Positions 1 through 64,000 of a stretch of 64,000 bases of DNA are shown piece after piece. Below the pieces are notes generated by a model. The model searched no databases, had not been told where the DNA came from, and was given only the letters and a program-made list of their open reading frames with translations. Made by a program: the position numbers and the translations under genes. Every line of letters starts with the position of its first letter. Position 1 is the stretch's first letter. Location: positions 1-64,000 of the forward strand of contig CAJFTS010000018.1 in assembly GCA_904420015.1 (NCBI GenBank), written 5' to 3'. This DNA comes from an uncultured Clostridia bacterium. GTDB lineage: Bacteria; Bacillota; Clostridia; Oscillospirales; Acutalibacteraceae.

Positions 1-272
1 ACCACTAGCAAGCGGCATGCTCCGGCCCTAAAAGGCGGGATACCGGGCCGGCCTCCTAAGAGGCGCGGAAAACCGGCCGGCTGCATCGCATCCACGAAAG
101 CGGCGAAAGCCGTTTGCTTCCTCTCGCTTTTTGCTTCGTGAAACGGTCGCTTTCATCCGTTTCACTTCATTTAAATAGGGAACGCTTTTTCTTCTTTCCA
201 GCATAGCCGGGGGGATATTTTCGCTTTTGCAGCCAAGAAAACCACTAGCAAGCGGCATGCTCCGGCCCTAAA
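1..272. repeat. Direct repeat of about 32 bp, copies at 1-32 and 241-272
   Basis: The stretch beginning accactagcaagcggcatg is present identically at 1-32 and again at 241-272, so the first 240 bases form one unit of a tandem or composite repeat that is cut by the window edge. A 76-codon minus-strand ORF (28-258) lies inside it. It has no clear ribosome binding site and I do not consider it a proven gene. The arrangement resembles a dispersed intergenic repeat of clostridial genomes, but this is inference. Confidence 0.6.
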
Positions 273-747
273 GGGGCCAGCCCTTGCTCACCCCAAGAAG
301 GGGTACGGAAACATCGCATCGCCCGCCCTGCAGCTGGTTCCCCAGCTGCAGGGGGCTGTTTTGAGCTTACTGTGATCCTAATGCTTTTGCCTATTCCTTT
401 CTATAAACAGCCCCATCCTTTTATCCGGCTGCCGGCCTCCCCCTATCCTTTGCCAAGGCTTTTTACCCTTTCCCCGGTTCTTCCGGGGGCCTGCCGGATA
501 CGACAAAAAGGGAACGAAAGGGCCGGCTAGGGCCCTTTCGTTTGTTTCTATACCTGCCCCAGCCATGGGCACCGACGGGCGGCCTATGTATTGCGGCCAA
601 ACCGGCCGGGCAGGCGGGGATCCCCCTGCCTGCGGCTTTCAGGCACGGGAGGACGGGAGGCCCGGTCCCGGGAAATCCCTCCCGGTTCCAATGCCTGTCG
701 TAGCGATAACGTAGGCAGAGAAGCCGCCCGAGGAAAGAAGCCGGGCG
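273..747. other. Intergenic region with two hairpins, no convincing gene
   Basis: No ORF here has a good start and coding character. A perfect 12-bp stem (CCCTGCAGCTGG, loop TTCC) sits at 326-353, followed by ggctgtttt. A second hairpin is at 513-547. The region separates the leftward GNAT-M42-murD set from whatever lies left of the window. I see nothing else in it. Confidence 0.5.
513..547. terminator. Hairpin terminator, probably for the leftward GNAT-M42 operon
   Basis: ACGAAAGGGCC and GGCCCTTTCGT form an 11-bp stem with a 6-nt loop. T-rich sequence follows on the + strand, and CCCTTTTTG occurs a few bases further on the minus strand. It is the first strong hairpin downstream of the GNAT gene. 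Confidence 0.45.
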
Positions 748-1530
748 CTACCCATTCTCTTTCCCACCCGGGCGCAAAAAGGCATATTCCCCGCAGGGAA
801 GAAAGCCCAGCGACCGGTAAAAGGCCTCGTTTTCCCCCTTTGCACGCAGCAGGAAAACCTCCTTGCCGGCACGGTGAAGTTCCCCGGTCAAAGCCGCCGT
901 CACCGCCTGGCCGAAGCCCCTGCCCCGGTGCCGGGGCGTTACCGCCACCCCGCTCACCAGGGCCCGGCCCTCCGTTTCCCCGGCCGTCATGGCGCATCCG
1001 ACCAGTTCCTCCCCTTTGTAGGCCGCCACCGCCCGGATAAGCCCCCGCCGCTGCTTATGGGACACGTCCACATACCAGCCGTCGAAGGGCGGAAGGGCGA
1101 TGCTCTCCCCGCTGCCCGCCTGCAAAAGGGGATAGAGAAGGCGGGGGGAGGGGGCGTAATCAAAAAAGAGGCCGGTTTCCCGGCCGGGGGCCGGCATAGG
1201 CTGCGTAAGCAGGAGGGCGGACTGCACCCGCAAAAAGGGGAGCCGGGCCGCGGCCCTCTCCCCGCACAGCAGGCGTTCCATCCCAACCGCCTGCAAAAAG
1301 GACGCCATTTCTTCCTCATCAAACCCATCCGCCGCCAGAAGGGTTCCCGCCCCGTCCAGCCGTCCCACTGCACCGGTGACCTCTCCCCCGGCTTCCTGGA
1401 GCCAGACGTCAAAAAAGGGGGAGGTTAAGCCATAGGCCAAGGCGTTGACCGCCAGGCGGATTCCCAGCGGGTCGGATTGGGCAAGCGCCAGCAGCTCCTC
1501 CTTGCGGTTCTCGGCAATGTGCCGGATCAT
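748..1530 (-). CDS. GNAT family N-acetyltransferase
   Basis: This 260-aa protein has a C-terminal GNAT fold. Residues 150-250 contain the acetyl-CoA pyrophosphate loop (VTPRHRGRGFG, about 198-207) followed by the usual FYRSLGF element near 238-243. The N-terminal 110 residues are not recognisable and may be a second degenerate GNAT lobe. It should transfer an acetyl group from acetyl-CoA to an amine in the cytoplasm; the acceptor is unknown. Its ATG overlaps the stop of the upstream M42 peptidase gene (ATGA), so the two are translationally coupled and it is the last gene of the operon. GNAT family membership is firm, substrate is open. Confidence 0.85.
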   Translation of the reverse strand: MIRHIAENRKEELLALAQSDPLGIRLAVNALAYGLTSPFFDVWLQEAGGEVTGAVGRLDGAGTLLAADGFDEEEMASFLQAVGMERLLCGERAAARLPFLRVQSALLLTQPMPAPGRETGLFFDYAPSPRLLYPLLQAGSGESIALPPFDGWYVDVSHKQRRGLIRAVAAYKGEELVGCAMTAGETEGRALVSGVAVTPRHRGRGFGQAVTAALTGELHRAGKEVFLLRAKGENEAFYRSLGFLPCGEYAFLRPGGKENG

Positions 1531-2546
1531 CCTTTTGCCAGTTCCATGGAAAGGGCCCGCAGCAGGGAAAGGGCGCTTTCTAAGTCGCTTTGGGCAATAA
1601 CGCCCGCCGGCGCGTGCAGATACCGGCAGGGGACCGACAGCGCCGCCGTAGGCACGCCGCCGCGGCTTCTGTGTATGGCGCCCGCGTCGTTGCCGCCGGT
1701 AACGGCGGCCTTGGGCTGGCAGGGAATCCCCTTCTCCTTTGCCAGAGAGAACGCCAGGTCGTACAAGCCTCGGTCATAAATGGTGTGCCCGTCCATGAAG
1801 GAGACGGCCACCCCCTTTTTCAGCCGGCAGACCTGCTTGGCCGGCTCCACCCCGGCGATATCCGCCGCCGTGGTGGCCTCCACCACAATGGCCGCGTCCG
1901 GCTTAACCCCGTAGGCGGCCGCGCGCGCGCCCCGCAACCCTACCTCCTCCTGGACGGTAAACACCGCCGTCAGGTCGTATTCCAGCTCCTCGCGCAGAAG
2001 GGCCAGAACCACGGCGCAGCCCGCCCGGTCGTCGAGGGCCTTCCCCTTGAGGCATCCGTCCCCAAAGGGGGAAAAGGCGGTGTCCCAAACGGCTGCATCC
2101 GCAATCTGCACCAAGCGCTCCGCCTGCTCGCGGGATTCGGCGCCGATGTCGATATACAGCTTGTCCAGGTCGGGGGCCGAGGCCCTCGCCTCGCTGTCGA
2201 GCAGGTGGACCGGCGCGCCGGCGATAACGCCGGGAACCCGGTCCGCCCCCACCGAGACCCTTCGGCCGTACACCACCCGGGGGTCGATCCCTCCCACCGC
2301 GGCAAAGCGCAGCAGGCCGTTTTCCTCGATGTGGGTGATGAGAAAACCCACCTCGTCCATATGGGCGGATATCATGACGGTTTTTCCGGCCCGGTTCTTC
2401 CCTTTTTTCCGTACAATCAGGTTGCCGAGCCCGTCCACCCGGCAGGCGGCAATCCCTTCCAGCCGCTCCTGCAAAAAGGCGCGCACCGCCTCTTCCCGCC
2501 CGGAAATACCGGGAAGCTCGCTGAGGGCTTTGAGTGACTCAAGCAT
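1527..2546 (-). CDS. M42 family aminopeptidase (copy 1)
   Basis: A 339-aa member of the M42 glutamyl/deblocking aminopeptidase family, a cytoplasmic di-metal peptidase that trims N-terminal residues from peptides, usually as a dodecamer. The metal and catalytic motifs are visible: AHMDEVGF (His62, Asp64), KALDDRAGC, the catalytic pair in VQEEVG, VEAT, and a late H-x-x-AG (YLHAPAG). The start has a strong AAAGGAGG site. Its first codons overlap the end of the second M42 gene by 8 bp and its stop overlaps the GNAT gene, so all three are co-transcribed. Length is normal for the family. Confidence 0.93.
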   Translation of the reverse strand: MLESLKALSELPGISGREEAVRAFLQERLEGIAACRVDGLGNLIVRKKGKNRAGKTVMISAHMDEVGFLITHIEENGLLRFAAVGGIDPRVVYGRRVSVGADRVPGVIAGAPVHLLDSEARASAPDLDKLYIDIGAESREQAERLVQIADAAVWDTAFSPFGDGCLKGKALDDRAGCAVVLALLREELEYDLTAVFTVQEEVGLRGARAAAYGVKPDAAIVVEATTAADIAGVEPAKQVCRLKKGVAVSFMDGHTIYDRGLYDLAFSLAKEKGIPCQPKAAVTGGNDAGAIHRSRGGVPTAALSVPCRYLHAPAGVIAQSDLESALSLLRALSMELAKG

Positions 2547-3561
2547 GGGCGGTTTCCTCCTTTGTCAGATACAGCACCAGCAGCCGGGCGGTATTTTCTA
2601 AGTCCTTTAGATCGACGACCTCCACCGGCGTATGCATGTAGCGCTGGGGAATGGAGAGCAGCCCAGTGGGGCGCCCCGCCTTGGAAACGGCGATGCAGTC
2701 CCCGTTGGTGCCGGAATCCGCCCCCATGATCTCGGTTTGATAGGGGATATCCGCCTCCTTGGCCAGGGAGCAAAGGCGGGTATAGATGGAATGGGACAGG
2801 ACCGGTGCATATCCGATCATCGGCCCCTTTCCCAGCTCCCCGCATTTGTGCTTGGGGGAATCGGGGGTAGACGCAAAGCTCACATCCAGCGCGACGGCTT
2901 CCGTCGCCTCACTTTGGAAGGCGCCCGTCTGCGCCCCGGCCTGCCCGGTCTCCTCCTGCACGGAGAACAACACGGTAATGCGGGTGTGATGGTCCTGCGG
3001 CAGCAGGGAAAGGGCCCGCAGAATGACGGTGACGCAGGCCCGGTCGTCGAGGGCCTTGGAGGACACCCGCCCTCCCGCCAGCCGCCTTGGGACGCTTTTC
3101 GCCGTCACCCGGTCGCCGGGCCGCACCCACCTTTCCAGCTCCTCCTGGCAAAGCCCGGTATCAATCCAGGCGTCCGACAGGGCCGGGACCTTCCTGCGGT
3201 CCTCGGCCTTGCTCAGATGGGGAGGGACGGCGCAGAAAATCCCGTCCACCGGCTTTTCTCCCCAGATGGTAACCTCCCCGTCGGGCAGGGTGCGCAGATC
3301 CACGCCGCCGGTTTTATCCACCCGGACAAAGCCGTCCTGCAGGTGGGTGACAATCAGGCCGATTTCGTCGATATGCGCGTCGAGCAGCACATGGCGGGTG
3401 TAGTCCTTGGGGATAATCTCCCCGATCACATTGCCCAGCGCGTCGAAACGCACCTGGGCGTAGCGTTTGAGTTCCTCGGCGGCGCATTCGGCCGCCTTTT
3501 GTTCCGCCCCGGCGGGGCCGACCGCCCCGCACAGGGAAAAGAGCACCTGTTCGGTATCCAT
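2539..3561 (-). CDS. M42 family aminopeptidase (copy 2)
   Basis: A 340-aa paralogue of the gene downstream. Motifs in order are DAHIDEIGL, KALDDRACV, VQEETGQAGA, ALDVSFAS and YMHTPVE, which cover the metal ligands and the Glu-Glu catalytic pair of M42 peptidases. The start is preceded by AAGGAGA. The protein differs clearly from copy 1, so this is an old duplication or two separate acquisitions rather than a recent tandem copy. Heteromeric M42 complexes with different specificities are known in prokaryotes, so the two products could assemble together; that is inference. Confidence 0.93.
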   Translation of the reverse strand: MDTEQVLFSLCGAVGPAGAEQKAAECAAEELKRYAQVRFDALGNVIGEIIPKDYTRHVLLDAHIDEIGLIVTHLQDGFVRVDKTGGVDLRTLPDGEVTIWGEKPVDGIFCAVPPHLSKAEDRRKVPALSDAWIDTGLCQEELERWVRPGDRVTAKSVPRRLAGGRVSSKALDDRACVTVILRALSLLPQDHHTRITVLFSVQEETGQAGAQTGAFQSEATEAVALDVSFASTPDSPKHKCGELGKGPMIGYAPVLSHSIYTRLCSLAKEADIPYQTEIMGADSGTNGDCIAVSKAGRPTGLLSIPQRYMHTPVEVVDLKDLENTARLLVLYLTKEETAHA

Positions 3562-3591
3562 TTGGCAAACCGTCTCCTTTTTCCCGCCCCC

Positions 3592-4983
3592 TTACACCAG
3601 GGCGCGGACCAATTCCTTATAATGATTGCCGCGGGCGGCAAAGTTGGGGTAACAATCAAAGCTGGCGCAGGCCGGCGACAGGGTCACCACATCGCCGGGC
3701 CGGGCGGCGGCCTTGGCGGCCCGCACCGCCGCCTCCATATCCCCCACCCGTTCGATGGGGGTTTGCTTCTCATCAAAATCCGGGCAGGCGCGCACCGCCG
3801 CCTCGATCTGACCGGCGGTAGCGCCCAGCAGAATCAGGCGCTTGACGGACTGGGCCACCGCCGGGCCGAGGGCGTCAAAGGGGATATGCTTATCATATCC
3901 GCCGGCAATGAGGATCACCTTCTGGGGAAAGGCCCTGAGCCCGGCAATGGTGCGGGTGGGGCTGGAGGCGATGGAATCGTTGTACCAGCGCACCCCGTCC
4001 TTTTCCACCACCAGCTCGATGCGGTGCTCCACCCCGGCAAAGGTTTGGGCGGTGGTGCGCATGGCGGTCAGGTCCACATCCCCCCAAACCGCGCAGACGG
4101 CCGCCAGGTAATTCTCCACATTGTGATCCCCCGGGAGCCGGATGTCGGCGCGGGCAAAAAGCCGCTCCGCCTTCCCGTTGCGGGAAAAATAGAGCCATCC
4201 GTCCTCGCCCAGATAAGCGCCCGAGCGCACCGGCCGTGTGCGGGAAAAGAGAAGGGTATCCCCCCGCGTCTCCCCGGCGAAGGAAGCGGTAATGCAGTTG
4301 TCCACATTGAGCACGGTGCGGGAAAAGCCGGTCTGATGCAGGAAGATATTGCGCTTGGCGTCGATATACTCCTGCATGTCCTTATGGATATCCAGATGGT
4401 TGGGGGCCACGTTGGTGACCACCGCCACCTGGGGGCTTTGCCGCATGGAGATCAGCTGGAAGGAGGAAAGCTCCACCACCGCAAAGTCGCTCTCCTTCAT
4501 ATCCGCCACCCGGTCGAGCAGGGGCGTCCCGATGTTCCCGCCCAGCCAGACGGTATGCCCCTGGGCCTTGAGCATTTCGGCGATCAGGGTGGTGGTGGTG
4601 GTCTTTCCGTCCGACCCGGTCACGGCAATCAGCTTCGCCGGGCACAGGTCGAAGAACACCTCCATCTCCGAAGTGACCGTCACCCCGTCCGACCGGTATT
4701 GGGTCAGCTGGGGCAGGTAATAGGGCATACCGGGGGTGCGGAAGATGATTTGGGCGTCCAGGTTCTCCAGGTAATCCGGGCCGGTCTTGAGGACCGCGCC
4801 CAGCCTTTGCAGATGCTCCGCCGTCTCGCCCAGGGCGGACGCCTCCCGCTTATCGCAGGCGGTGACCTTCGCCCCGTACCGGCAGAGCAGTTCGATCAGG
4901 GGGCGGTTGCTGATTCCCACGCCGCAAACGGCGACCCGCTTCCCCTTCAGGCTTTGAAAAAACGTCTCGGCTGTCTGATGCAT
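3592..4983 (-). CDS. murD: UDP-N-acetylmuramoyl-L-alanine--D-glutamate ligase
   Basis: 463-aa Mur ligase that adds D-glutamate to UDP-MurNAc-L-Ala during cytoplasmic peptidoglycan precursor synthesis. The ATP-binding P-loop VTGSDGKTTTTTL is near residues 119-131, followed by EVFLLP-like ELSSFQL, the central-domain NHLD (VAPNHLDIH) and the C-terminal domain with YNDSIASSPTRT and SPACASFDCYPNF. Length matches MurD. A GGAGAGGT site precedes the ATG. A promoter can be read upstream (TTGAAT-17-TATAAT, minus strand). It lies 30 bp upstream of the M42 genes and may be co-transcribed with them. Confidence 0.97.
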   Translation of the reverse strand: MHQTAETFFQSLKGKRVAVCGVGISNRPLIELLCRYGAKVTACDKREASALGETAEHLQRLGAVLKTGPDYLENLDAQIIFRTPGMPYYLPQLTQYRSDGVTVTSEMEVFFDLCPAKLIAVTGSDGKTTTTTLIAEMLKAQGHTVWLGGNIGTPLLDRVADMKESDFAVVELSSFQLISMRQSPQVAVVTNVAPNHLDIHKDMQEYIDAKRNIFLHQTGFSRTVLNVDNCITASFAGETRGDTLLFSRTRPVRSGAYLGEDGWLYFSRNGKAERLFARADIRLPGDHNVENYLAAVCAVWGDVDLTAMRTTAQTFAGVEHRIELVVEKDGVRWYNDSIASSPTRTIAGLRAFPQKVILIAGGYDKHIPFDALGPAVAQSVKRLILLGATAGQIEAAVRACPDFDEKQTPIERVGDMEAAVRAAKAAARPGDVVTLSPACASFDCYPNFAARGNHYKELVRALV

Positions 4984-5115
4984 ACCTCTCCTGCTCCGTT
5001 TCTCCGCGCCCGGCTTCCAAGCGGCCCCTGCTCCCTTTGCGCGGGAAAGGAAAACACAGGGCGGCGCAGCGCCCGCCGGATGGATGCCGTTTTTTCCCTA
5101 AACGTATCTTGCTTT

Positions 5116-5144
5116 ATTATATGTGCTTCCCTGAAAAAATTCAA
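5116..5144 (-). promoter_or_regulatory. SigA-type promoter for murD
   Basis: On the minus strand TTGAAT is followed after 17 bp by TATAAT, about 130 bp upstream of the murD ATG. It faces leftward only. Confidence 0.55.
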
Positions 5145-5195
5145 CGCGAAGAGGGGGATTTCCCGCCGTCCGGCGGATTTTGCCCCTTTTCTTTG

Positions 5196-5233
5196 AAAAA
5201 AAGCCGGATACCTTATTATAATAGGAATCCGGC
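5196..5233 (-). terminator. Intrinsic terminator downstream of tRNA-Val
   Basis: On the minus strand, stem GCCGGAT / ATCCGGC (5233 to 5203) is followed by seven T. A second AT-rich hairpin (CGGCCTTATT / AATAAGGCCG, 5235-5272) lies between it and the tRNA. Confidence 0.75.
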
Positions 5234-5292
5234 CCGGCCTTATTAAAACAAAAAAATAAGGCCGCCCCCACTATTGCAAGGACAGCCCTCTA

Positions 5293-5368
5293 TGGTGGAC
5301 GCTAACGGACTTGAACCGCTGACCTTCCGCACGTCAAGCGGAAGCTCTACCAGCTGAGCTAAGCGTCC
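5293..5368 (-). tRNA. tRNA-Val (anticodon GAC)
   Basis: A 76-nt cloverleaf can be folded by eye. The acceptor stem is GGACGCT/AGCGTCC, the D arm is GCTC..GAGC, the anticodon stem is TCCGC/GCGGA with loop TTGACGT, and the T arm contains TTCAAGT. The discriminator A is followed by an encoded CCA. The anticodon GAC reads GUC and GUU valine codons. A terminator follows 60 bp downstream on the same strand. Confidence 0.95.
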
Positions 5369-5611
5369 ATATTCAACCAGTCGTTTTTGCGACGAAGATT
5401 ATTATAAAGCATGTACCGGGAAAATGCAAGCCTTTTTTCGCAAAAATAACACATTTTATTCATCCTTTTTTCAATTTCCGCCGCCCTGGCGTTTTTCGGA
5501 TGGGATTGCTGCATATTCTTTCCTCCCTTGTCCCAAACTAAGGAAAGCATCCGGCTTTTGGGCCGGTCTGCTGCCGTGATTTTGTTTCGTTGAGAAAGGG
5601 GCAAGGGACTT

Positions 5612-6493
5612 ATGCTATATCGAACCGATCTGGCCATCGAAGCGGCCGAGCTCGCCGGGACGAAAACTCCGCCGGGGGTGGAATCCAGCGAGGAAATGCG
5701 GGGCGACGCGAAAATCACCCGCATCCGGGTGGTCAGCGAGGAGGGGGAGCAGGCCATCGGCAAGCCGATGGGCAATTATGTGACCATCGAGCTGCCCCCC
5801 TTTTCCGAGATGTCCGAGGAGATCGACGAAAAGCTTTCCGCCGTGGCCGACTGCCTCAGGGAGCTGCTGCCGGCCGAGGGGCCGGTGCTGGTGGCGGGAA
5901 TCGGCAACGCGCAGACCACTCCGGACGCGCTGGGTCCGGACGCCTGCTCCTCCATCCTGGCCACCCGCCACATCCGGGGAGAGCTCGCCCGGGCCGCCGG
6001 GCTGGAGGGGCTGCGGCCGGTGGCGGTGCTGGCGCCGGGGGTGCTGGGACAGACAGGGATCGAAACCGGGGAGCTGCTGGCCGCGGCGGTCGAGCAGGTC
6101 AAGCCCGCCGCCGTCATTGCCATCGACGCCCTGGCCTCCCGCAGCCTTTCCCGCTTGGGTTGCACCGTACAGCTGGCGGACACCGGCATTTCCCCCGGCT
6201 CGGGCGTGGGCAACAAACGCAAGGAGCTCAGCCGGGCAACCCTCGGGGTGCCGGTCATCGCCATGGGGGTGCCTACGGTGGTGGACGCCATGACCTTGGC
6301 CGCCGACCTGCTGGGGGAGGAGGACGCCGACCGGCTGGTTCAAAAGGTGCAGCCGGATGGGCGGGCCATGATGGTGACGCCCAAGGAGATCGATCTGCTG
6401 ATCGACCGGGCCGCCTTTCTCTGCTCCTTAGCCGTCAACGCCGCCTTGCAGCCCACCCTATCGCCCGGCGATATCCTGTCGTTGGTCTCCTAA
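5612..6493 (+). CDS. gpr: Germination protease GPR (spore protease)
   Basis: 293-aa member of peptidase family A25, the spore-core protease that degrades small acid-soluble spore proteins at germination. The N-terminus (YRTDLAIEAAE) corresponds to the propeptide removed when the zymogen matures during sporulation. The family core is visible as GNYVTIELP, GIGNAQTTPDALGP, LAPGVLGQTGIET and IAIDALASRSLSRLG followed by DTGISPGSGVGN. The start has AAAGGGGCAAGGG upstream. Its presence shows that the lineage makes endospores, which matters for the interrupted spoIIID further on. Confidence 0.96.
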   Translation: MLYRTDLAIEAAELAGTKTPPGVESSEEMRGDAKITRIRVVSEEGEQAIGKPMGNYVTIELPPFSEMSEEIDEKLSAVADCLRELLPAEGPVLVAGIGNAQTTPDALGPDACSSILATRHIRGELARAAGLEGLRPVAVLAPGVLGQTGIETGELLAAAVEQVKPAAVIAIDALASRSLSRLGCTVQLADTGISPGSGVGNKRKELSRATLGVPVIAMGVPTVVDAMTLAADLLGEEDADRLVQKVQPDGRAMMVTPKEIDLLIDRAAFLCSLAVNAALQPTLSPGDILSLVS

Positions 6494-6716
6494 TTTCGCA
6501 AAAGGGCGGAGGGCCGGATTCCTTCCCTCTATGCAAGGAAATTCGCGGATATTCCACCTATTTAGCGGGATGTGATAGCCGTGCTCCTTTTCCGCCTTGC
6601 AGATTAGTGCAATTTGACGAACAGCATGAAAACCTGCACAAGAAAACGCCTCTATTTTGTCTATCTCTCCAAAATACCATTTTTTGGATTATAAAAATTA
6701 CAACCCTGTCATTTCT

Positions 6717-6732
6717 GTTACAAAATTGTAAC
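6717..6732. promoter_or_regulatory. Operator-like dyad GTTACA-N4-TGTAAC
   Basis: Perfect 6-bp arms with a 4-nt centre (AAAT). The same arms with a different centre occur upstream of the lipoprotein gene at 9289-9304. A shared regulator is inference. Confidence 0.35.
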
Positions 6733-6924
6733 AATGCACAGAAAGAAAATACGGGCTTTGGGTTTTTTCGCTGAAAAATAGGCGAATTTGAAAAAACGCC
6801 GTCGAATTTCACAAACAAAAAAACAGACGAATTTTGAGGCAATTTTAAAATCCGTCTTTTCCCTTATGTAGGAAAAGGTCAAAAACTTTGGCAGGTTTGA
6901 ACAAATCCAAGCACCCGCAATCGT

Positions 6925-6954
6925 TTGACACACCTGGGTTTGCGGGGATATAAT
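6925..6954 (+). promoter_or_regulatory. SigA-type promoter for the 3D-domain gene
   Basis: TTGACA, an 18-bp spacer, then TATAAT: both hexamers are consensus. It lies 100 bp upstream of the ATG at 7055 and leaves a leader of about 90 nt. Confidence 0.75.
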
Positions 6955-7054
6955 CAAACTCGTTCGAAAAAAACTCAAGTCAAAATGCGTTATTTTTTCT
7001 TCCTGCGAAACGCCGCGGACGCGGCTTCGCAAATACCGAGTAAGGAGCGTTGTT

Positions 7055-8098
7055 ATGACCGAAATGCAACGAGTGCGCAGGCTGCTCGACCGCCTGGGTA
7101 CTTCGCGCCTCTTTCCGGCGGCCCTGCTGGGGACCGCATGCGTCATAGCTCTCGTCTGGGGATTCCTTGAGCTCAAGCCGGTGCGCATCTACGACGGGGT
7201 TACCGATACGACGGTGTACACCTCGACGGCGCAGCCGAATATCATCCTGGGGAAGGCCGGCATCCTGCCGGGCGAAAACGACCTCGTGGACAGCCGCCAA
7301 AATGCGGACGGCAATCTGGAGGTCACCTACATTCGCGACGGCGCTTTCCCGCTTTCCACTCTCACCCAAAGCAATGCGGTCAGCGTCTCCTATTATGGGA
7401 CGCTCGCCCAGTACACGCAGGAAACCGCCGAGCCGGAAACGGTGACGGTGGAAATCGAATCCTCCATCCCCTACAGCACCGTGACGCAGGAAACCAGCCT
7501 ATTGAATGCGGGCGAGGTCCGGGTGAAAACCGCGGGCGTTCCCGGCACCAGTGTGGCGCGGTATGAACAGACCATGGTCAACGGAAAGATTGTAAAATCG
7601 GTGAAGCTGGGGGAGGAAGTGGTCAACCAACCAGTGGACGAGGTGGTACAGATGGGCACCTATGTGGCCCGCAACTCCGACTTGGTCGGTCGGCTGGCCA
7701 GCTCGGGCAATGCAGTGATGACCTCGGCCGACGTGCCTTGTTATTCGCTGCTCACCCCTTCTTCTCCCATCCCGCTGGATGAAAACGGCTATCCGGTTAA
7801 CTACAGCCGGGTCATCACCGGTCCCGGCACGGCCTACACCGCCGCGCCCGGAAAGGGTACCGCCTCCGGCCGCCCCGCCATGCAGGGACATGTGGCGGTG
7901 GATCCCAAGGTCATCCCCTACGGCACGGAGCTGTATATCGTATCGGCGGACGGCAAGTTCGTCTACGGCTACTGCATTGCGGCGGATACCGGCGGGTTTG
8001 TCCATTCCACCAACATTGTGACCGACCTGTATTTTTCCAACATGAGCGACATTTACAGCTTTGGAAAACGCGACGTGCTGATCTTTGTGCTCAACTAA
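7055..8098 (+). CDS. G5 and 3D domain cell-wall protein (YabE/YocH-like)
   Basis: 347 aa. A single membrane anchor spans about residues 20-38 and the rest faces outside. Residues 128-205 form a G5 domain (VEIESSIPYSTVTQE). Residues 255-347 form a 3D domain whose three signature aspartates are visible at VDPKVIPYGTE (D283), AADTGG (D311) and TDLYF (D324). 3D domains share the fold of lytic transglycosylases such as MltA, so a role in peptidoglycan remodelling is likely. AAGGAGC precedes the ATG and a consensus promoter lies upstream. The DUF348 repeats of classical YabE are reduced to the segment at 40-110. Confidence 0.85.
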   Translation: MTEMQRVRRLLDRLGTSRLFPAALLGTACVIALVWGFLELKPVRIYDGVTDTTVYTSTAQPNIILGKAGILPGENDLVDSRQNADGNLEVTYIRDGAFPLSTLTQSNAVSVSYYGTLAQYTQETAEPETVTVEIESSIPYSTVTQETSLLNAGEVRVKTAGVPGTSVARYEQTMVNGKIVKSVKLGEEVVNQPVDEVVQMGTYVARNSDLVGRLASSGNAVMTSADVPCYSLLTPSSPIPLDENGYPVNYSRVITGPGTAYTAAPGKGTASGRPAMQGHVAVDPKVIPYGTELYIVSADGKFVYGYCIAADTGGFVHSTNIVTDLYFSNMSDIYSFGKRDVLIFVLN

Positions 8099-8131
8099 GA
8101 GGGCCGTTCTTTCCCCATTAAGACGAGGCTG

Positions 8132-8162
8132 GGCCGGACGCTTTTTGCGTCCGGCCTTTTTC
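8132..8162 (+). terminator. Intrinsic terminator of the 3D-domain gene
   Basis: GGCCGGACGC / GCGTCCGGCC with a TTTTT loop, followed by TTTTTCC. Confidence 0.9.
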
Positions 8163-8421
8163 CTTCCCCACCCTTCCCCCGGCGGGCGGATGGGGCGGGG
8201 GCCTTTGCGGATAACGCCCCTGCCTGCTCCCCATAGACAGCCTTCCCCCACGGCAAAAGGGCAGCCCTTCCGGGAGCCCTTCGGCGGGCGGCCGCTCCCC
8301 CACGGCCTTCCCGCCCCGGCCGGGGCGGGAGCCTGACGCGAGGCTTTCGTTCCCCGGCCGCAAGCAGTCACGGCCTCCCCTAAAGGGGCGGCATGACGAG
8401 CGGCCTATAAAGCAGGGAAAC
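8163..8421. other. GC-rich spacer between convergent genes
   Basis: No gene seen. The sequence is low-complexity GC-rich filler with short inverted repeats and separates two terminators facing each other. Confidence 0.5.
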
Positions 8422-8463
8422 AAAAAGGCGCCGTCCGGAGGAGATTTTTCCGGACGGCGCCTT
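8422..8463 (-). terminator. Intrinsic terminator of the lipoprotein gene
   Basis: A 12-bp stem GGCGCCGTCCGG / CCGGACGGCGCC, followed on the minus strand by TTTTTG. Confidence 0.85.
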
Positions 8464-8478
8464 CTGATTCCCGTATGT

Positions 8479-9186
8479 TTATTTGCATTTCTGCGCCACC
8501 ATGTTGTACCCATAGGGCGATTCCGGCTTTTGCAGGACGATGACGACGCATTCCGTCTCATCCGACGGCTCACTCTCGCCCATCTTCATCTGCTGGGCCT
8601 TCCCTTCCACCCGGATATATCCGCCGTCCAGGTCATAGGCCCGCTCAGCGGTGAACTGATAAAACGATTCCATCCCGGTGGGGTACCAATAATACTTCCC
8701 ATCCTGGTAGGTGGGCATAAAATCGGTGAGAGTGGAGGTATCGCGGATCGGCTGGCCGAAGTAGTCGAGCACCGCCTTATCGAAGTAAACCGCATCCATG
8801 GACACCATGCCGTCGTCGGTATAGGTCAGCTCCTCCATATCCCGGCAGAGGAACATCGCCGAAAGGGCCATGCGGGAATCGGGCAGGGTGTCGCTCTCAA
8901 AGCTGGTCCCCGCGATATAGGTGGAATTGACGAAATTCTGGATATCGTCGAGCAGCTCCTGGTCATGCTCCATCAGCGCGCCCGCCGTCTCGGTAGTAGG
9001 CGGGAGAGGCGCTTCCGCGCCCGCGCCGGTATTGCTCACCGTCAGCGCTGAGGTACCCGGCAGGGAGGATTCCCCGGAAAGGCCGGACGACGTGTCCGCT
9101 GTCTTCTCTTGATTGCAGGCGGACAGGCCCGCCACGGCCATCAGCACGCACAAAAGCAGCGCGATTACTTTGGAAAAGCCCTTCAT
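8479..9186 (-). CDS. Hypothetical lipoprotein
   Basis: 235 aa. The N-terminus is a lipoprotein signal peptide: a Lys-containing start, a hydrophobic stretch, and lipobox LSAC with Cys24. A Ser/Thr/Gly-rich linker to about residue 60 follows. The mature domain (80-235) contains a tryptophan-poor, beta-rich region and no catalytic motif I recognise. It should be anchored on the outer face of the membrane. A promoter and a GTTACA-N4-TGTAAC dyad lie upstream and a strong terminator follows, so it is monocistronic. Function unknown. Confidence 0.8.
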   Translation of the reverse strand: MKGFSKVIALLLCVLMAVAGLSACNQEKTADTSSGLSGESSLPGTSALTVSNTGAGAEAPLPPTTETAGALMEHDQELLDDIQNFVNSTYIAGTSFESDTLPDSRMALSAMFLCRDMEELTYTDDGMVSMDAVYFDKAVLDYFGQPIRDTSTLTDFMPTYQDGKYYWYPTGMESFYQFTAERAYDLDGGYIRVEGKAQQMKMGESEPSDETECVVIVLQKPESPYGYNMVAQKCK

Positions 9187-9260
9187 TTCATACCTCCCGG
9201 TAGTTCCTCATTCCTTGGAGCGCAAAAAACGCACCCGGATTCGGTAAAAATACTCTCTAT

Positions 9261-9288
9261 ATTTTACCGCGAAACCATCCATGTGCAA
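9261..9288 (-). promoter_or_regulatory. Probable promoter of the lipoprotein gene
   Basis: Minus strand TTGCAC, 16-bp spacer, TAAAAT, about 75 bp upstream of the ATG. The dyad at 9289-9304 abuts the -35 element on its upstream side. Confidence 0.45.
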
Positions 9289-9304
9289 GTTACAGTTTTG
9301 TAAC
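9289..9304. promoter_or_regulatory. Operator-like dyad GTTACA-N4-TGTAAC (second copy)
   Basis: Same arms as the dyad at 6717-6732, here with centre GTTT, placed directly next to the -35 of the lipoprotein promoter. Confidence 0.4.
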
Positions 9305-9405
9305 GATTGTTCTGTCTTACGCAAAAAGAAAGGCATTTCGTCGCCTTTTCTGGTAATTGCGTCAAGAATTCAGCATTCTCTTCCAGAAGGTGAAAACCCT
9401 TCCCT

Positions 9406-10308
9406 TTACATCATGGCCGCTAGCAGAAGCATTTCCTCCACACGGCGGTAGACCGGCTCAAAATCGGAGACCGGAAGGGGGTTTTCCCCAAAGCCCAGCT
9501 CGATGGTAAAGGCCGGGCGGCCGAACTCGTCGATGAACCAGTCCTTAAACCCGCCGTAGGAGGCCAGGCCGTCCGGGTCGTCGAGGGCATAGCCGCTGGC
9601 ATTGGCTAAGACGTTGGCCATCATGCGGGCGCGGTCGGGGGTACGTTCGCCGTAGCGCCAGTAAATCACCTCTCCCTGGCTGTGGAGGGTCAGGGCATGG
9701 CGGAACCGCTGGGCACGGCAGAGCTTTGCCAGCCACCAGGTTTCCGGCTCGCTTTCCGGGCAGCTTCCTCCATACTGACGGGAAGCTGGGCCGAAAATCC
9801 CCTGCTCGCGCTCCATGCGGTGCAGCTCCTCCCAGCCGGCGTTGAAGTTGTGGTTCAAATCCACCCCGCGGGCGTTGGCTTGCCAGCAGCGGGTATCCCC
9901 GCCGCTGAGCCTGCGCACCAGCGGCTCGTTTCGCAATGCGCCGTCGTATCCGCGCAGGGCGATTTCCACCCCGTCGGGGTTGAGACAGGGGACAAAGGCC
10001 AGCCCCCGGCCCAGCAGGGCGGTGCGCACATCGACGCCCGCAATGGCTCCCCCGTCCCGGTAGGCGGCGCACAGCCGGTCGAGAAAGCGCAGCAGCACCA
10101 TACAGGTCAGCCATTCGCTGCCGTGGGTACCGGCCACATAAAGCACCTTGTCCTTGGCATGGCCCATGGTCAGGCAGAAAATCTCCCGGCCCAGCACGCT
10201 GCGCCCGGACGGCATCTCCTCGAGGAACGGGTAGGCGGCGTGGAGGGTGTTGATGTAGTTGCGTACGGTTTGATGAACCGGCGGATGATTGGTTACAATT
10301 GATTGCAT
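9406..10308 (-). CDS. M14 family zinc carboxypeptidase
   Basis: 300 aa when started at the ATG at 10308, which has AAGGGGCG at the right distance; the longer track ORF adds 24 residues without a better site. Zinc ligands of the M14 family are visible as HGSE (His62, Glu65) and LTLHSQGE, with the substrate-binding PCLNPDG and GVDLNHNF motifs between them. The catalytic Glu lies in FTIELGFGENP. Relatives cleave gamma-D-Glu-meso-A2pm in muropeptides or trim peptides. No signal peptide is seen, so it acts in the cytoplasm. It is close to wall lytic genes, which favours a muropeptide substrate (inference). Confidence 0.9.
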   Translation of the reverse strand: MQSIVTNHPPVHQTVRNYINTLHAAYPFLEEMPSGRSVLGREIFCLTMGHAKDKVLYVAGTHGSEWLTCMVLLRFLDRLCAAYRDGGAIAGVDVRTALLGRGLAFVPCLNPDGVEIALRGYDGALRNEPLVRRLSGGDTRCWQANARGVDLNHNFNAGWEELHRMEREQGIFGPASRQYGGSCPESEPETWWLAKLCRAQRFRHALTLHSQGEVIYWRYGERTPDRARMMANVLANASGYALDDPDGLASYGGFKDWFIDEFGRPAFTIELGFGENPLPVSDFEPVYRRVEEMLLLAAMM

Positions 10309-10420
10309 GGCAGTCGCCCCTTCTTTTGGTTCGCAGGGATGAATCCTGCTTCCTTTAAAGGTATGCGCCGACGGGCCCAATCAGACGAAAAAGAAGGGGA
10401 AAACCGCCAAAAGGACATGG

Positions 10421-10449
10421 TTGTGAAAGGCGGCGGGAAATGGTATGAT
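10421..10449 (+). promoter_or_regulatory. Promoter of the GH25-prmA unit
   Basis: TTGTGA, 17-bp spacer, TATGAT, 50 bp upstream of the GH25 start at 10499. Confidence 0.5.
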
Positions 10450-10498
10450 ACCGGTAGCAAGCCGCAATCTGCCGGAAAAGAAGGAGGTGCTAGGAGGG

Positions 10499-11242
10499 AT
10501 GAGGAAGGCCGCTATGGCTGCCGCAATCCTTGCCGCCGTCCTGCTGGCGGTGGGGAGCACATGCTTTTTCCTTTGGCAGGAAGGGCTTTTGGCCTTCAAC
10601 CGCCCTTCCCAGGAAGCGTACCCGGTCCGCGGGGTGGATGTATCCGCCTACCAGGGGGAGATCGACTGGCCTACCCTGGCCGGCCAGGGGCTCTCCTTCG
10701 CCTTCATCAAGGCCACCGAGGGCAGCTCCCACACCGACGGGCGCTTTTTGCAAAACTGGGAGCAGGCCCATCAAACCGGCCTGCGGGTGGGGGCGTACCA
10801 CTTTTTCAGCTTTGAAAGCCCCGGGGAGAAGCAGGCGGACCATTTTATCAAAACCGTCCCGATGCAGGAGGGGGACCTGCCGCCGGTGGTGGACGTGGAG
10901 TTTTACGGCGGCTTTGAGCAAACCCCTCCCTCCCAGGAGGAGGTAGAGGCCCAGCTTCGCTTGCTGCTTTCCCGGCTGGAGGAGCACTACGGGGTTAAGC
11001 CCATCCTTTATTCCACCGGGAAGGCTTACCGGATGTACCTGTCCGGCAGCTATGAGGAATACGATATCTGGATCCGGGACGTGTTCTCGGTCCCCTCCTT
11101 GCCGGACGGGCGGGCATATACCTTCTGGCAATATTCCGACAAGGGCCGCCTCAGCGGCTACCGGGGAGAAGAACGGTTTATCGACCTCAATGTTTTCTGC
11201 GGCACGGCGGAGGAATTTGCACACTACGGCATACCATCATAA
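10499..11242 (+). CDS. GH25 family lysozyme (N-acetylmuramidase), membrane-anchored
   Basis: 247 aa from the ATG at 10499, chosen because AAGGAGG lies just upstream. One N-terminal membrane segment (about 5-28) suggests an uncleaved anchor or signal peptide. The GH25 barrel follows: GVDVSAYQGEIDW (Asp47), FAFIKATEG, GAYHFFSF, the catalytic VVDVEF (Asp132, Glu134) and the C-terminal WQYSDKG. It should cleave the MurNAc-GlcNAc bond of peptidoglycan at the cell surface. prmA starts 16 bp later with its own ribosome site, so the two probably share a transcript despite unrelated roles. Confidence 0.93.
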   Translation: MRKAAMAAAILAAVLLAVGSTCFFLWQEGLLAFNRPSQEAYPVRGVDVSAYQGEIDWPTLAGQGLSFAFIKATEGSSHTDGRFLQNWEQAHQTGLRVGAYHFFSFESPGEKQADHFIKTVPMQEGDLPPVVDVEFYGGFEQTPPSQEEVEAQLRLLLSRLEEHYGVKPILYSTGKAYRMYLSGSYEEYDIWIRDVFSVPSLPDGRAYTFWQYSDKGRLSGYRGEERFIDLNVFCGTAEEFAHYGIPS

Positions 11243-11257
11243 AAAGGAGACGTTACC

Positions 11258-12199
11258 ATGGAATGGACGGAAGTAACCATCACCATCCCGACCGCATACA
11301 CCGACGCGGCCGCGGACATTGCGCAGATGACGGTGCCCTACGGGCTTTATATTGAGGACTACTCCGACCTGGAGGAGGGGGCGCGGGAAATCGCCCACAT
11401 CGACCTGATCGACGAGGAGCTGCTCAAAAAGGACCGCACCCGCTCCATCGTCCACATCTACCTTTCCCCTGAGGCAAACCCCGCCGAGGCCCTGGCCTTT
11501 CTCTCGGAACGGTACACGGCTGAGGGGATCCCTCATACCCTCGGCACGGCATCCATCCGGGAAGAGGATTGGGCCAACAACTGGAAGCAGTATTTCAAGC
11601 CCCTAAAGACGGGGGAACGGCTGCTTATCTGCCCGCTTTGGGAGTCGGTCCCCGACCCGCAGGGCAGAAAGGTGCTGCGCATTGACCCGGGCCTTGCGTT
11701 CGGCACCGGCGGGCATCACACCACACGGCTCTGCCTGACCCTGCTGGAGAAGGCAGTCGCCCCGGGCTGCACCCTGCTGGACGTGGGCTGCGGCAGCGGC
11801 ATTTTGTCCATTGCGGGCCTGCTGCTGGGCGCGTCACGGGCGGTGGGGGTGGACATCGACCCGCTGGCGGTGAAAACGGCGGCGGAGAACGGGCGGCTCA
11901 ACGGCATGCAGCCCCCCGCCTTCACGGTACTGGCCGGGGACCTGGTGACCCAGGTGCAGGGGACCTTTTCGGTGGTCGCCTCCAATATCGTGGCCGATGC
12001 GATCATCTCCCTGGCCCCCTCCATCGGCCGGCATCTGGCCCCGGGCGGGGTGTGGATCACCTCGGGCATCATCGACGCGCGGGAGCCGGACGTCCTCGCC
12101 GCCTTCGCAGAAAACGGCTTTGCGGTGACCGACCGGATGGAAGAGGGCGGCTGGCTCTGTTTCGCCTGCCGCCGGGCGGAAGAGACGGGCCGCCGGTGA
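11258..12199 (+). CDS. prmA: Ribosomal protein L11 methyltransferase
   Basis: 313 aa. The N-terminal substrate-recognition domain carries EEDWANNWKQYFKP. The C-terminal class I SAM-dependent methyltransferase domain has DPGLAFGTGGHHTTRLCL, the SAM loop DVGCGSGILSIAG, VGVDIDPLAV and VASNIVADAI, the family's version of the NPPY-like motif. It trimethylates ribosomal protein L11. AAAAGGAGACG precedes the ATG. Length and motif order are those of PrmA. Confidence 0.95.
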   Translation: MEWTEVTITIPTAYTDAAADIAQMTVPYGLYIEDYSDLEEGAREIAHIDLIDEELLKKDRTRSIVHIYLSPEANPAEALAFLSERYTAEGIPHTLGTASIREEDWANNWKQYFKPLKTGERLLICPLWESVPDPQGRKVLRIDPGLAFGTGGHHTTRLCLTLLEKAVAPGCTLLDVGCGSGILSIAGLLLGASRAVGVDIDPLAVKTAAENGRLNGMQPPAFTVLAGDLVTQVQGTFSVVASNIVADAIISLAPSIGRHLAPGGVWITSGIIDAREPDVLAAFAENGFAVTDRMEEGGWLCFACRRAEETGRR

Positions 12200-12250
12200 G
12201 CCGCCAGGCCACATCTTTCGAAAGCCCCCCCTTTTTCCGCCCTTTTTCGG

Positions 12251-12280
12251 TTGACAAAGAAAGAAGGGGCATGCTATACT
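12251..12280 (+). promoter_or_regulatory. SigA-type promoter of the ABC-F leader
   Basis: Consensus TTGACA, 18-bp spacer, TATACT. Confidence 0.75.
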
Positions 12281-12314
12281 GACCGAAGTATCAGAAAGAA
12301 AGGGGAAGAGGCAC

Positions 12315-12335
12315 TTGCGTCATTTTTCTTGCTAA
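12315..12335 (+). CDS. Putative leader peptide MRHFSC
   Basis: Six codons, TTG start, TAA stop, with a purine-rich site (AGGGGAAGAG) 4-13 bases upstream. It is immediately followed by an overlapping three-codon ORF. A drug-stalled ribosome here could change folding of the downstream leader. Too short to confirm by coding signal. Confidence 0.4.
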   Translation: MRHFSC

Positions 12336-12561
12336 TGGCAGGTTGACCGTCAGCTCCGCCGCCGGCTTGGGCCGGGCGGTGTTGGTTTGACGCCATGCGC
12401 AGGAAAGACGCTCTTGTGACCCCTTCCCGGAATCGATTGCATAACCGACGCGTCCCTTTGGCGGTAAAGCCTTGGCCGCGTTCTCTTTCGTATGGTTTCT
12501 GCCGGCCGCGGGAAAGGTTTCTTTCCTGCGGCTATCTTATTTGTACGGGAGGGAACGCCTG

Positions 12562-14148
12562 ATGGCGACGATTACCATAGAAGACTTGACCTTTTCCTAC
12601 GACACCAACGGGGAGGAAATTTTCTCCCATCTCTCGCTTTCCTTGGATACCCGCTGGCGGCTGGGGCTGATCGGCCGCAACGGACGGGGCAAAACCACCC
12701 TGCTAAGGCTGCTGATGGGAGAATACGCCTACCGGGGGCGGATCTCGTCTGCGGTGCCCTTCGACTATTTCCCCTTTCCGACGGCGGGGGCCGACCGGCC
12801 CGCTTTAGAGGTGGTCCGGGAGGCGGTGGCGCCCTTCTCCGAATGGGAGGCTGAGATGGGGCGGCTGACGGAGGACGGCTCCCCGGCCGCCCTCAATCGG
12901 TACGGGGAGCTGCTCGAGCAATACCAAAGCTGCGACGGATATTGCATCGACGAGCGGATCAAGCGGGAGGCCAACCTCCTGCAGGTGCCGGACGGGGCGC
13001 TCGCCCGCCCCTTCGGGGCCTTAAGCGGCGGGGAGCAGACCAAGCTGCTTCTGGCCGCGCTCTTTTTGCGCAAAAACCGCTTCCTGCTCATCGACGAGCC
13101 CACCAACCATCTGGACGCGCAGGGCCGCCGGGCGGTGGCCGAGTACCTGCGCAGAAAGGCGGGATTCCTGCTGGTGTCCCACGACCGGGCGGTGCTCAAC
13201 GAGGCGGTGGACCACATCCTGTCCATCAACCGCTCCACCGTCACCCTGCAAAAGGGGAACTACGACGTGTGGAAGGAAAACCAGGATCGGCGCGAACAGT
13301 TTGAAGCGGCCGAGAAGGAACGGCTGCAGCGGGACATCCGCCGGCTCAGCAGCGCGGCGGCCCGCAGTGCGGACTGGTCCGACCGGGTGGAGCGGGAAAA
13401 GAACGGCACACGCCTCTCCGGCCTGCGGCCCGACCGGGGATATTTGGGCCACCAGGCGGCCAAGCTAATGAAACGGGCCAAGGCCGCCGAGCAGCGGCGG
13501 ACCCGGGCGGTGGAGGAGGCCAAGGCCCTCCTTTTGGACACGGAAACCCAGGAGACTCTCAAAATCCACACCCAGACGCCTTTGCGATCCCGGCTGCTGG
13601 AGGTCCGGGATCTGACCCTGCGCTTTGAAGGCGGGCCGGCGCTTATCGGCGCCTCCTTCACCGTCGAGGCGGGAGACCGGGTGGCGCTGACCGGCCCAAA
13701 CGGCTGCGGAAAAACAAGCCTGCTCAAGCTGGTGCTGGGGGAGCCTATCCCCCACGAAGGCGTCTGCCGTCCGGCAAGCGGGCTGACCCTCTCCTACCTG
13801 CCCCAGGACGCCTCCTTCCTACGAGGAGAGCTGCGGGACTTCCTGCAAGCACGCGCCCTGGACGAGCCGCTTTTCAAGGCAATCCTGCGAAAGCTGGGTT
13901 TTTCCCGGAACCAATTTGAAAAACGGCTGGAAGAGCTGAGCGCCGGGCAAAAGAAGAAGGTGCTCCTGGCGGCGAGCCTGGCAAAGCCCGCCCACCTCTA
14001 CCTTTGGGACGAACCGCTCAATTACCTGGATATCCCTTCCCGCATCCAGCTGGAAGAGCTGCTGCCGGCCTGCAAGCCCACCCTTTTGTTCGTCGAGCAC
14101 GACGCGGTGTTTGCCGAACGGGTGGCAACCAAGCGGGTTTCCCTATAA
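12562..14148 (+). CDS. ABC-F ribosomal protection protein, Lsa/CplR-like
   Basis: 528 aa from the ATG at 12562 (GGGAGGGAACGC site); the track's earlier start lies in the leader. Two soluble ABC domains and no membrane segment, as in ABC-F. Motifs: Walker A GRNGRGKTT, signature LSGGEQTK, Walker B LLIDEPTNHLD; an interdomain linker rich in Arg/Lys (DWSDRVEREK, GHQAAKLMKRAK); second Walker A GPNGCGKTS, signature LSAGQKKK, Walker B LYLWDEPLNYLD. The opening TIEDLTFSYD..EIFSHLSLSLD and the linker resemble Lsa/CplR proteins that dislodge lincosamides, streptogramin A and pleuromutilins from the ribosome. The attenuator-like leader fits that role. Drug spectrum is inference. Confidence 0.85.
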   Translation: MATITIEDLTFSYDTNGEEIFSHLSLSLDTRWRLGLIGRNGRGKTTLLRLLMGEYAYRGRISSAVPFDYFPFPTAGADRPALEVVREAVAPFSEWEAEMGRLTEDGSPAALNRYGELLEQYQSCDGYCIDERIKREANLLQVPDGALARPFGALSGGEQTKLLLAALFLRKNRFLLIDEPTNHLDAQGRRAVAEYLRRKAGFLLVSHDRAVLNEAVDHILSINRSTVTLQKGNYDVWKENQDRREQFEAAEKERLQRDIRRLSSAAARSADWSDRVEREKNGTRLSGLRPDRGYLGHQAAKLMKRAKAAEQRRTRAVEEAKALLLDTETQETLKIHTQTPLRSRLLEVRDLTLRFEGGPALIGASFTVEAGDRVALTGPNGCGKTSLLKLVLGEPIPHEGVCRPASGLTLSYLPQDASFLRGELRDFLQARALDEPLFKAILRKLGFSRNQFEKRLEELSAGQKKKVLLAASLAKPAHLYLWDEPLNYLDIPSRIQLEELLPACKPTLLFVEHDAVFAERVATKRVSL

Positions 14149-14171
14149 TTAACGAAAGGAAGTGCCCCGCC

Positions 14172-15044
14172 ATGCCCTCTCAAATCCGCGACCGGATTCT
14201 CTATGTGTCCGATTTGGACGGGACGCTGCTTCGCCGGGACGGGACCCTGTCCGACCGGTCGGCCTCCCTCCTCAACGGCTATATCCGGCGGGGGCTCCTT
14301 TTTACCGTCGCCACCGCCCGGTCCTGGAACTCGGCCGGGCCGATCCTCTCCAAGCTGGAGCTGACGCTGCCGGTCATCACCTACAACGGGGCCTTTTTGG
14401 TGGACCCGCGCAGCAAAAAGCTGCAGGCCGCCTCAATCTTTCAGCCGGACGCGGTAAGGGATGCCTGCGCCCAGTTTCAAAGGGCCGGTATCTGGCCGCT
14501 GGTTTACGCCATGCAGGGAGGGATGGAGACGGTATCCTATCCGCCCACCCGCCATCAGTCGGACGGCGTGGCCTTCTACCTTTGTTCCCGCAAGGGGGAC
14601 CGCCGCCTTCGCCCGGCGGCATCCGTGGAGGGGCTGTTCACCGGCGGCGTCTTTTATCTGACCGCCATCGGCACCTTAAAGGAGCTGGGCGGGCTGGCGG
14701 ACGCCTTCGCCGCCGACCGGCGGTTTGCGGTCAACTTTCAGCGGGACGTCTACCGGCCGAAGGAATTTTGGCTGGAGGTGATGCCGGCGGGTGCGGGCAA
14801 GGGGGAACGGGCGGCGCTGGTCAAGGAATTCGCCGGGGCAGAACGCCTGGTCTGCTTTGGGGACAACCTCAACGATCTGTCCCTCTTTCGCGCGGCGGAC
14901 GAGAGCGCGGCCCCGCAAAACGCCGCAGAGCCGGTCAAGGCGGCGGCTACCCATCGGATCGCCGACTGCGACCAGGACGCAGTGGCCGCATTCCTTGCCG
15001 CCCGGTATGGGGCTGCAAAGGAGGACGGCGGCCCCTTCCCCTAA
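14172..15044 (+). CDS. HAD superfamily phosphatase, Cof type
   Basis: 290 aa from the ATG at 14172 (AAAGGAAG site). Motif I is VSDLDGTLL with both catalytic aspartates, motif II lies near LLFTVATARS, and motif IV is CFGDNLNDLSLF. The large C2B-type cap between about residues 85 and 190 marks the Cof/YbjI group, which hydrolyses sugar phosphates and similar small phosphoesters. It follows the ABC-F gene by 23 bp and probably shares its transcript. Substrate unknown. Confidence 0.88.
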   Translation: MPSQIRDRILYVSDLDGTLLRRDGTLSDRSASLLNGYIRRGLLFTVATARSWNSAGPILSKLELTLPVITYNGAFLVDPRSKKLQAASIFQPDAVRDACAQFQRAGIWPLVYAMQGGMETVSYPPTRHQSDGVAFYLCSRKGDRRLRPAASVEGLFTGGVFYLTAIGTLKELGGLADAFAADRRFAVNFQRDVYRPKEFWLEVMPAGAGKGERAALVKEFAGAERLVCFGDNLNDLSLFRAADESAAPQNAAEPVKAAATHRIADCDQDAVAAFLAARYGAAKEDGGPFP

Positions 15045-15124
15045 GGCGGCAGGAGGGAAGGCCGCAGCCCGCCCCAAAGCCGGGCCCCCTTGCCTTTTAC
15101 ACGTGATCCCTTTTGCCGGAAAGA

Positions 15125-15172
15125 GAAAGAAGAGGAGGGAAATCCTTTTTGGATTTCCCTCCTCTTCTTTCT
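15125..15172. terminator. Bidirectional intrinsic terminator
   Basis: A long perfect stem, AAGAAGAGGAGGGAAATCC and its complement around a TTTTT loop, with A-rich and T-rich flanks. It lies between convergent genes. Confidence 0.85.
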
Positions 15173-15294
15173 TTGTCCCGCCTGCGAGGATCGGCTTTCC
15201 CTCATACGCTGCCGCGCCGGGGCCCCTTCATCGAACAGAAGCCGCCGGAAAACGCCGGGGCCGCAGGCGGAAGATTCCCCTATGTCCTAGCCGT

Positions 15295-16485
15295 TTAATC
15301 GGCATAGCTGTCGAAATAGCCCTGCACCAGCACGATGGGCGTCCCCTTGTCCCCGCTGCCGGAGGTCAGGTCGCACAGCGAGCCGAGCAGATCGGTCAGC
15401 CGCCTGGGGGTGGTGCCCTGGGTTTCCATCTTGCCCTTGAGGTCCTTGTCCTTCTTGCGGATGGAAGCGGAGATGGCTTCTCTGAGCTCCTCCCCCTTCA
15501 GATGGGCGAACTGATTGTCGGCCAGGTATTTCAGCTTGAGCTCGTTGGGGGTACCGGAAAGCCCGTCGGTATAGGCCGGGGAAACCACCGGGTCGGCCAG
15601 CTCCCAAATCTTGCCCACTGGGTCCTTAAAAGCCCCGTCCCCGTAGACCATCACCTCAATGTGCCGTCCGGTCTTTTTCAAAAAGCCGTCCTGCACGGCG
15701 GCCACGAACTTCCCGCAGTCCCTGGGAAAAAGCTTGACGCTCTGCTCGGTGGCCTTATTGGAGCCCAAAAGCCCGTAGTCCTCGTTATAGCCGCTGCCGC
15801 TTACCGGCTTGGTCATCAGATCGTCCAGCGTCAAAACGGTATTCCCGCCCGCCGCCTTCAGCAGGCGCTTGGTGCGGGCCCGGGTGTGGATGTCGCAGGC
15901 AAGGACATCCTTGGTATAGGACAGGATAGCGCTGGGGGAATTTGCAAACACAAACTCCACCTCCGCCCCCTCCTCATGGATGAGGGAGGTATAATACTCC
16001 ACATAATCCACCCCGGTAAAGGGATGCAGCTGGTAGCCGAAATGCTTGCGGTAGGTCTGCTCATCCAGCACGTCGCGGAAGGGGTCCACGCCGGAACGGT
16101 CCAAGTCGTCCTCGCTGATGAGATGATTGCCCACCTCGTCGGCCGGGTAGCTCAGCTGCAAATAGATCTTTCTGACGCCCCGGGCAATGCCCCGCAGGCA
16201 GATTGCAAACCGGTTGCGGCTTAAAATGGGGAAAATCACGCCGATTTCCCCGCTGGGGAACTTCGCCTTCACGTCCGCGGCAATGGCGTCCACCGACGCA
16301 TAGTTGCCCTGAGCCCGGGCCACCACCGCCTCGGTAATCCCCACCACGTCCCGGTCGCGCAGGGAAAAGCCCTCGCTTTCGGCCGCGGAGCAGACCGACT
16401 CGACCACGATGGCGGCCAGGTCGTCCCCTTCCCGAATAATGGGAGCGCGCACACCCCGCGCCTGGGTTCCAATCATACGCTGCAT
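15295..16485 (-). CDS. Coenzyme F420-0:L-glutamate ligase-like protein
   Basis: 396 aa, cytoplasmic. The N-terminal half has the CofE/F420 ligase signature: TQARGVRAPIIREGDDL, VVGITEAVVARAQG and SRNRFAICLRGIARG, with VMVYGDGAFKDPVGKIWELADPVV later. The first residues and the SRNRF block are those of the family found widely in Clostridia and Bacteroidetes. No other F420 biosynthesis gene is in the window and such anaerobes are not known to make F420, so it may conjugate amino acids to a different acceptor. The gene stands alone between a terminator and a long upstream region. Confidence 0.8.
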   Translation of the reverse strand: MQRMIGTQARGVRAPIIREGDDLAAIVVESVCSAAESEGFSLRDRDVVGITEAVVARAQGNYASVDAIAADVKAKFPSGEIGVIFPILSRNRFAICLRGIARGVRKIYLQLSYPADEVGNHLISEDDLDRSGVDPFRDVLDEQTYRKHFGYQLHPFTGVDYVEYYTSLIHEEGAEVEFVFANSPSAILSYTKDVLACDIHTRARTKRLLKAAGGNTVLTLDDLMTKPVSGSGYNEDYGLLGSNKATEQSVKLFPRDCGKFVAAVQDGFLKKTGRHIEVMVYGDGAFKDPVGKIWELADPVVSPAYTDGLSGTPNELKLKYLADNQFAHLKGEELREAISASIRKKDKDLKGKMETQGTTPRRLTDLLGSLCDLTSGSGDKGTPIVLVQGYFDSYAD

Positions 16486-17226
16486 AGATGATCCTCCTAG
16501 TTGCTTGTCAATTGCGGTATTCGTTGCGCTGACGATTCCAAGGGCTTATTATACTATATTTTCGCCCCCGTGTACGGCCTTTCTCTAATTTTTCTGCGTT
16601 TTTTCTTCACCCAACCAGAAAAAGGACCGCTGGCCGGCCCTCTTGAAAGGCTTGCCGCCGGCGCCCGGGAAGGCCGAACGCAAGCGTGCCGCCCCGCCGC
16701 AACGGATACGACGGCCCGGCAGACGGCGGCCTGCCTGGGCACATCCCTGCAAATTCATCGCAGGGCCGTCCCTTTGCCGCCCCTTATGGGACAGCGGCTG
16801 CCCCGGCGCAAACATGCTGGAATATTTTAATCGATCCGCGCGTATGTGAAAAGTATCCGTCTTTTTTCAAAAATGCAAACCCGCTTATTTTTTGCGGAAA
16901 ATCCGGTGCCATACGGAAGGCCGCCCTTTTGACAGAGCCTGTCCCACCTCTGGGGCCGAGAAACCGATGCGTCAAATTTCCTGTTGCCGCCATGATTTAT
17001 CCATATTTTTTATAAGGTTTGCACAAGAAAACACCGTCTTTTTATGCTTTGTGCACACTCAACAAGTTTTTAAAACCGCAGCCGACCATTTTTCTTCAAT
17101 TTTTACGCGATGGCACATATTTCGTATAGATTTTTGTCGGATAATCTGATATAATACGATTTAGCGCGGCACGTTTGTTACGTTTTTAACAAATTTGTCA
17201 ATTGATTGTTAACAGGAGGAACAGGA
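16486..17226. other. Long intergenic region upstream of the hydrogenase operon
   Basis: 741 bp without a convincing gene. The left half is GC-rich with no coding character. The right half (16830-17200) is AT-rich and holds the hydrogenase promoter -10 (TATAAT, 17150-17155, weak -35) and a Rex-like operator at 17175-17192. I see no known RNA gene. Confidence 0.5.
17175..17192. promoter_or_regulatory. Rex-like operator in front of the hydrogenase operon
   Basis: The 18-bp TTGTTACGTTTTTAACAA matches the Rex consensus TTGTTAAN4TTAACAA at all but one fixed position. It lies 20 bp downstream of the TATAAT, where a bound repressor would block transcription, and 35 bp before the first gene. Rex senses NADH/NAD+, and Rex control of hydrogenase genes is known in Clostridia. 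A second half-site TTGTTAACA follows at 17208-17214. Confidence 0.75.
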
Positions 17227-17724
17227 ATGCAAAAGCGAATTGGTTCTTTGCCGTTTACCGGCACGCCCGAGCAGGAAGCGCAGCTGCGGGAAGCCATTGC
17301 CCGGCATAAGGACGAAAGAGGCGCGCTGATGCCGGTTCTACAGGAAGCCCAGGAGATCTACGGCTACCTTCCCATCGAAGTGCAGCAGATCATCTCCCAG
17401 GAGATGGGCATCCCGATGGAGGAAATCTTCGGCGTGGCAACCTTCTATTCTCAGTTTGCCCTTACCCCCAAGGGACAGTACAAAATCTCCGTATGTCTCG
17501 GCACGGCCTGCTACGTGAAGGGGGCGGGCAAAATTTTCGACCGGCTGTCGGAAAAGCTGGGTATCGGCGCGGACGACTGCACGCCGGACGGGAAGTTTTC
17601 GTTGGAAGCATGTCGGTGCATCGGCGCATGCGGTTTGGCGCCGGTCATCACCATCAACGACGAAGTATACGGCAAGCTTCAGCCGGAGGACGTGGACACC
17701 ATCTTGGCGAAATATATGGAGTAG
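17227..17724 (+). CDS. hydC: NuoE-like 2Fe-2S subunit of the bifurcating hydrogenase (HydC)
   Basis: 165 aa from ATG 17227 (CAGGAGGAACAGGA site); the track start at 17206 lies inside this site. Thioredoxin-like [2Fe-2S] subunit homologous to NuoE. The four ligands are visible as CLGTAC (C-x4-C) and CRCIGAC (second pair C-x3-C). In HydABC it passes electrons between the NuoF-like FMN subunit and HydA. First gene of a five-gene operon behind a Rex-like operator, and 4 bp from the next gene. Confidence 0.92.
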   Translation: MQKRIGSLPFTGTPEQEAQLREAIARHKDERGALMPVLQEAQEIYGYLPIEVQQIISQEMGIPMEEIFGVATFYSQFALTPKGQYKISVCLGTACYVKGAGKIFDRLSEKLGIGADDCTPDGKFSLEACRCIGACGLAPVITINDEVYGKLQPEDVDTILAKYME

Positions 17725-17728
17725 CGGT

Positions 17729-18298
17729 ATGCGCGAATTGTCGCTGAACATTCTGGACATTGCGCAAAATTCCATTAAAGCGGGGGCCGATCTCATTGGG
17801 ATCGACGTGATGGAGGACACGGCCGGTGACCTGCTTACCATCCGCATCTCGGACAACGGCTGCGGCATGAGCGAGGAGCAGGTGAAGCAGGTCGTCAACC
17901 CTTTTTTTACCACCCGCAAAACCCGCCGGGTGGGCTTCGGCGTCCCGTTCTTCAAAATGGCGGCGGAAATGGCCGGCGGGGATTTTTCCATTGCTTCCGC
18001 CTTGCATAAGGGGACGGCGGTAACCGCCCGGTTTCAGCTATCCCACATCGACCGTCCCCCGCTGGGGGATGTAAACGCCACCCTGCTGTCCCTTATCCCG
18101 TTCCACCCTGCCATCGACTTTGTCTACACACGGGCGCGGGACGACGTTTCTTTTGTCCTGGACACGCGGGAAATGCGGCGGATTCTCGGCCCCGACATCC
18201 CGCTCAGCGCACCGGAAACGGTGGAGTGGATGCGGGAATTCTTAGAAGAAAACGAAGGGGAGCTGACCGGCGGACCAACAAAGCCCGCCGCGCCCTGA
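17729..18298 (+). CDS. HATPase-domain protein of the hydrogenase operon
   Basis: 189 aa. Residues 1-110 are a GHKL/HATPase_c fold: N box LDIAQNSIKAGA, G1 box ISDNGCGM, then TTRKTRRVGFGVPFFK in place of the usual lid and G2 boxes. There is no DHp domain, phosphoacceptor His or sensor, so it is not a normal histidine kinase. The C-terminal 70 residues are unassigned. Similar proteins sit between the NuoE-like and NuoF-like genes of clostridial hydrogenase operons. An ATP-dependent maturation or regulatory role is possible but unproven. The start codon lies 4 bp after the previous stop. Confidence 0.82.
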   Translation: MRELSLNILDIAQNSIKAGADLIGIDVMEDTAGDLLTIRISDNGCGMSEEQVKQVVNPFFTTRKTRRVGFGVPFFKMAAEMAGGDFSIASALHKGTAVTARFQLSHIDRPPLGDVNATLLSLIPFHPAIDFVYTRARDDVSFVLDTREMRRILGPDIPLSAPETVEWMREFLEENEGELTGGPTKPAAP

Positions 18299-18359
18299 CG
18301 GCTCCCGGCCGGACCGGCGTCCGGCCGCTCAGATTTATGATTCTCGGAGGTGTTACGAA

Positions 18360-18728
18360 ATGAAAAGCTTAGCAGAGCTTCAGGCGATAAAGAACCGGGT
18401 CCGCGCCAACGTGGAAATGCGCGAGGGCGAGGCCAGCACGCGGATTGTGGTGGGCATGGCCACCTGCGGCATTGCCGCGGGCGCCCGGCCGGTGCTCAAC
18501 GCCTTTGTGGAAGAGGTTGGAAAGCGGCAGCTTTCCGACGTGATGGTTACCCAGACCGGGTGCATCGGCATCTGTCAGTATGAGCCGGTGGTGGAGGTAT
18601 ACGCGCCCGGCAAGGAAAAGGTCACCTATGTGAAAATGACGGCGGAAAAGGCGGTCCGCGTGGTGAACGACCACATTGTAAATGGCAATGTGGTGACGGA
18701 ATACACCATCGGCGCGGCGGCGAAATAA
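18360..18728 (+). CDS. Thioredoxin-like 2Fe-2S ferredoxin domain protein
   Basis: 122 aa, thioredoxin-like ferredoxin fold as in the N-terminal part of NuoF-type subunits. Only three cysteines appear in motif positions: one in VGMATCGIAAGARP, and two in TGCIGIC. The canonical C-x4-C first pair is therefore missing one ligand, so the cluster may use another residue, be bound differently, or be absent. It sits between the HATPase and the NuoF-like gene with AGGTGT upstream and is part of the hydrogenase operon, probably an electron-transfer accessory. Confidence 0.82.
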   Translation: MKSLAELQAIKNRVRANVEMREGEASTRIVVGMATCGIAAGARPVLNAFVEEVGKRQLSDVMVTQTGCIGICQYEPVVEVYAPGKEKVTYVKMTAEKAVRVVNDHIVNGNVVTEYTIGAAAK

Positions 18729-18743
18729 GGAGGAACGCATCAT

Positions 18744-20531
18744 ATGTATCGGTCAAACGTCTTAGTTTGCGGCGGTACCGGCTGTACCTCCTCAAACAGT
18801 GAGTACATCATCCAGGTCTTAAAGAAGGAAATCCAGAAGGCGGGCCTGGAAAAAGAGGTCAATGTGGTCCGCACCGGCTGCTTCGGCCTGTGCGCCTTGG
18901 GCCCGATTATGGTCATCTACCCGGAAGGCGCGTTCTATTCGATGGTCAAGCCCGAGGACATTGCGGAGATCGTCAGCGAGCATCTTCTCAAGGGCCGTAT
19001 CGTCACCCGCCTGCTCTATCAGGAGACGGTGGACGAGGACACCATCAAGTCCTTAAACGAAACCGACTTTTATAAAAAGCAGCACCGCATCGCCCTGCGC
19101 AACTGCGGCGTAATCAATCCGGAAATCATCGACGAGTACATCGCCATGGACGGCTATGCGGCCCTTGGCAAGGTGCTCACCGAGATGACCCCCCAGCAGG
19201 TAATCGACACCATCAAGGATTCCGGCCTGCGCGGCCGGGGCGGCGGCGGCTTCCCCACCGGGGTCAAATGGAGCCTGGCGGCGGCCAACCAGGCCGATCA
19301 GAAGTACGTCTGCTGCAACGCCGACGAGGGCGACCCCGGCGCGTTCATGGACCGCTCTCTGCTGGAGGGCGACCCCCACGCCATCATCGAGGCCATGGCC
19401 ATCGCCGGCTATGCCATCGGCGCCACCCAGGGCTATATCTACATCCGGGCCGAGTACCCCATCGCGGTCAAGCGGCTGCAGATCGCCATCGACCAGGCCA
19501 GGGAATACGGCCTGCTGGGTACCGACATCTTCGGCACCGGCTTTGACTTCGACTTAGGTATCCGCCTGGGCGCGGGCGCCTTCGTCTGCGGTGAGGAAAC
19601 GGCGCTGATGACCTCTATCGAGGGGCATCGCGGCGAACCCCGTCCCCGCCCCCCCTTCCCGGCGCAGAAGGGCCTCTTCGGCAAGCCCACCATCCTCAAC
19701 AACGTGGAAACCTACGCCAACATCCCCCAGATCATCTTAAAGGGCGCGGATTGGTTCAAGGGAATGGGGACGGAAAAATCCAAGGGTACGAAGGTGTTCG
19801 CCCTGGGCGGCAAGATCCACAACACGGGTCTTGTGGAAGTGCCCATGGGAACCACCCTGCGGGAAATCGTCGAGGAAATCGGCGGCGGCATTCCAAACGG
19901 CAAAAAGTTCAAAGCGGCCCAGACCGGCGGCCCCTCCGGCGGCTGTATTCCGGTTGCGCATTTCGACGTGCCCATCGATTACGACAACCTGATCGCCATC
20001 GGCTCCATGATGGGTTCGGGCGGCCTGATCGTCATGGACGAGGACACCTGTATGGTGGACATCGCGAAGTTCTTCCTGGAGTTTACGGTGGACGAGTCCT
20101 GCGGCAAATGCACCCCCTGCCGCATCGGCACCAAGCGCCTTTACGAGATGCTCGACAAGATCACCCGGGGCGAAGGCACCCTGGAGGATCTGGACAAGAT
20201 GGAGGAGCTTTGCTACCACATCAAGTCGAACTCCCTGTGCGGCTTAGGCCAGACGGCGCCAAACCCCGTGCTTTCCACCCTCAAATACTTCCGCGAGGAG
20301 TACGAGGCCCACGTGGTGGACAAAAAATGTCCGGCCGGCGTGTGCAAAAAGCTCCTTTCTTACGTGATCGATCCGGAGAAGTGCAAGGGCTGCACCCTAT
20401 GCGCCCGGGTCTGCCCGGTGGGCGCCATTTCCGGCACGGTGAAGAACGCCCATGTGATCGACACGGCGAAGTGCATCAAGTGCGGCGCCTGCATTGAAAA
20501 ATGCCGCTTCGGCGCCATTGAAAAGAAATAA
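18744..20531 (+). CDS. hydB: NuoF-like NADH-binding subunit of the bifurcating hydrogenase (HydB)
   Basis: 595 aa. Domains in order: a [2Fe-2S] thioredoxin-like domain (about 1-110, CGGTGCTSS and TGCFGLC); the NADH/FMN domain with GLRGRGGGGFPTG and the CNADEGDPGAFMDR block; a SLBB-like region; a [4Fe-4S] site CGKCTPCRIGT; and a C-terminal pair of [4Fe-4S] clusters (CKGCTLCARVCPVG, CIKCGACIEKC). This is the NAD(H)-reactive core of HydABC, where electrons are split between NAD and ferredoxin. AAGGAGGAACG precedes the ATG. Length matches HydB. Confidence 0.95.
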   Translation: MYRSNVLVCGGTGCTSSNSEYIIQVLKKEIQKAGLEKEVNVVRTGCFGLCALGPIMVIYPEGAFYSMVKPEDIAEIVSEHLLKGRIVTRLLYQETVDEDTIKSLNETDFYKKQHRIALRNCGVINPEIIDEYIAMDGYAALGKVLTEMTPQQVIDTIKDSGLRGRGGGGFPTGVKWSLAAANQADQKYVCCNADEGDPGAFMDRSLLEGDPHAIIEAMAIAGYAIGATQGYIYIRAEYPIAVKRLQIAIDQAREYGLLGTDIFGTGFDFDLGIRLGAGAFVCGEETALMTSIEGHRGEPRPRPPFPAQKGLFGKPTILNNVETYANIPQIILKGADWFKGMGTEKSKGTKVFALGGKIHNTGLVEVPMGTTLREIVEEIGGGIPNGKKFKAAQTGGPSGGCIPVAHFDVPIDYDNLIAIGSMMGSGGLIVMDEDTCMVDIAKFFLEFTVDESCGKCTPCRIGTKRLYEMLDKITRGEGTLEDLDKMEELCYHIKSNSLCGLGQTAPNPVLSTLKYFREEYEAHVVDKKCPAGVCKKLLSYVIDPEKCKGCTLCARVCPVGAISGTVKNAHVIDTAKCIKCGACIEKCRFGAIEKK

Positions 20532-20552
20532 GAAAGGAGCGTGTCAGACGAG

Positions 20553-22295
20553 ATGGATATGGTCAACATCAAAATCAACGGCATGCCTATGAGCGTGCCG
20601 AAGAATTATACGATTCTGCAAGCGGCCCGCGAGGCCGGCATCGACATCCCCACGCTCTGCTATCTGCGGGAAATCAACGAGATCGGCGCCTGCCGCATCT
20701 GCGTGGTGGAGGTCAAGGGGGCCCGCTCCCTGGTAGCGTCCTGCGTGTACCCGGTCAACGAGGGGATGGAGGTCTTTACCAATACGCCCCAAGTGCAAAA
20801 ATCCCGCCGGCTGACGCTGGAGCTGATTCTTTCCAACCACAAGCGCCGCTGCCTCTCCTGCGAGCGCAATCAGAACTGCGAGTTGCAGCAGCTTTGCTAC
20901 GACTTAGGGGTGGAGGATGAGTCCTACTACGACGGGGACAATCCCGAAACCGCCGTCGACGCGTCCTGCGCCCATCTGGTGCGGGACAACAGCAAATGCG
21001 TCCTGTGCCGCCGGTGCGTGGCGGCCTGCGCCGAGCAGGGTATCGGCGTCATCGGCACCAACGCCCGCGGCTTTGACTCCCACATCGGCTGCGCCTTCGA
21101 GATGCCGCTGGCCAACACCTCCTGCGTCTCCTGCGGCCAATGTATCGTCGCTTGCCCCACCGGCGCTCTGACCGAGAAGGATCAGACCGCCGAGGTCTGG
21201 GCGGCCCTCAGCGACCCGGAAAAGACCGTGGTCGTCCAGGCGGCCCCCTCCATCCGCGCCACCCTGGGCGAGGCCTTCGGCATGCCCGTCGGCACCAATG
21301 TGGAGGGGAAAATGGCCGCGGCCCTGCGGCGGCTGGGCTTTGACAAGGTGTTCGACACCGACTTTGCCGCGGACCTGACCATTATGGAAGAGGCCAACGA
21401 GCTGGTGGAGCGGATCAAGGAGGGCGGCACCCTGCCCATGATTACCTCCTGCTCTCCCGGCTGGGTCAACTACTGCGAGCTTTACTATCCCGAGCTCCTT
21501 CCCCACCTTTCCTCCTGCAAGAGCCCGCAGCAGATGTTCGGCGCGATTGCAAAGACCTGGTACGCCAAGCGGGAAGGCATCGACCCGAAGAAGATGGTGG
21601 TGGTCTCCATCATGCCCTGTACGGCCAAGAAATTCGAGGTGGGCCGCGCCGACCAGTCGGCGGCGGGCGTACCCGATGTGGATATCGCCCTGACCACCCG
21701 GGAATTGGCCCGGATGATTAAGAAGGCGAAAATCAACTTTGCAAACCTCCCCGATGAGGAATTCGACAGCCCCTTGGGCGAAGCTTCCGGCGCGGGCGTC
21801 ATCTTCGGCGCTACCGGCGGCGTGATGGAAGCGGCCCTGCGCACGGCGGCGGAGTGGATTACCGGCGACCCCGGCGCTCCGGTGGAATTCAAGGAAGTGC
21901 GCGGTACGGCGGGAATCAAGGAAGCCGCCTACCAGGTGGGCGACCTGAACATCAAGGTGGCGGCGGCCTCCGGCCTGAAGAACGCGGCCGAGCTGCTGGA
22001 GAAGATCAAGCGGGGCGAGGCGGACTATCAGTTTATCGAGGTCATGTGCTGCCCGGGCGGCTGCGTCAACGGCGGCGGCCAGCCCATTCAGCCGGCGGTG
22101 GTACGCAACAATGTGGACCTGCGTGCCCTGCGCGCCAAGGCCCTCTACGACGAGGACGCAGGGCTTGCCCTGCGCAAGTCCCACGACAACCCGGCCATCC
22201 AGAAGGTGTACGAGGATTTCCTCGGAAAACCCGGCAGCCATGTGGCCCATGAGGTGCTCCACACCTCCTACCAGGCGCAGAAGGGCTACAAATAA
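20553..22295 (+). CDS. hydA: [FeFe] hydrogenase catalytic subunit (HydA)
   Basis: About 580 aa. I prefer ATG 20553 because GTG 20541 is only 1 nt from the GGAG. N-terminal [2Fe-2S] domain (ACRICVVEV), His-ligated [4Fe-4S] (HKRRCLSCERNQNC), two [4Fe-4S] sites (CVLCRRCVAAC, CVSCGQCIVACPTG), then the H-cluster domain with its three signatures: TSCSPGW (L1), MPCTAKKFE (L2) and EVMCCPGGCVNGGGQP (L3). It makes H2 from reduced ferredoxin and NADH, or runs in reverse. Last gene of the operon; a terminator follows. Maturases HydEFG are not in this window. Confidence 0.97.
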   Translation: MDMVNIKINGMPMSVPKNYTILQAAREAGIDIPTLCYLREINEIGACRICVVEVKGARSLVASCVYPVNEGMEVFTNTPQVQKSRRLTLELILSNHKRRCLSCERNQNCELQQLCYDLGVEDESYYDGDNPETAVDASCAHLVRDNSKCVLCRRCVAACAEQGIGVIGTNARGFDSHIGCAFEMPLANTSCVSCGQCIVACPTGALTEKDQTAEVWAALSDPEKTVVVQAAPSIRATLGEAFGMPVGTNVEGKMAAALRRLGFDKVFDTDFAADLTIMEEANELVERIKEGGTLPMITSCSPGWVNYCELYYPELLPHLSSCKSPQQMFGAIAKTWYAKREGIDPKKMVVVSIMPCTAKKFEVGRADQSAAGVPDVDIALTTRELARMIKKAKINFANLPDEEFDSPLGEASGAGVIFGATGGVMEAALRTAAEWITGDPGAPVEFKEVRGTAGIKEAAYQVGDLNIKVAAASGLKNAAELLEKIKRGEADYQFIEVMCCPGGCVNGGGQPIQPAVVRNNVDLRALRAKALYDEDAGLALRKSHDNPAIQKVYEDFLGKPGSHVAHEVLHTSYQAQKGYK

Positions 22296-22320
22296 AAAGG
22301 CTCCCTTACAGGGAAAGAAA

Positions 22321-22354
22321 GGCCCCGCTCGCATCTGCGAGCGGGGCCTTTTGG
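22321..22354 (+). terminator. Intrinsic terminator of the hydrogenase operon
   Basis: GGCCCCGCTCGC / GCGAGCGGGGCC with ATCT loop and TTTT tail. Confidence 0.9.
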
Positions 22355-22581
22355 TATACGGGAAGCCTTATGCTCCCTGCATTTGCCTATCAAATGAACG
22401 CAAAAAGGAAAACCCTCATTATCCTGTCCAAAGCCTCTTTTTATTATCTTCTCCCCGCCATATCCTTTGGCCCGTTTCTATTTCCTTAAAATGAGCCGGT
22501 AACCAGGATAAATTCGCGCGTGAAATACGACAAGCCGTTGTCTTAGCGAAAAGCTGCTTTCTCGTAGGGCAAGGATCGGAA

Positions 22582-22836
22582 CTATTTTGCCTTTCCTTTC
22601 GTCTCATAGGGCTTTGCATCCTTGGGCGGGGTTGGATCCTCGGTCCGGCCTAAAATGTAGTCCGCCGACACTTGGTAAAAATCCGCCAGCTGATAAAGAC
22701 GGTCCACCGGCAAAGGATGTAAGCCCTTCTCGTATTTTTGATAGTATTGGATCGACGTATTCAGAAGCTGCGCCAGTTGCTTCAAGGTATAATTTCGGTC
22801 CTTACGTAGCTGACGCATTCTCTCCTCAATTTCCAT
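22582..22836 (-). CDS. XRE/Cro-CI type transcriptional regulator
   Basis: 84 aa from the ATG at 22836 (GAGGGGGG site); the track start 7 codons earlier is less likely. Residues 5-60 form the helix-turn-helix: MRQLRKDRNYTLKQLAQLLNTSIQYYQKYEKG, then YQLADFYQVSADYILGRT, as in Cro/CI-like regulators. The short Lys/Pro-rich tail has no second domain. It is divergent from the small gene at 22953 and may control that gene and itself. Such regulators are common on mobile or formerly mobile DNA. Confidence 0.88.
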   Translation of the reverse strand: MEIEERMRQLRKDRNYTLKQLAQLLNTSIQYYQKYEKGLHPLPVDRLYQLADFYQVSADYILGRTEDPTPPKDAKPYETKGKAK

Positions 22837-22952
22837 GATGCCCCCTCGTACCAACAAGTGAAAGATAAGAATATAAATAGAAAACGCTTGATTTTGTAAA
22901 TGGTTGGACTATAATTAGCCATATTTGAACAAACAAACAAAGGGATGATCGT

Positions 22953-23237
22953 ATGTCTTCATTGCTGGAAGATTTATTTAACGGAGACTTAGTGGGAAAA
23001 AACGGCCGTTTCCAGCGCAACTCGCGCTATGGAGAGCTTTCCGCCCGCCTTCTCGAAAAGGAAAGCGCGCTGCTTTCCTGCCTCGATGAAAAGGAAAAGG
23101 CGCTTTACGACGAGCTGGCCCACGCCTATCTCGCCCTTATCGACTGCTCGGAGCTGATCCACTTTGAGCGGGGCTTTCATATGGCCGCCGCCTTTTACCG
23201 GGAGCTTTCCAAAGGAATCCCAGATTCGTGTGATTAA
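22953..23237 (+). CDS. Small hypothetical protein, DUF6809-like
   Basis: 94 aa, soluble, mostly helical and acidic-basic alternating. The pattern SSLLEDLFNGDL..GRFQRNSRYGEL..LLEKESALLSCLDEKEKALYDELAHAY..ERGFHMAAAFYREL resembles small DUF6809 proteins of clostridial phages and conjugative elements; that assignment is from memory of the family shape. A TATAAT at about 22910 with TTGATT upstream could be its promoter. It is divergent from the XRE regulator and its stop overlaps that of the convergent ABC-F gene. Confidence 0.6.
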   Translation: MSSLLEDLFNGDLVGKNGRFQRNSRYGELSARLLEKESALLSCLDEKEKALYDELAHAYLALIDCSELIHFERGFHMAAAFYRELSKGIPDSCD

Positions 23238-24826
23238 TTGCGCTCTTTTTTATACTCTAAGTATTCATCATAGGTACAGGCCCGGTCGATCTTGTCCCCG
23301 TCGAGCTCAATAATCCGGTTGGCCACCGTCTGCATGAACTCATGGTCGTGGGAGGCGAAGAGGATATTCCCCTTAAAGTCGCAAAGGCCGTTGTTGACCG
23401 CGGTAATGGATTCCAGGTCTAAGTGATTGGTGGGCTGGTCAAGGACCAACACATTCGAGCCGAAGAGCATCATCCGCGAAAACATGCACCGCACCTTTTC
23501 CCCGCCGGAAAGGACCTTGACGGGCTTAAAGATGTCGTCGCCGGAGAAAAGCATCCGGCCGAGGAATCCCCGCAGGTAGGTTTCCGTCTGGTCCTTGGCG
23601 TACTGGCGCATCCAGTCGACGATGGAAAGATCGCACCCCTCAAAGAACCTGGAATTGTCCTGGGGGAAATAGGACTGGGTGGTGCTGACCCCCCACTTAA
23701 AGCTCCCCTCGTCCGGCTCCATCTCCTCCATGAGGATTTTGAACAGGGTGGTCATGGCGATCTCATTCTCCGCCACAAAGGCCACCTTGTCCCCCTTGTT
23801 TAGGCGGAAGGTGATGGAGTCGAGCACCTTCACCCCGTCGATGGTTTTCGAAAGGCCGTCCACCGCCAGGATATCCTTGCCGGCCTCCCGGTCCATGGCA
23901 AAGCCGATGAAGGGATAGCGCCGGGAGGAAGCCGGCATCTCCTCAATGGTCAGCTTATCGAGAAGCTTTTTGCGGGCGGTGGCCTGCTTGGATTTGGATT
24001 TGTTGGCCGAGAACCGTTCAATGAAGCTTTGCAGTTCCTTGGCCTTTTCTTCGTTTTTCTTGTTCTGCTGCTTAATCATCCTCTGGATCAGCTGGCTGGA
24101 CTGATACCAGAAATCGTAGTTGCCCACATACATCTTAATCTTGGTATAGTCGATATCCACCGTATGGGTGCAGACGTTGTTGAGGAAATGCCGGTCGTGG
24201 GAGACCACGATGACGGTGCCGGGGTAATCGATGAGGAAATTCTCCAGCCAGTCGATGGCGTCGATGTCCAGGCCGTTGGTAGGCTCGTCCATCATAATGA
24301 TGTCGGGATTGCCGAAGAGGCACTGGGCCAGGAGCACCTTGACCTTTTCCTTTCCCGTCAGGCCCTCCATCCGGGCATCGAGCAGCGACTCCGGCAGGCC
24401 CAGGCCCTGGATGAGCTTGGACGCATCCGATTCGGCTTCCCAGCCGTTTAACTCGGCAAACTCCGTCTCCAGCTCGGACGCACGGATGCCGTCCTCGTCG
24501 CTGAAGTCCGGCTTTTCGTAGAGCGCGTCCTTCTCCTTCATGATCTGATAAAGCTTGGGATTGCCGAGGATCACCGTGTCGAGGACGGAATACTCGTCAA
24601 AGGCGAAGTGGTCCTGCTTTAAGACCGACATACGCACGGCGGGCGGGATGATGACCTCGCCGGTGGAGGGCTCCAGCTCGCCGCACAGGATTTTCAGAAA
24701 GGTGGACTTTCCCGCGCCGTTTGCGCCGATAATGCCGTAGCAGTTCTCCGGCGTAAACTTCAGGTTGACGTCTTTAAACAGGCTGGTTCCACTAAAATTC
24801 AAGCTGACATTGGATACGGTAATCAT
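23234..24826 (-). CDS. ABC-F family ATPase, YkpA/YbiT-like
   Basis: 530 aa from ATG 24826, chosen for its GGAGGAACT site. Two soluble ABC domains. Domain 1 has Walker A GANGAGKST, a degenerate signature LTGKEKVK and Walker B IIMMDEPTNGLD; the linker SANKSKSKQATARKKLLDKL is the P-site tRNA interaction motif of this group; domain 2 has a degenerate Walker A (AENEIAMTT), signature LSGGEKVR and DQPTNHLD. The degeneracies are usual for YkpA/YbiT-type ABC-F, housekeeping translation factors. It is unrelated to the resistance-type ABC-F at 12562. Confidence 0.92.
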   Translation of the reverse strand: MITVSNVSLNFSGTSLFKDVNLKFTPENCYGIIGANGAGKSTFLKILCGELEPSTGEVIIPPAVRMSVLKQDHFAFDEYSVLDTVILGNPKLYQIMKEKDALYEKPDFSDEDGIRASELETEFAELNGWEAESDASKLIQGLGLPESLLDARMEGLTGKEKVKVLLAQCLFGNPDIIMMDEPTNGLDIDAIDWLENFLIDYPGTVIVVSHDRHFLNNVCTHTVDIDYTKIKMYVGNYDFWYQSSQLIQRMIKQQNKKNEEKAKELQSFIERFSANKSKSKQATARKKLLDKLTIEEMPASSRRYPFIGFAMDREAGKDILAVDGLSKTIDGVKVLDSITFRLNKGDKVAFVAENEIAMTTLFKILMEEMEPDEGSFKWGVSTTQSYFPQDNSRFFEGCDLSIVDWMRQYAKDQTETYLRGFLGRMLFSGDDIFKPVKVLSGGEKVRCMFSRMMLFGSNVLVLDQPTNHLDLESITAVNNGLCDFKGNILFASHDHEFMQTVANRIIELDGDKIDRACTYDEYLEYKKERN

Positions 24827-25027
24827 AGTTCCTCCGAATGACAAATGGATTTCTCTGCGAAATTAATATATTCTATCACAGCTGGGCTGGAATTACTAGA
24901 GCGGCTGTGTAAATTCTTTTTCCCCGTCAAACGGCGCCTTTTTCCGCCTGGACGGAGAAGCCCGTCATTTTCTCCGCGAAAAAACGGGAAAAAGCCGGTT
25001 TTTTGCAGCAAAAACCGGCCCATTCGG

Positions 25028-25057
25028 TTGACGGGAACAGGGGATTCCCACTATAAT
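25028..25057 (+). promoter_or_regulatory. SigA-type promoter of the Sfp-like gene
   Basis: TTGACG, 18-bp spacer, TATAAT, 32 bp before the ATG at 25089. Confidence 0.65.
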
Positions 25058-25088
25058 ACAAGAAAAAGGAAAGGACGCGAAAACGCCT

Positions 25089-25757
25089 ATGCATGTGTAC
25101 GTGATGGAGGTATCCCCTTTGCTGCAAGAGGGCGCGCTCGCCTCCTGCCTGCCTCTTCTTTCCGACCGGCGCAGGGAAAAGCTCACCGGGCTCAAGCTGC
25201 CCGCCGACCAGGCCCGCAGCGCCGGGGCGGGGCTTTTGCTGCGCCACGCCCTGCGGGATTCGGCGGGAATTGCCCTGGAAAGGGCCCGGGTAGCCGAAGG
25301 CCCCCACGGCAAGCCTTACCTGGCCGGCCATCCGGCGGTTCATTTCTCCCTGTCCCATTCCGGCCGCTGGGCCGCCTGCGCGGTGGATGCCCGTTCGGTA
25401 GGGGTAGACCTGGAGGAAGTGGGGCCCGCCCGGCTCCCGGTAGCACGGCGCAGCTTCGCTGCGGAGGACTACCAGTACCTGCAGGGGCTCCCCGAACGGG
25501 AACGGGACCTGCTCTTCGCCGCCCTGTGGACGGCCAAGGAAAGCGTCCTCAAATGGGCGGGCGACGGCCTTTCCGGCGGCCTGGGGGAGGTAGCCGTCAA
25601 GCGGCGGCATCTGTGCCCCTCTGCGGCCCGGTACCATCAGGCGCGGCTGACGCTGCACAGCCTGCTGCCCAAGCCCGGCGTGATGCTGACGGCGGCCTCG
25701 GCGGAAAATCAGCAGGATTTCCAGCTTTCCGTGGTCGGGCTCCCCGATCTTTTGTGA
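25089..25757 (+). CDS. 4'-phosphopantetheinyl transferase, Sfp type
   Basis: 222 aa. Pseudo-dimeric Sfp fold. The first lobe ends in HFSLSHSGRWAACAV, the magnesium and CoA motif is VGVDLEEVG, and the second lobe has the WTAKESVLKWAG signature (W-x-x-K-E-S-x-x-K). It transfers the phosphopantetheine arm of CoA to a serine of carrier proteins. No carrier protein, PKS or NRPS gene is in the window, so it may serve fatty-acid ACP or a distant cluster. Its length is typical of Sfp rather than AcpS. Confidence 0.9.
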   Translation: MHVYVMEVSPLLQEGALASCLPLLSDRRREKLTGLKLPADQARSAGAGLLLRHALRDSAGIALERARVAEGPHGKPYLAGHPAVHFSLSHSGRWAACAVDARSVGVDLEEVGPARLPVARRSFAAEDYQYLQGLPERERDLLFAALWTAKESVLKWAGDGLSGGLGEVAVKRRHLCPSAARYHQARLTLHSLLPKPGVMLTAASAENQQDFQLSVVGLPDLL

Positions 25758-25917
25758 TTATTCCGATTTTTCACCTGCGTATCTTTTTGTACATCTCAAT
25801 AAGAAACGGCGGGCTTGGTATAAAAACCTCATGCCGATTCTCCAAAAGGCCGCCCTATGGGGCGGGGTTTTCGGCGGAATATAGCAGAAAATACGGGTAT
25901 TTTTTAAAACCGGCCGC

Positions 25918-25946
25918 TTAACACAGGTTGCGTTGTATGCTATAAT
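25918..25946 (+). promoter_or_regulatory. Promoter of the CDP-sugar cluster
   Basis: TTAACA, 17-bp spacer, TATAAT, 100 bp upstream of rfbF. Confidence 0.6.
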
Positions 25947-26044
25947 AAAAATTATTCGTGCGCTTTTTAACACCCTGCGGGTTTAGGAAGGAAGCCATTC
26001 CAGGCGTCAGGCCCGCCGGACGATGGATTGAGAGGATGTAACCG

Positions 26045-26821
26045 ATGAAAGTTGTCATTTTGGCCGGCGGGTTCGGCACCCGCATTTCGGAAGAAAGCCA
26101 CTTAAAGCCCAAGCCCATGATCGAGATCGGCGAGCAGCCGATTTTGTGGCATATCATGAAGCAGTATTCCCATTACGGCTATCACGATTTCGTGATCTGC
26201 CTGGGCTACAAAGCCTATGTGATTAAGGAGTATTTCTCCGATTATTTCCTGCACACGTCGGACATCACCTTTGATCTTGCCAACAACAAAATGACGGTGC
26301 ACAACAACTTCTCCGAGCCGTGGAAGGTAACGCTGGTGGACACGGGTCTGAAAACCATGACCGGCGGCCGGGTCAAACGCATCCAGGAATACGTCGGCAA
26401 CGAGCCTTTTATGCTCACCTACGGCGACGGGGTGTCCGATGTGGACATCACTAAGCTGGCGGCGTTTCACAAGAGCCATGGCAAAATCGCCACCATGACC
26501 GCCATCAACGCGGGCCAGCGGTTCGGCGTGCTGGAGGTGGGCGGGGACAACACCATCCACGCCTTCCGGGAAAAGTCCAAGGACGACGGCAGCCTGATTA
26601 ACGGCGGCTTTATGGTCTTAAACCCGGAGATTTTCCAGTATATTGCGGGCGATTCCACGGTATTTGAAAAGGAGCCGCTGGAGACGGTGGCGAAGATGGG
26701 CGAGCTGATGGCCTATAAGCACAACGGCTTTTGGCACTGCATGGACACGCAGCGGGATAAGATGCGGCTGGAAGAAATGTGGGCGTCGGGAGCGGCGCCG
26801 TGGAAGGTGTGGAGCGATTGA
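26045..26821 (+). CDS. rfbF: Glucose-1-phosphate cytidylyltransferase
   Basis: 258 aa. Nucleotidyltransferase with the N-terminal LAGGFGTRISEES signature, KPKPMIEIGEQPILWHIMK, YGDGVSDVDI and NGGFMVLNPEIF, matching RfbF/DdhA. It converts glucose-1-phosphate and CTP to CDP-glucose, the first step to CDP-3,6-dideoxyhexoses. Its stop overlaps the rfbG start (TGATG). First gene of the cluster, 100 bp from a good promoter. Confidence 0.96.
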   Translation: MKVVILAGGFGTRISEESHLKPKPMIEIGEQPILWHIMKQYSHYGYHDFVICLGYKAYVIKEYFSDYFLHTSDITFDLANNKMTVHNNFSEPWKVTLVDTGLKTMTGGRVKRIQEYVGNEPFMLTYGDGVSDVDITKLAAFHKSHGKIATMTAINAGQRFGVLEVGGDNTIHAFREKSKDDGSLINGGFMVLNPEIFQYIAGDSTVFEKEPLETVAKMGELMAYKHNGFWHCMDTQRDKMRLEEMWASGAAPWKVWSD

Positions 26822-27891
26822 TGTTTGATCCCTCGTTTTATAAGGACAAAAAGGTACTGGTCACCGGGCACACCGGCTTTAAGGGCACCTGGCTTTGCAA
26901 AATGCTCATCGGCGCGGGCGCGTGGGTGACGGGGTATTCCCTGGTCCCCCCTACCGAGCCCAATCTCTTTGATCTGTCCGGCATCGCGGACGATATGGTC
27001 TCCATCATCGGGGACATCCGGGACCTGCCCCGGCTGCGGGAGGTGTTCGCCATGGCGCGGCCGGAGATCGTCCTGCATCTGGCGGCACAGCCGATCGTGC
27101 GCGACTCCTATAAGGAGCCGGTGTATACCTACGAGACCAATGTGATGGGCACGGTAAACGTCCTCGAATGTGTCCGGGAATTCGACAGTGTGGTTTCCTT
27201 CCTGAATGTGACCACCGACAAGGTGTATCAGAACAACGAGTGGGAGTGGGGCTACCGGGAAAACGAGCCCCTCGACGGCTTCGACCCCTATTCCAACTCC
27301 AAGTCCTGCTCGGAGCTGGTGACCCACAGCTATAAAAACTCCTTCTTTGCCGACGGGAGGGTGGCCGTTTCCACCGCCCGGGCCGGCAACGTCATCGGCG
27401 GCGGGGATTTTGCCAACGACCGCATCATTCCCGACTGCGTGCGCGCGGTGGAAAAGGGCGAGGAGATCGTGGTGCGAAACCCCCATTCCACCCGCCCCTA
27501 CCAGCATGTGCTTGAGCCGCTGGGCGCCTACCTGATGATTGCGCAGAAGCAGTATGAAATGGAAAAATTTGCGGGATACTACAACGTAGGCCCCGATGAA
27601 TGCGACTGCGTCACCACCGGCGAGCTGGTCACCCTTTTCTGTGAGAAATGGGGCGGCGGGGCCAAGTGGGTCAACAAATCGGTAGGCGGCCCTCACGAGG
27701 CCAATTTCTTAAAGCTCGACTGTTCCAAGCTCAAGTCTACCTTCGGCTGGAAGCCCCGCTGGCATGTGGCCGAGGCGGTGGAAAAAACGGTGGAATGGAC
27801 GAAGGTCTATTTGGCGGGCGGCGACGTGTCCGCCTGTATGGACGGACAGATTGCGGAATTTTACAAAGAACCGGAGGTACGCTATGTTTGA
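26821..27891 (+). CDS. rfbG: CDP-glucose 4,6-dehydratase
   Basis: 356 aa from ATG 26821, which overlaps the rfbF stop. Extended SDR fold: NAD motif TGHTGFKGTWL, VLHLAAQPIV, and the catalytic Y-x3-K (YSNSKSCSE); VTTDKVYQNNEW supplies the Asp/Glu region of 4,6-dehydratases. It makes CDP-4-dehydro-6-deoxyglucose from CDP-glucose. Its last 8 bases overlap rfbH. Confidence 0.96.
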   Translation: MFDPSFYKDKKVLVTGHTGFKGTWLCKMLIGAGAWVTGYSLVPPTEPNLFDLSGIADDMVSIIGDIRDLPRLREVFAMARPEIVLHLAAQPIVRDSYKEPVYTYETNVMGTVNVLECVREFDSVVSFLNVTTDKVYQNNEWEWGYRENEPLDGFDPYSNSKSCSELVTHSYKNSFFADGRVAVSTARAGNVIGGGDFANDRIIPDCVRAVEKGEEIVVRNPHSTRPYQHVLEPLGAYLMIAQKQYEMEKFAGYYNVGPDECDCVTTGELVTLFCEKWGGGAKWVNKSVGGPHEANFLKLDCSKLKSTFGWKPRWHVAEAVEKTVEWTKVYLAGGDVSACMDGQIAEFYKEPEVRYV

Positions 27892-29224
27892 AAATAAGAC
27901 CGAAGGACAGGCGAAGGAACAGATTTTGGAGATGGTGGCCGCTTACTGCGACCGTTTCCACAACCAAAAGAAGCCCTTTGAAGAGGGCCAGCGGATCCCC
28001 TACGCCTCCCGGGTGTACGACCATGAGGAAATGGTCAACCTGGTGGACAGCGCGCTGGAATTCTGGCTGACCGCCGGGCGGTACACCGACCAGTTTGAGG
28101 CGCAGTTTGCCGAATACCTGGGGGTCAAATACTGCTCGCTGGTCAACTCCGGCTCCTCGGCGAACCTCATCGCCTTTATGGCGCTCACCTCCCCGCTGCT
28201 GGGCGAACGGGCCATCCGCCCGGGCGACGAGGTGATTACGGTGGCGGCGGGCTTCCCCACCACGGTGGCCCCGGTGATCCAGTACGGCGCCGTCCCGGTC
28301 TTTGTCGACATGACCATCCCCCAGTACAACCTGGACGTGTCCATGCTGGAAAAAGCCTTGTCCGGCAAGACCAAGGCGGTTATGGCCGCCCACACCCTGG
28401 GCAACCCCTTCGACCTGAAGGCGGTCAAGGAATTCTGCTCAAAGCACGGCCTGTGGCTCATCGAGGACAACTGCGACGCCTTAGGCTCCAAGTATACCAT
28501 CGACGGGGTGGAGAAGTTTACCGGCACCGTCGGGGACATCGGCACCTCCAGCTTCTATCCCCCTCACCACATGACCATGGGGGAAGGCGGCGCGGTCTAC
28601 ACCGACGACCCGCTGCTTCACAAGATCATCCGTTCCTTCCGGGACTGGGGAAGGGACTGCATCTGCCCCTCCGGGCGGGACAACCTCTGCCAGCACCGGT
28701 TTGACAAGCAGTATGGGGAGCTGCCGCTGGGTTACGACCACAAGTATGTCTATTCCCACTTCGGCTACAACCTCAAGGCCACCGATATGCAGGCGGCCGT
28801 GGGGGTGGCGCAGCTGAAAAAATTCCCTTCCTTTGTGGAAAAACGCCGGCACAATTTCGACCGGCTCAAGGCGGCGTTGCAGGATGTCTCGGACAAGCTG
28901 ATCCTGCCCGAACCCTGCGCCTATTCCCGTCCCAGCTGGTTCGGGTTCCTTCTGACCTGCAGGGAAGGAGTGGACCGCAACCAGGTGGTGCAGGTTGTGG
29001 AGAGCAAGGGCGTGCAGACGCGGATGCTCTTCGCCGGCAATCTAACCAAGCATCCCTGCTTCGACGAGATGCGCAAAACCGGCAAGGGCTACCGGATCGT
29101 GGGCGATCTCAGGGAAACCGACCGGATTATGAACGACACCTTCTGGGTGGGGGTCTATCCGGGCATGACCGATGAAATGATCGATTACATGGCGAAAACC
29201 ATCAAGGAAGCTGTGAAGGCATGA
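27884..29224 (+). CDS. rfbH: CDP-4-dehydro-6-deoxyglucose 3-dehydratase (E1)
   Basis: 446 aa from ATG 27884. DegT-fold PMP enzyme of the RfbH/DdhC group. The usual PLP lysine is replaced by His (SSFYPPHHMTMGEGG), the hallmark of E1. The [2Fe-2S] cysteines lie in GRDCICPSGRDNLCQHRF. With a reductase it removes the 3-OH to give CDP-4-dehydro-3,6-dideoxyglucose. The partner E3 reductase (DdhD) is not in the window, so electrons must come from a distant reductase or a ferredoxin. The stop overlaps the start of gtrA (4 bp). Confidence 0.95.
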   Translation: MFENKTEGQAKEQILEMVAAYCDRFHNQKKPFEEGQRIPYASRVYDHEEMVNLVDSALEFWLTAGRYTDQFEAQFAEYLGVKYCSLVNSGSSANLIAFMALTSPLLGERAIRPGDEVITVAAGFPTTVAPVIQYGAVPVFVDMTIPQYNLDVSMLEKALSGKTKAVMAAHTLGNPFDLKAVKEFCSKHGLWLIEDNCDALGSKYTIDGVEKFTGTVGDIGTSSFYPPHHMTMGEGGAVYTDDPLLHKIIRSFRDWGRDCICPSGRDNLCQHRFDKQYGELPLGYDHKYVYSHFGYNLKATDMQAAVGVAQLKKFPSFVEKRRHNFDRLKAALQDVSDKLILPEPCAYSRPSWFGFLLTCREGVDRNQVVQVVESKGVQTRMLFAGNLTKHPCFDEMRKTGKGYRIVGDLRETDRIMNDTFWVGVYPGMTDEMIDYMAKTIKEAVKA

Positions 29225-29652
29225 TAAAGCGCCTCTTAGATAAATTCAACATCCATAGCAAGGAAGATTTCTGGAAGTTTGTCTGGCAGTTTGTAAAATT
29301 CGGCCTGGTGGGCGTGTCCAACACCCTCATCAGCCTGGCGGTCTACTATGCGGTGGTGCTGCTTATGGGGGTGGAGCATTATATCCTGGCAAACACCCTG
29401 GGCTTTGTCATCAGCGTCATCAACGCCTACATCTGGAACAGCAAGTTCGTCTTTCAGAAAAAGGACCGCAAACACGGCAAATCCTTTGTAAAGGTGTTTG
29501 TCTCTTACGGGAGCACCTTCCTGCTGGGCACCGGCTTCCTCTTTGTGCTGGTGCATTACTGGAATGTTTCTGAGATGATTGCGCCCATTATCAACCTGCT
29601 CTTAACCATCCCGCTGAATTTTTTACTCAACAAGTTTTGGGCGTTTAAATAA
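29221..29652 (+). CDS. gtrA: GtrA family membrane protein (lipid-linked sugar flippase)
   Basis: 143 aa with four predicted membrane helices: about 25-45, 50-72, 92-112 and 118-138. The KFGLVGVSNTLISLAVYY start and C-terminal LLNKFWAFK are typical GtrA features. The family flips undecaprenyl-phosphate-linked monosaccharides across the membrane. ATGA overlap with rfbH puts it in the same operon. The GtrB-like transferase and a GT-C enzyme follow further on, completing a three-component system. Confidence 0.92.
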   Translation: MIKRLLDKFNIHSKEDFWKFVWQFVKFGLVGVSNTLISLAVYYAVVLLMGVEHYILANTLGFVISVINAYIWNSKFVFQKKDRKHGKSFVKVFVSYGSTFLLGTGFLFVLVHYWNVSEMIAPIINLLLTIPLNFLLNKFWAFK

Positions 29653-29995
29653 CGGATATGTACTGCCGAAGGGTGCCTTCCGGGCGCCTTTCGGCACTCT
29701 GCTTGTCTTGGAGAAAAGCGCATCCATCCTTTATTTCGTATTTTCCATAGCTTTTCGCTGCATTTGTTTGTCGGGCGGCCCTCTTCCCTTTTTAATTGCG
29801 CTCGGTTCCCGCCGGATTTGCGCCTTTACTGCAAAGGGGCCGGGCGAAAGGGCTTTTTCCTTGCAGGCGCTCCTGTGGGGGCATCATGGGATGCGCCGCC
29901 TGCCGGCATGGGCAAATACCGCGTTCCCTTTTCCAGCGGCCTGGGGGATCTGCGGGTAAACCATCCTTCGGCCGCTGGAGAAACGGTGGTCTATT
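29653..29995. other. Intergenic region inside the CDP-sugar cluster
   Basis: A hairpin at 29664-29696 (TGCCGAA/TTCGGCA arms) could be an incomplete terminator; it lacks a T tail. A longer stem CCAGCGGCC / GGCCGCTGG spans 29936-29982, just before the next gene. The 83-codon ORF at 29708 has no ribosome site and looks spurious. Confidence 0.45.
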
Positions 29996-31813
29996 ATGAG
30001 AATCAAGGTATCCAACTACATCTCCGACTTCTTGGTGCGAAACGGGATTTCCCACGCGTTTACCGTGACCGGCGGGGGCGCCATGCATTTAAACGACGCG
30101 CTGGGCCATCAGGAGGGCCTGACCTGCATCTATAACCACCACGAGCAGGCCTGCGCCATTGCGGCGGAAAGCTATGCGCGCATTCACAACAAAATTGCGG
30201 CGGTCTGCGTGACCACGGGGCCGGGCGGCTCCAACGCCATCACGGGGGTGCTGGGCGGATATCTGGATTCCATCCCTATGCTCATCCTTTCCGGCCAAGT
30301 GCGTTACGATACCACCGCCCGCAGCACGGGGCTGGGCATCCGGGCCATGGGGGATCAGGAATTCGACATTGTCAAGGCCATCGGCTGCATGACAAAATAC
30401 AGCGAGATGGTGGTGGAGCCGAAACGGATCCGCTACTGCCTGGAAAAAGCCCTCTATCTGGCGCAGCACGGCCGGCCCGGCCCCTGCTGGCTGGATATCC
30501 CGCTCAACGTACAGGGCGGATATGTGGACACGGACGAGCTGGAGGGCTTTGATCCGGGCGAATGCGAAGGGGAGCTGCCTCCCCCCATCTCCGGGGAGAC
30601 GGTTGCCGCCGTCCTGCAGCGGGTGAAGGAAGCGAAGCGCCCGGTTTTCAACGTGGGCAACGGGGTGCGTATTTCCGGCGGGTTCGACGCTTTCTGCCGG
30701 GTGGTGGAAAAGCTGGGCATCCCGGTGGTCACCGGGTGGAACAGCATCGACGCCATCTACGACGCCCATCCCCTTTATGTGGGCCGGGCGGGCATTATGG
30801 GGGACCGGGCGGGTAACTTTGCCGTACAAAACAGCGACCTGGTTCTTTCCATCGGCAGCCGCCTGAGCATCCGCCAGGTGGGGTATAACTACGAAACCTG
30901 GGCAAGGGAAGCTTATGTCATTATGGAGGACGCGGACGCCGAAGAGCTGAAAAAGCCGACGCTGCATGTGGACATGCCGATTCACGGGGACGCGAAGGAG
31001 CTGCTTGAGAAGCTCGACGCCGCCCTCCCCGAGGGAAACGTGCTGTTCGACGGGAAGGACTGGATTGCCCGCTGCCAGGGCTGGAAGCGGGAATATCCGG
31101 TGGTGCAGAGGAAGCACTACGAGGCGAAGGGGCCGGCCAACGTCTACTGCTTTATCAAGGAGCTCAGCCGCCGCCTCCATGAAAACCAGATTACGGTGGT
31201 GGGCAACGGCTCCGCCTGCGTGGTGGGCAGCCACGGCTATGAAATCAAGAAGGGGCAGCGGTTTATCATCAACTCCGCCATCGCCTCCATGGGGTATGAC
31301 CTTCCCGCCGTAATCGGCGCGTGCGTGGCCGACCACAGCCAGGACCTGATCTGCGTCACCGGGGACGGCAGCATTCAGATGAACCTGCAGGAACTGCAAA
31401 CCATCATCCATCATCAGATGCCCATTAAAATTTTCCTCATCAACAACGGCGGTTACCATTCCATCCGCCAGACCCAGAAGAATTTCTTTGGGGAACCGCT
31501 GGTGGGCATCGGCGTGGACAGCGGGGATTTGAGCTTCCCGGATATGTCCAAGCTGGCGCCGGCTTACGGCTATCCGTATGTATGCGCCAGAAGCAACGAG
31601 GAGCTGGGAACTGCCATTGAGGAGACGCTGGCTAAGAAGGGGCCTGCCGTCTGCGAGGTATTCGTGTCGCTGGATCAGCGGTTTGAACCGAAATCCGCCA
31701 CCAAGCGGATGCCCGACGGCACCCTTGTCTCGGCGCCGTTGGAGGATTTGGCTCCCTTTTTGGAGCGGGAGGAATTCTTGAAAAACATGCTCATTCAGCC
31801 GGTTACGGAATAA
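29996..31813 (+). CDS. ThDP-dependent enzyme, acetolactate synthase-like (possible YerE type)
   Basis: 605 aa, three-domain ThDP enzyme of the AHAS/IlvB type. N-terminal Pyr domain with HHEQACAIAAESYAR (catalytic Glu) and TTGPGGSNAITG; central domain with NVGNGVRISGG; C-terminal PP domain with the ThDP motif VTGDGSIQMNLQELQTI through LINNGGYHS. AHAS-like enzymes next to rfbFGH include YerE, which adds a two-carbon unit from pyruvate to C4 of a CDP-4-keto-3,6-dideoxyhexose to make yersiniose. The SDR gene next door would fit as the YerF reductase. ThDP-enzyme call is firm; YerE role is inference. Confidence 0.85.
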   Translation: MRIKVSNYISDFLVRNGISHAFTVTGGGAMHLNDALGHQEGLTCIYNHHEQACAIAAESYARIHNKIAAVCVTTGPGGSNAITGVLGGYLDSIPMLILSGQVRYDTTARSTGLGIRAMGDQEFDIVKAIGCMTKYSEMVVEPKRIRYCLEKALYLAQHGRPGPCWLDIPLNVQGGYVDTDELEGFDPGECEGELPPPISGETVAAVLQRVKEAKRPVFNVGNGVRISGGFDAFCRVVEKLGIPVVTGWNSIDAIYDAHPLYVGRAGIMGDRAGNFAVQNSDLVLSIGSRLSIRQVGYNYETWAREAYVIMEDADAEELKKPTLHVDMPIHGDAKELLEKLDAALPEGNVLFDGKDWIARCQGWKREYPVVQRKHYEAKGPANVYCFIKELSRRLHENQITVVGNGSACVVGSHGYEIKKGQRFIINSAIASMGYDLPAVIGACVADHSQDLICVTGDGSIQMNLQELQTIIHHQMPIKIFLINNGGYHSIRQTQKNFFGEPLVGIGVDSGDLSFPDMSKLAPAYGYPYVCARSNEELGTAIEETLAKKGPAVCEVFVSLDQRFEPKSATKRMPDGTLVSAPLEDLAPFLEREEFLKNMLIQPVTE

Positions 31814-31824
31814 GGGGGCGGCCC

Positions 31825-32757
31825 ATGCAAACGCTTAAAAACGCCGTCGTCACCGGCGCCACCGGTATGATCGGCATCAACTTAATCGAGCGGCTGCTCA
31901 AGGAAGGGGCGGAGGTATTGGCCCTAATCCGGCCCCATTCGCCCAACGCCGGGCGGCTGCCGAAGGAAAAGGGGCTCACCGTACGCGAGTGCGGGCTTAG
32001 CGGCCTGTCGGCCCTCGCCGGGGAAATAGAGGGCCGGTACGACGCCTTCTTCCATCTCGGCTGGGACGGTACCTTTGGGGAAAGCCGCAACGACATGCGG
32101 CTGCAAAACCAAAACGTCCGGTATACGCTGGATGCGGTCGCTCTGGCCGGCGCCTTAGGCTGCCAGGTCTTTGTGGGGGCCGGGTCCCAGGCGGAATACG
32201 GACGGGTGTCCGGCCCGCTTTCGGCAAACACACCGGCGTTTCCGGAAAACGGATACGGCATTGCCAAGCTTTGCGCCGGGCAGATGAGCCGCATTGCCTG
32301 CAAGCAGCGGGGGATCCGGCATGTCTGGGCAAGGATCCTCAGCGTTTACGGCACCTATGAGGGGCCTAATACCATGGTGATGTCCAGCATCCGCAAGCTG
32401 CTCCGGGGAGAGATCCCCCCGTACACCAAAAGCGAGCAGATGTGGGACTATCTCTTTTCCGAGGACGCCGCAAACGGCCTGTACCGGATGGCCCTAAGGG
32501 GACGGGACGGCGGGGTTTACTGTCTGGGAAGCGGCCGGGCAAGGCCGCTGCGGGAATACATTTTGCAAATCCGGGACGCGGTGGACCCGTCCCTTCCGGT
32601 TGAGATCGGCGCCCTTCCTTATGCGCCAAACCAGGTGATGTACCTGTGCGCCGATATCGCCGCCCTCACCAAGGACACAGGCTTCCTTCCGCAGGTCCCC
32701 TTTGAAGAGGGCATTCAAAAAACGGTGGCGTGGTGCAAAAAGGAGTTGGGGTTATGA
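31825..32757 (+). CDS. NAD-dependent epimerase/dehydratase (SDR; possible YerF-type reductase)
   Basis: 310 aa extended SDR. NAD motif TGATGMIGINLIERL at the N-terminus, FVGAGSQAEYG, and the catalytic Y-x3-K (YGIAKLCAG). It follows the ThDP gene by 11 bp and overlaps the next gene (ATGA). By position it could reduce the keto group made by the ThDP enzyme or the C4 ketone of the CDP-sugar. Sequence alone cannot separate a reductase, an epimerase and a dehydratase. Confidence 0.85.
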   Translation: MQTLKNAVVTGATGMIGINLIERLLKEGAEVLALIRPHSPNAGRLPKEKGLTVRECGLSGLSALAGEIEGRYDAFFHLGWDGTFGESRNDMRLQNQNVRYTLDAVALAGALGCQVFVGAGSQAEYGRVSGPLSANTPAFPENGYGIAKLCAGQMSRIACKQRGIRHVWARILSVYGTYEGPNTMVMSSIRKLLRGEIPPYTKSEQMWDYLFSEDAANGLYRMALRGRDGGVYCLGSGRARPLREYILQIRDAVDPSLPVEIGALPYAPNQVMYLCADIAALTKDTGFLPQVPFEEGIQKTVAWCKKELGL

Positions 32758-33776
32758 GCCAGGAGAAGCAGAGGAAGCCGGTTTCGGCGGCCGAACAGAA
32801 AACAGTAAGTATTTTAGTTCCATGTTATAACGAAGAGGAAAATGTCGTTCCCCTCAGCGACGCCATCCGCAAGACCTTTCGGGAGGAATTGCCCTCCTAT
32901 CGGTATGAGCTGGTCTTTATCGACAACTGTTCCACCGACCATACCCGGGAAAAGCTGGCGGCTCTTTGCGCAGGGGACCCGGACATCAAAGCCATCTTCA
33001 ACGCCAAGAACTTCGGGCAGTTCAACTCCCCTTACTACGGCATGCTGCAAACGACGGGGGACTGCACGGTGCTGCTGGCGGCGGATTTTCAGGACCCGGT
33101 GGAGATGATCCCGAAATTCGTCAAGGAATGGGAAAACGGGTATAAAATTGTCATCGGGATTAAGACCACCAGCAAGGAAAACAAAATGATGTATTTCCTT
33201 CGTTCCTGCTACTATAAGATGATTAAGAAGCTTTCGAATGTCGAGCAGATTGAGCATTTTACCGGCTTCGGTCTTTATGACAAAAGCTTTATCGACGTAT
33301 TGCGGGACTTAGACGACCCGACGCCGTTTTTGCGGGGGATTGTGGCGGAGCTGGGGTATAAGCGCAAGGAGATCCCTTACGAGCAGCCGCGCCGCCGGGC
33401 CGGGAAAACCAGCAACAATTTCTATAAGCTTTACGACGCCGCCATGCTGAGTATCACCTCCTACACCAAGGTGGTATTGCGTCTGGCGACGATTATTGGT
33501 TTTATTTTTTCCGCCGTCAGCTTTCTCATCGCGTTGGTGTACCTGATTCTAAAGCTGATTTTTTGGGATACCTTTCCGGCCGGAACCGCGCCCATCCTGA
33601 TCGGGGTATTCTTGATGGGGTCGGTTCAGCTCTTCTTTATCGGCTTTTTGGGGGAATATATCCTCAATATGAACACCCGTATTATGAAGCGGCCGCTGGT
33701 CATTGAAGAAAAACGGCTGAATTTTGAGGAGAAGAATGAGGAGGAAAGAAGAAATGACAATGACGCACAGGCTTAA
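32754..33776 (+). CDS. GT2 polyprenyl-phosphate glycosyltransferase, GtrB/ArnC/DPM1-like
   Basis: 340 aa from ATG 32754. Cytoplasmic GT2 domain: ILVPCYNEEENVVPL, FIDNCSTDHTREK, the DxD-like AADFQDPVEMI, and GFGLYDKSF. Two membrane helices follow near 255-280 and 290-315, with ILNMNTRIMKRPLVIEEK at the end, as in GtrB and ArnC. It should load a nucleotide sugar onto undecaprenyl phosphate on the inner face for GtrA to flip. The donor here may be the CDP-sugar made upstream, which would be unusual. Confidence 0.92.
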   Translation: MSQEKQRKPVSAAEQKTVSILVPCYNEEENVVPLSDAIRKTFREELPSYRYELVFIDNCSTDHTREKLAALCAGDPDIKAIFNAKNFGQFNSPYYGMLQTTGDCTVLLAADFQDPVEMIPKFVKEWENGYKIVIGIKTTSKENKMMYFLRSCYYKMIKKLSNVEQIEHFTGFGLYDKSFIDVLRDLDDPTPFLRGIVAELGYKRKEIPYEQPRRRAGKTSNNFYKLYDAAMLSITSYTKVVLRLATIIGFIFSAVSFLIALVYLILKLIFWDTFPAGTAPILIGVFLMGSVQLFFIGFLGEYILNMNTRIMKRPLVIEEKRLNFEEKNEEERRNDNDAQA

Positions 33777-35577
33777 GGGTTTCAACATAGCGGAAAAGCC
33801 GCTGCACATTTGGGATTATATCATCTTCTTTGTGTTGGCAGGGTTTTGCTTCCTGACCTTTCAGCAGGGGGATTTAATCCACACCGGCAGTTCCTCCATC
33901 GCCTATCTAAACGGCCATTTCTTGGATTTCTACGACTATAACGTGGAGTATATGGGCGGGAATGCTTATATGCCCAGTTCCTACCTCCTTTTTGCGATCT
34001 GGAATATCCCGCTCAAGCTGTTCGGCATGCTACCCGTTCCCTCCATTGATATTCCATATGTCGCGTTGATGTGGTATAAGGCGCTCCCTTCCCTTTTCTA
34101 TGTCCTGTCCGCATTCTTAGTCTATAAAGTCGCGGTGGAATTCGGTTTCGGAACCAAAAAAGCAAAAATCTGCGCCTTTATCTTTTTAGGCACCCCCATC
34201 GGTTTCTTTGGCCAGTTTATCTTCGGGCAGTACGACATTTTCACCGTCTTTTTCATGCTTCTGGGCATCTATTATTACTTCAAAGATTTCCGTCAGCCCA
34301 AGCTGAAAAACACCCTCCTATTCATCCTTTTCTTCGGCATTTCCTTTACCTTCAAGTATTTTTCCTTGCTCCTTTTTATCCCCTTGCTTTTGCTAAGGGA
34401 AAAGAATATTTGGAAAATCATCCGCAATCTCATTTTGGTTGCCGTCCCTTATGCGATCGAAGTACTGCTTTATTTCCCCTCTGCCGCCTTCCGGGACGGG
34501 GTTTTTGGTTTTTCTGCAACGGGCTATATTTTCAACGCTTCCATCAATACCGGATTCCAAAACATCAGCCTGGTGGTGGTTTTTTGGCTTGCCATCTGCG
34601 CATGGGCATATTTCAAAGACCTGGACAGCAAGGAAGACCATGTGCGTTGGTTTTTGTACTTTTCCAACCTGACCATGTTTCTCTGCTTCGGCCTTTCCAT
34701 GTGGCATCCGCAGTGGCTGCTGATGGCGGTCCCCTTCTGGGTAATGGGCGCCTGTATCAACAAAAAATTCCATATCTTTATGGTTGTGGATATTTTGCTC
34801 ATGTTGATTTTTATAATGTTCACGGTAAACTATTGGGTAAACTACCTCGACCAGCAATTGTTTAATCTCGGGATCTTCCGTCACGTCCTCCCGGATAACC
34901 TGGGGCACAAGCTGATGATGCGGGATGTTTTCATCGTCAAAAACCACGACTTGCTTATGTCGGCCTTTTCCGGGATCCTGCTGGCAATCGCTTTATTTAA
35001 GCATCCGAAATTTACCCAGACGGATTTCAAGGAAAGCCTGGACAAGCATATGGCGCTTATCCGTACCCGTATGATCCTGGGCGTCGGTATTTTCGTTGTT
35101 CCGGCCTTCATCTGTTTGTTTGTAGCCCTGGGCAGCCAGCCTGTTGTCTTTTCCGGCGAGGGAGAGAGCGCTAGCCCGGTAGGGGTTACAAGCCCCATTT
35201 GCCAAGGAGAGACAGTTTCCCAGGTATTTACCTCGGATAAAGAGGAAATCCATGAAATTTATGCCCAGTTCGGCACCTATGGCCGTGCCAACACATCAGA
35301 TCTGAAAATGGAGCTGGAAGAGGTGGACACGGGGAAAATCATCTATTCTGCCGAGATCGACGCTTCAAAGCTCAAGGACAACGGCTATTCAAAGCTCTCC
35401 ACGCAGACCATCTCCATCGAGCCCGGAACGCGATATTCCCTCAATTTCTACAGCGAAACGGCTGACATCGAAAACTGTGTTACCATCTATCGCACCTCCG
35501 ACACGGCGGCACCTGACGATTACGCCGTCGTGGACGACAGCAAGCAGCCCTACAATCTCTGTATTGATATCTATTAA
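33754..35577 (+). CDS. GT-C type membrane glycosyltransferase
   Basis: 607 aa from ATG 33754, which has a GGAGG site; it overlaps the GT2 gene by 23 bp. About ten to twelve membrane helices fill residues 20-460, with the loop motif GQYDIFTVFFMLLGIYYY typical of PIG-M/GT87-like GT-C enzymes that use lipid-phosphate sugars. Residues 470-607 form an external, soluble beta-rich domain. It should transfer the flipped sugar onto a surface polymer. Together with GtrA and the GT2 it makes a complete external decoration machine. The acceptor is unknown. Confidence 0.8.
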   Translation: MTMTHRLKGFNIAEKPLHIWDYIIFFVLAGFCFLTFQQGDLIHTGSSSIAYLNGHFLDFYDYNVEYMGGNAYMPSSYLLFAIWNIPLKLFGMLPVPSIDIPYVALMWYKALPSLFYVLSAFLVYKVAVEFGFGTKKAKICAFIFLGTPIGFFGQFIFGQYDIFTVFFMLLGIYYYFKDFRQPKLKNTLLFILFFGISFTFKYFSLLLFIPLLLLREKNIWKIIRNLILVAVPYAIEVLLYFPSAAFRDGVFGFSATGYIFNASINTGFQNISLVVVFWLAICAWAYFKDLDSKEDHVRWFLYFSNLTMFLCFGLSMWHPQWLLMAVPFWVMGACINKKFHIFMVVDILLMLIFIMFTVNYWVNYLDQQLFNLGIFRHVLPDNLGHKLMMRDVFIVKNHDLLMSAFSGILLAIALFKHPKFTQTDFKESLDKHMALIRTRMILGVGIFVVPAFICLFVALGSQPVVFSGEGESASPVGVTSPICQGETVSQVFTSDKEEIHEIYAQFGTYGRANTSDLKMELEEVDTGKIIYSAEIDASKLKDNGYSKLSTQTISIEPGTRYSLNFYSETADIENCVTIYRTSDTAAPDDYAVVDDSKQPYNLCIDIY

Positions 35578-35587
35578 CAGCCGCCCA

Positions 35588-35620
35588 AAGGCCGGACAGA
35601 TTTGTCCGGCCTTCCTTTTT
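35588..35620 (+). terminator. Terminator of the CDP-sugar cluster
   Basis: AAGGCCGGACA / TGTCCGGCCTT with GATT loop, then CCTTTTT. Confidence 0.88.
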
Positions 35621-35651
35621 CTCCCTTATGGAACCCTTTTTGCAAAAATCG

Positions 35652-35681
35652 TCTATTTGGCCGTTCAAAGCGCATATATAT
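35652..35681 (+). promoter_or_regulatory. Possible SigE-type promoter of spoIIID
   Basis: TCTATTT, 14 bp, CATATATAT upstream of spoIIID resembles the mother-cell SigE pattern (KMATATT-N14-CATACAHT), more in the -10 than in the -35. SigE transcription of spoIIID is established in Bacillus. No SigA promoter is evident here. Confidence 0.3.
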
Positions 35682-35719
35682 CGGATAGTACCATCGAGTT
35701 TTACGAGGGAGGCTTTTAC

Positions 35720-35896
35720 ATGAAGGGCGTTTTGGAAGAGCGTGCAGTGGAACTGGGAGTGTATATCCTCGAAAATAAGGCGACGGTCCGTGCCGCCGCC
35801 AAGGAATTCGATATTTCAAAATCAACGGTACATACGGCTGTACCGAACCGGAACGGTACACAGGTAGGAAGCACCTGGAACCCACCAAAAGCGTGA
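35720..35896 (+). CDS. spoIIID: spoIIID, 5' half, interrupted by the 26-kb element
   Basis: ATG with GGGAGG site. The first 38 codons encode the N-terminal part of SpoIIID, the mother-cell DNA-binding regulator that helps switch on sigK: LEERAVELGVYILENKATVRAAAKEFDISKSTVH, including the helix-turn-helix. From codon 39 the frame enters unrelated DNA and stops after 20 foreign residues, giving 58 aa instead of 80-95. The missing part is at 62080-62220 in the same orientation. The C-terminal basic segment needed for DNA binding is absent, so this fragment should not be functional on its own. Joining at TACATA restores the gene. Confidence 0.93.
   Translation: MKGVLEERAVELGVYILENKATVRAAAKEFDISKSTVHTAVPNRNGTQVGSTWNPPKA
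35826..35860. repeat. Left attachment region with repeated CGGTACA arms
   Basis: CGGTACA (35826-35832), its complement TGTACCG (35839-35845) and CGGTACA again (35854-35860) surround the core TACATA. Such short inverted arms are plausible recombinase recognition half-sites. Confidence 0.55.
35829..35834. repeat. Core direct repeat TACATA, left end
   Basis: Within codons 37-39 of spoIIID (GTA CAT A). Identical hexamer at 62075-62080. It is flanked by spoIIID on the left and foreign DNA on the right. Confidence 0.85.
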
Positions 35897-35919
35897 CCCT
35901 ATCCTCTTTTTTCAAGAGA

Positions 35920-35957
35920 GCCGGGGCCGCGCCTTTTTGTTTCCCCGGCCTTTTGTT
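35920..35957 (+). terminator. Intrinsic terminator just inside the element
   Basis: GCCGGGG / CCCCGGC with CTTTTGTTT tail. It would stop transcripts entering from the spoIIID promoter before proS. Confidence 0.7.
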
Positions 35958-35973
35958 TAAACCCCTTCCCCTT

Positions 35974-36000
35974 TTGCTTTTGCAAAGTTTATGCTATAAT
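35974..36000 (+). promoter_or_regulatory. Probable promoter of proS
   Basis: TATAAT at 35995-36000 with a TTTTGC/TTGCTT -35 region 15-17 bp upstream; proS starts 54 bp later. Confidence 0.5.
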
Positions 36001-36053
36001 GAGAGCAAATGTCGCCCGGCACAGCTGGGTCAGATTCAGAGGAGTGGATACAC

Positions 36054-37796
36054 ATGAAAATGAGCCAGCTGCTCGGCATGCGGTTTAAGGAAACGCCGGC
36101 GGACTGCCAGACCGCCAACCATATTTTTATGATTCGCGGCGGCTATATCAAGCAGGTGTCCAGCGGGGTATTTTCCCTTTTTATGCCCATGCGCCGGATT
36201 ACCAAAAAAATCGAGGCCATCATCCGTGACGAGATGGATAAGCTGGACGGCCAGGAGGTGTTGTTCCCGGTGGTGATGCCCGCCGCCCTGTGGCAGGAGT
36301 CGGGACGGTACGACAGCATTGGAAGCGAGATGGCTCGGTTTGCCGACCGCAGCGGCGCAAAAAACGTATTGGGCATGACCCATGAGGAGGCGGCGGTCCA
36401 TCTGGCCAGGGACGTGGCCACCAGTTATCAAAACTATCCTTTTATGATCTACCAGATCCAGACGAAATTCCGCGACGAGCCCCGCTGCCGCGGCGGCCTG
36501 GTGCGGGTACGGGAATTCACCATGAAGGACGCGTATTCCTTCCACACCTCCCAGGAGGACTTGCAGGCGTATTACGACAAGTGCCTAAACGCTTACAACC
36601 GCATCTTTGCCCGGGCCGGCGTACCGGAGGTGGTGGCCGTCCAGTCGGATTCCGGCATGATGGGCGGCAGCGTTTCCCATGAGTTTATGCTTCTCACCGA
36701 CATCGGCGAGGACAGCATCGTGCTGTGCGACGCCTGCGGCTACCGGGCCAACATGGAGGCGGCGGAGTGCATTGTGGAAAACGAGACGGCGGAGGAGGCC
36801 CCGCTGACCAAGCTTGCGACGCCGGGTGTCAAGACGATTGAAGACCTGTGCGCCTTTGCCCACATTCTGCCCGCCCAGACGGCAAAAGCGGTGGTCTATC
36901 AGAAAAATGCGGACGATTCCTATGTGGTGATCTTTGTCCGGGGTGATTTGGAGGTCAATGTGACCAAACTGCGCAATTATCTGGGCTGCGAAGTACACCC
37001 GGCCCAGGACATCGATGCCGATTCCGGGCTGGTCCCCGGTTCCATCGGCGCCATCGGCCTGCCTGAGAATATAACGGTGGTGGTGGACCGGTCGCTGAAG
37101 GGCTGCCGCATGCTCTACTGCGGCGCCAACGAGGACGGGTATCATTTCAGCGGCCTGTCGATGGAACGCGACCTGCCCGAAGCGGTCTTTGTAGATGTGG
37201 CGAAGGCCTGCACCGGCGGCATCTGCCCCTCCTGCGGCAAGCCTCATCTCACCATCAGCCGGGGCGTCGAGGTGGGAAACATCTTCCAGCTGGGCACCAA
37301 GTACACCAAGGCGATGAATATGCAGTACCTGGACGAAAAGGGCGCGCTGCAGCATCCGATTATGGGCTGCTACGGCATCGGCGTGGGCCGGCTGGCGGCA
37401 TCGGTCTGCGAGGCCCATCACGACGACTACGGCCCCATCTGGCCGATGTCCATCGCCCCGTGGCAGGTGGAGCTGTGTGCGCTCAACGCCGCAAAGGGCG
37501 ACGTGCGCGCCGTCACCGACGCCCTTTATGAACAGCTGCAGGCGGCCGGGGTGGAAGTGCTGTACGACGACCGGGCCGTCAGCGCCGGATCCATGTTCTC
37601 CGACGCGGATCTGCTGGGCTGCCCGCTGCGCCTGGTGGTCAGCCCCAAGACCTGCGGCCGGAATGCGGTGGAATTCGCAGACCGGGGCAAGACCTTCCGC
37701 AGCGACCTCGTTTACGGGGAAGAACGGGACTTTTCCGGCGTCATAGAAGCGGTGAAGGCGGAAATTGCCAAGCAGCTGAAGGCCCTGGGCTGCTGA
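36054..37796 (+). CDS. proS: Prolyl-tRNA synthetase
   Basis: 580 aa from ATG 36054 (GAGGAGTGG site). Bacterial-type ProRS: class II motif 1 region (GVFSLFMPMRRITKKIE), motif 2 TKFRDEPRCRGGLVRVREFTMKDAYSFH, an editing (INS) domain around 230-390 (CAFAHILPAQTAKAVVYQ), motif 3 GCYGIGVGRLAASVCEAHHDDYG, and the anticodon-binding domain with CPLRLVVSPKT. It charges tRNA-Pro in the cytoplasm. The enzyme is essential in one copy, so its place inside an excisable element is odd. Excision only in the mother cell, or a second proS elsewhere, would make that tolerable. Confidence 0.96.
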   Translation: MKMSQLLGMRFKETPADCQTANHIFMIRGGYIKQVSSGVFSLFMPMRRITKKIEAIIRDEMDKLDGQEVLFPVVMPAALWQESGRYDSIGSEMARFADRSGAKNVLGMTHEEAAVHLARDVATSYQNYPFMIYQIQTKFRDEPRCRGGLVRVREFTMKDAYSFHTSQEDLQAYYDKCLNAYNRIFARAGVPEVVAVQSDSGMMGGSVSHEFMLLTDIGEDSIVLCDACGYRANMEAAECIVENETAEEAPLTKLATPGVKTIEDLCAFAHILPAQTAKAVVYQKNADDSYVVIFVRGDLEVNVTKLRNYLGCEVHPAQDIDADSGLVPGSIGAIGLPENITVVVDRSLKGCRMLYCGANEDGYHFSGLSMERDLPEAVFVDVAKACTGGICPSCGKPHLTISRGVEVGNIFQLGTKYTKAMNMQYLDEKGALQHPIMGCYGIGVGRLAASVCEAHHDDYGPIWPMSIAPWQVELCALNAAKGDVRAVTDALYEQLQAAGVEVLYDDRAVSAGSMFSDADLLGCPLRLVVSPKTCGRNAVEFADRGKTFRSDLVYGEERDFSGVIEAVKAEIAKQLKALGC

Positions 37797-37830
37797 TTGG
37801 CCGAACGATACATTTTGGCTATGCCTGCTT

Positions 37831-37866
37831 AAAAAGCCGGTGAGCGGTCCGCTCACCGGCTTTTTC
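37831..37866. terminator. Bidirectional intrinsic terminator
   Basis: AAAAAGCCGGTGAGC / GCTCACCGGCTTTTT with GGTCC loop, between convergent proS and the acyltransferase. Confidence 0.9.
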
Positions 37867-37899
37867 TGCAATTTTTGTATGCATCGCTATCCTACGCGG

Positions 37900-39015
37900 T
37901 CAGTCCCTCCTTTTGCTGCGCCGCCTTTGCAGGCTTCTCCTAAGGAAGGCGGTTATCCCGTTCCAATGCCGGTCAAGCAAGGAGAAAAGCGGCCGCTCCA
38001 GCAGGAAAATACGCAGCTGGTCGATGACCACGCCTGCTGCAAAAATTGCCGCCACCGACAAAAGGGCATGAACCGCAAGCCAAGGGGACGCAAGCCACTT
38101 CGGACCATTCAGCCAATCCTGAAACATGGTCGGATAAAGCAGCTCATTTTCATGCAGCAAATAAACCCCCAGCATGGAAAGCGCCAGCTGATTGATCCAG
38201 CGGTTTACGAAGGGCCTGCGATGTAAAAACAGCAAGAAGAGCGAAACCGACAGGACAAAAACAAAAATGCTGTTCTCCTTCTTAAAATCCGTTGCATGGG
38301 AAGCAAGCGCAGGATAACGGAGGCTGAGCAGGTCAATAATAACCACCGACAGACACAAAAGGACGCCCGCAGCCAGGCAGGCGCCTGCCTGCAGCCTGCG
38401 GTTATGCTGCCAACCCTCCTGTGGATAAAGACGCAGATAGGCGGACAAGAGATATAGGACCACAAACCAAAACAGCGCCGAATACGCCATGCTGACGCCC
38501 GGCAGGGTCCCGATAACCACCCACAGCACAAGAAAGATTCCCAGCAGCTTCCCATGCTGCCTCCTCTGCATGCCTTTCACCCAGCTGTTGAGATAGGGCG
38601 AGAGCAGATAAAGGATTACATAGGCGGTCATAAACCAGTATAGCCCGGTGGAAATGGGAAGGATAGACCGATACAAAGAACGCAAGGAAAAATCCGTAAT
38701 TCCCAGACCCACCGTCACCCCAAACAGACCGAGCGAATAAAAAAGCACTTGCGCCAACAGCTTGAGAAGCTTTCGCACCTGAAACCGCGACTCGATCAGA
38801 AAATAGCCGGAAATCAAGACAAAGAGATTCACACCGACCTTTCCTCCCAGGCTGAGAAACTGCAGGAACCGCTTCTGCCACCCCAGAGCCACTCCCTCCA
38901 TCGGAAAGCCGTGTAAAGAATAATGGTGAAAAAGGATCAGCACCATACTGATAATCCGGAGCAGTTCCAAATTGGAATTGCGTCCTCCGGCGGCCGGCTG
39001 CACCTTTTGCGGCAT
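37900..39015 (-). CDS. Acyltransferase 3 family membrane protein
   Basis: 371 aa from ATG 39015 (GGAGGGG site); the long upstream part of the track ORF is out of frame with any gene. About ten membrane helices. Family signs: RNSNLELLRIISMVLILFHHYSLHG with the conserved His near the N-terminus, GKVGVNLFVLISGYFLI, and STGLYWFMTAYVILYLLSPYLN. It O-acetylates (or succinylates) surface sugars using cytoplasmic acyl-CoA. A promoter (TTGAAA-17-TATACT) lies upstream. It is separate from the polysaccharide operon but could modify its product. Confidence 0.9.
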   Translation of the reverse strand: MPQKVQPAAGGRNSNLELLRIISMVLILFHHYSLHGFPMEGVALGWQKRFLQFLSLGGKVGVNLFVLISGYFLIESRFQVRKLLKLLAQVLFYSLGLFGVTVGLGITDFSLRSLYRSILPISTGLYWFMTAYVILYLLSPYLNSWVKGMQRRQHGKLLGIFLVLWVVIGTLPGVSMAYSALFWFVVLYLLSAYLRLYPQEGWQHNRRLQAGACLAAGVLLCLSVVIIDLLSLRYPALASHATDFKKENSIFVFVLSVSLFLLFLHRRPFVNRWINQLALSMLGVYLLHENELLYPTMFQDWLNGPKWLASPWLAVHALLSVAAIFAAGVVIDQLRIFLLERPLFSLLDRHWNGITAFLRRSLQRRRSKRRD

Positions 39016-39046
39016 CGTATCCCCCTCCTGCTTCTTTCTTCCTAAT

Positions 39047-39075
39047 AGTATAAAGGCGGTCCGTCTTTTTTTCAA
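39047..39075 (-). promoter_or_regulatory. SigA-type promoter of the acyltransferase gene
   Basis: Minus strand TTGAAA, 17-bp spacer, TATACT, 30 bp upstream of the start codon. Confidence 0.65.
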
Positions 39076-39193
39076 CCATTTCGACAACAACAGCCGGGAC
39101 TCTCTTCCCTCCCGCCGCATAGTATAGAGAAAGCCCGTTTTCCGCGCATAAGCCGGACAAAAACGCCCCATGCTGCATCTGTGCGGTTTCTCC

Positions 39194-39222
39194 TTGCAGT
39201 TTGGGTGGATTTCCGTTAGAAT
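39194..39222 (+). promoter_or_regulatory. Promoter of cysK
   Basis: TTGCAG, 17-bp spacer, TAGAAT, 34 bp before the TTG start. Confidence 0.5.
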
Positions 39223-39255
39223 AAAGAGGTTATCTGTCAAAGGGGGAATTGGATC

Positions 39256-40185
39256 TTGATTTATGAGAACATCCTGCAGGCCATCGGGCATACGCCGCTG
39301 ATTCGGCTGCAGAAAATGACCGGGCCGCAGGACGCGCAGGTTCTGGTAAAATATGAGGCGGTCAACATCGGCGGTTCCATCAAAACCCGCACCGCCTACA
39401 ATATGATTGCCCAGGCCCGGGAAAAGGGCAAAATCGGGCCGGACAGCATCCTGGTGGAGCCCACCAGCGGCAACCAGGGAATCGGTGTGGCTTTGGTGGG
39501 CGCGGTTTTGGGATATCAGGTCAAGATCATCATGCCCGACTCGGTCAGCGAGGAACGCCGCAAGCTGGTGAGCCAGTACGGGGCGCAGGTCATCCTGATC
39601 CACGACGAGGGGGATATCGGCAAATGCATTGAGGAATGCATGCAGACGGCCCTGCGGATGGCCGAGGAGGATCCCCGTGTCTTTATTCCCCAGCAGTTTA
39701 CCAACCCGGATAATCCCCAGGTCCATCGGGAGCATACGGCGCTGGAGATCGTGGAGGACGCCGGCTGTCCCATCGACGGCTTCTGTTCCGGGGTTGGGAC
39801 CGGCGGCACCATCACCGGCATCGGGGAAACGCTGAAGGAGCGCTTCCCGGATATCGAAATCTGGGCGGTGGAACCGCAAAACGCGGCCATCCTTTCCGGC
39901 GGCAGCATTGGGACCCATTTGCAGATGGGCATTGGAGACGGGCTGATCCCGGAGAACCTGAATACCTCCATCTACGACGAGGTGTGCATTGTCACCGACG
40001 AGGAGGCGCTGGGCGCCGCCAAACGGCTGGCAAGCGAGGAGGGGATCCTCTGCGGCATTTCCAGCGGCTCGAACATTGCCGCCGCTTTGAAGCTAGCAAA
40101 GAAGCTGGGAAAGGGCAAGACGGTGGTTACCGTGCTGCCGGATACCGGGGAACGGTATTTCAGTACCCCGCTCTTCTCCGAATAA
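39256..40185 (+). CDS. cysK: Cysteine synthase (O-acetylserine sulfhydrylase)
   Basis: 309 aa, TTG start with AGGGGG upstream. PLP fold-type II: N-terminal IGHTPLIRL; the PLP lysine in NIGGSIKTRTAYNMI; substrate loop VEPTSGNQGIG; phosphate-binding SGVGTGGTITGIGETL; and C-terminal GISSGSNIAAAL. It forms cysteine from O-acetylserine and sulfide. The residue after the PLP lysine is Thr where most CysK have Asp (KDR), and the substrate loop reads SGNQG instead of SGNTG, so this is a divergent subgroup. Located inside the spoIIID element. Confidence 0.92.
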   Translation: MIYENILQAIGHTPLIRLQKMTGPQDAQVLVKYEAVNIGGSIKTRTAYNMIAQAREKGKIGPDSILVEPTSGNQGIGVALVGAVLGYQVKIIMPDSVSEERRKLVSQYGAQVILIHDEGDIGKCIEECMQTALRMAEEDPRVFIPQQFTNPDNPQVHREHTALEIVEDAGCPIDGFCSGVGTGGTITGIGETLKERFPDIEIWAVEPQNAAILSGGSIGTHLQMGIGDGLIPENLNTSIYDEVCIVTDEEALGAAKRLASEEGILCGISSGSNIAAALKLAKKLGKGKTVVTVLPDTGERYFSTPLFSE

Positions 40186-40218
40186 AGGTTATCCTTTTGA
40201 CCGAAAGGACGTGACACG

Positions 40219-40869
40219 ATGCAGTGGCTTAACAAGCTCGAACGCAAATGCGGGCGGATCGGCATCCCCTATTTGATGTACATCCTATCCGCCTTGATGC
40301 TGGCGGTATTTTTGGTGGATTTCGTGCGGCCGGATTTGAACATAACCGGGTATTTGTACCTGGATATGGGCCTGGTGGCGCAGGGGCAGGTCTGGCGGCT
40401 GCTGAGCTTCCTGATCCTTCCTCCCAGCAGCTCGCCTATTTGGATTTTGTTCAGCCTTTATTTTTACTGCCTGATCGGAAATCTGCTGGAACGGGAATGG
40501 GGTACCTTCAAGTTTACCTTCTTCTATCTGGTGGGGGTGATCGGTACCATCCTCGGCGCTGTTTTTACCGGGACCGCCACCAACTCCTTTTTAAACCTGT
40601 CTTTGTTTTTCGCCTTTGCGGCGGTCTATCCGGATTTTCAGGTCATGCTTTTCTTTCTTATCCCCATCAAGGTCAAGTATCTGGCTCTGGTGGACGCGGC
40701 CTACTTTGCGGTCGTGCTGGTCTTGGGGACCTGGCCGACGCGGGTATCCATTCTGATGTCGCTCATCAACGTGGCGCTCTTCTTCGGCGGCGACTTTTTC
40801 CGCACCGTCCGTCAGCAGATAGCATACAGCAAGACCCGCCGGGCGTTTCGGAAAAACAATTTCCGGTGA
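40219..40869 (+). CDS. Rhomboid-like membrane protein without the catalytic serine
   Basis: 216 aa, about six membrane helices. The WRLLSFLILPP motif after the first loop and the following helix pattern recall rhomboids and derlin-like relatives. The GxSG serine motif is absent (the region reads TATNSFLNLSLFFAF) and no helix-6 His is seen, so it should be a non-proteolytic pseudo-rhomboid. GAAAGGACGTGAC precedes the ATG. It follows cysK by 33 bp and may share its transcript. Confidence 0.75.
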   Translation: MQWLNKLERKCGRIGIPYLMYILSALMLAVFLVDFVRPDLNITGYLYLDMGLVAQGQVWRLLSFLILPPSSSPIWILFSLYFYCLIGNLLEREWGTFKFTFFYLVGVIGTILGAVFTGTATNSFLNLSLFFAFAAVYPDFQVMLFFLIPIKVKYLALVDAAYFAVVLVLGTWPTRVSILMSLINVALFFGGDFFRTVRQQIAYSKTRRAFRKNNFR

Positions 40870-41454
40870 CGCTTGGAATCGGTGCAGGAGGCTTCGGCGC
40901 TCCGGTCAGCGCCGGCCGGACAGGAAACTGCAAACACAACCTCTGCCTGCGCGGCGGGGAGGCATCGCCGCCCAGGCAAAACCTCCGGCAAAGCCGAAGG
41001 CTTGCGTAAGCCCTATCAGGGCTTATTGCCAGCAAGCGTCTCAAGATGCACGGGAATTGATTTCACTGGCATCACTTGCCCCGCGGCCTGTAAACAGGCG
41101 AATCCCCATTTTATCGAAAGCCTTCCGTCGCCGTTAGGCTGGTTGCTCGCAGCCCGCTTCGCTCGATGCTGAAAGCGAAAACTCTTTTTTCGGGACATCT
41201 CCACCGGCATAGCCGGTGGTTTGCACAGGCCCCCTTAGGGCCTTTTACCAGCCGAGCCTATACTAATAATATTTCTTTTGCATGTGGCGCCCCACTGCTA
41301 TTAAAAATAGCGGTGGGGCGCATCCCTTTCAGTTTTCCATATCTTTCACCCTTTGCCATTTTGTTAAATTTTCCTCGCTTCGCTCGGATATTTTTTCTGG
41401 GCATAGCTTAAGCTTTTTGGAACCACCGGCATAGCCGGTGGTTTCCGTTCACAA
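40870..41454. other. Repeat-rich intergenic region, possible remnant of an insertion element
   Basis: No intact gene in 585 bp. It holds two copies of a 19-bp palindrome (41201-41219, 41423-41441), a stem GCGCCCCACTGCTATT/AATAGCGGTGGGGCGC (41287-41322), GGCCCCCTTAGGGCC, and AAGCCCTATCAGGGCTTA near 41005-41025. A 64-codon minus ORF (41016-41210) could be the tail of an IS200/IS605-type TnpB gene, but I cannot show this. Confidence 0.4.
41201..41441. repeat. Pair of palindromes CCACCGGCATAGCCGGTGG flanking a hairpin-rich segment
   Basis: Identical 19-bp palindromes at 41201-41219 and 41423-41441 (stem CCACCGGC/GCCGGTGG, loop ATA) enclose about 200 bp with another long stem. This resembles a REP pair or MITE, or the hairpin ends recognised by IS200/IS605 transposases. 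Copy number in the genome is unknown. Confidence 0.5.
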
Positions 41455-41492
41455 CGAAAACGCCCTCTGGAAAAACCAGAGGGCGTTTTTTC
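41455..41492. terminator. Bidirectional terminator at the end of the neuD-wzx unit
   Basis: GAAAACGCCCTCTGG / CCAGAGGGCGTTTTTTC around AAAAA. It ends the leftward flippase transcript. Confidence 0.9.
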
Positions 41493-42913
41493 TATTGCTT
41501 TCTTTCCTGCGCTCTTTTTTTCAGGCGGGACAGGAGAAACTCCTTTGCCTGGCGGAGAGTGGAAAGATTGATGAGGAATACGGCGGCAAAGATGCAGGCC
41601 GACCAAAGAATCCCGGTCTGAGCGGTCATCAGGCCCACCTGAAGGATCAGCAGGGCCTGGGAGGGGATCATCCGTTTGTAGTCCACCTGTATGGCGAGAA
41701 TCCGGCGGGAGGTAATGGAACGAACCAGCCATACGACGAAATGGCTCAGGCAGGTAGCCGCGGCCGCCCCGTAGGGTCCGAAGAAGGGGATGAGGAGCAG
41801 GTTAAACGCCACGTTCACCCCCGCACCGGCTGCGGTGGTAACAAAGAGCGACTTGGTTTTTTTGGTCGCCGTATAAATCGAGCCCAAAAAAGAGTTGAGG
41901 GAGCTATAATAAAAGGCCAGCACCAGAAGGGGAATCAGCGACCAGGCCTCATAATTCTCGCCCTGAAAGAAAAACATGGACAGATACTGACAGATTGCCA
42001 CCAAAAAAGAGGAGCTGAGCAGCATCACATAGGTAAAGATCCGATGGATGCTGGAAAAGAAGGCGGCGCCCTCCTCGCTTTGGTATTCCTTGATGGCGGA
42101 AATGCTCCACGCCTGCTGAAAAATGGAAGTCAGGGTGTTGAGCAGGGTGGGGATTTTACTGGCCAGGGAATAAAGCCCGGTGGCGGCCAGCCCGGTGATA
42201 GCGGTCAGGCAATACCGGTCCAGGCTGGAATTGATCCACCAAAAGAGATAGTTTGGGATGAGGGGGATGCTGTACAGGATCATCCTCTTGAGAAGTGCGC
42301 GGTCAAACCCGCGAAGGGAAAAATACCGGTACATCCGTCCCACGAAAAAATAGAGGACGCACCCCACCAGGCTGCCGGCAATCATGGAGAACAGATACCC
42401 CTCCACCCCCAAACGGGGGGGACCGGCGATCAGAAAGACGTTGAGGCCCATGGTGGTGGCGGAGGAGACGATGGAGCTGACGGCGATCAGTTTAATCCGA
42501 TCGATGGTACGGGCAAAATTGGCAAAGATGGAGTTGAAGGCGGAGACGATGTAAAGGGCGAGGAACTCGTACCGATACGCGGTAAAGACCGAAATCTGCC
42601 CGTATACCGGCAACAGCAGCGTCAAAAGCACGCAGCCGGCCACCGTTACCTCCATTCCCAGGGAAAAGACCTTTTTCTTATCCTCGCATTGGTCCATGGC
42701 AAAGCGAAGCACCCCGTCGTGAATGCTCAGGGTCAAAATGGGGATTAACAGGGTCACCGTCGTATGGACGATGTCGATGGCGCCGAACTGCTCCTGCACC
42801 AGAAACGAGGTGTACAGCGGCAGCAGCAAAGACGAAAGAATTTTGGTTGCAAAGCTGCTCAAGGTAAACAGGCCGATATTTTTGACCAGGTATTGATACT
42901 TATTGTGTGCCAC
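41492..42913 (-). CDS. Polysaccharide flippase, Wzx/MATE-like
   Basis: 473 aa from GTG 42913 (GAGGAGG site); the upstream part of the track ORF runs into neuD. About 12-14 membrane helices. The opening NKYQYLVKNIGLFTLSSFATKILSSLLLPLYTSFL is typical of Wzx-type oligosaccharide flippases, which move undecaprenyl-linked repeat units outward. It lies 17 bp after neuD with its own promoter upstream of neuD. A second flippase is encoded at 47929, so the locus has two. Confidence 0.9.
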   Translation of the reverse strand: MAHNKYQYLVKNIGLFTLSSFATKILSSLLLPLYTSFLVQEQFGAIDIVHTTVTLLIPILTLSIHDGVLRFAMDQCEDKKKVFSLGMEVTVAGCVLLTLLLPVYGQISVFTAYRYEFLALYIVSAFNSIFANFARTIDRIKLIAVSSIVSSATTMGLNVFLIAGPPRLGVEGYLFSMIAGSLVGCVLYFFVGRMYRYFSLRGFDRALLKRMILYSIPLIPNYLFWWINSSLDRYCLTAITGLAATGLYSLASKIPTLLNTLTSIFQQAWSISAIKEYQSEEGAAFFSSIHRIFTYVMLLSSSFLVAICQYLSMFFFQGENYEAWSLIPLLVLAFYYSSLNSFLGSIYTATKKTKSLFVTTAAGAGVNVAFNLLLIPFFGPYGAAAATCLSHFVVWLVRSITSRRILAIQVDYKRMIPSQALLILQVGLMTAQTGILWSACIFAAVFLINLSTLRQAKEFLLSRLKKRAQERKQ

Positions 42914-42930
42914 GCGTCCTCCTCTTTCCC

Positions 42931-43533
42931 CTACTTCTCGATGGGCCGGGCCGGGCAGCCCACATAGGTTCCCGGCCGGACGATATCCTTGACCACGACC
43001 CCCCCGGCGCCGATGACGCAATCCGGCCCGATGGAGATATTATTGCGTACGCAGGCGCCGATGCCGATATGGGTACGGGCGCCGACGTCCACCGTACCCC
43101 CTAAGGCGCAGCCGGGCGAAAGATGGACGAAATCCCCGATGCGGTTGTCATGCTCCACGATGGCGCCGGTGTTGACGATGGCGTGGGCACCCACCACCGC
43201 CCCGGGATTGACGACGGCATTGGACATTACCACCGTACCGGGGCCCAGTACCGCGTCTTTGGCCACCACCGCCCGGGGATGGACGGCGGTCAGATAACGA
43301 AGGGAATACCGGGCGGCCAAATCCTCCCGTACCCGGTTGTTTCCGATGCCGATGACAAACCGGCAGGCGGGATAGCGCAGGCAGTCGGCAAGGGGGCCGA
43401 AAACCGGCTTACCCAGCACCGAACGGCCGGAAAGGGAATCGTCTAGGAACCCGGCGACGGAATATCCGGCAAGCTCTACCAAATCCGCCACCACCTTAGC
43501 GTGGCCTCCGGCGCCGAGTATCATAACCTCCAT
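42931..43533 (-). CDS. NeuD/PglD family sugar O-/N-acyltransferase
   Basis: 200 aa. N-terminal Rossmann-like domain (MILGAGGHAKVVADLVELAGY) binds the nucleotide sugar. A left-handed beta-helix of hexapeptide repeats follows from about residue 90 (VLGPGTVVMSNAVVNPGAVVGAHAIVNTGAIVEHDN, with the catalytic His). Members acetylate UDP-amino sugars or sialic acid. With the DegT aminotransferase (59204) and the dehydratase (46726) it could complete an acetamido sugar. Starts a two-gene unit with wzx. Confidence 0.92.
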   Translation of the reverse strand: MEVMILGAGGHAKVVADLVELAGYSVAGFLDDSLSGRSVLGKPVFGPLADCLRYPACRFVIGIGNNRVREDLAARYSLRYLTAVHPRAVVAKDAVLGPGTVVMSNAVVNPGAVVGAHAIVNTGAIVEHDNRIGDFVHLSPGCALGGTVDVGARTHIGIGACVRNNISIGPDCVIGAGGVVVKDIVRPGTYVGCPARPIEK

Positions 43534-43567
43534 CCTGTTCGCCCTCCTTTTTTCCTCTTAAAAAGAT

Positions 43568-43597
43568 ATTGTACGGCATAGAAGGACCCTACGTCAA
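43568..43597 (-). promoter_or_regulatory. SigA-type promoter of neuD-wzx
   Basis: Minus strand TTGACG, 18-bp spacer, TACAAT, 35 bp upstream of neuD. Confidence 0.6.
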
Positions 43598-44095
43598 TGG
43601 GGCCGGCAGAGATCTTTTTGCCCTAAGGGGCGATCCTTCTTACAAAGGGTGGTGTCTTACATAGGATTCGGTTCTACGGGGAGGAGGGAACCCTCTCCAA
43701 ATGCCGAAGGGAACGCGCCGTTATCCCCGGCCGGCACGGCTATCGGGGGGATACCCCGCTTTTCCATTCTCCTTAAAAGGCCGGTCCGTGGGGCGCCGTC
43801 TTAGACTGCGGATGAACCTCTTCCCAAGGGGCGGTTGCCGTCCTCGGCTGGGCGGTGGGGCTTCTCCTTAAAGGGCAGCCCGCGAGGTGCCGTCTTAGAC
43901 TGCGGATGAACCTCTTCCCAAGGGGCGGTTGCCGTCCTCGGCTGGGCGGCGGGGCTTCTGCTTCGGGCGGGGCATACTCTCCCTCCTCTCTGCCTGTCGG
44001 TGCTTCGCAAAGCGCCTTTCGGCAGGTGACACGGGGGAGAGCCAGGCACCCTATATTTTACCGGTTTTTTGGATCGCAGGCCGCTTGGAGCAGAA
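43598..44095. repeat. GC-rich intergenic region with a 72-bp direct repeat
   Basis: GCCGTCTTAGACTGCGGATG and the next 50 bases occur at 43795-43866 and again, nearly identical, at 43889-43960 (offset 94 bp). Parts could encode short peptides on either strand, but none has a ribosome site. It looks like duplicated non-coding DNA. Confidence 0.6.
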
Positions 44096-44138
44096 GAAAA
44101 GGACAGGGGCGCCTTTTTTAAGCACCCCTGTCTTTTTC
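44096..44138. terminator. Bidirectional terminator
   Basis: GACAGGGG / CCCCTGTC stem with an A run on one side and TTTTTC on the other. It could end the leftward capEFG transcript. Confidence 0.75.
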
Positions 44139-44220
44139 TTTTTCTGCGCTATGCCGCCTCCAGCCCCACACATATTCGCCGGGCCTGTCCGAATAAAGAT
44201 AGGAAAAAGGAGGCGTTATC

Positions 44221-44382
44221 ATGAAAGAGCATCCCATTTCCATCCGGTTCGAAAACCCAAACCGGCCCCAGGACACCGTCCGGTTCCTCCTCACCTTCTG
44301 CGCAAAGCTGGCGCAAAACCGGGAAGCGGCCCGGCCCGCCCCGAAGGATGGGGAAGAGGAAAGGGGCGGAGAAATGATCTAG
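44221..44382 (+). CDS. Small hypothetical protein, 53 aa (not in ORF track)
   Basis: ATG at 44221 behind a near-perfect AAAGGAGGCG site at ideal spacing; TAG at 44382. The product is hydrophilic, starting MKEHPISIRFENPNRPQDTV, then FLLTFCAKLAQNREAA and an acidic tail ending GEMI. Nothing recognisable. It runs opposite to the polysaccharide genes and ends 8 bp before the capG-like gene's stop. The strong ribosome site is the main evidence that it is real. Its size would fit a small regulator or a recombination directionality factor, but nothing shows that. Confidence 0.6.
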   Translation: MKEHPISIRFENPNRPQDTVRFLLTFCAKLAQNREAARPAPKDGEEERGGEMI

Positions 44383-44390
44383 CCCGGCCG

Positions 44391-45518
44391 TCAGCCCTTT
44401 CTCCAGGTGGTGAGATTGACAATCTTCGCGTAGCTCTGAATGATCTTGACCACTTTTACCGAGACATTCAAATCCGCATAGTCCTCCGCCAGAACCGTTT
44501 CTTCCCCATTTTCAAACATGGAGACCGCCAGGTTCATCGCCTGCTCCACATCCTCGCCCTGGATACCGCCGATGACGATGGTACCCTTGTCGAGCACCTC
44601 CGGCCGCTCGGTGGAGGTACGGATGAGGACGGCGGGGAAATGGAGGATGGCGCTTTCCTCACTGAGGGTGCCGCTGTCGGACAGGACGCAGTAGGCGTTC
44701 TTCTGAAGCTGGTTGTAATCGAGGAAGCCAAAGGGCTTCATCGACTGCACCAGGGGATGGAACGAAAAGCCCCGCTTTTCAATCACATTGCGGCTGCGGG
44801 GATGGGTGGAATAGATAACCGGCATCTGGTATTTCTCCGCAATGTGGTTGACCGAGGTCATCAGGCTCATAAAATGCGCTTCGTTGTCAATATTCTCCTC
44901 CCGGTGGGCGGAAAGAAGGATATAGCCCCGCGGGGCGAGCCCCAGGCGGCTCAGCACGTCGCTCTTCTCAATCTCCGCTTGGTGGTCCCGGAGCACCTCG
45001 CTCATAGGGCTGCCGGTGACGAAGATGGTCTTTCCATCCATCCCTTCGTTGAGCAGGTAGCGGCGGCTGTGCTCGGTATAGGGGAGATTGATGTCGGAAA
45101 TGTGATCCACGATGGTGCGGTTGACCATCTCCGGCACGTTCCAGTCCCAGCAGCGGTTGCCCGCCTCCATATGGAAAATCGGCACCTTCAGCCGTTTGGC
45201 ACTGATGGCGGACAGGGCGGAATTGGTATCCCCCAGCACCAAAAGCGCATCCGGCTTCTCCCTTGCCAGCACCTCATAGGATTTGGCGATGATGTTGCCC
45301 ATGGTCTCGCCCAGGTTGGCCCCTACGCTGTCGAGATAGTAGTCCGGCTGGCGAAGGCCCAGATCCTGAAAGAAAATTTCATTTAGGGTGTAATCCCAGT
45401 TCTGCCCGGTATGGACGATAATATGATCGAAATACCGGTCGGCGCATTTCATCACCGCGCTCAGACGGATAATCTCCGGCCGGGTCCCGATGATGGTCAT
45501 CAGCTTTAGCTTGGACAT
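44391..45518 (-). CDS. capG: UDP-N-acetylglucosamine 2-epimerase family (CapG/FnlC-like)
   Basis: 375 aa from ATG 45518 (GGAGG site). Non-hydrolysing GT-B-like epimerase: MTIIGTRPEIIRLSAVMK, HTGQNWDYTLNEIFF, VLGDTNSALSAI, HMEAGNRCWDWNVPEMVNRTIVDHIS, and LSDSGTLSEESAIL. The HTGQNWD variant and the preceding CapE- and CapF-like genes point to the CapG/FnlC branch that makes UDP-N-acetyl-L-fucosamine, rather than WecB. Third of three consecutive genes for that pathway. Confidence 0.92.
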   Translation of the reverse strand: MSKLKLMTIIGTRPEIIRLSAVMKCADRYFDHIIVHTGQNWDYTLNEIFFQDLGLRQPDYYLDSVGANLGETMGNIIAKSYEVLAREKPDALLVLGDTNSALSAISAKRLKVPIFHMEAGNRCWDWNVPEMVNRTIVDHISDINLPYTEHSRRYLLNEGMDGKTIFVTGSPMSEVLRDHQAEIEKSDVLSRLGLAPRGYILLSAHREENIDNEAHFMSLMTSVNHIAEKYQMPVIYSTHPRSRNVIEKRGFSFHPLVQSMKPFGFLDYNQLQKNAYCVLSDSGTLSEESAILHFPAVLIRTSTERPEVLDKGTIVIGGIQGEDVEQAMNLAVSMFENGEETVLAEDYADLNVSVKVVKIIQSYAKIVNLTTWRKG

Positions 45519-45522
45519 ACCC

Positions 45523-46662
45523 TCAGACCTCCAGAAAATAAGTATCCGGCTTCTCCGGATCAAAGCACTCGTTGCACCACATAAAGGTGACCAGGTCGGT
45601 ATCCCCTACGTTTACGATGCTGTGGGTATACCCGGTGGGGATGTCCACCACCTCAATGCGGTCCCCGGACACCCGGTATTCGAGGACCTCTTCACTGCCG
45701 ATCCGGCGAAAACGGATCAGGCCCTCCCCCTTGACCACCACGAACTTTTCATTCTTGGTATGGTGCCAATGGTTTCCTTTGGTAATGCCGGGCTTGGAAA
45801 TGTTTACGGAAAACTGGCCCCGGTCGGGGGTTCGCAAAATCTCGGTAAAGGAGCCCCGGTCGTCCACATTCATTTTCAGCGGATAACGGAACCCGTCGGT
45901 GGGCAGGTAGCTTAGATAGGTGGAATAGAGCTTCTTTGTGAAGGGGTCGGCCATGTTGGGAACCCCGCGGGTTTCCCGGGTTTCCCGGAAGGAATAAATC
46001 AAATCCACAATTTCACCCAGCGTGACGGCATGCTCCACCGGTACCTTGCAGAAATCGCCGTCCCGGGTTTCCGCCCCCTCCAGGGCACGGACCAGCTCCT
46101 CCACCACGTCGTCGATATACACCAGGGTCATGTTGACCGATGGATCGTTGACGGTGATGGGAAGGCCGTGGGCGATGTTATGGCAGAAGGTGGCGACGGC
46201 GCTGTTGTAATTGGGACGGCACCATTTGCCGAATACGTTGGGGAACCGGTAGATCAGCGTCCCAGCCCCCGTCTCCCTTCCATAGGCGAAGAGCAGATCC
46301 TCCCCCGCCTTCTTGGAATGGCCGTAGGGATTGTCAAGCGCCGCCTGGGTGGAGGAGGACAGCATCACCGGGCAGGAATTGCGGTGTTTTTTGAGGGTGT
46401 CAAGCAGGGTAGAGGTAAAGCCGAAATTCCCTTGCATAAACTCCCTCTCCTCCTTCGGTCGGTTGACGCCGGCCAGGTGAAAGACAAAGTCGCAGTCTGC
46501 ACAGTATTGGTCGAGAAGAGCCGGGTCGGTATCCACATCATAGGGGTAGACGGTAAGGTTGGCAATCCGGCTGCGCTTAGTTTTCCCGCTTTGGATATTC
46601 TCAAATTCCGCAAGCAGGTTTTTTCCGATAAAGCCCTTGGCCCCTGTCACTAAAACCTTCAT
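45523..46662 (-). CDS. capF: CapF-like bifunctional reductase with C-terminal cupin
   Basis: 379 aa from ATG 46662 (AAAGGAATG site). N-terminal SDR domain (VTGAKGFIGKNL, HLAGVNRP, Y-x3-K in YGHSKKAGE) reduces the 4-keto sugar intermediate. The C-terminal cupin (about 260-379; DRGSFTEIL, GNHWHHTKNEKFVVVKGEG, IPTGYTHSIVNVG) carries zinc-binding histidines and acts as C3 epimerase in CapF. Domain order and length match CapF of Staphylococcus. It is 4 bp from the capG-like gene. Confidence 0.94.
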   Translation of the reverse strand: MKVLVTGAKGFIGKNLLAEFENIQSGKTKRSRIANLTVYPYDVDTDPALLDQYCADCDFVFHLAGVNRPKEEREFMQGNFGFTSTLLDTLKKHRNSCPVMLSSSTQAALDNPYGHSKKAGEDLLFAYGRETGAGTLIYRFPNVFGKWCRPNYNSAVATFCHNIAHGLPITVNDPSVNMTLVYIDDVVEELVRALEGAETRDGDFCKVPVEHAVTLGEIVDLIYSFRETRETRGVPNMADPFTKKLYSTYLSYLPTDGFRYPLKMNVDDRGSFTEILRTPDRGQFSVNISKPGITKGNHWHHTKNEKFVVVKGEGLIRFRRIGSEEVLEYRVSGDRIEVVDIPTGYTHSIVNVGDTDLVTFMWCNECFDPEKPDTYFLEV

Positions 46663-46725
46663 ATGGCATTCCTTTCTCACATGCGTTTTTCCTTCGGCAA
46701 GCCAAGGCGGCGCTGCGGCCGCCCC

Positions 46726-47784
46726 TTACCGTTCTTCCCATTCCGCAAGCTCCTTTTGGATATAGGACAAGGTCAAAAGCTTTTCCTTGATCTCTTCGAC
46801 ATTGAGCTGGGTGGTGCTGCTGGAGGTATACTCCTCATACTTCATCCCGCTCCCATGGATGCCCTCGTTGAAATATTTGTCGTAGTTGAGGTCCCGCTTA
46901 TCGGCCGGAACCTTGAAGAAATCGCCCAGATCCACGGCATTGGCGCATTCCTCCTTGGTCAGGAGCGCCTCATACATCTTCTCGCCGTGGCGGATACCGA
47001 TCTCCTTAATCTCATTGTCGGCATGGAACAGCTCCTTGACCGCCTGAGCCAGGTCGCCGATGGTACAGGCCGGCGCCTTCTGCACCATGATGTCGCCGCT
47101 GTTGGCGTGCTCAAAGGCATACAAAACCAGCTCCACTGCCTCTTCCAGGCTCATGATATAGCGGGTCATCGCCGGGTCGGTGACGGTGAGGGGCCGCCCG
47201 CTCTTAATCTGCTCGATAAACAGCGGGATGACCGAGCCGCGCGAACACATGACGTTTCCGTACCGGGTGCCGCAAATGAGGGTTTTTTCCTGGGGAACGG
47301 TACGGGACTTGGCGATGTACACCTTCTCCATCATGGCCTTGGAGGTACCCATGGCGTTGACCGGGTAAGCGGCCTTATCGGTGGAGAGGCAGATGACCTT
47401 CTTGACCCCCGCCTCGATGGCGGCGGTCAGCACATTCTCGGTTCCCAGCACGTTGGTTTTGACCGCCTCAATGGGGAAAAACTCACAGGACGGCACCTGC
47501 TTGAGGGCGGCGGCGTGGAAAATGAAGTCTACCCCGTGCATGGCGTTTTTGACGCTCTGAATATCCCGGACGTCCCCGATATAAAACTTAATTTTATCCG
47601 AGTACTGGGGATACTTGGACTGATATTTATGCCGCATATCGTCCTGTTTCTTCTCGTCACGGGAAAAAATGCGGATTTCCCCGATATCCGTAGTCAAAAA
47701 GCGGTTGAGCACCGCGTTGCCGAAGGAACCGGTTCCGCCTGTAATCAGCAAGGTTTTTCCTTCGAAAATCGATTTGTTTTCCAT
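46726..47784 (-). CDS. capE: CapE-like UDP-GlcNAc 4,6-dehydratase/5-epimerase
   Basis: 352 aa. SDR of the CapD/FlaA1/CapE group: ITGGTGSFGNAVLNRFL, IFSRDEKKQDDMRHKY, and an HAAALKQVPSCEFFPIEAVKTNVLG block in which the catalytic positions of the inverting dehydratases lie. STDKAAYPVNAMGTSKAMME contains the family's M-G-x-SK site. It converts UDP-GlcNAc to the 4-keto-6-deoxy intermediate that CapF and CapG finish to UDP-L-FucNAc. Length is typical of the CapE/FnlA type. Confidence 0.94.
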   Translation of the reverse strand: MENKSIFEGKTLLITGGTGSFGNAVLNRFLTTDIGEIRIFSRDEKKQDDMRHKYQSKYPQYSDKIKFYIGDVRDIQSVKNAMHGVDFIFHAAALKQVPSCEFFPIEAVKTNVLGTENVLTAAIEAGVKKVICLSTDKAAYPVNAMGTSKAMMEKVYIAKSRTVPQEKTLICGTRYGNVMCSRGSVIPLFIEQIKSGRPLTVTDPAMTRYIMSLEEAVELVLYAFEHANSGDIMVQKAPACTIGDLAQAVKELFHADNEIKEIGIRHGEKMYEALLTKEECANAVDLGDFFKVPADKRDLNYDKYFNEGIHGSGMKYEEYTSSSTTQLNVEEIKEKLLTLSYIQKELAEWEER

Positions 47785-47928
47785 GTAAAGCCCTCCTTGT
47801 TTTTCAAAAAGACGCTTCGGTGCGCCCGGTACGCTTGTCCCCCGCCGGTTTCGTTCCCAGGCAGGGGATTTTCGGGTTTTCTCGCCATTCGGCGCCCTGT
47901 TTTTACAAAAGACAAATCACAATGTAGC

Positions 47929-49449
47929 TTAACGTCTGACCAGCAGCTTGAGCCGGCCGAACAGGTCCTTCAAATCCTTCCGATTGAAGAGAAGAGCACT
48001 GAGAAGCACCACGGCGGATGAAACTACAAAAACAATAACCGCGCTCAGCGCCCATTCCAGATAGCCGTTGTTCGGCAGGGGAATAAACCAGAATATCGCG
48101 TATACGACGGCAACCTGAAGGACCACCCGGATCAGGTGAATGACCGTTTCCTTCATTCCGATTTCCTTGAACTTGCGCGAGATAAAGAAAAGATAATCAA
48201 TAAGCCGGTAAAAGTTGGCGGCAATCGCCGCGAGCAAGATTCCATAAAGCCCCAGAAGAGGGGTCATAACAACGCCGCCGATTACCAGAATCCCAGCCTG
48301 AATGCTGTTTTGAACCCGGGTTTCCCGATACATACCGGCCGCTATCGTCATCATGCCCTGGGGGGTTTGGATGGCGCTTAGCAGCCCATTTATGAAAAAC
48401 AACAGCGCCAGCGTCGGTACAATATACAGCTGTGTATCCGAAAGATTTGCCACGTAATTCTTCATAAACGGCATATACATGACGCCGGTTACCGAATAAA
48501 GCACGGTAAGTATGGAATAAAAAGCAAACAAAAATTGTCCGTATACTTTTTTCAGCTTCTTGCGATCCCCTGTGACAATCATTTCTCCGAATGCGGCGTG
48601 CATGCCGGAGCCTGACATGAAGATAGACGCCACATTGTTGATGCCGTAGATGACCAGGTTGTAGACCGTATAAATGCTGACCTGAACCATGTTGGTAAAT
48701 ATCGTAGCCAGTACCACCGGCGCACCGGATTGCAGGTTCCAGAGAATCTGCATGTAAAGCGCATCCCAGCGCTTGTCCAGCGCGCGCATATTCGGCTTTT
48801 CTTTGAAATTGACATATTTGTACCGTTTTCGCATATAGCCCGCCAAAATTGCCGAACGTGCAAAAACAGACAAGGTGGCGATTACCTTCAGCCAGACGAT
48901 GTTCAGATGCAGCACCGCGCACAGCACGATGAGCAGCATGTTTAAAACCACGCCCACCATGGTGCAGATGGACAGGATATACTGCTTTTGGTCGGCGGTA
49001 AAAAGAACGCGGTATTTTGCCATGGTAAAGAACTCCATCGCGCCGGAAACACCCATGACCAAAATCAAGAAAAAGATTTCCTGAACAGACAGGCCCTGCA
49101 CCGACACGATGCTGGCGTAAATAACGGCAAGCACCAGCGTCAGGCCGGTAAACACATACCCGAGCCGGGTATAGGTCCGTTTGGCTGCCGACACGATGCC
49201 GTTGATTCCTTTCACATCATGCTCCGCCAACGGCTTATAGAGGGAATAGACGGCGGCGCCCGACAGCCCGGCTTCAATCAGAGAAATATAGGAAATAAAC
49301 TGGGTAATGGATGCAACCAAGCCGTTGATTTCCGACCCGTAAAACTGCAGCATAATGCGCGGCGATACCAAGCCGACAAGCATCGTCACCACCTGCTGCA
49401 GCGCGCTGAAAGTGGCGTTCAATGCAAACTTTCTGGTCTTATTCATCAT
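47929..49449 (-). CDS. Oligosaccharide flippase-like membrane protein (second Wzx)
   Basis: 506 aa from ATG 49449 (AAGGAGCGGG site, 10-nt spacing); it overlaps the end of the polymerase gene by 11 bp. About 12-14 membrane helices. FALNATFSALQQVVTMLVGLVSPRIMLQFYGSEINGLVASITQFISYISLIEAGLSGAAVYSLY is a common Wzx/teichoic-type flippase opening. Having two flippases in one locus suggests two lipid-linked intermediates, or one for teichoic-like material. Confidence 0.88.
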   Translation of the reverse strand: MMNKTRKFALNATFSALQQVVTMLVGLVSPRIMLQFYGSEINGLVASITQFISYISLIEAGLSGAAVYSLYKPLAEHDVKGINGIVSAAKRTYTRLGYVFTGLTLVLAVIYASIVSVQGLSVQEIFFLILVMGVSGAMEFFTMAKYRVLFTADQKQYILSICTMVGVVLNMLLIVLCAVLHLNIVWLKVIATLSVFARSAILAGYMRKRYKYVNFKEKPNMRALDKRWDALYMQILWNLQSGAPVVLATIFTNMVQVSIYTVYNLVIYGINNVASIFMSGSGMHAAFGEMIVTGDRKKLKKVYGQFLFAFYSILTVLYSVTGVMYMPFMKNYVANLSDTQLYIVPTLALLFFINGLLSAIQTPQGMMTIAAGMYRETRVQNSIQAGILVIGGVVMTPLLGLYGILLAAIAANFYRLIDYLFFISRKFKEIGMKETVIHLIRVVLQVAVVYAIFWFIPLPNNGYLEWALSAVIVFVVSSAVVLLSALLFNRKDLKDLFGRLKLLVRR

Positions 49450-50983
49450 GCATATCCCGCTCCTTATCCAACGTGATACCCTGCGCTGCCAAATCCGTTC
49501 CATTCGGCAAGGCGCCGGAAGCGTCCTCCGATACATATGCCGTCGTCCGCTTCTGCTCCTCCTGTGAGAAAGCCCGCAGGCCTTTTCTCCGTACTAGATT
49601 TTGGAAAAAATAGTACAAAACGCACAGGTAGAGCACCCGCTTGCCGGCAAATACCACATCCAGGAAATCTGCCCTTACATAAAGGAGAATTCCGTATGAA
49701 ACATACAACAGCATACTGGAGCGCAAAGGGTGGCCCTCCTCCGTCCCCCTCTCCAGCAGCTGCGATATCTTCGCCACCCCAATACCGAAAAGCGCCGCCA
49801 AGATCAGCGAATACCAACCGAAGTTAATATAGAATTCTGCGAAAAGAGATCCGCCCAGCGTTCCCACCGCAGGAGCATATGGATTAAGCAAGACGATGAC
49901 AGACTTATATTGCTTGATCCCGCCAAAAAGAGAGTTGGAAAAGGGAAATAACACGGCGAGTGCGCCCAGAAACGATTTCCCATTTAAAAAGCCAAAGGCA
50001 TCCGCATACTGGAAGGACAGAATGGGAGTAACCAGGGTGGATCCAAACTCGGACAAAAACTGGGTAAAGGGGTTGTTCGTGCTCAGGTATTCCCAGAAGC
50101 CCATATCTGTGGTTTTTCCCCGGATAAAGGCAATAAACGGCATCAAAACCACAATTCCTACACAGATTGCCGCCACCGAAATCCAATTTTTGCGGGTATA
50201 GGGCTTGATAAACCAATGCTTGGCAAGAATATAGAGTATGGCGGTAATCAGCATATTGCCTCGGTTTCCCACCAGCAGCATCAAGGCCAGCGCACGAATC
50301 AAGGCATAGTAATAAACGGCCTTCCAAGGTCGGTTCTGACCCTTTGCCGTTACCAGAATACAGAGAACGGCGGCGGGCAAATAAGCCTCAAGGTCGCCGA
50401 AAATACCGGTATCGGTGGTGTATTTTGCCAAATAGCCCACCTGGGAGGCGGAGGTAATCATCTGCACGTCATAGATCAACACCGGGATCAAAAGCACGCA
50501 AAACAGCACCAGGCCAAACTGATACACCCGCCGCCCTCTCTCCTCGTTTAGTCCCAGGGACGGCGTTTTCTCCGGCTGCCGCTCCCTCCTTCGACGGGTT
50601 ACAAGCAGCATCCCGCATGTATTCATGACATTGAAGGCAATCAGGCAAAACATGAGGGTTTGCTGCAGATCATACCGGCTGTACAAATCCAACAGGTCAT
50701 AGGCAATAGAGGTATCCACCCGCGCGCCGAACACATATAAGACCAGCTGGCCGAAGTGGAAAAGAACCAAAAACAGCATGAAGCAGAAATAGAGGGTAAA
50801 AATGCGCCTTTGCCGTACTGCAATCAATAGAAGGGAGGCCGCAGAGTTAATCAGAACAAGGGCAACCACGCCGTCAAAGGTCCTTTCCGCGTCAAAAAGC
50901 AGATACACGGAAAACAAGGTCAACAGTATTTGAAAGAACAGGGGAAGGTCGATAACCAGTCTTTTGTTTCTTGGCTTGTCCAA
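49439..50983 (-). CDS. Oligosaccharide repeat-unit polymerase, Wzy-like
   Basis: 514 aa, about 12 membrane helices with a large central external loop and a charged C-terminal tail. The YAPAVGTLGGSLFAEFYINFGWYSLILAALFGIG segment is characteristic of the O-antigen polymerase Wzy family. It should polymerise flipped repeat units on the outer face. It makes the locus a Wzx/Wzy-dependent system. Base composition is lower in GC than the neighbouring sugar-nucleotide genes, as is usual for wzy. Confidence 0.85.
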   Translation of the reverse strand: MDKPRNKRLVIDLPLFFQILLTLFSVYLLFDAERTFDGVVALVLINSAASLLLIAVRQRRIFTLYFCFMLFLVLFHFGQLVLYVFGARVDTSIAYDLLDLYSRYDLQQTLMFCLIAFNVMNTCGMLLVTRRRRERQPEKTPSLGLNEERGRRVYQFGLVLFCVLLIPVLIYDVQMITSASQVGYLAKYTTDTGIFGDLEAYLPAAVLCILVTAKGQNRPWKAVYYYALIRALALMLLVGNRGNMLITAILYILAKHWFIKPYTRKNWISVAAICVGIVVLMPFIAFIRGKTTDMGFWEYLSTNNPFTQFLSEFGSTLVTPILSFQYADAFGFLNGKSFLGALAVLFPFSNSLFGGIKQYKSVIVLLNPYAPAVGTLGGSLFAEFYINFGWYSLILAALFGIGVAKISQLLERGTEEGHPLRSSMLLYVSYGILLYVRADFLDVVFAGKRVLYLCVLYYFFQNLVRRKGLRAFSQEEQKRTTAYVSEDASGALPNGTDLAAQGITLDKERDMHDE

Positions 50984-50995
50984 TGGTTCTCTCCT

Positions 50996-52192
50996 TTACT
51001 CAGTTGGGTTCGGGCAGGCGGACGGCCCTATGAGCTGATAGAACCGCTGCATTTCTTCCAGGTTGGAGTAATCTATTTTCTTTACCTGTGCTTTCATGGC
51101 GGGAAGGTCATATTTTCCGTCGAGCAGATCCCGCAGCGCCTCGTACGGCGCCTGGTCGTTGTTTTCCATGATAATGCCGTCGATCTGATGGCGAACCTGG
51201 CTTTTGGCGGAGGAATAGTTGCTGACCATCGGGACAAGGCCCAGCATCTGCGCCTCGGTGACCGCCATAGGTTTGCCTTCATACCGGGAGGGCAGGAAGA
51301 AAACATCCATCTGCTTTTCCATACGGTATGGGTTGAGCTTCTGCCCCAGCAGAACGATCTCCCGTTCAAGGCCGTTCTCCCGGACCATCTCCTTGAGCGC
51401 CGGCAGGTCCGGCCCGTCCCCGATGATATACCATCGCAGGCCCTTCAGACGATTCTCCCGCTTGAGCCGAATGAACGCTTGTACCCCCCGGTCCAGCCCC
51501 TTGGAGACGAAGGCCACCCGGCAGACGGTAACCAGATTCATCGAATCGGGATCCAAGTCCAGCGGGGTTTCCAGAGGACGGGCGGCCATGTCCCGCACCG
51601 TCTTTTGGTTTAATATATTTTCCATACAGACCGCCTTATGGCGAAATTCCGGATACATCCCAATAAAATTTTGCAGGCAGGAGTCCGAAACCAAGACCAC
51701 CTGATCGAGAATGGAAAATACCGAACGGCTCAGCTCCTTTTTAAGCCCCGCTTCCTTGATATCGATGTGGATCCAGCCAAGCTTTCTTTTGGCCTTCACC
51801 CGGCGGCAGAGATATTCCGTAGGCCAAAACTCGAGAAAGCTGATCCCCACGTCATATTCCTTGCAGGGCGGCATACAGGAAAGGGCCTCGTATTTGGACA
51901 TAATCTGGGCGTTGATAAGCTTATTTTTATAGGCACGGCTCAGCCGCCGGGCCTTTTGTAAATGAAACCAAAAGGATGGATTCATCAATTTTACAATGGG
52001 ACGGGTGCTTTCACAAGCAGGGGGCAAAACCGTCACGCTGGGATGGATGAAGGATTGCAGGTCTCCAGTATTGTCGTAAAGCTGCAAATCCACATGGTAC
52101 CGGCTGTAATCAATCGCGTTGAGCAGGGAAAGCAAACTGGTAGTACTGCCTCCAACCACCATTTTGGAATAAACAATCAAAATATCTTTCAT
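50996..52192 (-). CDS. Glycosyltransferase family 4 protein
   Basis: 398 aa GT-B enzyme. N-terminal half has KMVVGGSTTSLLSLLNAID, the C-terminal donor domain has VCRVAFVSKGLDRGVQAFIRL, WYIIGDGPDLPALKEM, FLPSRYEGKPMAVTEAQMLGLVPMVSN with the E-x7-E donor motif. Builds part of the repeat unit on the cytoplasmic face. Acceptor and sugar are unknown. Confidence 0.9.
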   Translation of the reverse strand: MKDILIVYSKMVVGGSTTSLLSLLNAIDYSRYHVDLQLYDNTGDLQSFIHPSVTVLPPACESTRPIVKLMNPSFWFHLQKARRLSRAYKNKLINAQIMSKYEALSCMPPCKEYDVGISFLEFWPTEYLCRRVKAKRKLGWIHIDIKEAGLKKELSRSVFSILDQVVLVSDSCLQNFIGMYPEFRHKAVCMENILNQKTVRDMAARPLETPLDLDPDSMNLVTVCRVAFVSKGLDRGVQAFIRLKRENRLKGLRWYIIGDGPDLPALKEMVRENGLEREIVLLGQKLNPYRMEKQMDVFFLPSRYEGKPMAVTEAQMLGLVPMVSNYSSAKSQVRHQIDGIIMENNDQAPYEALRDLLDGKYDLPAMKAQVKKIDYSNLEEMQRFYQLIGPSACPNPTE

Positions 52193-52221
52193 GGCGTATC
52201 TACCTCCGGCGTGCGCCTTTC

Positions 52222-53478
52222 TTAGGGATGGGCAATCCCCATCATGTCCAGAATTTTCGATACCTGGGTTTTCGGGCCCTTATGGGCAAGGACGAATTCC
52301 TGGTTCCTTCGTCCCAACTCCGCCAGTTTTTCGGCGCCCAGTTTTTTCATCTTTTCGATTGTCTCGGCCATCGACTGGGGTGTTTCCTCTTCAAAATAGG
52401 TCAGATAGCCGTCATACTCATCGGGAATCCCCCGCACCTTAAAACAGGCTACCGGCTTTCCCAGAATCATATACTCCATCGTTTTCGAGGGGAAGGAAAG
52501 GGCGGTATGAATGCCGAACTCCGGCATAGAGTTGACCAACAAATCCGCGCTGCTCTGCAGGCGGATGGCATCCTCATGCTTGAGTACCCCGAGATAATGA
52601 ATGTTGGGGTTCTTGGCCGCATTGGCCTTAACCTCTTCCCGGCCGTCTCCATCGCCGCAAAGATAGAGGTGAATCTTTTTGTCTGCGATCTTCCCGAAGG
52701 CTTCGGTCAACATCACCGAGCCGTAGCGTTTGTGAAGGGTTCCGGTATAGACCACCCGAAATTCATCGTCCGATTTGGGAAAACGCGCCTGTTCAGACAC
52801 CTTCTCTTTCCTCTCCGCCATCTGAATATTTGCGATTCCTTCCACCACCACATAGGGCCGGCTTCCCACCTTAAGCGGTTCCTTCATGGGATCGGCCAGA
52901 AGGACAAAGGAATCGAGATACTTGAGATTTTTATAGGTCGTGTCGATCATGATCTTTCTGGGCAGACCCTTGATTTTCCCCTTCAGGCCCTGCAAATCCT
53001 TGCGCTCGTCCATTTCATTCATATCGGTGACCAGGCAGGTCAGGGAAAGGTCGGGCAGCTTCTTCTTGAGCTTCCCCGCCGCCCGCAGGAACCCGGCGTA
53101 ATGGCTGTAAAACAAAAGATTGCGGTTTCCCTCCGACTGCCTATACCACTTCTTCGCAAACCGGTAGATGCGCACGCTTTTGATATAGGTTTCCAACCCC
53201 TTAATGTTGAGAAAACCCAGCAGGGCGTCTTTTTCATGCACCCCGTCGTGGGCCCAGCGGCGGCTGTGAATCCAGAGCTTTGTGAACATATGGGGATAAT
53301 ACCCGATAAACGGGCAGGTCAGCACCGTCATTTTCCCGGGAATATTCGCGTCAAACCCTTCGATCAGCCGCCAGGAAAGCACATTGGCGGCGTTCTGGGG
53401 CATGACCTTGGAATGGACGACAAAATAATCGTTGTCCTTCGGATAGCAGCCGGTGACAAACAAGACGTTTTCTTTCAT
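52222..53478 (-). CDS. Glycosyltransferase, GT4-like
   Basis: 418 aa, GT-B fold. The C-terminal half shows FRVVYTGTLHKRYGSVMLTEAF, HLYLCGDGDGREEV, HYLGVLKHEDAIRLQSSADLLVNSMPEF and FPSKTMEYMILGKPVACF, the donor-binding pattern of GT4. The N-terminal acceptor domain is divergent. It is 4 bp from the truncated acyltransferase gene and in the same operon. Confidence 0.88.
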   Translation of the reverse strand: MKENVLFVTGCYPKDNDYFVVHSKVMPQNAANVLSWRLIEGFDANIPGKMTVLTCPFIGYYPHMFTKLWIHSRRWAHDGVHEKDALLGFLNIKGLETYIKSVRIYRFAKKWYRQSEGNRNLLFYSHYAGFLRAAGKLKKKLPDLSLTCLVTDMNEMDERKDLQGLKGKIKGLPRKIMIDTTYKNLKYLDSFVLLADPMKEPLKVGSRPYVVVEGIANIQMAERKEKVSEQARFPKSDDEFRVVYTGTLHKRYGSVMLTEAFGKIADKKIHLYLCGDGDGREEVKANAAKNPNIHYLGVLKHEDAIRLQSSADLLVNSMPEFGIHTALSFPSKTMEYMILGKPVACFKVRGIPDEYDGYLTYFEEETPQSMAETIEKMKKLGAEKLAELGRRNQEFVLAHKGPKTQVSKILDMMGIAHP

Positions 53479-53482
53479 GATT

Positions 53483-53923
53483 CTACCACAGCACCTTTAA
53501 GAAATGTAAGCGGGGGGTCAGCTTGACCACCAGCAGGGAGAAGCCCGTCACCAATCCCAGCGTCAATAGAAGCCCTACATAGGAATTGCTCCACAACAGC
53601 CCGAACACATCCGGGAACACGGAGGGAAGCGCGGACAAAAACAGACGCTGGCTGACAAACATCAGCAGGATGCGTTTGATATATTTGACGAAATAAGCCT
53701 TTTTTCCCGAAGGCTCTGCAAGGCGGCGGAACTTGTCAAAGAAGAGGAAGCCGCTGCAGCAGAAGAAAAAGGGCACGGCGATGATATAAATGGAGAAGCC
53801 GTAATCGATAACCGTGGGGAAATGCCCCCGCTCGCTGGCGAAATGGGCCGCGATAATCAGCAGCGCGCAGCCGAATTTGGCTACGTCTAAGGAAGGATAG
53901 ATTTTTCTAGCGATGGTCTGCAT
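53483..53923 (-). pseudogene. Truncated acyltransferase 3 family gene
   Basis: 146 aa where the family has 330-370. Residues 1-90 match the start of acyltransferase 3 proteins (YPSLDVAKFGCALLIIAAHFASERG, SIYIIAVPFFFCCSGFLFF). Then about 200 residues are missing and the end (SNSYVGLLLTLGLVTGFSLLVVKL..LKVLW) looks like a family C-terminus. An in-frame internal deletion explains this. It retains a start, a GAGGTGA site and no stop. It overlaps the upstream gene by 17 bp. A functional short variant is possible but unlikely. Confidence 0.65.
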
Positions 53924-55223
53924 GGCGGCTCACCTCGGTTATGGTATCGATGAGGGTGGAGGCAATCTGCTCCTGGGAGTGGTTGCGTTCCCCACACTGG
54001 AAGGCAAGGCGGCCGTATTCCAAGATCCTTTGCGGATGGTCGCACAGGCTTTGCAGCCGGGTGCGGATTTCTTCTTCGCTGGACGCCACGCAGGCGGCCC
54101 CTTCCCGCAAAAAATAGTCGATGGGGGCGATTTCCGGCACGCCCACGGCAAAGATACATTTCCCGCTCTTGAGATAGTCGGTGATCTTCGTCGAAAAGGA
54201 AAGCCGGGCGCTCATACATTCCTTTGCATCCAGGCTTTCCACAAACACCAGGATATCCGCCCGGCGCTGCACCTCCATCACCTCGCTTAGGGAAAGGGCC
54301 CCTCTGACGGTACAGCCGTTGCGGTTGAGGGCCCGCTCCTGCTCGGCGGTCAGGGAATCGGTGGTATAGATGTCCAGCGTCATACGGGGCTTGTCCCGGT
54401 TGATTTCCCCCAGCGCCTGGGCGATGGCCGCCAGAGAACGCCAGCGGCCGATAATCAGCTTTCCGGTATAAACCATCTTGATGGGGTCGGACAGCCCGTG
54501 GGGCTCAAATTTCACCTTGGTAAAATCGATCCCCTTGGTCAGCAGGATACTATCCACCCCGAAGATCCGGTCGTATTCCTCCTTCTGCTTGGGCGCGATG
54601 ACAAACATCTTCCCGCACCGCTCCACCACCCGTTTGACCTGCCGGCGCAGAAAGAAGCGGTGGAGGTAGGCCAGCGGGTTCCTTTTGCAGGGCTTATAGG
54701 TATAGTTGTCGTCCGCCAGGTAGCAGACCGCCGGTTTCCCGGTTTTTTTAAGCAGGTAGTTTTGCAGTCGTCCCATATAAATGGTGGGATAGATGGGCAG
54801 AAAGAGCAGGTCGGGCGAGAACTCCTCCACGAAGGCGTCCAGCTGCGGGGTTTTCCATTTGCCGAATTTCCATACCAGCTCCCTGCAGCAGCTTAGAAGC
54901 CAGGACTGCTTCTTGCGGGCCTTTTTGTAAAGCCGCTGCTCGGCTTCCAGCTCCCTTTTCGCCTGCCCGTCGGGCTGCCCGGCCTCGTTCTCCACCTGCT
55001 TGCCGGTAACGGTACCCCGGCGCAGAAGGCTGTGCATCACCGCGTTTTCCGAAATCTGAAAGAAGCGGCGGCATATGGCGGTTTTCGGCAGGGCCGACCG
55101 GGTGTACACCTGGGCCAGGCGGTCGGGGTCCCAGACCTTGAACAGCTCGATTAAGGTGCTGATCCCGGTATTGTCCCGCCAGGCATTGGTTGAGACTACA
55201 AGTACGTTCGGTAATGCTTTCAT
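53907..55223 (-). CDS. Glycosyltransferase, GT4-like
   Basis: 438 aa GT-B enzyme with a basic insertion (about 75-110, KQVENEAGQPDG..KKARKKQSW). Donor domain: IKMVYTGKLIIGRWRSLAAIAQAL, LDIYTTDSLTAEQE, LSLSEVMEVQRRADILVFVESLD, FSTKITDYLKSGKCIFAVG. The E/D residues of the usual E-x7-E site are shifted to FSTKITDYL. Substrate unknown. Part of the polysaccharide operon. Confidence 0.85.
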   Translation of the reverse strand: MKALPNVLVVSTNAWRDNTGISTLIELFKVWDPDRLAQVYTRSALPKTAICRRFFQISENAVMHSLLRRGTVTGKQVENEAGQPDGQAKRELEAEQRLYKKARKKQSWLLSCCRELVWKFGKWKTPQLDAFVEEFSPDLLFLPIYPTIYMGRLQNYLLKKTGKPAVCYLADDNYTYKPCKRNPLAYLHRFFLRRQVKRVVERCGKMFVIAPKQKEEYDRIFGVDSILLTKGIDFTKVKFEPHGLSDPIKMVYTGKLIIGRWRSLAAIAQALGEINRDKPRMTLDIYTTDSLTAEQERALNRNGCTVRGALSLSEVMEVQRRADILVFVESLDAKECMSARLSFSTKITDYLKSGKCIFAVGVPEIAPIDYFLREGAACVASSEEEIRTRLQSLCDHPQRILEYGRLAFQCGERNHSQEQIASTLIDTITEVSRHADHR

Positions 55224-55232
55224 CGTATTCCC

Positions 55233-56198
55233 CTATCTGACTTGATCGGCGAGCTTCAAAAAGAACAGCAGGCCGCGAAAGCCCGCAAGTCGGTATATCT
55301 TCGCAAATTTTTTTGCGCGGGCATTGGAATCATAGCGGAACAAAAAGGCGAGCCCGCGGACCCTTTCCCGGTATCCCTTCCGGTTTTCCCCCCGGTAGCG
55401 CACAAACGCCACCAGCAGGTTGCAGTAAAGCTTGGTCATCGACTGGAGCATAACCTCCTGCCGCCGGCCGGTGAGCTCCTTTTGAAACCGGTCCGACCAG
55501 CGCTCCAGCACCCGGATAAAATCCGCGATGGTCTTTTCCTTGACCACCGCCGTCACCGAGCCCGGCCGCTGCCGGTAGGCGATATAGGACCGGTCGAGCA
55601 GGGCGATCCGGCCCGCCTTTTCCAGCACCTGGTAGTACCAGTCCATATCCTCGCAGGAGAGGGATTCGTCAAAATAAAAGCCGTTTTCTTTGAGCAGGCT
55701 GCACCGGACGCTCTTGCTCCAGGCGGAGCAGAAGAAGGCGTCCCGCTTGACAAGCTCCCGGATCATCTCCTCCTGCTTCTGCTCGCCGCCAATCCCCGCA
55801 AAGGAAAAGGCGCAGTCGGACAGGCCCTTGTCCTCCCAATACTTCTGATATTTATAAAGGATCACGTCGGGGTTCTCCCCAGCCTTCCCGCGCAGGTCGG
55901 CGAGGAAGCCGGGGCTCAACAGAAAATCGTCGCTGTCGAGGAAAACCACATACTCTCCCCCGGCCGCCCGCAGGCCCATATTGCGGGCGGTGGACTGGCC
56001 GCCGTTCTCCTTATGGAGGACCCGGACGCGGGGATCCTTGGCGGCATACCCGTCGCACAGGGCGCCGCTCCCATCGGTAGAGCCGTCGTCCACCAGGATC
56101 ACCTCAAAATCGCCGTCGGTCTGGGACAGGACGCTGTCCACGCAGGGGGCCAGATATTTCCCGGCGTTGTATACCGGAATGATTACGCTGAAAAACAT
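55233..56198 (-). CDS. Glycosyltransferase family 2 protein
   Basis: 321 aa. GT-A fold: SVIIPVYNAGKYLAPCVDSVLSQT, EVILVDDGSTDGSG, ENGGQSTARNMGL, VVFLDSDDFLL (DxD), and CEDMDWYYQVLEKAG carrying the catalytic ED motif. Typical of enzymes extending capsular repeat units with UDP-sugars. 10 bp from its neighbour, same operon. Confidence 0.93.
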   Translation of the reverse strand: MFFSVIIPVYNAGKYLAPCVDSVLSQTDGDFEVILVDDGSTDGSGALCDGYAAKDPRVRVLHKENGGQSTARNMGLRAAGGEYVVFLDSDDFLLSPGFLADLRGKAGENPDVILYKYQKYWEDKGLSDCAFSFAGIGGEQKQEEMIRELVKRDAFFCSAWSKSVRCSLLKENGFYFDESLSCEDMDWYYQVLEKAGRIALLDRSYIAYRQRPGSVTAVVKEKTIADFIRVLERWSDRFQKELTGRRQEVMLQSMTKLYCNLLVAFVRYRGENRKGYRERVRGLAFLFRYDSNARAKKFAKIYRLAGFRGLLFFLKLADQVR

Positions 56199-56201
56199 CG
56201 G

Positions 56202-57134
56202 TCATTTCTCCTTATTTACCACGCAGCGGGGCTCTTCCCCCCGTTCGACCCGGGCAAGGTTTGCAAGGATGTGATCGTCCCTTCTCTCCCTGGACTCCTG
56301 GGAGATGGCGGCCACACCCGGGAGGATGACGGTATTCCTCAGCCGCCTGAACCGGTTGGTAACCGGGTTCGGAAAGACCTCAAACATATCCAAAACCGCG
56401 CCGCCCAACTGCCCGCTCTTTAACGCCGCGTACAGGTCGTCCTGCCGGATCACCGCCTTGCGCCCCACGTTGACAAAGACCGTTTCCCGGGTCATGCAGC
56501 CGAAAACCGTCCGGTCGAGCACCCCGCGGGTTTCCGCATTGTCCGGCAGGGTGGAGATCACATAGCGGCAGGCGGGCAGCGCCTGTTTCAGCGCCTCCAT
56601 ATCCCGGAAGAGCCGTGCATACTCCGGCTTTTCGGGGCAATAGGGGTCGTAGCCCCAGACCGTCATGCCCAAGCCGTTGAGCCGCCGGGCCACCTCGGTG
56701 CCGATGCTGCCCGCACCCAGGATCACCGCCGTTTTCCCCGCAAGCTCGGTCAGATAGCGATAGCCCCGGGTCAGGCGCAGGCGGTGGCGCTTGGGGTTTT
56801 TGTGGTACCGCTTGGCCATCTGCAGCATGCCGTATACCACCGTCTCCGCGATCGGCACGCTGTAAACCGAGCCGGCGTTGGCCACCGCTACCCCTGCGGA
56901 CGCATAGGCCTCCAGCGGCACCCCGTCGAAGCCGGCGCTGGTGAGCTGGACCAGCTTCAGGCCGGGAAAGGGGAGGGACGCCGCATCAATGGCCATGGCG
57001 CGGCTGCCCACGATGGCCGTCACCTCCGTCTTGCGCGGGTAGGAGGCCAGCTGGCCGCGGGTTATTTTTTCCACCGTAAGCCCCGGCCCTGCCTGGGGCA
57101 GCCCGATCTCCGATAACACCAACATCCCGATCAC
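56202..57134 (-). CDS. D-isomer-specific 2-hydroxyacid dehydrogenase
   Basis: 310 aa with GTG start overlapping the aldolase stop (ATG at 57125 is an alternative). NAD domain: GKTAVILGAGSIGTEVARRL, then the catalytic Arg region STLPDNAETRGVL, NVGRKAVIRQDDLYAALKSGQLGGAVLDMFE with Glu, but the usual catalytic His region reads VILPGVAAISQESRERR without a clear GGH/PH, so activity may be altered. Members reduce 2-keto acids or oxidise D-2-hydroxy acids. Next to an HpcH-type aldolase in a polysaccharide operon, it may supply a hydroxyacid substituent. Confidence 0.88.
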   Translation of the reverse strand: MIGMLVLSEIGLPQAGPGLTVEKITRGQLASYPRKTEVTAIVGSRAMAIDAASLPFPGLKLVQLTSAGFDGVPLEAYASAGVAVANAGSVYSVPIAETVVYGMLQMAKRYHKNPKRHRLRLTRGYRYLTELAGKTAVILGAGSIGTEVARRLNGLGMTVWGYDPYCPEKPEYARLFRDMEALKQALPACRYVISTLPDNAETRGVLDRTVFGCMTRETVFVNVGRKAVIRQDDLYAALKSGQLGGAVLDMFEVFPNPVTNRFRRLRNTVILPGVAAISQESRERRDDHILANLARVERGEEPRCVVNKEK

Positions 57135-57934
57135 CCATTCACAATTTTATTGACGCAGTCGCGTACCAAAAGGCGGTTCTCTTCAAACTGCCGGGGGGTC
57201 CAGGATGCAATTTCCCGTTCCCGGCTGCGGATTTTTTCAATCTCCGCTTTCAGATCCAGCGGCTCCTGCCCGCTCCCCACCTCGTTGCGGAAGGTCCTAG
57301 AAAGGATGGCGCTGGTGGAACCGATGCGGTAATGCTCGCCTAAGATATAGTCGGCGGGCAGCATCCCTTCCCCGATCTTGGCAATGCCGCCGAAGCCGAA
57401 GGGGATCTTTTTGGCTTTCGCCTTATCTGCCATATATTCCACAATCCCGCCGCTCAGGGTCTCAAACATAAACTTGAGCCCCAGGCTGATATGCAGATCG
57501 TTAAGACCTATGTAAATTTCATCCACCCCCCCCAGATCCAGGAAATCATCCATCCGCACCAGTGCCTGCGCGGTTTCCAGCAGCAGGCAGACCTTGGCCC
57601 GGCCGCCCACCATCTCCACAAACCGCTGCACATCGTCCGCGTCGATGACCATGGGGAGCATGACGATGTCCGCCCCATCGGCAATCACCCGGTCCACTTC
57701 CGCCTTCAGGCCGGGGTTGATGGGATTGACCCGCACCAGCAGGTCGGCCTTGTCCACCACCCGGCGCAGCTTGGCCACATCCTCCACGGAATTGTGGGAA
57801 ATCAGGGTGTTGCGGCCCATCTGCCGTTCGATTTTGTTGATGTATTCCAGGTCCAGGAAGATCCGGTCCACACCGGCCTGCTGTGCCTGCGCCGCGAACA
57901 CCGGGTCCGCGGTCAAAAGCATGAGCTTCATCAT
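57131..57934 (-). CDS. HpcH/HpaI aldolase/citrate lyase family protein
   Basis: 267 aa from ATG 57934 (GGAGG site). TIM-barrel class II aldolase or citrate-lyase beta-like protein: DRIFLDLEYINKIERQ, LLVRVNPINPG, ADIVMLPMVIDADDVQRFVE, CLLLETAQALVRMDDFL (metal-binding Glu), EIYIGLNDLHISLGL (metal-binding Asp). It should split or join a pyruvate- or acetyl-CoA-derived unit. Couples by overlap to both neighbours (ATGA to the GT, GTGA to the dehydrogenase). Confidence 0.88.
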   Translation of the reverse strand: MMKLMLLTADPVFAAQAQQAGVDRIFLDLEYINKIERQMGRNTLISHNSVEDVAKLRRVVDKADLLVRVNPINPGLKAEVDRVIADGADIVMLPMVIDADDVQRFVEMVGGRAKVCLLLETAQALVRMDDFLDLGGVDEIYIGLNDLHISLGLKFMFETLSGGIVEYMADKAKAKKIPFGFGGIAKIGEGMLPADYILGEHYRIGSTSAILSRTFRNEVGSGQEPLDLKAEIEKIRSREREIASWTPRQFEENRLLVRDCVNKIVNG

Positions 57935-59088
57935 GTCGTTTCCTCCAGAAGTCGTTCGTAATCCCGGCACTGCGCCTGCACCATCTTTTTGCGGTCAAAA
58001 TAGGTTTCCACCCGCCGTCTGGCCTGGCGGCCGAACCGCAGGCGAAGCTCCGGGTCGCGCAGGAAGGCGGTCATCCGCTCCTCCAGGCTCACCCGGTCCT
58101 TCGGCTGCGCCAGCAGGCAGGAGATCCCTTCCTCCATCACCTCCGACGCGCCGGGGATGGCGGTGGTGACCACGGCGCAGCCCATGGCCGCCGCCTCCTG
58201 CAAAACCATCCCGAAGCCCTCCCGGTAGGAGGGATGCACATAGACGTCGGTGGCCGCGTAATACATCCGCAGGTCGTGCTTGTCGATACGGCCGGTGAAC
58301 ACCACGTCTGGGCAAGCCTTTGCCCAGTCGAGCAGCTCCCGGTCCATGCTTTCGTCCATTTCAAAGGAACCGACCATCAGCAGCTTTGCCGACGGGTTGT
58401 GCGCATGGATGCTGCGGAAGGCCGCCAGCAGCTCCCCGCTGCCCTTGTCCCGGGAGATCCGGCCCACAAAGCCGAACACCACCCCATCCCCCAATTGGTA
58501 CCGGCTTCGGATCTTCTCCCGCCATTCTTCCTTTTTCGACAGGTCGTATTCCTCCAGGTCCACCCCGATGGTACCGCCCTGGCCCAAAACCACGGCTTTT
58601 TCCTCGGGATAAAGCCCCTCCTCCACCGCAAACCGCTTATTCAGGAAGCTGACCGCCCGGATATGGGTGGAGTTGCGGCAGACGGTTTTCTCCAGGCGCT
58701 TGAACACCCGGCGTGCCATCCCTTCAAACCCCACATACCGGATGCCCCACTGGCAGTAGAGCCGCACCGGCACCTTGGTTTGCTTTGCGGCTATGGACGC
58801 GTAAAGGGAGGCGTTGGGGGTGGCGTACTGGACCAAATCAAACCGGTTTTCCGAAAACAGCTTTTTCATCTGGGAAACCGCCGTCAGGCCGGACAGGCTG
58901 ATTCCCCGTTCCATCCGGATGGGGACAAACCGGATGTAAGGCGGGAGGGAAGCGGCGAACCGGTCGTCGCCGCGGCAGGCAAAGGTGATCTCCCAATCCG
59001 GGTGGATTTCATGCAAAGTCTTGACCGCATCCAGCACAAAGGCTTCCAGGGTCATGGACACGGTACTAATCAGACAGATTCTCTTCAT
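57931..59088 (-). CDS. Glycosyltransferase family 4 protein, CapM-like
   Basis: 385 aa GT-B enzyme. N-terminal ISTVSMTLEAFVLDAVKTLHEIHPDWEITFACRGDD; donor domain VVFGFVGRISRDKGSGELLAAFRSI, LLMVGSFEMDESM, VVFTGRIDKHDLRMYYAATDVYVHPSYREGFGMVLQEAAAMGCAVVTTAIPGASEVM with the E-x7-E motif. Close to CapM/PglA-like enzymes that add the second sugar of a repeat unit to a lipid-linked acceptor. Same operon. Confidence 0.93.
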   Translation of the reverse strand: MKRICLISTVSMTLEAFVLDAVKTLHEIHPDWEITFACRGDDRFAASLPPYIRFVPIRMERGISLSGLTAVSQMKKLFSENRFDLVQYATPNASLYASIAAKQTKVPVRLYCQWGIRYVGFEGMARRVFKRLEKTVCRNSTHIRAVSFLNKRFAVEEGLYPEEKAVVLGQGGTIGVDLEEYDLSKKEEWREKIRSRYQLGDGVVFGFVGRISRDKGSGELLAAFRSIHAHNPSAKLLMVGSFEMDESMDRELLDWAKACPDVVFTGRIDKHDLRMYYAATDVYVHPSYREGFGMVLQEAAAMGCAVVTTAIPGASEVMEEGISCLLAQPKDRVSLEERMTAFLRDPELRLRFGRQARRRVETYFDRKKMVQAQCRDYERLLEETT

Positions 59089-59203
59089 CTACGCGCTCCT
59101 CAAGTTTTGCGGTGTTTGGCCGGATGCCGTCCGCCTGCGCCTTTGCGCCTGGGCGGCTCTCATCCGCCAAAGCACCCCCTTTTGGGAAAGGGGGTGCGGC
59201 TTC

Positions 59204-60328
59204 TCAAACAAACAGGCCCTTGACGATGCCGATGATCCGGTCCATGTCCTCTTCGGTGTTTTTCACGTCCGAGGGCAGGCAGAGGCCCCGCTCAAAAACG
59301 CGTTCCCCTACCGGGGCGCCGCCGGTCACTTGGATAAAGTCGTTTTTTGCAAAGACCGGCTGCATGTGCATCGGCTTCCAAATAGGCCGTGACTCTATGT
59401 TTTCCCGCTCCAGCGCCTCCATCACATCCAGCGGCGTCACCCGGCTGGCGGGGTCGATGGTGATGCAGGAAAGCCAGAAGTTGGGGGTGCTGCCGGGCAA
59501 GTATGGATTCATCCGGATTTCCGGGATGGATGCAAACGCCTGCCGGTAGGTCTCATAGATAGCCTTCTTTTTCTGTATATGCAGGTCCAGCGACTTGAGC
59601 TGGCCCCGGCCGATTCCCGCGACGATGTTGGACATGCGGTAATTGTAGCCGATCTCGCTGTGCTGGTAATGGCGGGCGGGGTCTCTCGACTGGGTGGCCC
59701 AGAAGCGGGCCTTTTCCACCGCCTCCCCGTCCTCGGACACCAGCATGCCGCCGCCGGAGGTGGTGATGATTTTATTGCCGTTAAAGGAAAAAACACCGTA
59801 CTTTCCAAAGGAGCCGGTCTGTTTGCCGTGGTATACGGCGCCCAGGCTCTCCGCCGCGTCCTCAATCAAGGGCACCTGATGCGCGCTGCAGATCTCCCGG
59901 ATTTCATCGAGCTTTGCAGGCGTGCCGTAAAGATTGACGAGCACAACCGCCTTTGGGTTCGGGTATTTTTCAAATGCTTTTTCCAGGGCCTTGGGGTCCA
60001 TGTTCCAGCTTTCCTCCTCGCTGTCCACAAAGACCTGCACCCCTTTTTCATAGGAAACCGGGTTGACCGTGGCCGCAAAGGTCAGGTCGGAGCAGAATAC
60101 CACGTCCCCTTCCCCGACGCCGGCGAGCTTCATCGCCAGGTGGAGCGCAGCGGTCCCTGCGCTGAGGGCGGCGGCGTGGGATACCCCCACGTAAGCGGCC
60201 AATTCCTTTTCAAACTCGTTGACGTTTTTGCCGAGAGGGGCCACCCAATTGGTGTCGAACGCCTCTTGGATATACCGCTGTTCCTCCCCGTGCATGGTGG
60301 GAGAGGATAGATAAATTCGCTTATTCAT
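59204..60328 (-). CDS. DegT/DnrJ/EryC1 family sugar aminotransferase
   Basis: 374 aa from ATG 60328 (GAGGAATGG site). PLP fold-type I: HAAALSAGTAALHLAMKLAGVGEGDVVFCSDLTFAATVNPV, LIEDAAESLGAVYHGKQTGSFGKYGVFSFNGNKIITTSGGGML with the PLP lysine in NGNKI, and GYNYRMSNIVAGIGRGQL. It transfers an amino group from glutamate to a keto sugar. With CapE-like dehydratase and NeuD-like acetyltransferase it could make a diacetamido sugar such as bacillosamine. First gene after the operon promoter. Confidence 0.94.
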   Translation of the reverse strand: MNKRIYLSSPTMHGEEQRYIQEAFDTNWVAPLGKNVNEFEKELAAYVGVSHAAALSAGTAALHLAMKLAGVGEGDVVFCSDLTFAATVNPVSYEKGVQVFVDSEEESWNMDPKALEKAFEKYPNPKAVVLVNLYGTPAKLDEIREICSAHQVPLIEDAAESLGAVYHGKQTGSFGKYGVFSFNGNKIITTSGGGMLVSEDGEAVEKARFWATQSRDPARHYQHSEIGYNYRMSNIVAGIGRGQLKSLDLHIQKKKAIYETYRQAFASIPEIRMNPYLPGSTPNFWLSCITIDPASRVTPLDVMEALERENIESRPIWKPMHMQPVFAKNDFIQVTGGAPVGERVFERGLCLPSDVKNTEEDMDRIIGIVKGLFV

Positions 60329-60384
60329 ACCATTCCTCATATCTATACCGATTTCCAACGGTTTATTTGACTATATTCTTTTTT

Positions 60385-60413
60385 ATTATAGATTTTTCTG
60401 CCGAATTAGTCAA
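60385..60413 (-). promoter_or_regulatory. Promoter of the polysaccharide operon
   Basis: Minus strand TTGACT, 17-bp spacer, TATAAT, 57 bp upstream of the aminotransferase start. The -35 lies in a 9-bp inverted repeat (60401-60424). Confidence 0.75.
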
Positions 60414-60424
60414 CTCTAATTCGG
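60401..60424. promoter_or_regulatory. Inverted repeat CCGAATTAG-N6-CTAATTCGG over the operon -35
   Basis: Perfect 9-bp arms with a 6-nt centre that overlaps the TTGACT hexamer: a typical position for a repressor operator. Also, TTGACTA at 60367 and TAGTCAA at 60407 are inverted to each other. Confidence 0.5.
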
Positions 60425-60593
60425 CTCTATCTTCCTGGTATTGCCATATTCTCCTCCTATTTTTCCTTTTGCCGCTCCAGAGGGCATTTCGCATGGTACT
60501 CCCCGCCCTACATAACCGGACGGGGCGGCGCATAGGCATGTCCCAGGAGGGGGTCTGCACTCAAGCGGGCCGCTTCCGGTAAGGAGGGAGCTT

Positions 60594-62081
60594 ATGCGAG
60601 TGGCGGCATACTGCCGGGTTTCCACCGACAAAGGGGATCAGCTCAACAGCCTGGCGGCACAAAAGGCGTTTTTCGAGGAATTTGCGCAAAAGAACGGGCA
60701 TACCCTGGTGCGCATTTACGCCGATGAAGGGATTTCCGGCACCAAGATTAAAAACCGAAAGGAGTTTCTCCGGCTGCTTGAGGACGCAAAAACCGGGGCG
60801 TTCGACCTGGTGGCGGTCAAGGACATCAGCCGGTTCGCCCGCAATACGGTGGATCTGCTGCAGAGCACTCGGGCCCTCAAGGCCAGGGGGATCGACACCT
60901 TTTTCCTCACCTCCAGCCAGACGGTGCTGGGGAATTCCGAGTTTGTCCTCACCGTATTCGGGGCCCTGGCCCAGGAGGAAAGCGCCAACACCTCCAAGCG
61001 GGTCAAGTTTGGCAAGCGGCTCAACGCGCAGAAGGGGCGGGTGCCCAACCTGGTCTACGGCTACGACAAGAAAAACGGGGACTATTTCGATATGGCAGTC
61101 AATCCCGATGAGGCCGCGGTGGTGCGGCGGATCTTTTCCCTTTACACCGAAGAGGGGTACGGGGCGGGAAGGATCGCTTCCCTGCTCAACGCCCAGGGGG
61201 CGCGCACCAAGCGGGGCTGCGCCTTCACCCAAACGGCCGTGTCCCGCATTCTCAAGAACCCCCTGTACACCGGGCGGATTCTAAACGGCAAGGAGGAGGT
61301 GGCCGATTTCCTCACCGGTCAAAGGAGGGCGCTGGCCCCCGAGGAATGGCTGGTGACGGATCGGCCCCATCTGCGCATTGTGGAGGACGCCGTATTCCTC
61401 CGGGCCCAGCAGGCGGCGGCCGGGCGGCGGGTGCAGCAGCTCGGGCAGGGACGGCGGCAGACGAGCGCCCACCTTCTGAGCGCCCTGCTCACCTGCGCAG
61501 CCTGCGGACGGGCCTTCCGGCGGTTAAGCCGGACCTATCAAAACACCTACGTGCGCTGGGTCTGCGGCAAACGCAACTCCTGCGGGGCGGAAAGCTGCGA
61601 AAACCGCACGGCGGTAGAGGAGGAAACGCTGCTGCGGGCGCTGCTGGGGTATTTTCTCTCCCTGCTCGAGCCGGTCCCAAAGGCGGCTCAAAGGATCCGC
61701 CGGGAATTCTTGCGGCTGCAAGACGGGCCGGGCCCGGACCCGGAAGGGCAGCGGCGGGAGATGCAGCGGCTGGCCCGCAGCCGGGAGAGGCTGCTGACCC
61801 TCTATGAAAACGACCTGATTTCCTTAGAGGAGCTGAAACCCAAGCTTACCCAAATCCAAAAGGCGCTGCGGGAGGCGGACCGGCATGCAAGCCCCGCCTC
61901 CCGGGCGGAGGAGCCTGCGGCCGGCTTCGAGCCGGCGGCGCTGCTGCGGCCGGACTATCTGACCAACGCGCTGCTTAGGGAGGCGGTGGAATCCATCACG
62001 GTGGCGGCGGACGGGCAGGTGGTGGTAACCCTGGCCCAATTCGCCGCCCCGGCCGTTCCAAATCCCCACATCCATACATAA
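60594..62081 (+). CDS. Large serine recombinase of the spoIIID element (SpoIVCA-like)
   Basis: 495 aa, AAGGAGGGAG before the ATG. N-terminal resolvase domain (1-145): AAYCRVSTDKGDQLNSLAAQK with catalytic Ser10, IYADEGISGTKIKNRKEF, VAVKDISRFARNTVDLL with active-site Arg. Recombinase domain (about 160-290: GYGAGRIASLLNAQGARTKRG, ILKNPLYTGRI). Zinc ribbon (CAACGRAF..CGKRNSCGAESC) and a C-terminal coiled coil (about 370-430). Size and order match SpoIVCA, the sigK skin excisionase. Its stop codon is formed by the right core (ACA TAA). It should cut the TACATA cores and rejoin spoIIID. Confidence 0.93.
   Translation: MRVAAYCRVSTDKGDQLNSLAAQKAFFEEFAQKNGHTLVRIYADEGISGTKIKNRKEFLRLLEDAKTGAFDLVAVKDISRFARNTVDLLQSTRALKARGIDTFFLTSSQTVLGNSEFVLTVFGALAQEESANTSKRVKFGKRLNAQKGRVPNLVYGYDKKNGDYFDMAVNPDEAAVVRRIFSLYTEEGYGAGRIASLLNAQGARTKRGCAFTQTAVSRILKNPLYTGRILNGKEEVADFLTGQRRALAPEEWLVTDRPHLRIVEDAVFLRAQQAAAGRRVQQLGQGRRQTSAHLLSALLTCAACGRAFRRLSRTYQNTYVRWVCGKRNSCGAESCENRTAVEEETLLRALLGYFLSLLEPVPKAAQRIRREFLRLQDGPGPDPEGQRREMQRLARSRERLLTLYENDLISLEELKPKLTQIQKALREADRHASPASRAEEPAAGFEPAALLRPDYLTNALLREAVESITVAADGQVVVTLAQFAAPAVPNPHIHT
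62075..62080. repeat. Core direct repeat TACATA, right end
   Basis: Second copy of the hexamer at 35829-35834. The left flank is recombinase coding sequence; the right flank (AAGATGTATCC) is spoIIID codon 39 onward. Confidence 0.85.
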
Positions 62082-62220
62082 AGATGTATCCGACCGGTTA
62101 AAGAAACTCAATCCTATGCTGTATAAGGAGGTCAAACAGGTACTGGAGACCAACAAGGCCCAGCGGCATATCCGCGGTGGGATGGCCACCAAGCGCAAAT
62201 ACCTGCACACCGAAGAATGA
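62080..62220 (+). CDS. spoIIID: spoIIID, 3' half, interrupted by the 26-kb element
   Basis: Open frame with no start of its own, reading KDVSDRLKKLNPMLYKEV, then KQVLETNKAQRHIRGGMATK and RKYLHTEE before TGA. It is the C-terminal part of SpoIIID (Bacillus: KDLTERL, IRHLRGGEATKLKY). Preceded directly by CAT within the repeat, it continues codon 38 (His) of the 5' half. Joined, the protein has 84 residues and both the HTH and the C-terminal basic region. Too short and without a start, so absent from the ORF track. A terminator follows at 62237. Confidence 0.93.
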   Translation, partial: KDVSDRLKKLNPMLYKEVKQVLETNKAQRHIRGGMATKRKYLHTEE

Positions 62221-62236
62221 GCGGGTGCAAACAAAG

Positions 62237-62270
62237 AAAAGAGCGGGGCCTCGCCGGCCCCGCTCTTTTT
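62237..62270 (+). terminator. Intrinsic terminator after spoIIID
   Basis: GAGCGGGGCC / GGCCCCGCTC with TCGCC loop and TTTTTC tail. It would serve the reconstructed spoIIID and the recombinase. Confidence 0.88.
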
Positions 62271-62470
62271 CGCGCAAGGCGGGAAACGGCATGGGGCTCC
62301 ATCCGGCCGCAAAGAGAGCGGCGGAGCGGACAAAGGAACAAAATGCTGGTGAATTGCTTCCAGAAGGGCGATTTTTATTGACTTTTGCAGAAAAAGAGGT
62401 AAAATTGTTATTCCAATAACTATTTCCATGAAAACTATTCGGCCGCAGGCGACAAAGAGAGGTATACAAT

Positions 62471-62977
62471 TTGGATACCGTTACCTTTAACACCACCATA
62501 CGCACCCTGATGCGCAGCATCAATCTGGAGATGGCGCACGCCATGAACCAAAACTTTCAGCCGCTGGGGCTTTCCACCAGCCAGGCGCTGGTGCTCATCG
62601 AGCTGTTCCGGCGGGGGCCTACCCGGGTCTGCCGCCTGAGCGAGCAGATGGAGATGCCCGCCAGCAACATTTCCACCATCTGCAACCGGCTGGAGAAAAG
62701 CGGGTTGGTACGGCGAATACGGGATTGCCAGGACCAGCGCAGGGTTCACATCGAGCTGACCGACGCGGCCAAAAGCCTGACGATGGCGGCGGAGGAACGG
62801 ATGCTCAAAAAACAGCAGGAACTGGCGGACTACGTATCCCCGGAGGACAAGCAGATCATTATAGACGGACTGACGAAGCTCAATGACCTATTTCATCGTA
62901 CCCGCCTCGCCCTGACGGACGGCGGGGAGGAAGAACCGGCGCAGGAGGCTCGCAGGATAACGGAGGGTTCCATTTGA
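62471..62977 (+). CDS. MarR family transcriptional regulator
   Basis: 168 aa, TTG start with AAAGAGAGG upstream. Winged helix at about 40-110: LSTSQALVLIELFRRGPTRVCRLSEQMEMPASNISTICNRLEKSGLVRRIRDCQDQRRVHIELTDAAK, with helices on both sides for dimerisation. The tail is acidic and unassigned. Its stop overlaps the next gene's TTG start, so they are co-translated, and it likely regulates that operon in response to a small ligand. Confidence 0.92.
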   Translation: MDTVTFNTTIRTLMRSINLEMAHAMNQNFQPLGLSTSQALVLIELFRRGPTRVCRLSEQMEMPASNISTICNRLEKSGLVRRIRDCQDQRRVHIELTDAAKSLTMAAEERMLKKQQELADYVSPEDKQIIIDGLTKLNDLFHRTRLALTDGGEEEPAQEARRITEGSI

Positions 62978-64000
62978 AAATCGGACTGGACATCGGCTCG
63001 ACCACCATCAAATGCGTGGTGCTCGGCGAGGAAAACCAAGTAATCTATCACTCCTATGAACGCCATTATTCCCAGATCGTCGAAAAAGCGGCGGAAATTT
63101 TGAGCACGCTTGGCAAACAGGTGATCCATGGCAACCGGGCCAAGGTCGCCGTCTCCGGCTCGGCGGGCATGGGGGTGGCGGAAAGCGCGAAGCTCCCCTT
63201 TATCCAGGAGGTGTTCGCCACACGGATTGCGGCGAAGGCGTACATACCCGACGCCGACGTCATTGTGGAGCTGGGCGGGGAGGACGCAAAGATCCTCTTT
63301 CTGACCGGCGGCGCCGAGGTACGTATGAACGGCTCCTGCGCCGGGGGGACGGGCGCCTTCATCGACCAGATGGCCACCCTTTTGAACATTTCCCTGGACG
63401 AAATGAACGAGGCGGCCAAGTCCTACGACAAAATCTACACCATCGCCTCCCGCTGCGGGGTGTTCGCCAAGTCGGACATCCAGCCCCTCTTAAACCAGGG
63501 GGCCCAGCGAAACGACATTTCCGCGAGCATCTTTTCCGCCGTGGTCAACCAGACCATCGCGGGCCTGGCCCAGGGGCGGGACATCAAGGGGAAGGTGGTC
63601 TATCTGGGCGGCCCTCTCACCTTCCTGTCCGAACTGCGAAAGAGCTTTGACACCACGCTGGGGCTACAGGGCATCTGCCCGGAAAACTCCCTTTACTACG
63701 TGGCGCTGGGGGCGGCTTTGAGCGCCGAGGAGGAAATCGACCTTTCCGGCGCGGTGGAGGCGGTGGCCCATTACACCGGGTCGGGGAATTTCTCGGCAAA
63801 CCCGCCTTTGTTTACAAGCGAGGAAGAATATGAGGAATTCGTCGCCCGGCATGAGAAGGCCACGGTAAAGACGGCGGACCTCAGCGCCTACCAAAAGCCG
63901 GTGTACATCGGCATCGACGCGGGCTCCACCACCCTCAAGACGGTGGTCTTAGGCGAGGACGGGGAGCTGCTTGATTCCAGCTACCAGCCAAACTCCAGCA
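62974..64000 (+). CDS. 2-hydroxyacyl-CoA dehydratase activase-like protein (BcrAD/BadFG), partial
   Basis: TTG start with GGAGGG upstream; the frame is open to the window edge (342 codons seen). First BcrAD/BadFG ATPase domain: KIGLDIGSTTIKCVVL, VSGSAGMG, ELGGEDAKILFL, MNGSCAGGTGAFIDQMA, ASRCGVFAKSDIQPLLNQG, YLGGPLTFLSELR. The cysteines of CAGGTG and SRCGVFAKSD are the [4Fe-4S] ligands in activases. A second ATPase domain begins at VYIGIDAGSTTLKTVVLG. Such two-domain proteins are about 1,400 aa with a DUF2229 tail. It probably drives an ATP-dependent electron transfer; the partner dehydratase is not seen. Confidence 0.92.
   Translation, partial: MKIGLDIGSTTIKCVVLGEENQVIYHSYERHYSQIVEKAAEILSTLGKQVIHGNRAKVAVSGSAGMGVAESAKLPFIQEVFATRIAAKAYIPDADVIVELGGEDAKILFLTGGAEVRMNGSCAGGTGAFIDQMATLLNISLDEMNEAAKSYDKIYTIASRCGVFAKSDIQPLLNQGAQRNDISASIFSAVVNQTIAGLAQGRDIKGKVVYLGGPLTFLSELRKSFDTTLGLQGICPENSLYYVALGAALSAEEEIDLSGAVEAVAHYTGSGNFSANPPLFTSEEEYEEFVARHEKATVKTADLSAYQKPVYIGIDAGSTTLKTVVLGEDGELLDSSYQPNSS

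Follow-up and report, generated by a model that had tools for sequence, protein, structure and literature searches.

The described systems closest to the leader reported here are those of vmlR from Bacillus subtilis and cplR from Clostridioides difficile, both shown experimentally to work by a short upstream open reading frame (uORF), a choice between antiterminator and terminator and the hiding of the Shine-Dalgarno (SD) sequence of the main gene (PMC9226507; PMC10201436). In the vmlR leader the uORF is located inside an anti-antiterminator hairpin, in combination with an intrinsic terminator, an SD-sequestering hairpin and an antiterminator topped by a central hairpin; the short uORF, MIN, is sensed at initiation (PMC9226507). 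The decision is made kinetically during transcription, with pausing of RNA polymerase. The cplR leader carries a uORF of three codons, MR[I/M], in a 5' hairpin and combines a terminator with a hidden SD under dual transcriptional and translational control (PMC10201436). A short conserved uORF, MAGN, also precedes lsa(A) of Enterococcus faecalis, a gene of the Lsa family (PMC10201436).

The window, i.e. the whole 64,000-nucleotide stretch of DNA that was analysed, contains a gene for an Lsa-like ABC-F protein preceded by its own promoter and a long 5' leader (Table 1). The architecture of this leader corresponds to that of vmlR in the uORF-containing anti-antiterminator hairpin, the intrinsic terminator, the helix sequestering the SD and the apical hairpin of the antiterminator, and to that of cplR in the uORF within a 5' hairpin, the terminator with hidden SD, the dual control that this predicts and the clostridial host. 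All tested structural features of the vmlR/cplR kind were found, except that the window's own U-tract is weak. In contrast to vmlR, the downstream protein belongs to a different family, the uORF consensus in the relatives of the window leader is M-x-x-x-S-C with 6-7 codons, and the uORF tail itself forms a pairing arm. The published uORF consensuses MIN, MR[I/M], MK[L/Q] and MAGN all differ from this one. In cplR the SD is hidden by the terminator stem itself, in the window by a separate outer helix.

Table 1 Features of the ABC-F leader in the window (positions 12251-12561) and the downstream gene
Feature	Position	Strand	Remarks
Sigma-70-type promoter, TTGACA-18-TATACT (TG before -10)	12251..12280	+	11/12 matches; 0.3 expected in region
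uORF SD region AAGGGGAAGAGG, also base of hairpin P1	12300..12311	+	
uORF TTGCGTCATTTTTCTTGCTAA, TTG start, MRHFSC then stop	12315..12335	+	Peptide identical in two congeners; M[RIYK]x..SC in relatives
E1 TTTTCTTGC, last nine sense nucleotides of uORF; anti-antiterminator arm, partner E2	12324..12332	+	
E2 CGCAGGAAAGA, partner E1 or E4	12398..12408	+	
P1 extension, pairs with uORF codons 2-3 and uORF SD	12408..12428	+	
Outer helix 5' arm, flanks terminator, pairs with ABC-F SD region	12478..12494	+	Same in congeners L002 and L023
Terminator-like hairpin E3:E4, 12 bp (E3, 5' arm; E4, 3' arm)	12505..12532	+	
E4 CTTTCCTGCG, terminator 3' arm; alternative partner of E2 (antiterminator)	12521..12530	+	
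Weak U-tract TATCTTATTTG	12533..12543	+	Stronger in most relatives
Outer helix 3' arm with ABC-F SD (GGGAGGG, 12547-12553)	12542..12558	+	Predicted P(SD paired) = 1.00
Lsa-like ABC-F ribosomal protection protein, 528 aa, ATG at 12562	12562..14148	+	

An earlier sequence-only reading had claimed mutually exclusive pairings in this leader, and every element it named was recovered at its place, including the short ORF MRHFSC with a ribosome site at the 5' end and the weak U-tract behind the hairpin. The 10-nt arm E4 is perfectly complementary to CGCAGGAAAG (12398-12407), with 113 nt between the two, and pairs as well with CGCGGGAAAG (12507-12516) within the 12-bp hairpin, downstream of which follows TATCTTATTT. 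The uORF tail E1, overlooked in that reading, is a third and competing element, a further partner of E2. E1 is similar to E4 and E2 to E3. E2 therefore has two possible partners, E1, giving hairpin P1 (the anti-antiterminator), and E4, giving the antiterminator, and E4 can also form the terminator with E3. The folding calculation that had been proposed as a check gave -138.1 kcal/mol for the leader (z = -5.05 against shuffles). Complementarity of this kind might arise by chance where a leader is rich in GC and has an ordinary terminator; indeed, when 12285-12565 was shuffled 2000 times with its dinucleotide content preserved, a hairpin of 12 bp or more arose 70 times and a perfect inverted repeat of 10 nt 80 times, each feature thus appearing in 3.5-4% of the shuffles. 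However, the two never shared an arm (0/2000), and conservation across the phylum together with the covariation described below also argues against chance, which we consider practically negligible as an explanation and rejected.

Homologues of the window ABC-F protein were fetched and their upstream regions examined. Most are preceded by a uORF of the pattern M-[R/I/Y/K]-[N/H/K]-x-S-C, in many cases followed by a terminal K or R, and a mini-ORF with its SD is kept at the expected place in 99 of 100 leaders. A terminator-like hairpin was present in 33 leaders, in 31 of which separate searches with E1 and with E4 agreed on the same E2. A covariance model built from 27 leaders with the helices E1:E2 and E3:E4 (R1) was then used in a genome search blind to the gene. 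It matched 57 of 295 genomes of the order (E up to 0.01), 45 of 391 of the class and 22 of 300 of the phylum (both E up to 0.001), the three samples overlapping in part. For ten order-level matches the E value lay in the range from 1e-4 to 1e-2; of these ten, L113 and L115 at the least are probably spurious. In nearly all cases the gene directly after the match encodes an Lsa-like ABC-F relative of the query. A search against Rfam yielded no family at gathering score and no credible match at E up to 5, and open-access literature searches with the uORF peptides returned nothing relevant. The leaders thus constitute a large family which is absent from Rfam and of which we found no description in the open-access literature, with a design of the vmlR/cplR kind.

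By the sequence-only reading, a lack of covariation among relatives would have refuted the claim, but all three helices, E1:E2, E3:E4 and E2:E4, covary across up to 101 leaders. In a MAFFT alignment (A1), two-sided changes were seen in 12 pairs of E1:E2 and the terminator (4.7 on average in shuffles, 0/500) and in 7 pairs of E2:E4 (2.8 on average in shuffles, 0/500). In the alignment of 101 leaders (A3), such changes affected 15 pairs and 217 cells of E1:E2 and the terminator (0/500 shuffles); for E2:E4, a helix absent from the model behind this alignment, the values were 8 pairs and 88 cells, with 93.3% of the cells paired vs 86.9% in shuffles and at most 55% when the arms were slid by 1-3 columns. 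Three covarying E2:E4 pairs fall at E4 positions that mostly lie in the terminator loop, and for two of the three the observed value of 0.81 was higher than in any of 2000 permutations (maxima 0.74 and 0.75), so that their covariation is not accounted for by the terminator. The shuffles leave the relatedness of the sequences in place, so that these figures provide strong support and not a formal probability. The third base of uORF codon 2 also covaries with its partner (66% paired vs 52% permuted, 0/1000), largely through synonymous CGT/CGC differences, and full four-base pairing of the P1 extension was seen in 27 of 94 leaders vs 9.6 expected.

From these elements it is highly probable that the leader is a ribosome-sensing attenuator of the Lsa-like ABC-F gene, and an antibiotic-stalled ribosome on the uORF very probably turns the gene on. 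Without drug, ribosomes would clear the six-codon uORF quickly, and E1, codons 2-3 and the uORF SD would then fold with E2 and the sequence downstream of it into the long hairpin P1. With E2 sequestered, the E3:E4 terminator would form and end transcription, and in transcripts that read through, the outer helix would conceal the ABC-F SD. Blockers of the first peptide bonds (pleuromutilins, lincosamides and streptogramin A) are expected to hold the ribosome at the uORF start, where it would cover E1, prevent P1 and free E2 for pairing with E4. The E2:E4 helix would abolish the terminator and, for topological reasons, cannot coexist with the helix hiding the SD, so that induction is predicted.

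The energetic effect of masking the uORF start is in the direction of this model, with a median shift of 11.7 kcal/mol in the difference between antiterminator and terminator. For RNAs ending just after the U-tract, the antiterminator was a median of 14.4 kcal/mol costlier when the leader was free and 2.0 kcal/mol when the uORF start was masked, and with masking it was the more stable state in 9 of 30 leaders. The corresponding values were +18.3 and +5.8 kcal/mol for the window leader, and 15.8 and 19.6 kcal/mol (free) and 2.3 and 2.8 kcal/mol (masked) for two congeners. When the outer helix is able to form, as in the full-length window leader, the antiterminator was 13 kcal/mol worse even with E1 masked. 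Given these masked gaps of 5.8 and 13 kcal/mol, the window leader would not switch by equilibrium alone; simple equilibrium switching was not supported for the full leader, and near balance is reached at the decision point. A kinetic decision during transcription, as in vmlR, or help from pausing would be needed, and this kinetic decision is the weakest step of the attenuator model. The weak U-tract of the window and the TTG start of its uORF also count against the model.

The weak U-tract also bears on the level of control. The sequence-only reading had allowed the hairpin to act on translation or transcription, which fits both the good U-tracts of relatives and the additional SD-hiding helix in the window's genus. 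In the window and two congeners, the outer helix (12478-12494:12542-12558) is predicted to surround the terminator and to sequester the ABC-F SD. Control in this genus might thus be mainly translational, with P1 and the outer helix hiding the SD, stalling setting it free and the 12-bp hairpin terminating poorly. The weak U-tract of the window is consistent with this, as is the SD, predicted to be paired with a probability of 1.00 in all three congeneric leaders vs 0.21-1.00 in other relatives, and for cplR translational attenuation alone is enough for tight control (PMC10201436). On the other hand, the E3:E4 hairpin and the T-rich tail behind it are retained throughout the family, and the outer helix has no covariation support because its 5' arm is invariant in the three species; mainly translational control is, in our judgement, possible and rather unlikely. 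If the leader were a riboswitch for a small molecule or belonged to some other known class of RNA, its high degree of structure would be accounted for, but the lack of an Rfam match, the uORF in nearly every member and the absence of a strongly conserved unpaired core other than the uORF make this very improbable.

In the attenuator model, the conservation of the uORF can be read at the level of the peptide or of the RNA. Its sequence M[RIYK][NHK]xSC is strongly conserved, as would be expected of a drug-dependent arrest peptide with an FSC motif, comparable to Erm leader peptides, for which RNA pairing would be secondary; the identity of the VmlR uORF also influences induction (PMC10201436). 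However, in seven leaders the uORF comprises only 2-3 codons (MK, MI, MR, MRN or MKL) and stops before E1, which is kept as untranslated RNA at a nearly unchanged distance from the start codon. Codon usage points in the same direction, with serine codon 5 being TCT or TCC in 82 of 82 cases and cysteine codon 6 TGC in 86 of 86, and where cysteine is replaced by arginine (L048 and L051), E2 and E4 are altered to match. An arrest peptide as the main constraint was rejected in view of the shortened uORFs, and we regard that explanation as improbable. The conserved "FSC" is best understood as what an RNA arm looks like when translated, maintained mainly by pairing, and the uORF would be read mainly for its position; residues 2-3 may also matter. 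In vmlR, the 30S toeprint lies 16 nt from the A of the start codon (PMC9226507), and a ribosome held at the start of the uORF would by this measure cover most of E1. We consider it likely that the leaders form one RNA family, distributed across the phylum and present on mobile lsa(E), which responds to ribosomes arrested at initiation and depends little on the peptide, with a uORF reduced to as few as two codons, perhaps to a bare start-stop, and its tail conserved as a pairing arm. Such natural short uORFs would separate sensing at initiation from peptide-dependent stalling and bear on how pleuromutilins and lincosamides are sensed.

Naturally shortened uORFs (MK, MI, MRN or MKL) with untranslated E1 were seen in L121, L123, L124, L126, L132, L129, L125 and L140 (leader from 1501). 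In L159 and L160 (same genus, 1501-1717) and in L164 from a Paenibacillus plasmid (1277-1481), E1 is kept behind an apparent bare start-stop (GTGTAG, ATGTAG or ATGTGA), an assignment that is tentative given the long SD spacing and possible alternative starts.

The downstream protein had been described as Lsa/CplR-like, of which the Lsa-like part held and the CplR-like part did not. It scored 616.6 bits against the NCBIfam Lsa model NF000167 (cutoff 750), 448.6 bits against the general ribosomal protection model NF000355 (cutoff 380) and 175.5 bits against the CplR model NF043038 (cutoff 780). Since it remains below the Lsa cutoff and passes the general one, it is named Lsa-like and not Lsa. 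The closest solved structure is that of Lsa(A) (7nhk). PADLOC matches of the protein appear to be generic ATPase matches and were disregarded.

The leader of lsa(E) on plasmid p3 of E. faecium Aus0085 (CP006623.1) is a full member of the family (L165:1122-1350, 104 bits, E = 3.6e-21, uORF MYNFSC). It differs from the window leader in that its terminator and the gene are separated by some 150 nt of additional sequence, and the encoded protein is 48% identical to the window protein. DNA matching the lsa(E) leader region was found in 111 plasmid records, 102 of them with at least 80% coverage, mostly from Enterococcus and some from Listeria, Lysinibacillus and Staphylococcus. Among the matches listed, no gene or feature lies under the leader match in the plasmid gene table, which is incomplete, and no description of lsa(E) leaders was found in the open-access literature. 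If the attenuator model is correct, the transferable lsa(E) and many intrinsic ABC-F genes of Bacillota would be drug-inducible via one shared RNA switch, and resistance may consequently be missed in tests without an inducer.

A few R1 matches depart from the usual gene context. One (L093) is a fragment at a contig end, and in L147 and L148 the leader is retained before genes which might be taken for another class and are actually truncated ABC-F genes, broken off within about the first 15-50 codons. Other gene classes behind the leader were limited to two cases. A leader with the uORF MIYVSC precedes an ABC exporter gene (L077/L116; L116 at G397:C16, 28566-28777, minus strand), which suggests a reuse of the switch, and a weaker match (L162, G873:C10:22877-23089, E = 7.6e-6) has E1-, E2- and E4-like elements before a sigma-factor-like gene. 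Distant ABC-F relatives (L013, L017, L019, L015, L016 and L018) are preceded by other short uORFs (MERTF, MKITS, MRR and similar) with repeat-like pairing arms, and these arrangements are perhaps diverged versions of the same design.

Follow-up and report, generated by a model that had tools for sequence, protein, structure and literature searches.

The two genes at positions 56202-57934 of the window (the whole stretch of 64,000 nucleotides that was analysed), encoding an HpcH/HpaI-type aldolase and a homologue of the 2-hydroxyacid dehydrogenases, are, judged from the sequences of related loci, one version of a recurrent module that would form a precursor branch of polysaccharide loci. In these surface-polysaccharide loci, the aldolase would be the constant part of the small module, and one interchangeable partner enzyme per locus would determine what becomes of the keto acid. 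The full explanation that we favor, and regard as rather likely, is that a (4-hydroxy-)2-oxo acid produced by the aldolase is converted to a hydroxy or amino acid and carried into a surface polysaccharide, with a variant of this route in the window's genus. Phrase searches of the literature, which were narrow, found no description of the aldolase module. The genes of the window considered here are as follows.

57131-57934, (-): HpcH/HpaI-type aldolase of 267 aa, the proposed constant gene of the module (PF03328, 49.2 bits, cut-off 25)
56202-57134, (-): 2-hydroxyacid dehydrogenase homologue of 310 aa (Pfam 2-Hacid_dh_C, 127 bits, and 2-Hacid_dh, 45 bits)
57931-59088, (-): GT4 glycosyltransferase, upstream of the aldolase (PF00534, 117 bits)
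59204-60358, (-): DegT/LegC-like sugar aminotransferase (PF01041, 330 bits; TIGR04181, 372 bits, below the cut-off of 420)
55233-56198, (-): GT2 glycosyltransferase, downstream of the dehydrogenase after a 3-nt gap (PF00535, 128 bits)
42931-55223, (-): remainder of the polysaccharide operon, including further glycosyltransferases (several Pfam matches)
49439-50983, (-): Wzy polymerase (PF14296, 88 bits)
47929-49536, (-): Wzx-like flippase, read by eye from the translation alone
44391-47784, (-): FnlA/B/C-type nucleotide-sugar genes (FnlA-, WbcJ- and WecB-type NCBIfam matches)
42931-43533, (-): NeuD/PglD-type acetyltransferase (NeuD-type NCBIfam match)

As read from the DNA, the aldolase and dehydrogenase genes have 4 bp in common (GTGA), and so do the GT4 and aldolase genes (ATGA). 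The preliminary description had the pair overlapping its neighbors by 4 bp on both sides, and this holds on the upstream side, whereas the dehydrogenase and GT2 genes do not overlap. With Wzy, glycosyltransferase and nucleotide-sugar genes together, the locus is, by its gene content, identified as a Wzx/Wzy polysaccharide biosynthesis operon, extending from the DegT/LegC-like aminotransferase gene to that of the NeuD/PglD-type acetyltransferase. An initiating sugar transferase was not found in the window locus, and both Bac_transf genes of the genome lie on other contigs. No acid-activating enzyme was recognized near the aldolase/dehydrogenase pair, and an AsnB-like gene was likewise not found in the window locus. 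The DegT/LegC-like aminotransferase might provide an amino sugar, and because it occurs in the window together with the NeuD/PglD-like gene, an amino sugar may be available there. At 53483-53923 (-), a 146-aa Acyl_transf_3 ORF has ends that match residues 1-90 and 293-353 of an intact 353-aa homologue in locus L013 (83% identity at each end); it looks like the outcome of an in-frame internal deletion that removed about 200 codons from an acyltransferase gene. The gene at 53907-55223 (-) recurs in 12 of the 35 aldolase loci compared, and its product, for which no Pfam or NCBIfam match was obtained, looks by eye like a GT-B glycosyltransferase.

Relatives of the aldolase, mostly 41-56% identical to the window protein, were present in 20 of 391 genomes sampled from the class, 22 of 394 from the order and 4 of 399 from the phylum, a scarcity consistent with the earlier statement that such families are rare in capsule loci. 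In plasmid and phage collections, relatives were found only on two plasmids, both of Rhodobacterales, and in one unannotated faecal "phage" record. Up to 20 kb was fetched around each relative, and 52 loci were examined. Neighborhood genes were called and labeled with HMMs made from gene clusters, the identities of the clusters being taken from Pfam and NCBIfam. For the case-control comparison, genes within 6 kb were counted, and 40 sugar-transferase loci of the same class without the aldolase served as controls.

An initiating sugar transferase lay within 6 kb of the aldolase in 45 of the 52 loci, and nearly all 52 were of the polysaccharide type or had such a transferase close by, which bears out the link to polysaccharide loci drawn in the preliminary description. 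An enzyme acting on 2-oxo acids was within 6 kb in 39/52 aldolase loci, compared with 1/40 controls (Fisher p = 1.4e-13, a value inflated by the shared ancestry of the loci). This comparison contradicts the idea that two unrelated metabolic genes merely came to lie in a polysaccharide operon by chance. HpcH/HpaI and 2-Hacid_dh are large families found in many contexts, as chance placement would suppose, but the association recurs over many families as well as against the controls, and two glycosyltransferase fusions and purifying selection, described below, also speak against it; we assign chance placement almost no probability. A catabolic context was rejected by the same comparison: over the 52 loci the pair was not common beside unrelated catabolic genes, and no catabolic operon was among the loci viewed.

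The partner in the 39 loci was a D-2-hydroxyacid dehydrogenase (24 loci), an Ldh_2 dehydrogenase (7) or a class-IV aminotransferase (8). Two partner types never occurred together (0/52 loci, with about 7 overlaps expected), and an overlap of zero was reached in 0 of 100,000 random draws, or in 1 of 100,000 when the window's genus was counted once, figures that shared ancestry inflates in the same way. Along the aldolase tree, at least 7 changes from one partner type to another can be counted. Typical gene orders were, in the D-2-hydroxyacid dehydrogenase type, sugar transferase, aldolase, D-2-hydroxyacid dehydrogenase, glycosyltransferase; in the Ldh_2 type, aldolase, sugar transferase, Ldh_2; and in the amino type, aldolase, PLP decarboxylase-like gene, sugar transferase, class-IV aminotransferase. 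The class-IV aminotransferase scored 295.7 bits, above the NCBIfam cut-off of 279 for branched-chain transaminase, and the Ldh_2 protein was nearest to L-sulfolactate and ureidoglycolate dehydrogenases, below both NCBIfam cut-offs. Thirteen of the 52 loci had no 2-oxo-acid enzyme within 6 kb, and the partner is therefore not obligatory in cis.

The simplest reading of these gene combinations is that the aldolase product would be a 2-oxo acid whose fate is set by the locus. A 2-hydroxyacid dehydrogenase partner would convert it to a D-2-hydroxy acid, an Ldh_2 dehydrogenase to an L-type 2-hydroxy acid, and an IlvE-like aminotransferase to a 2-amino acid. The hydroxyacid substituent or precursor that had been proposed for the pair fits the alternative dehydrogenases, and has to be widened to take in the relatives with an aminotransferase. 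In six aminotransferase-type loci (L044, L047, L058, L089, L104, and L105), a LysA/FslC-like PLP decarboxylase homologue is found beside the aldolase, and because of this companion the product of this type may be an amine.

Several loci had other arrangements, two of them near-minimal. A sugar transferase-aldolase pair at L100:8896-10359 has no further polysaccharide genes seen close by, and at L042:8891-10671 an aldolase-dehydrogenase pair occurs without a sugar transferase, with an FkbM-type methyltransferase gene nearby. On the Rhodobacterales plasmids (L017 and L018), the aldolase relative is accompanied by asnB, NeuB, CMP-transferase, NeuC and DegT aminotransferase genes, and HisH/HisF-like and amidotransferase genes are also beside it, a gene content that would suit a locus for nonulosonic acid; plasmids of two genera carry this stretch in nearly identical form.

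Enzymes of acid-activating type (AsnB-like, full AsnB, ATP-grasp, and CapK/PaaK-like) were present in 12/52 aldolase loci and 0/40 controls, the CapK/PaaK-like label corresponding to weak NCBIfam matches without a Pfam match. In the AsnB-like proteins the GGxDS motif is kept, and a glutaminase domain was not seen. Where present, an AsnB-like, ATP-grasp or CapK/PaaK-like enzyme would activate the acid, which would probably form an amide with an amino sugar. This step would fall early in the assembly of the repeat unit on its lipid carrier, beside the initiating sugar transferase and the glycosyltransferases that act first. The preliminary description suggested an ether or ester, and the amide-forming enzymes, found in a minority of the loci, favor an amide instead. 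We consider it unlikely that the aldolase extends a sugar, joining pyruvate to a (nucleotide) sugar of aldehyde or keto type to yield an ulosonic-acid-like or branched acidic sugar for the sugar transferase or glycosyltransferase, with the partners reducing or aminating the 2-oxo group. Such a role would suit the tight pairing of the aldolase with the initiating sugar transferase, nearly isolated in L100, its fusion to a glycosyltransferase, and the NeuB, CMP-transferase and NeuC genes of the L017 locus. However, the acid-activating enzymes in 12 loci indicate a separate acid, and the PLP decarboxylase-like partner in 6 loci is better suited to a small amino acid.

Evidence on the activity of the aldolase itself comes from its family and its predicted fold. 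Across 49 family sequences, 28 columns are invariant, and by definition these are kept by the window aldolase; the family has an invariant set of its own (D28, E30, K34, R37, Q38, E200, H201, and R213). E120 and D146 are also invariant and, by alignment and family profile, align with the YfaU/HpaI segment holding the metal ligands. Invariant R68 lies where a barrel strand ends, and a weak pairwise alignment sets it two residues off Arg70 of HpaI, the residue that holds the pyruvate enolate. For the HpaI His base (His45, in a DGEH-type motif) no evident counterpart was found in the family, which has D-[LM]-E and then a variable position, K34, R37, and Q38 being invariant instead, a motif that we take to be equivalent to the DGEH-type motif. 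Because the His base is without a counterpart, we class the aldolase as working like a pyruvate aldolase and not as a member of HpaI. Its AF2 model (pLDDT 92.5) has the PEP/pyruvate TIM-barrel fold, and the best matches among solved structures were pyruvate kinase and HpaI/YfaU (TM 0.62-0.67, 14-18% identity). The family profile matched YfaU/HpaI pyruvate aldolases at E 1e-8 and CoA lyases at E 0.6. A CoA-type citrate/malyl lyase was rejected on these values, and would also leave the 2-oxo-acid partner enzymes unexplained, although the family motif D-[LM]-E...K..R resembles that of CitE.

From sequence and model, the predicted activity is that of a class II pyruvate aldolase, which would most likely form a (4-hydroxy-)2-oxo acid by condensation of pyruvate and an aldehyde. 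Enzymes of all these kinds (class II aldolases, dehydrogenases, and aminotransferases) work in both directions, and the aldolase might instead cleave an acid oxidized or deaminated by the partner, supplying an aldehyde or pyruvate (e.g., to be used in pyruvylation). We regard this as quite improbable, since pyruvate is abundant without an aldolase and the loci are biosynthetic polysaccharide operons.

The aldolase is also linked to a glycosyltransferase. Of 10 case loci with close relatives of the window's GT4, 9 had them adjacent to the aldolase or fused with it, and in the tenth the distance was 2.6 kb; among the controls, one locus had a GT4 relative. Single-ORF fusions were detected at L015:6759-8810 (+), where GT4 precedes the aldolase (683 aa), and at L097:8420-10444 (-), where it follows (674 aa). 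The opposite domain orders indicate two independent fusions, which are good evidence, at the level of sequence, that the two proteins are functionally coupled. The fused aldolase of L015 is the one nearest to those of the window's genus, and it is without an adjoining dehydrogenase, which would fit a relaxed need for reduction in the window's clade.

The dehydrogenase of the window has a predicted structure (pLDDT 86) that matches D-2-hydroxyacid dehydrogenases. The absence of a catalytic His motif had been noted before, and alignment to solved 2-hydroxyacid dehydrogenases and to aldolase-linked relatives confirmed it, the canonical TPHNS reading LPGVA with His replaced by Gly273. The catalytic Glu has been lost as well: when aligned to aldolase-linked relatives, LDxFxxEP reads LDMFEVFP (xEP to VFP), with Phe254 at the position of Glu. 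Arg225, which is invariant in 22 aligned dehydrogenase sequences, and the Rossmann GxGxxG are retained. By motif count, all 21 aldolase-linked relatives from other genera have Glu and His intact, and all 3 sequences of the window's genus (the window and two congeners) lack them, and their loss appears, among the relatives seen, to be confined to the window's lineage. All three congeneric sequences have a G to K change beside the catalytic Arg (Lys226). Comparisons of the window with its congeners gave dN/dS values of 0.18-0.22 for the dehydrogenase and 0.06-0.16 for its operon neighbors. The gene is under purifying selection and is not decaying, and a pseudogene was rejected, since the frames are open in three species and dN/dS is about 0.2. 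In the best tree, the window dehydrogenase falls outside the other aldolase-linked ones, with a long branch (1.7 changes per site); a single clade of all aldolase-linked dehydrogenases was not rejected (AU p = 0.29), and the protein may be either a divergent orthologue or an independent recruitment.

The best reading of these sequences is that the reduction step has probably been altered or lost in the window's lineage. Since only one of the three catalytic residues is left in the reductase, the product of the window may not be the reduced acid; with the other two lost and selection persisting, this genus probably uses the keto acid without reduction, or the dehydrogenase has been given a new or structural role. 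Continued activity of this one protein as a reductase, with other acid/base residues such as Lys226 beside Arg225, is possible but doubtful. Purifying selection, the retained Rossmann motif and Arg, and the G to K change shared by all three congeners would be expected of an active enzyme, but Glu and His are both gone in all three sequences and retained in 21/21 other relatives, and in L015 the nearest aldolase relative has no dehydrogenase next to it.

The recurrence of loci with the aldolase and one partner suggests an undescribed small-acid decoration of the cell surface in some gut bacteria and two marine bacteria. More tentatively, and with less confidence than in the general route, we propose an undescribed, widely shared pathway, in which a keto acid for surface polysaccharides comes from a distinct HpcH/HpaI-like subfamily of aldolases, exchangeable enzymes decide whether it ends as a D-hydroxy, L-hydroxy, or amino acid, and the disarmed but conserved reductase of the window's genus has acquired a new role, either with a keto-acid-bearing polymer or in an aldolase-glycosyltransferase scaffold. 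If the proposal is true, the loci would serve as a code from which a non-sugar acid in surface polymers could be read off the genomes of gut Clostridia and two marine Rhodobacterales, the partner gene would predict whether the acid is a hydroxy or an amino acid and its handedness, and a role would be found for an unnamed aldolase subfamily carried by about 5% of sampled class genomes. The surface-polymer chemistry of these commensals is little known, and it matters for recognition by hosts and phages. The window dehydrogenase is also a naturally occurring example of the loss of catalytic residues from an enzyme that is nevertheless retained in its operon under selection.

Compared with known systems, the aldolase family resembles the HpaI/YfaU (RhmA) class II pyruvate aldolases in its PEP/pyruvate TIM-barrel (TM 0.62-0.64) and in the aligned Glu and Asp metal ligands, but differs in sequence (14-18% structural identity), in having no evident His base and an invariant set of its own, and in a polysaccharide rather than a catabolic context. 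With the D-2-hydroxyacid dehydrogenases (Haloferax D2-HDH and the phosphoglycerate dehydrogenase family), the window protein has in common both Pfam domains, the Rossmann motif and the catalytic Arg, whereas it and its two congeners are without the catalytic Glu and His, and the other aldolase-linked relatives keep all three residues. The AsnB-like proteins in aldolase-dehydrogenase loci L040, L046, L050, L057, and L098 resemble amide ligases of the beta-lactam-synthetase type, with the ATP-binding GGxDS and no glutaminase domain, although their Pfam matches are weak (25-27 bits). We know of no HpcH/HpaI aldolase among the genes VC0248-VC0252 of the V. cholerae system described next. In V. cholerae O1, 3-deoxy-L-glycero-tetronate (2,4-dihydroxybutyrate) acylates the perosamine of the surface polysaccharide (PMC3441752), and the likeness to the route proposed here is that a surface polysaccharide bears a 2-hydroxy acid on one of its amino sugars.
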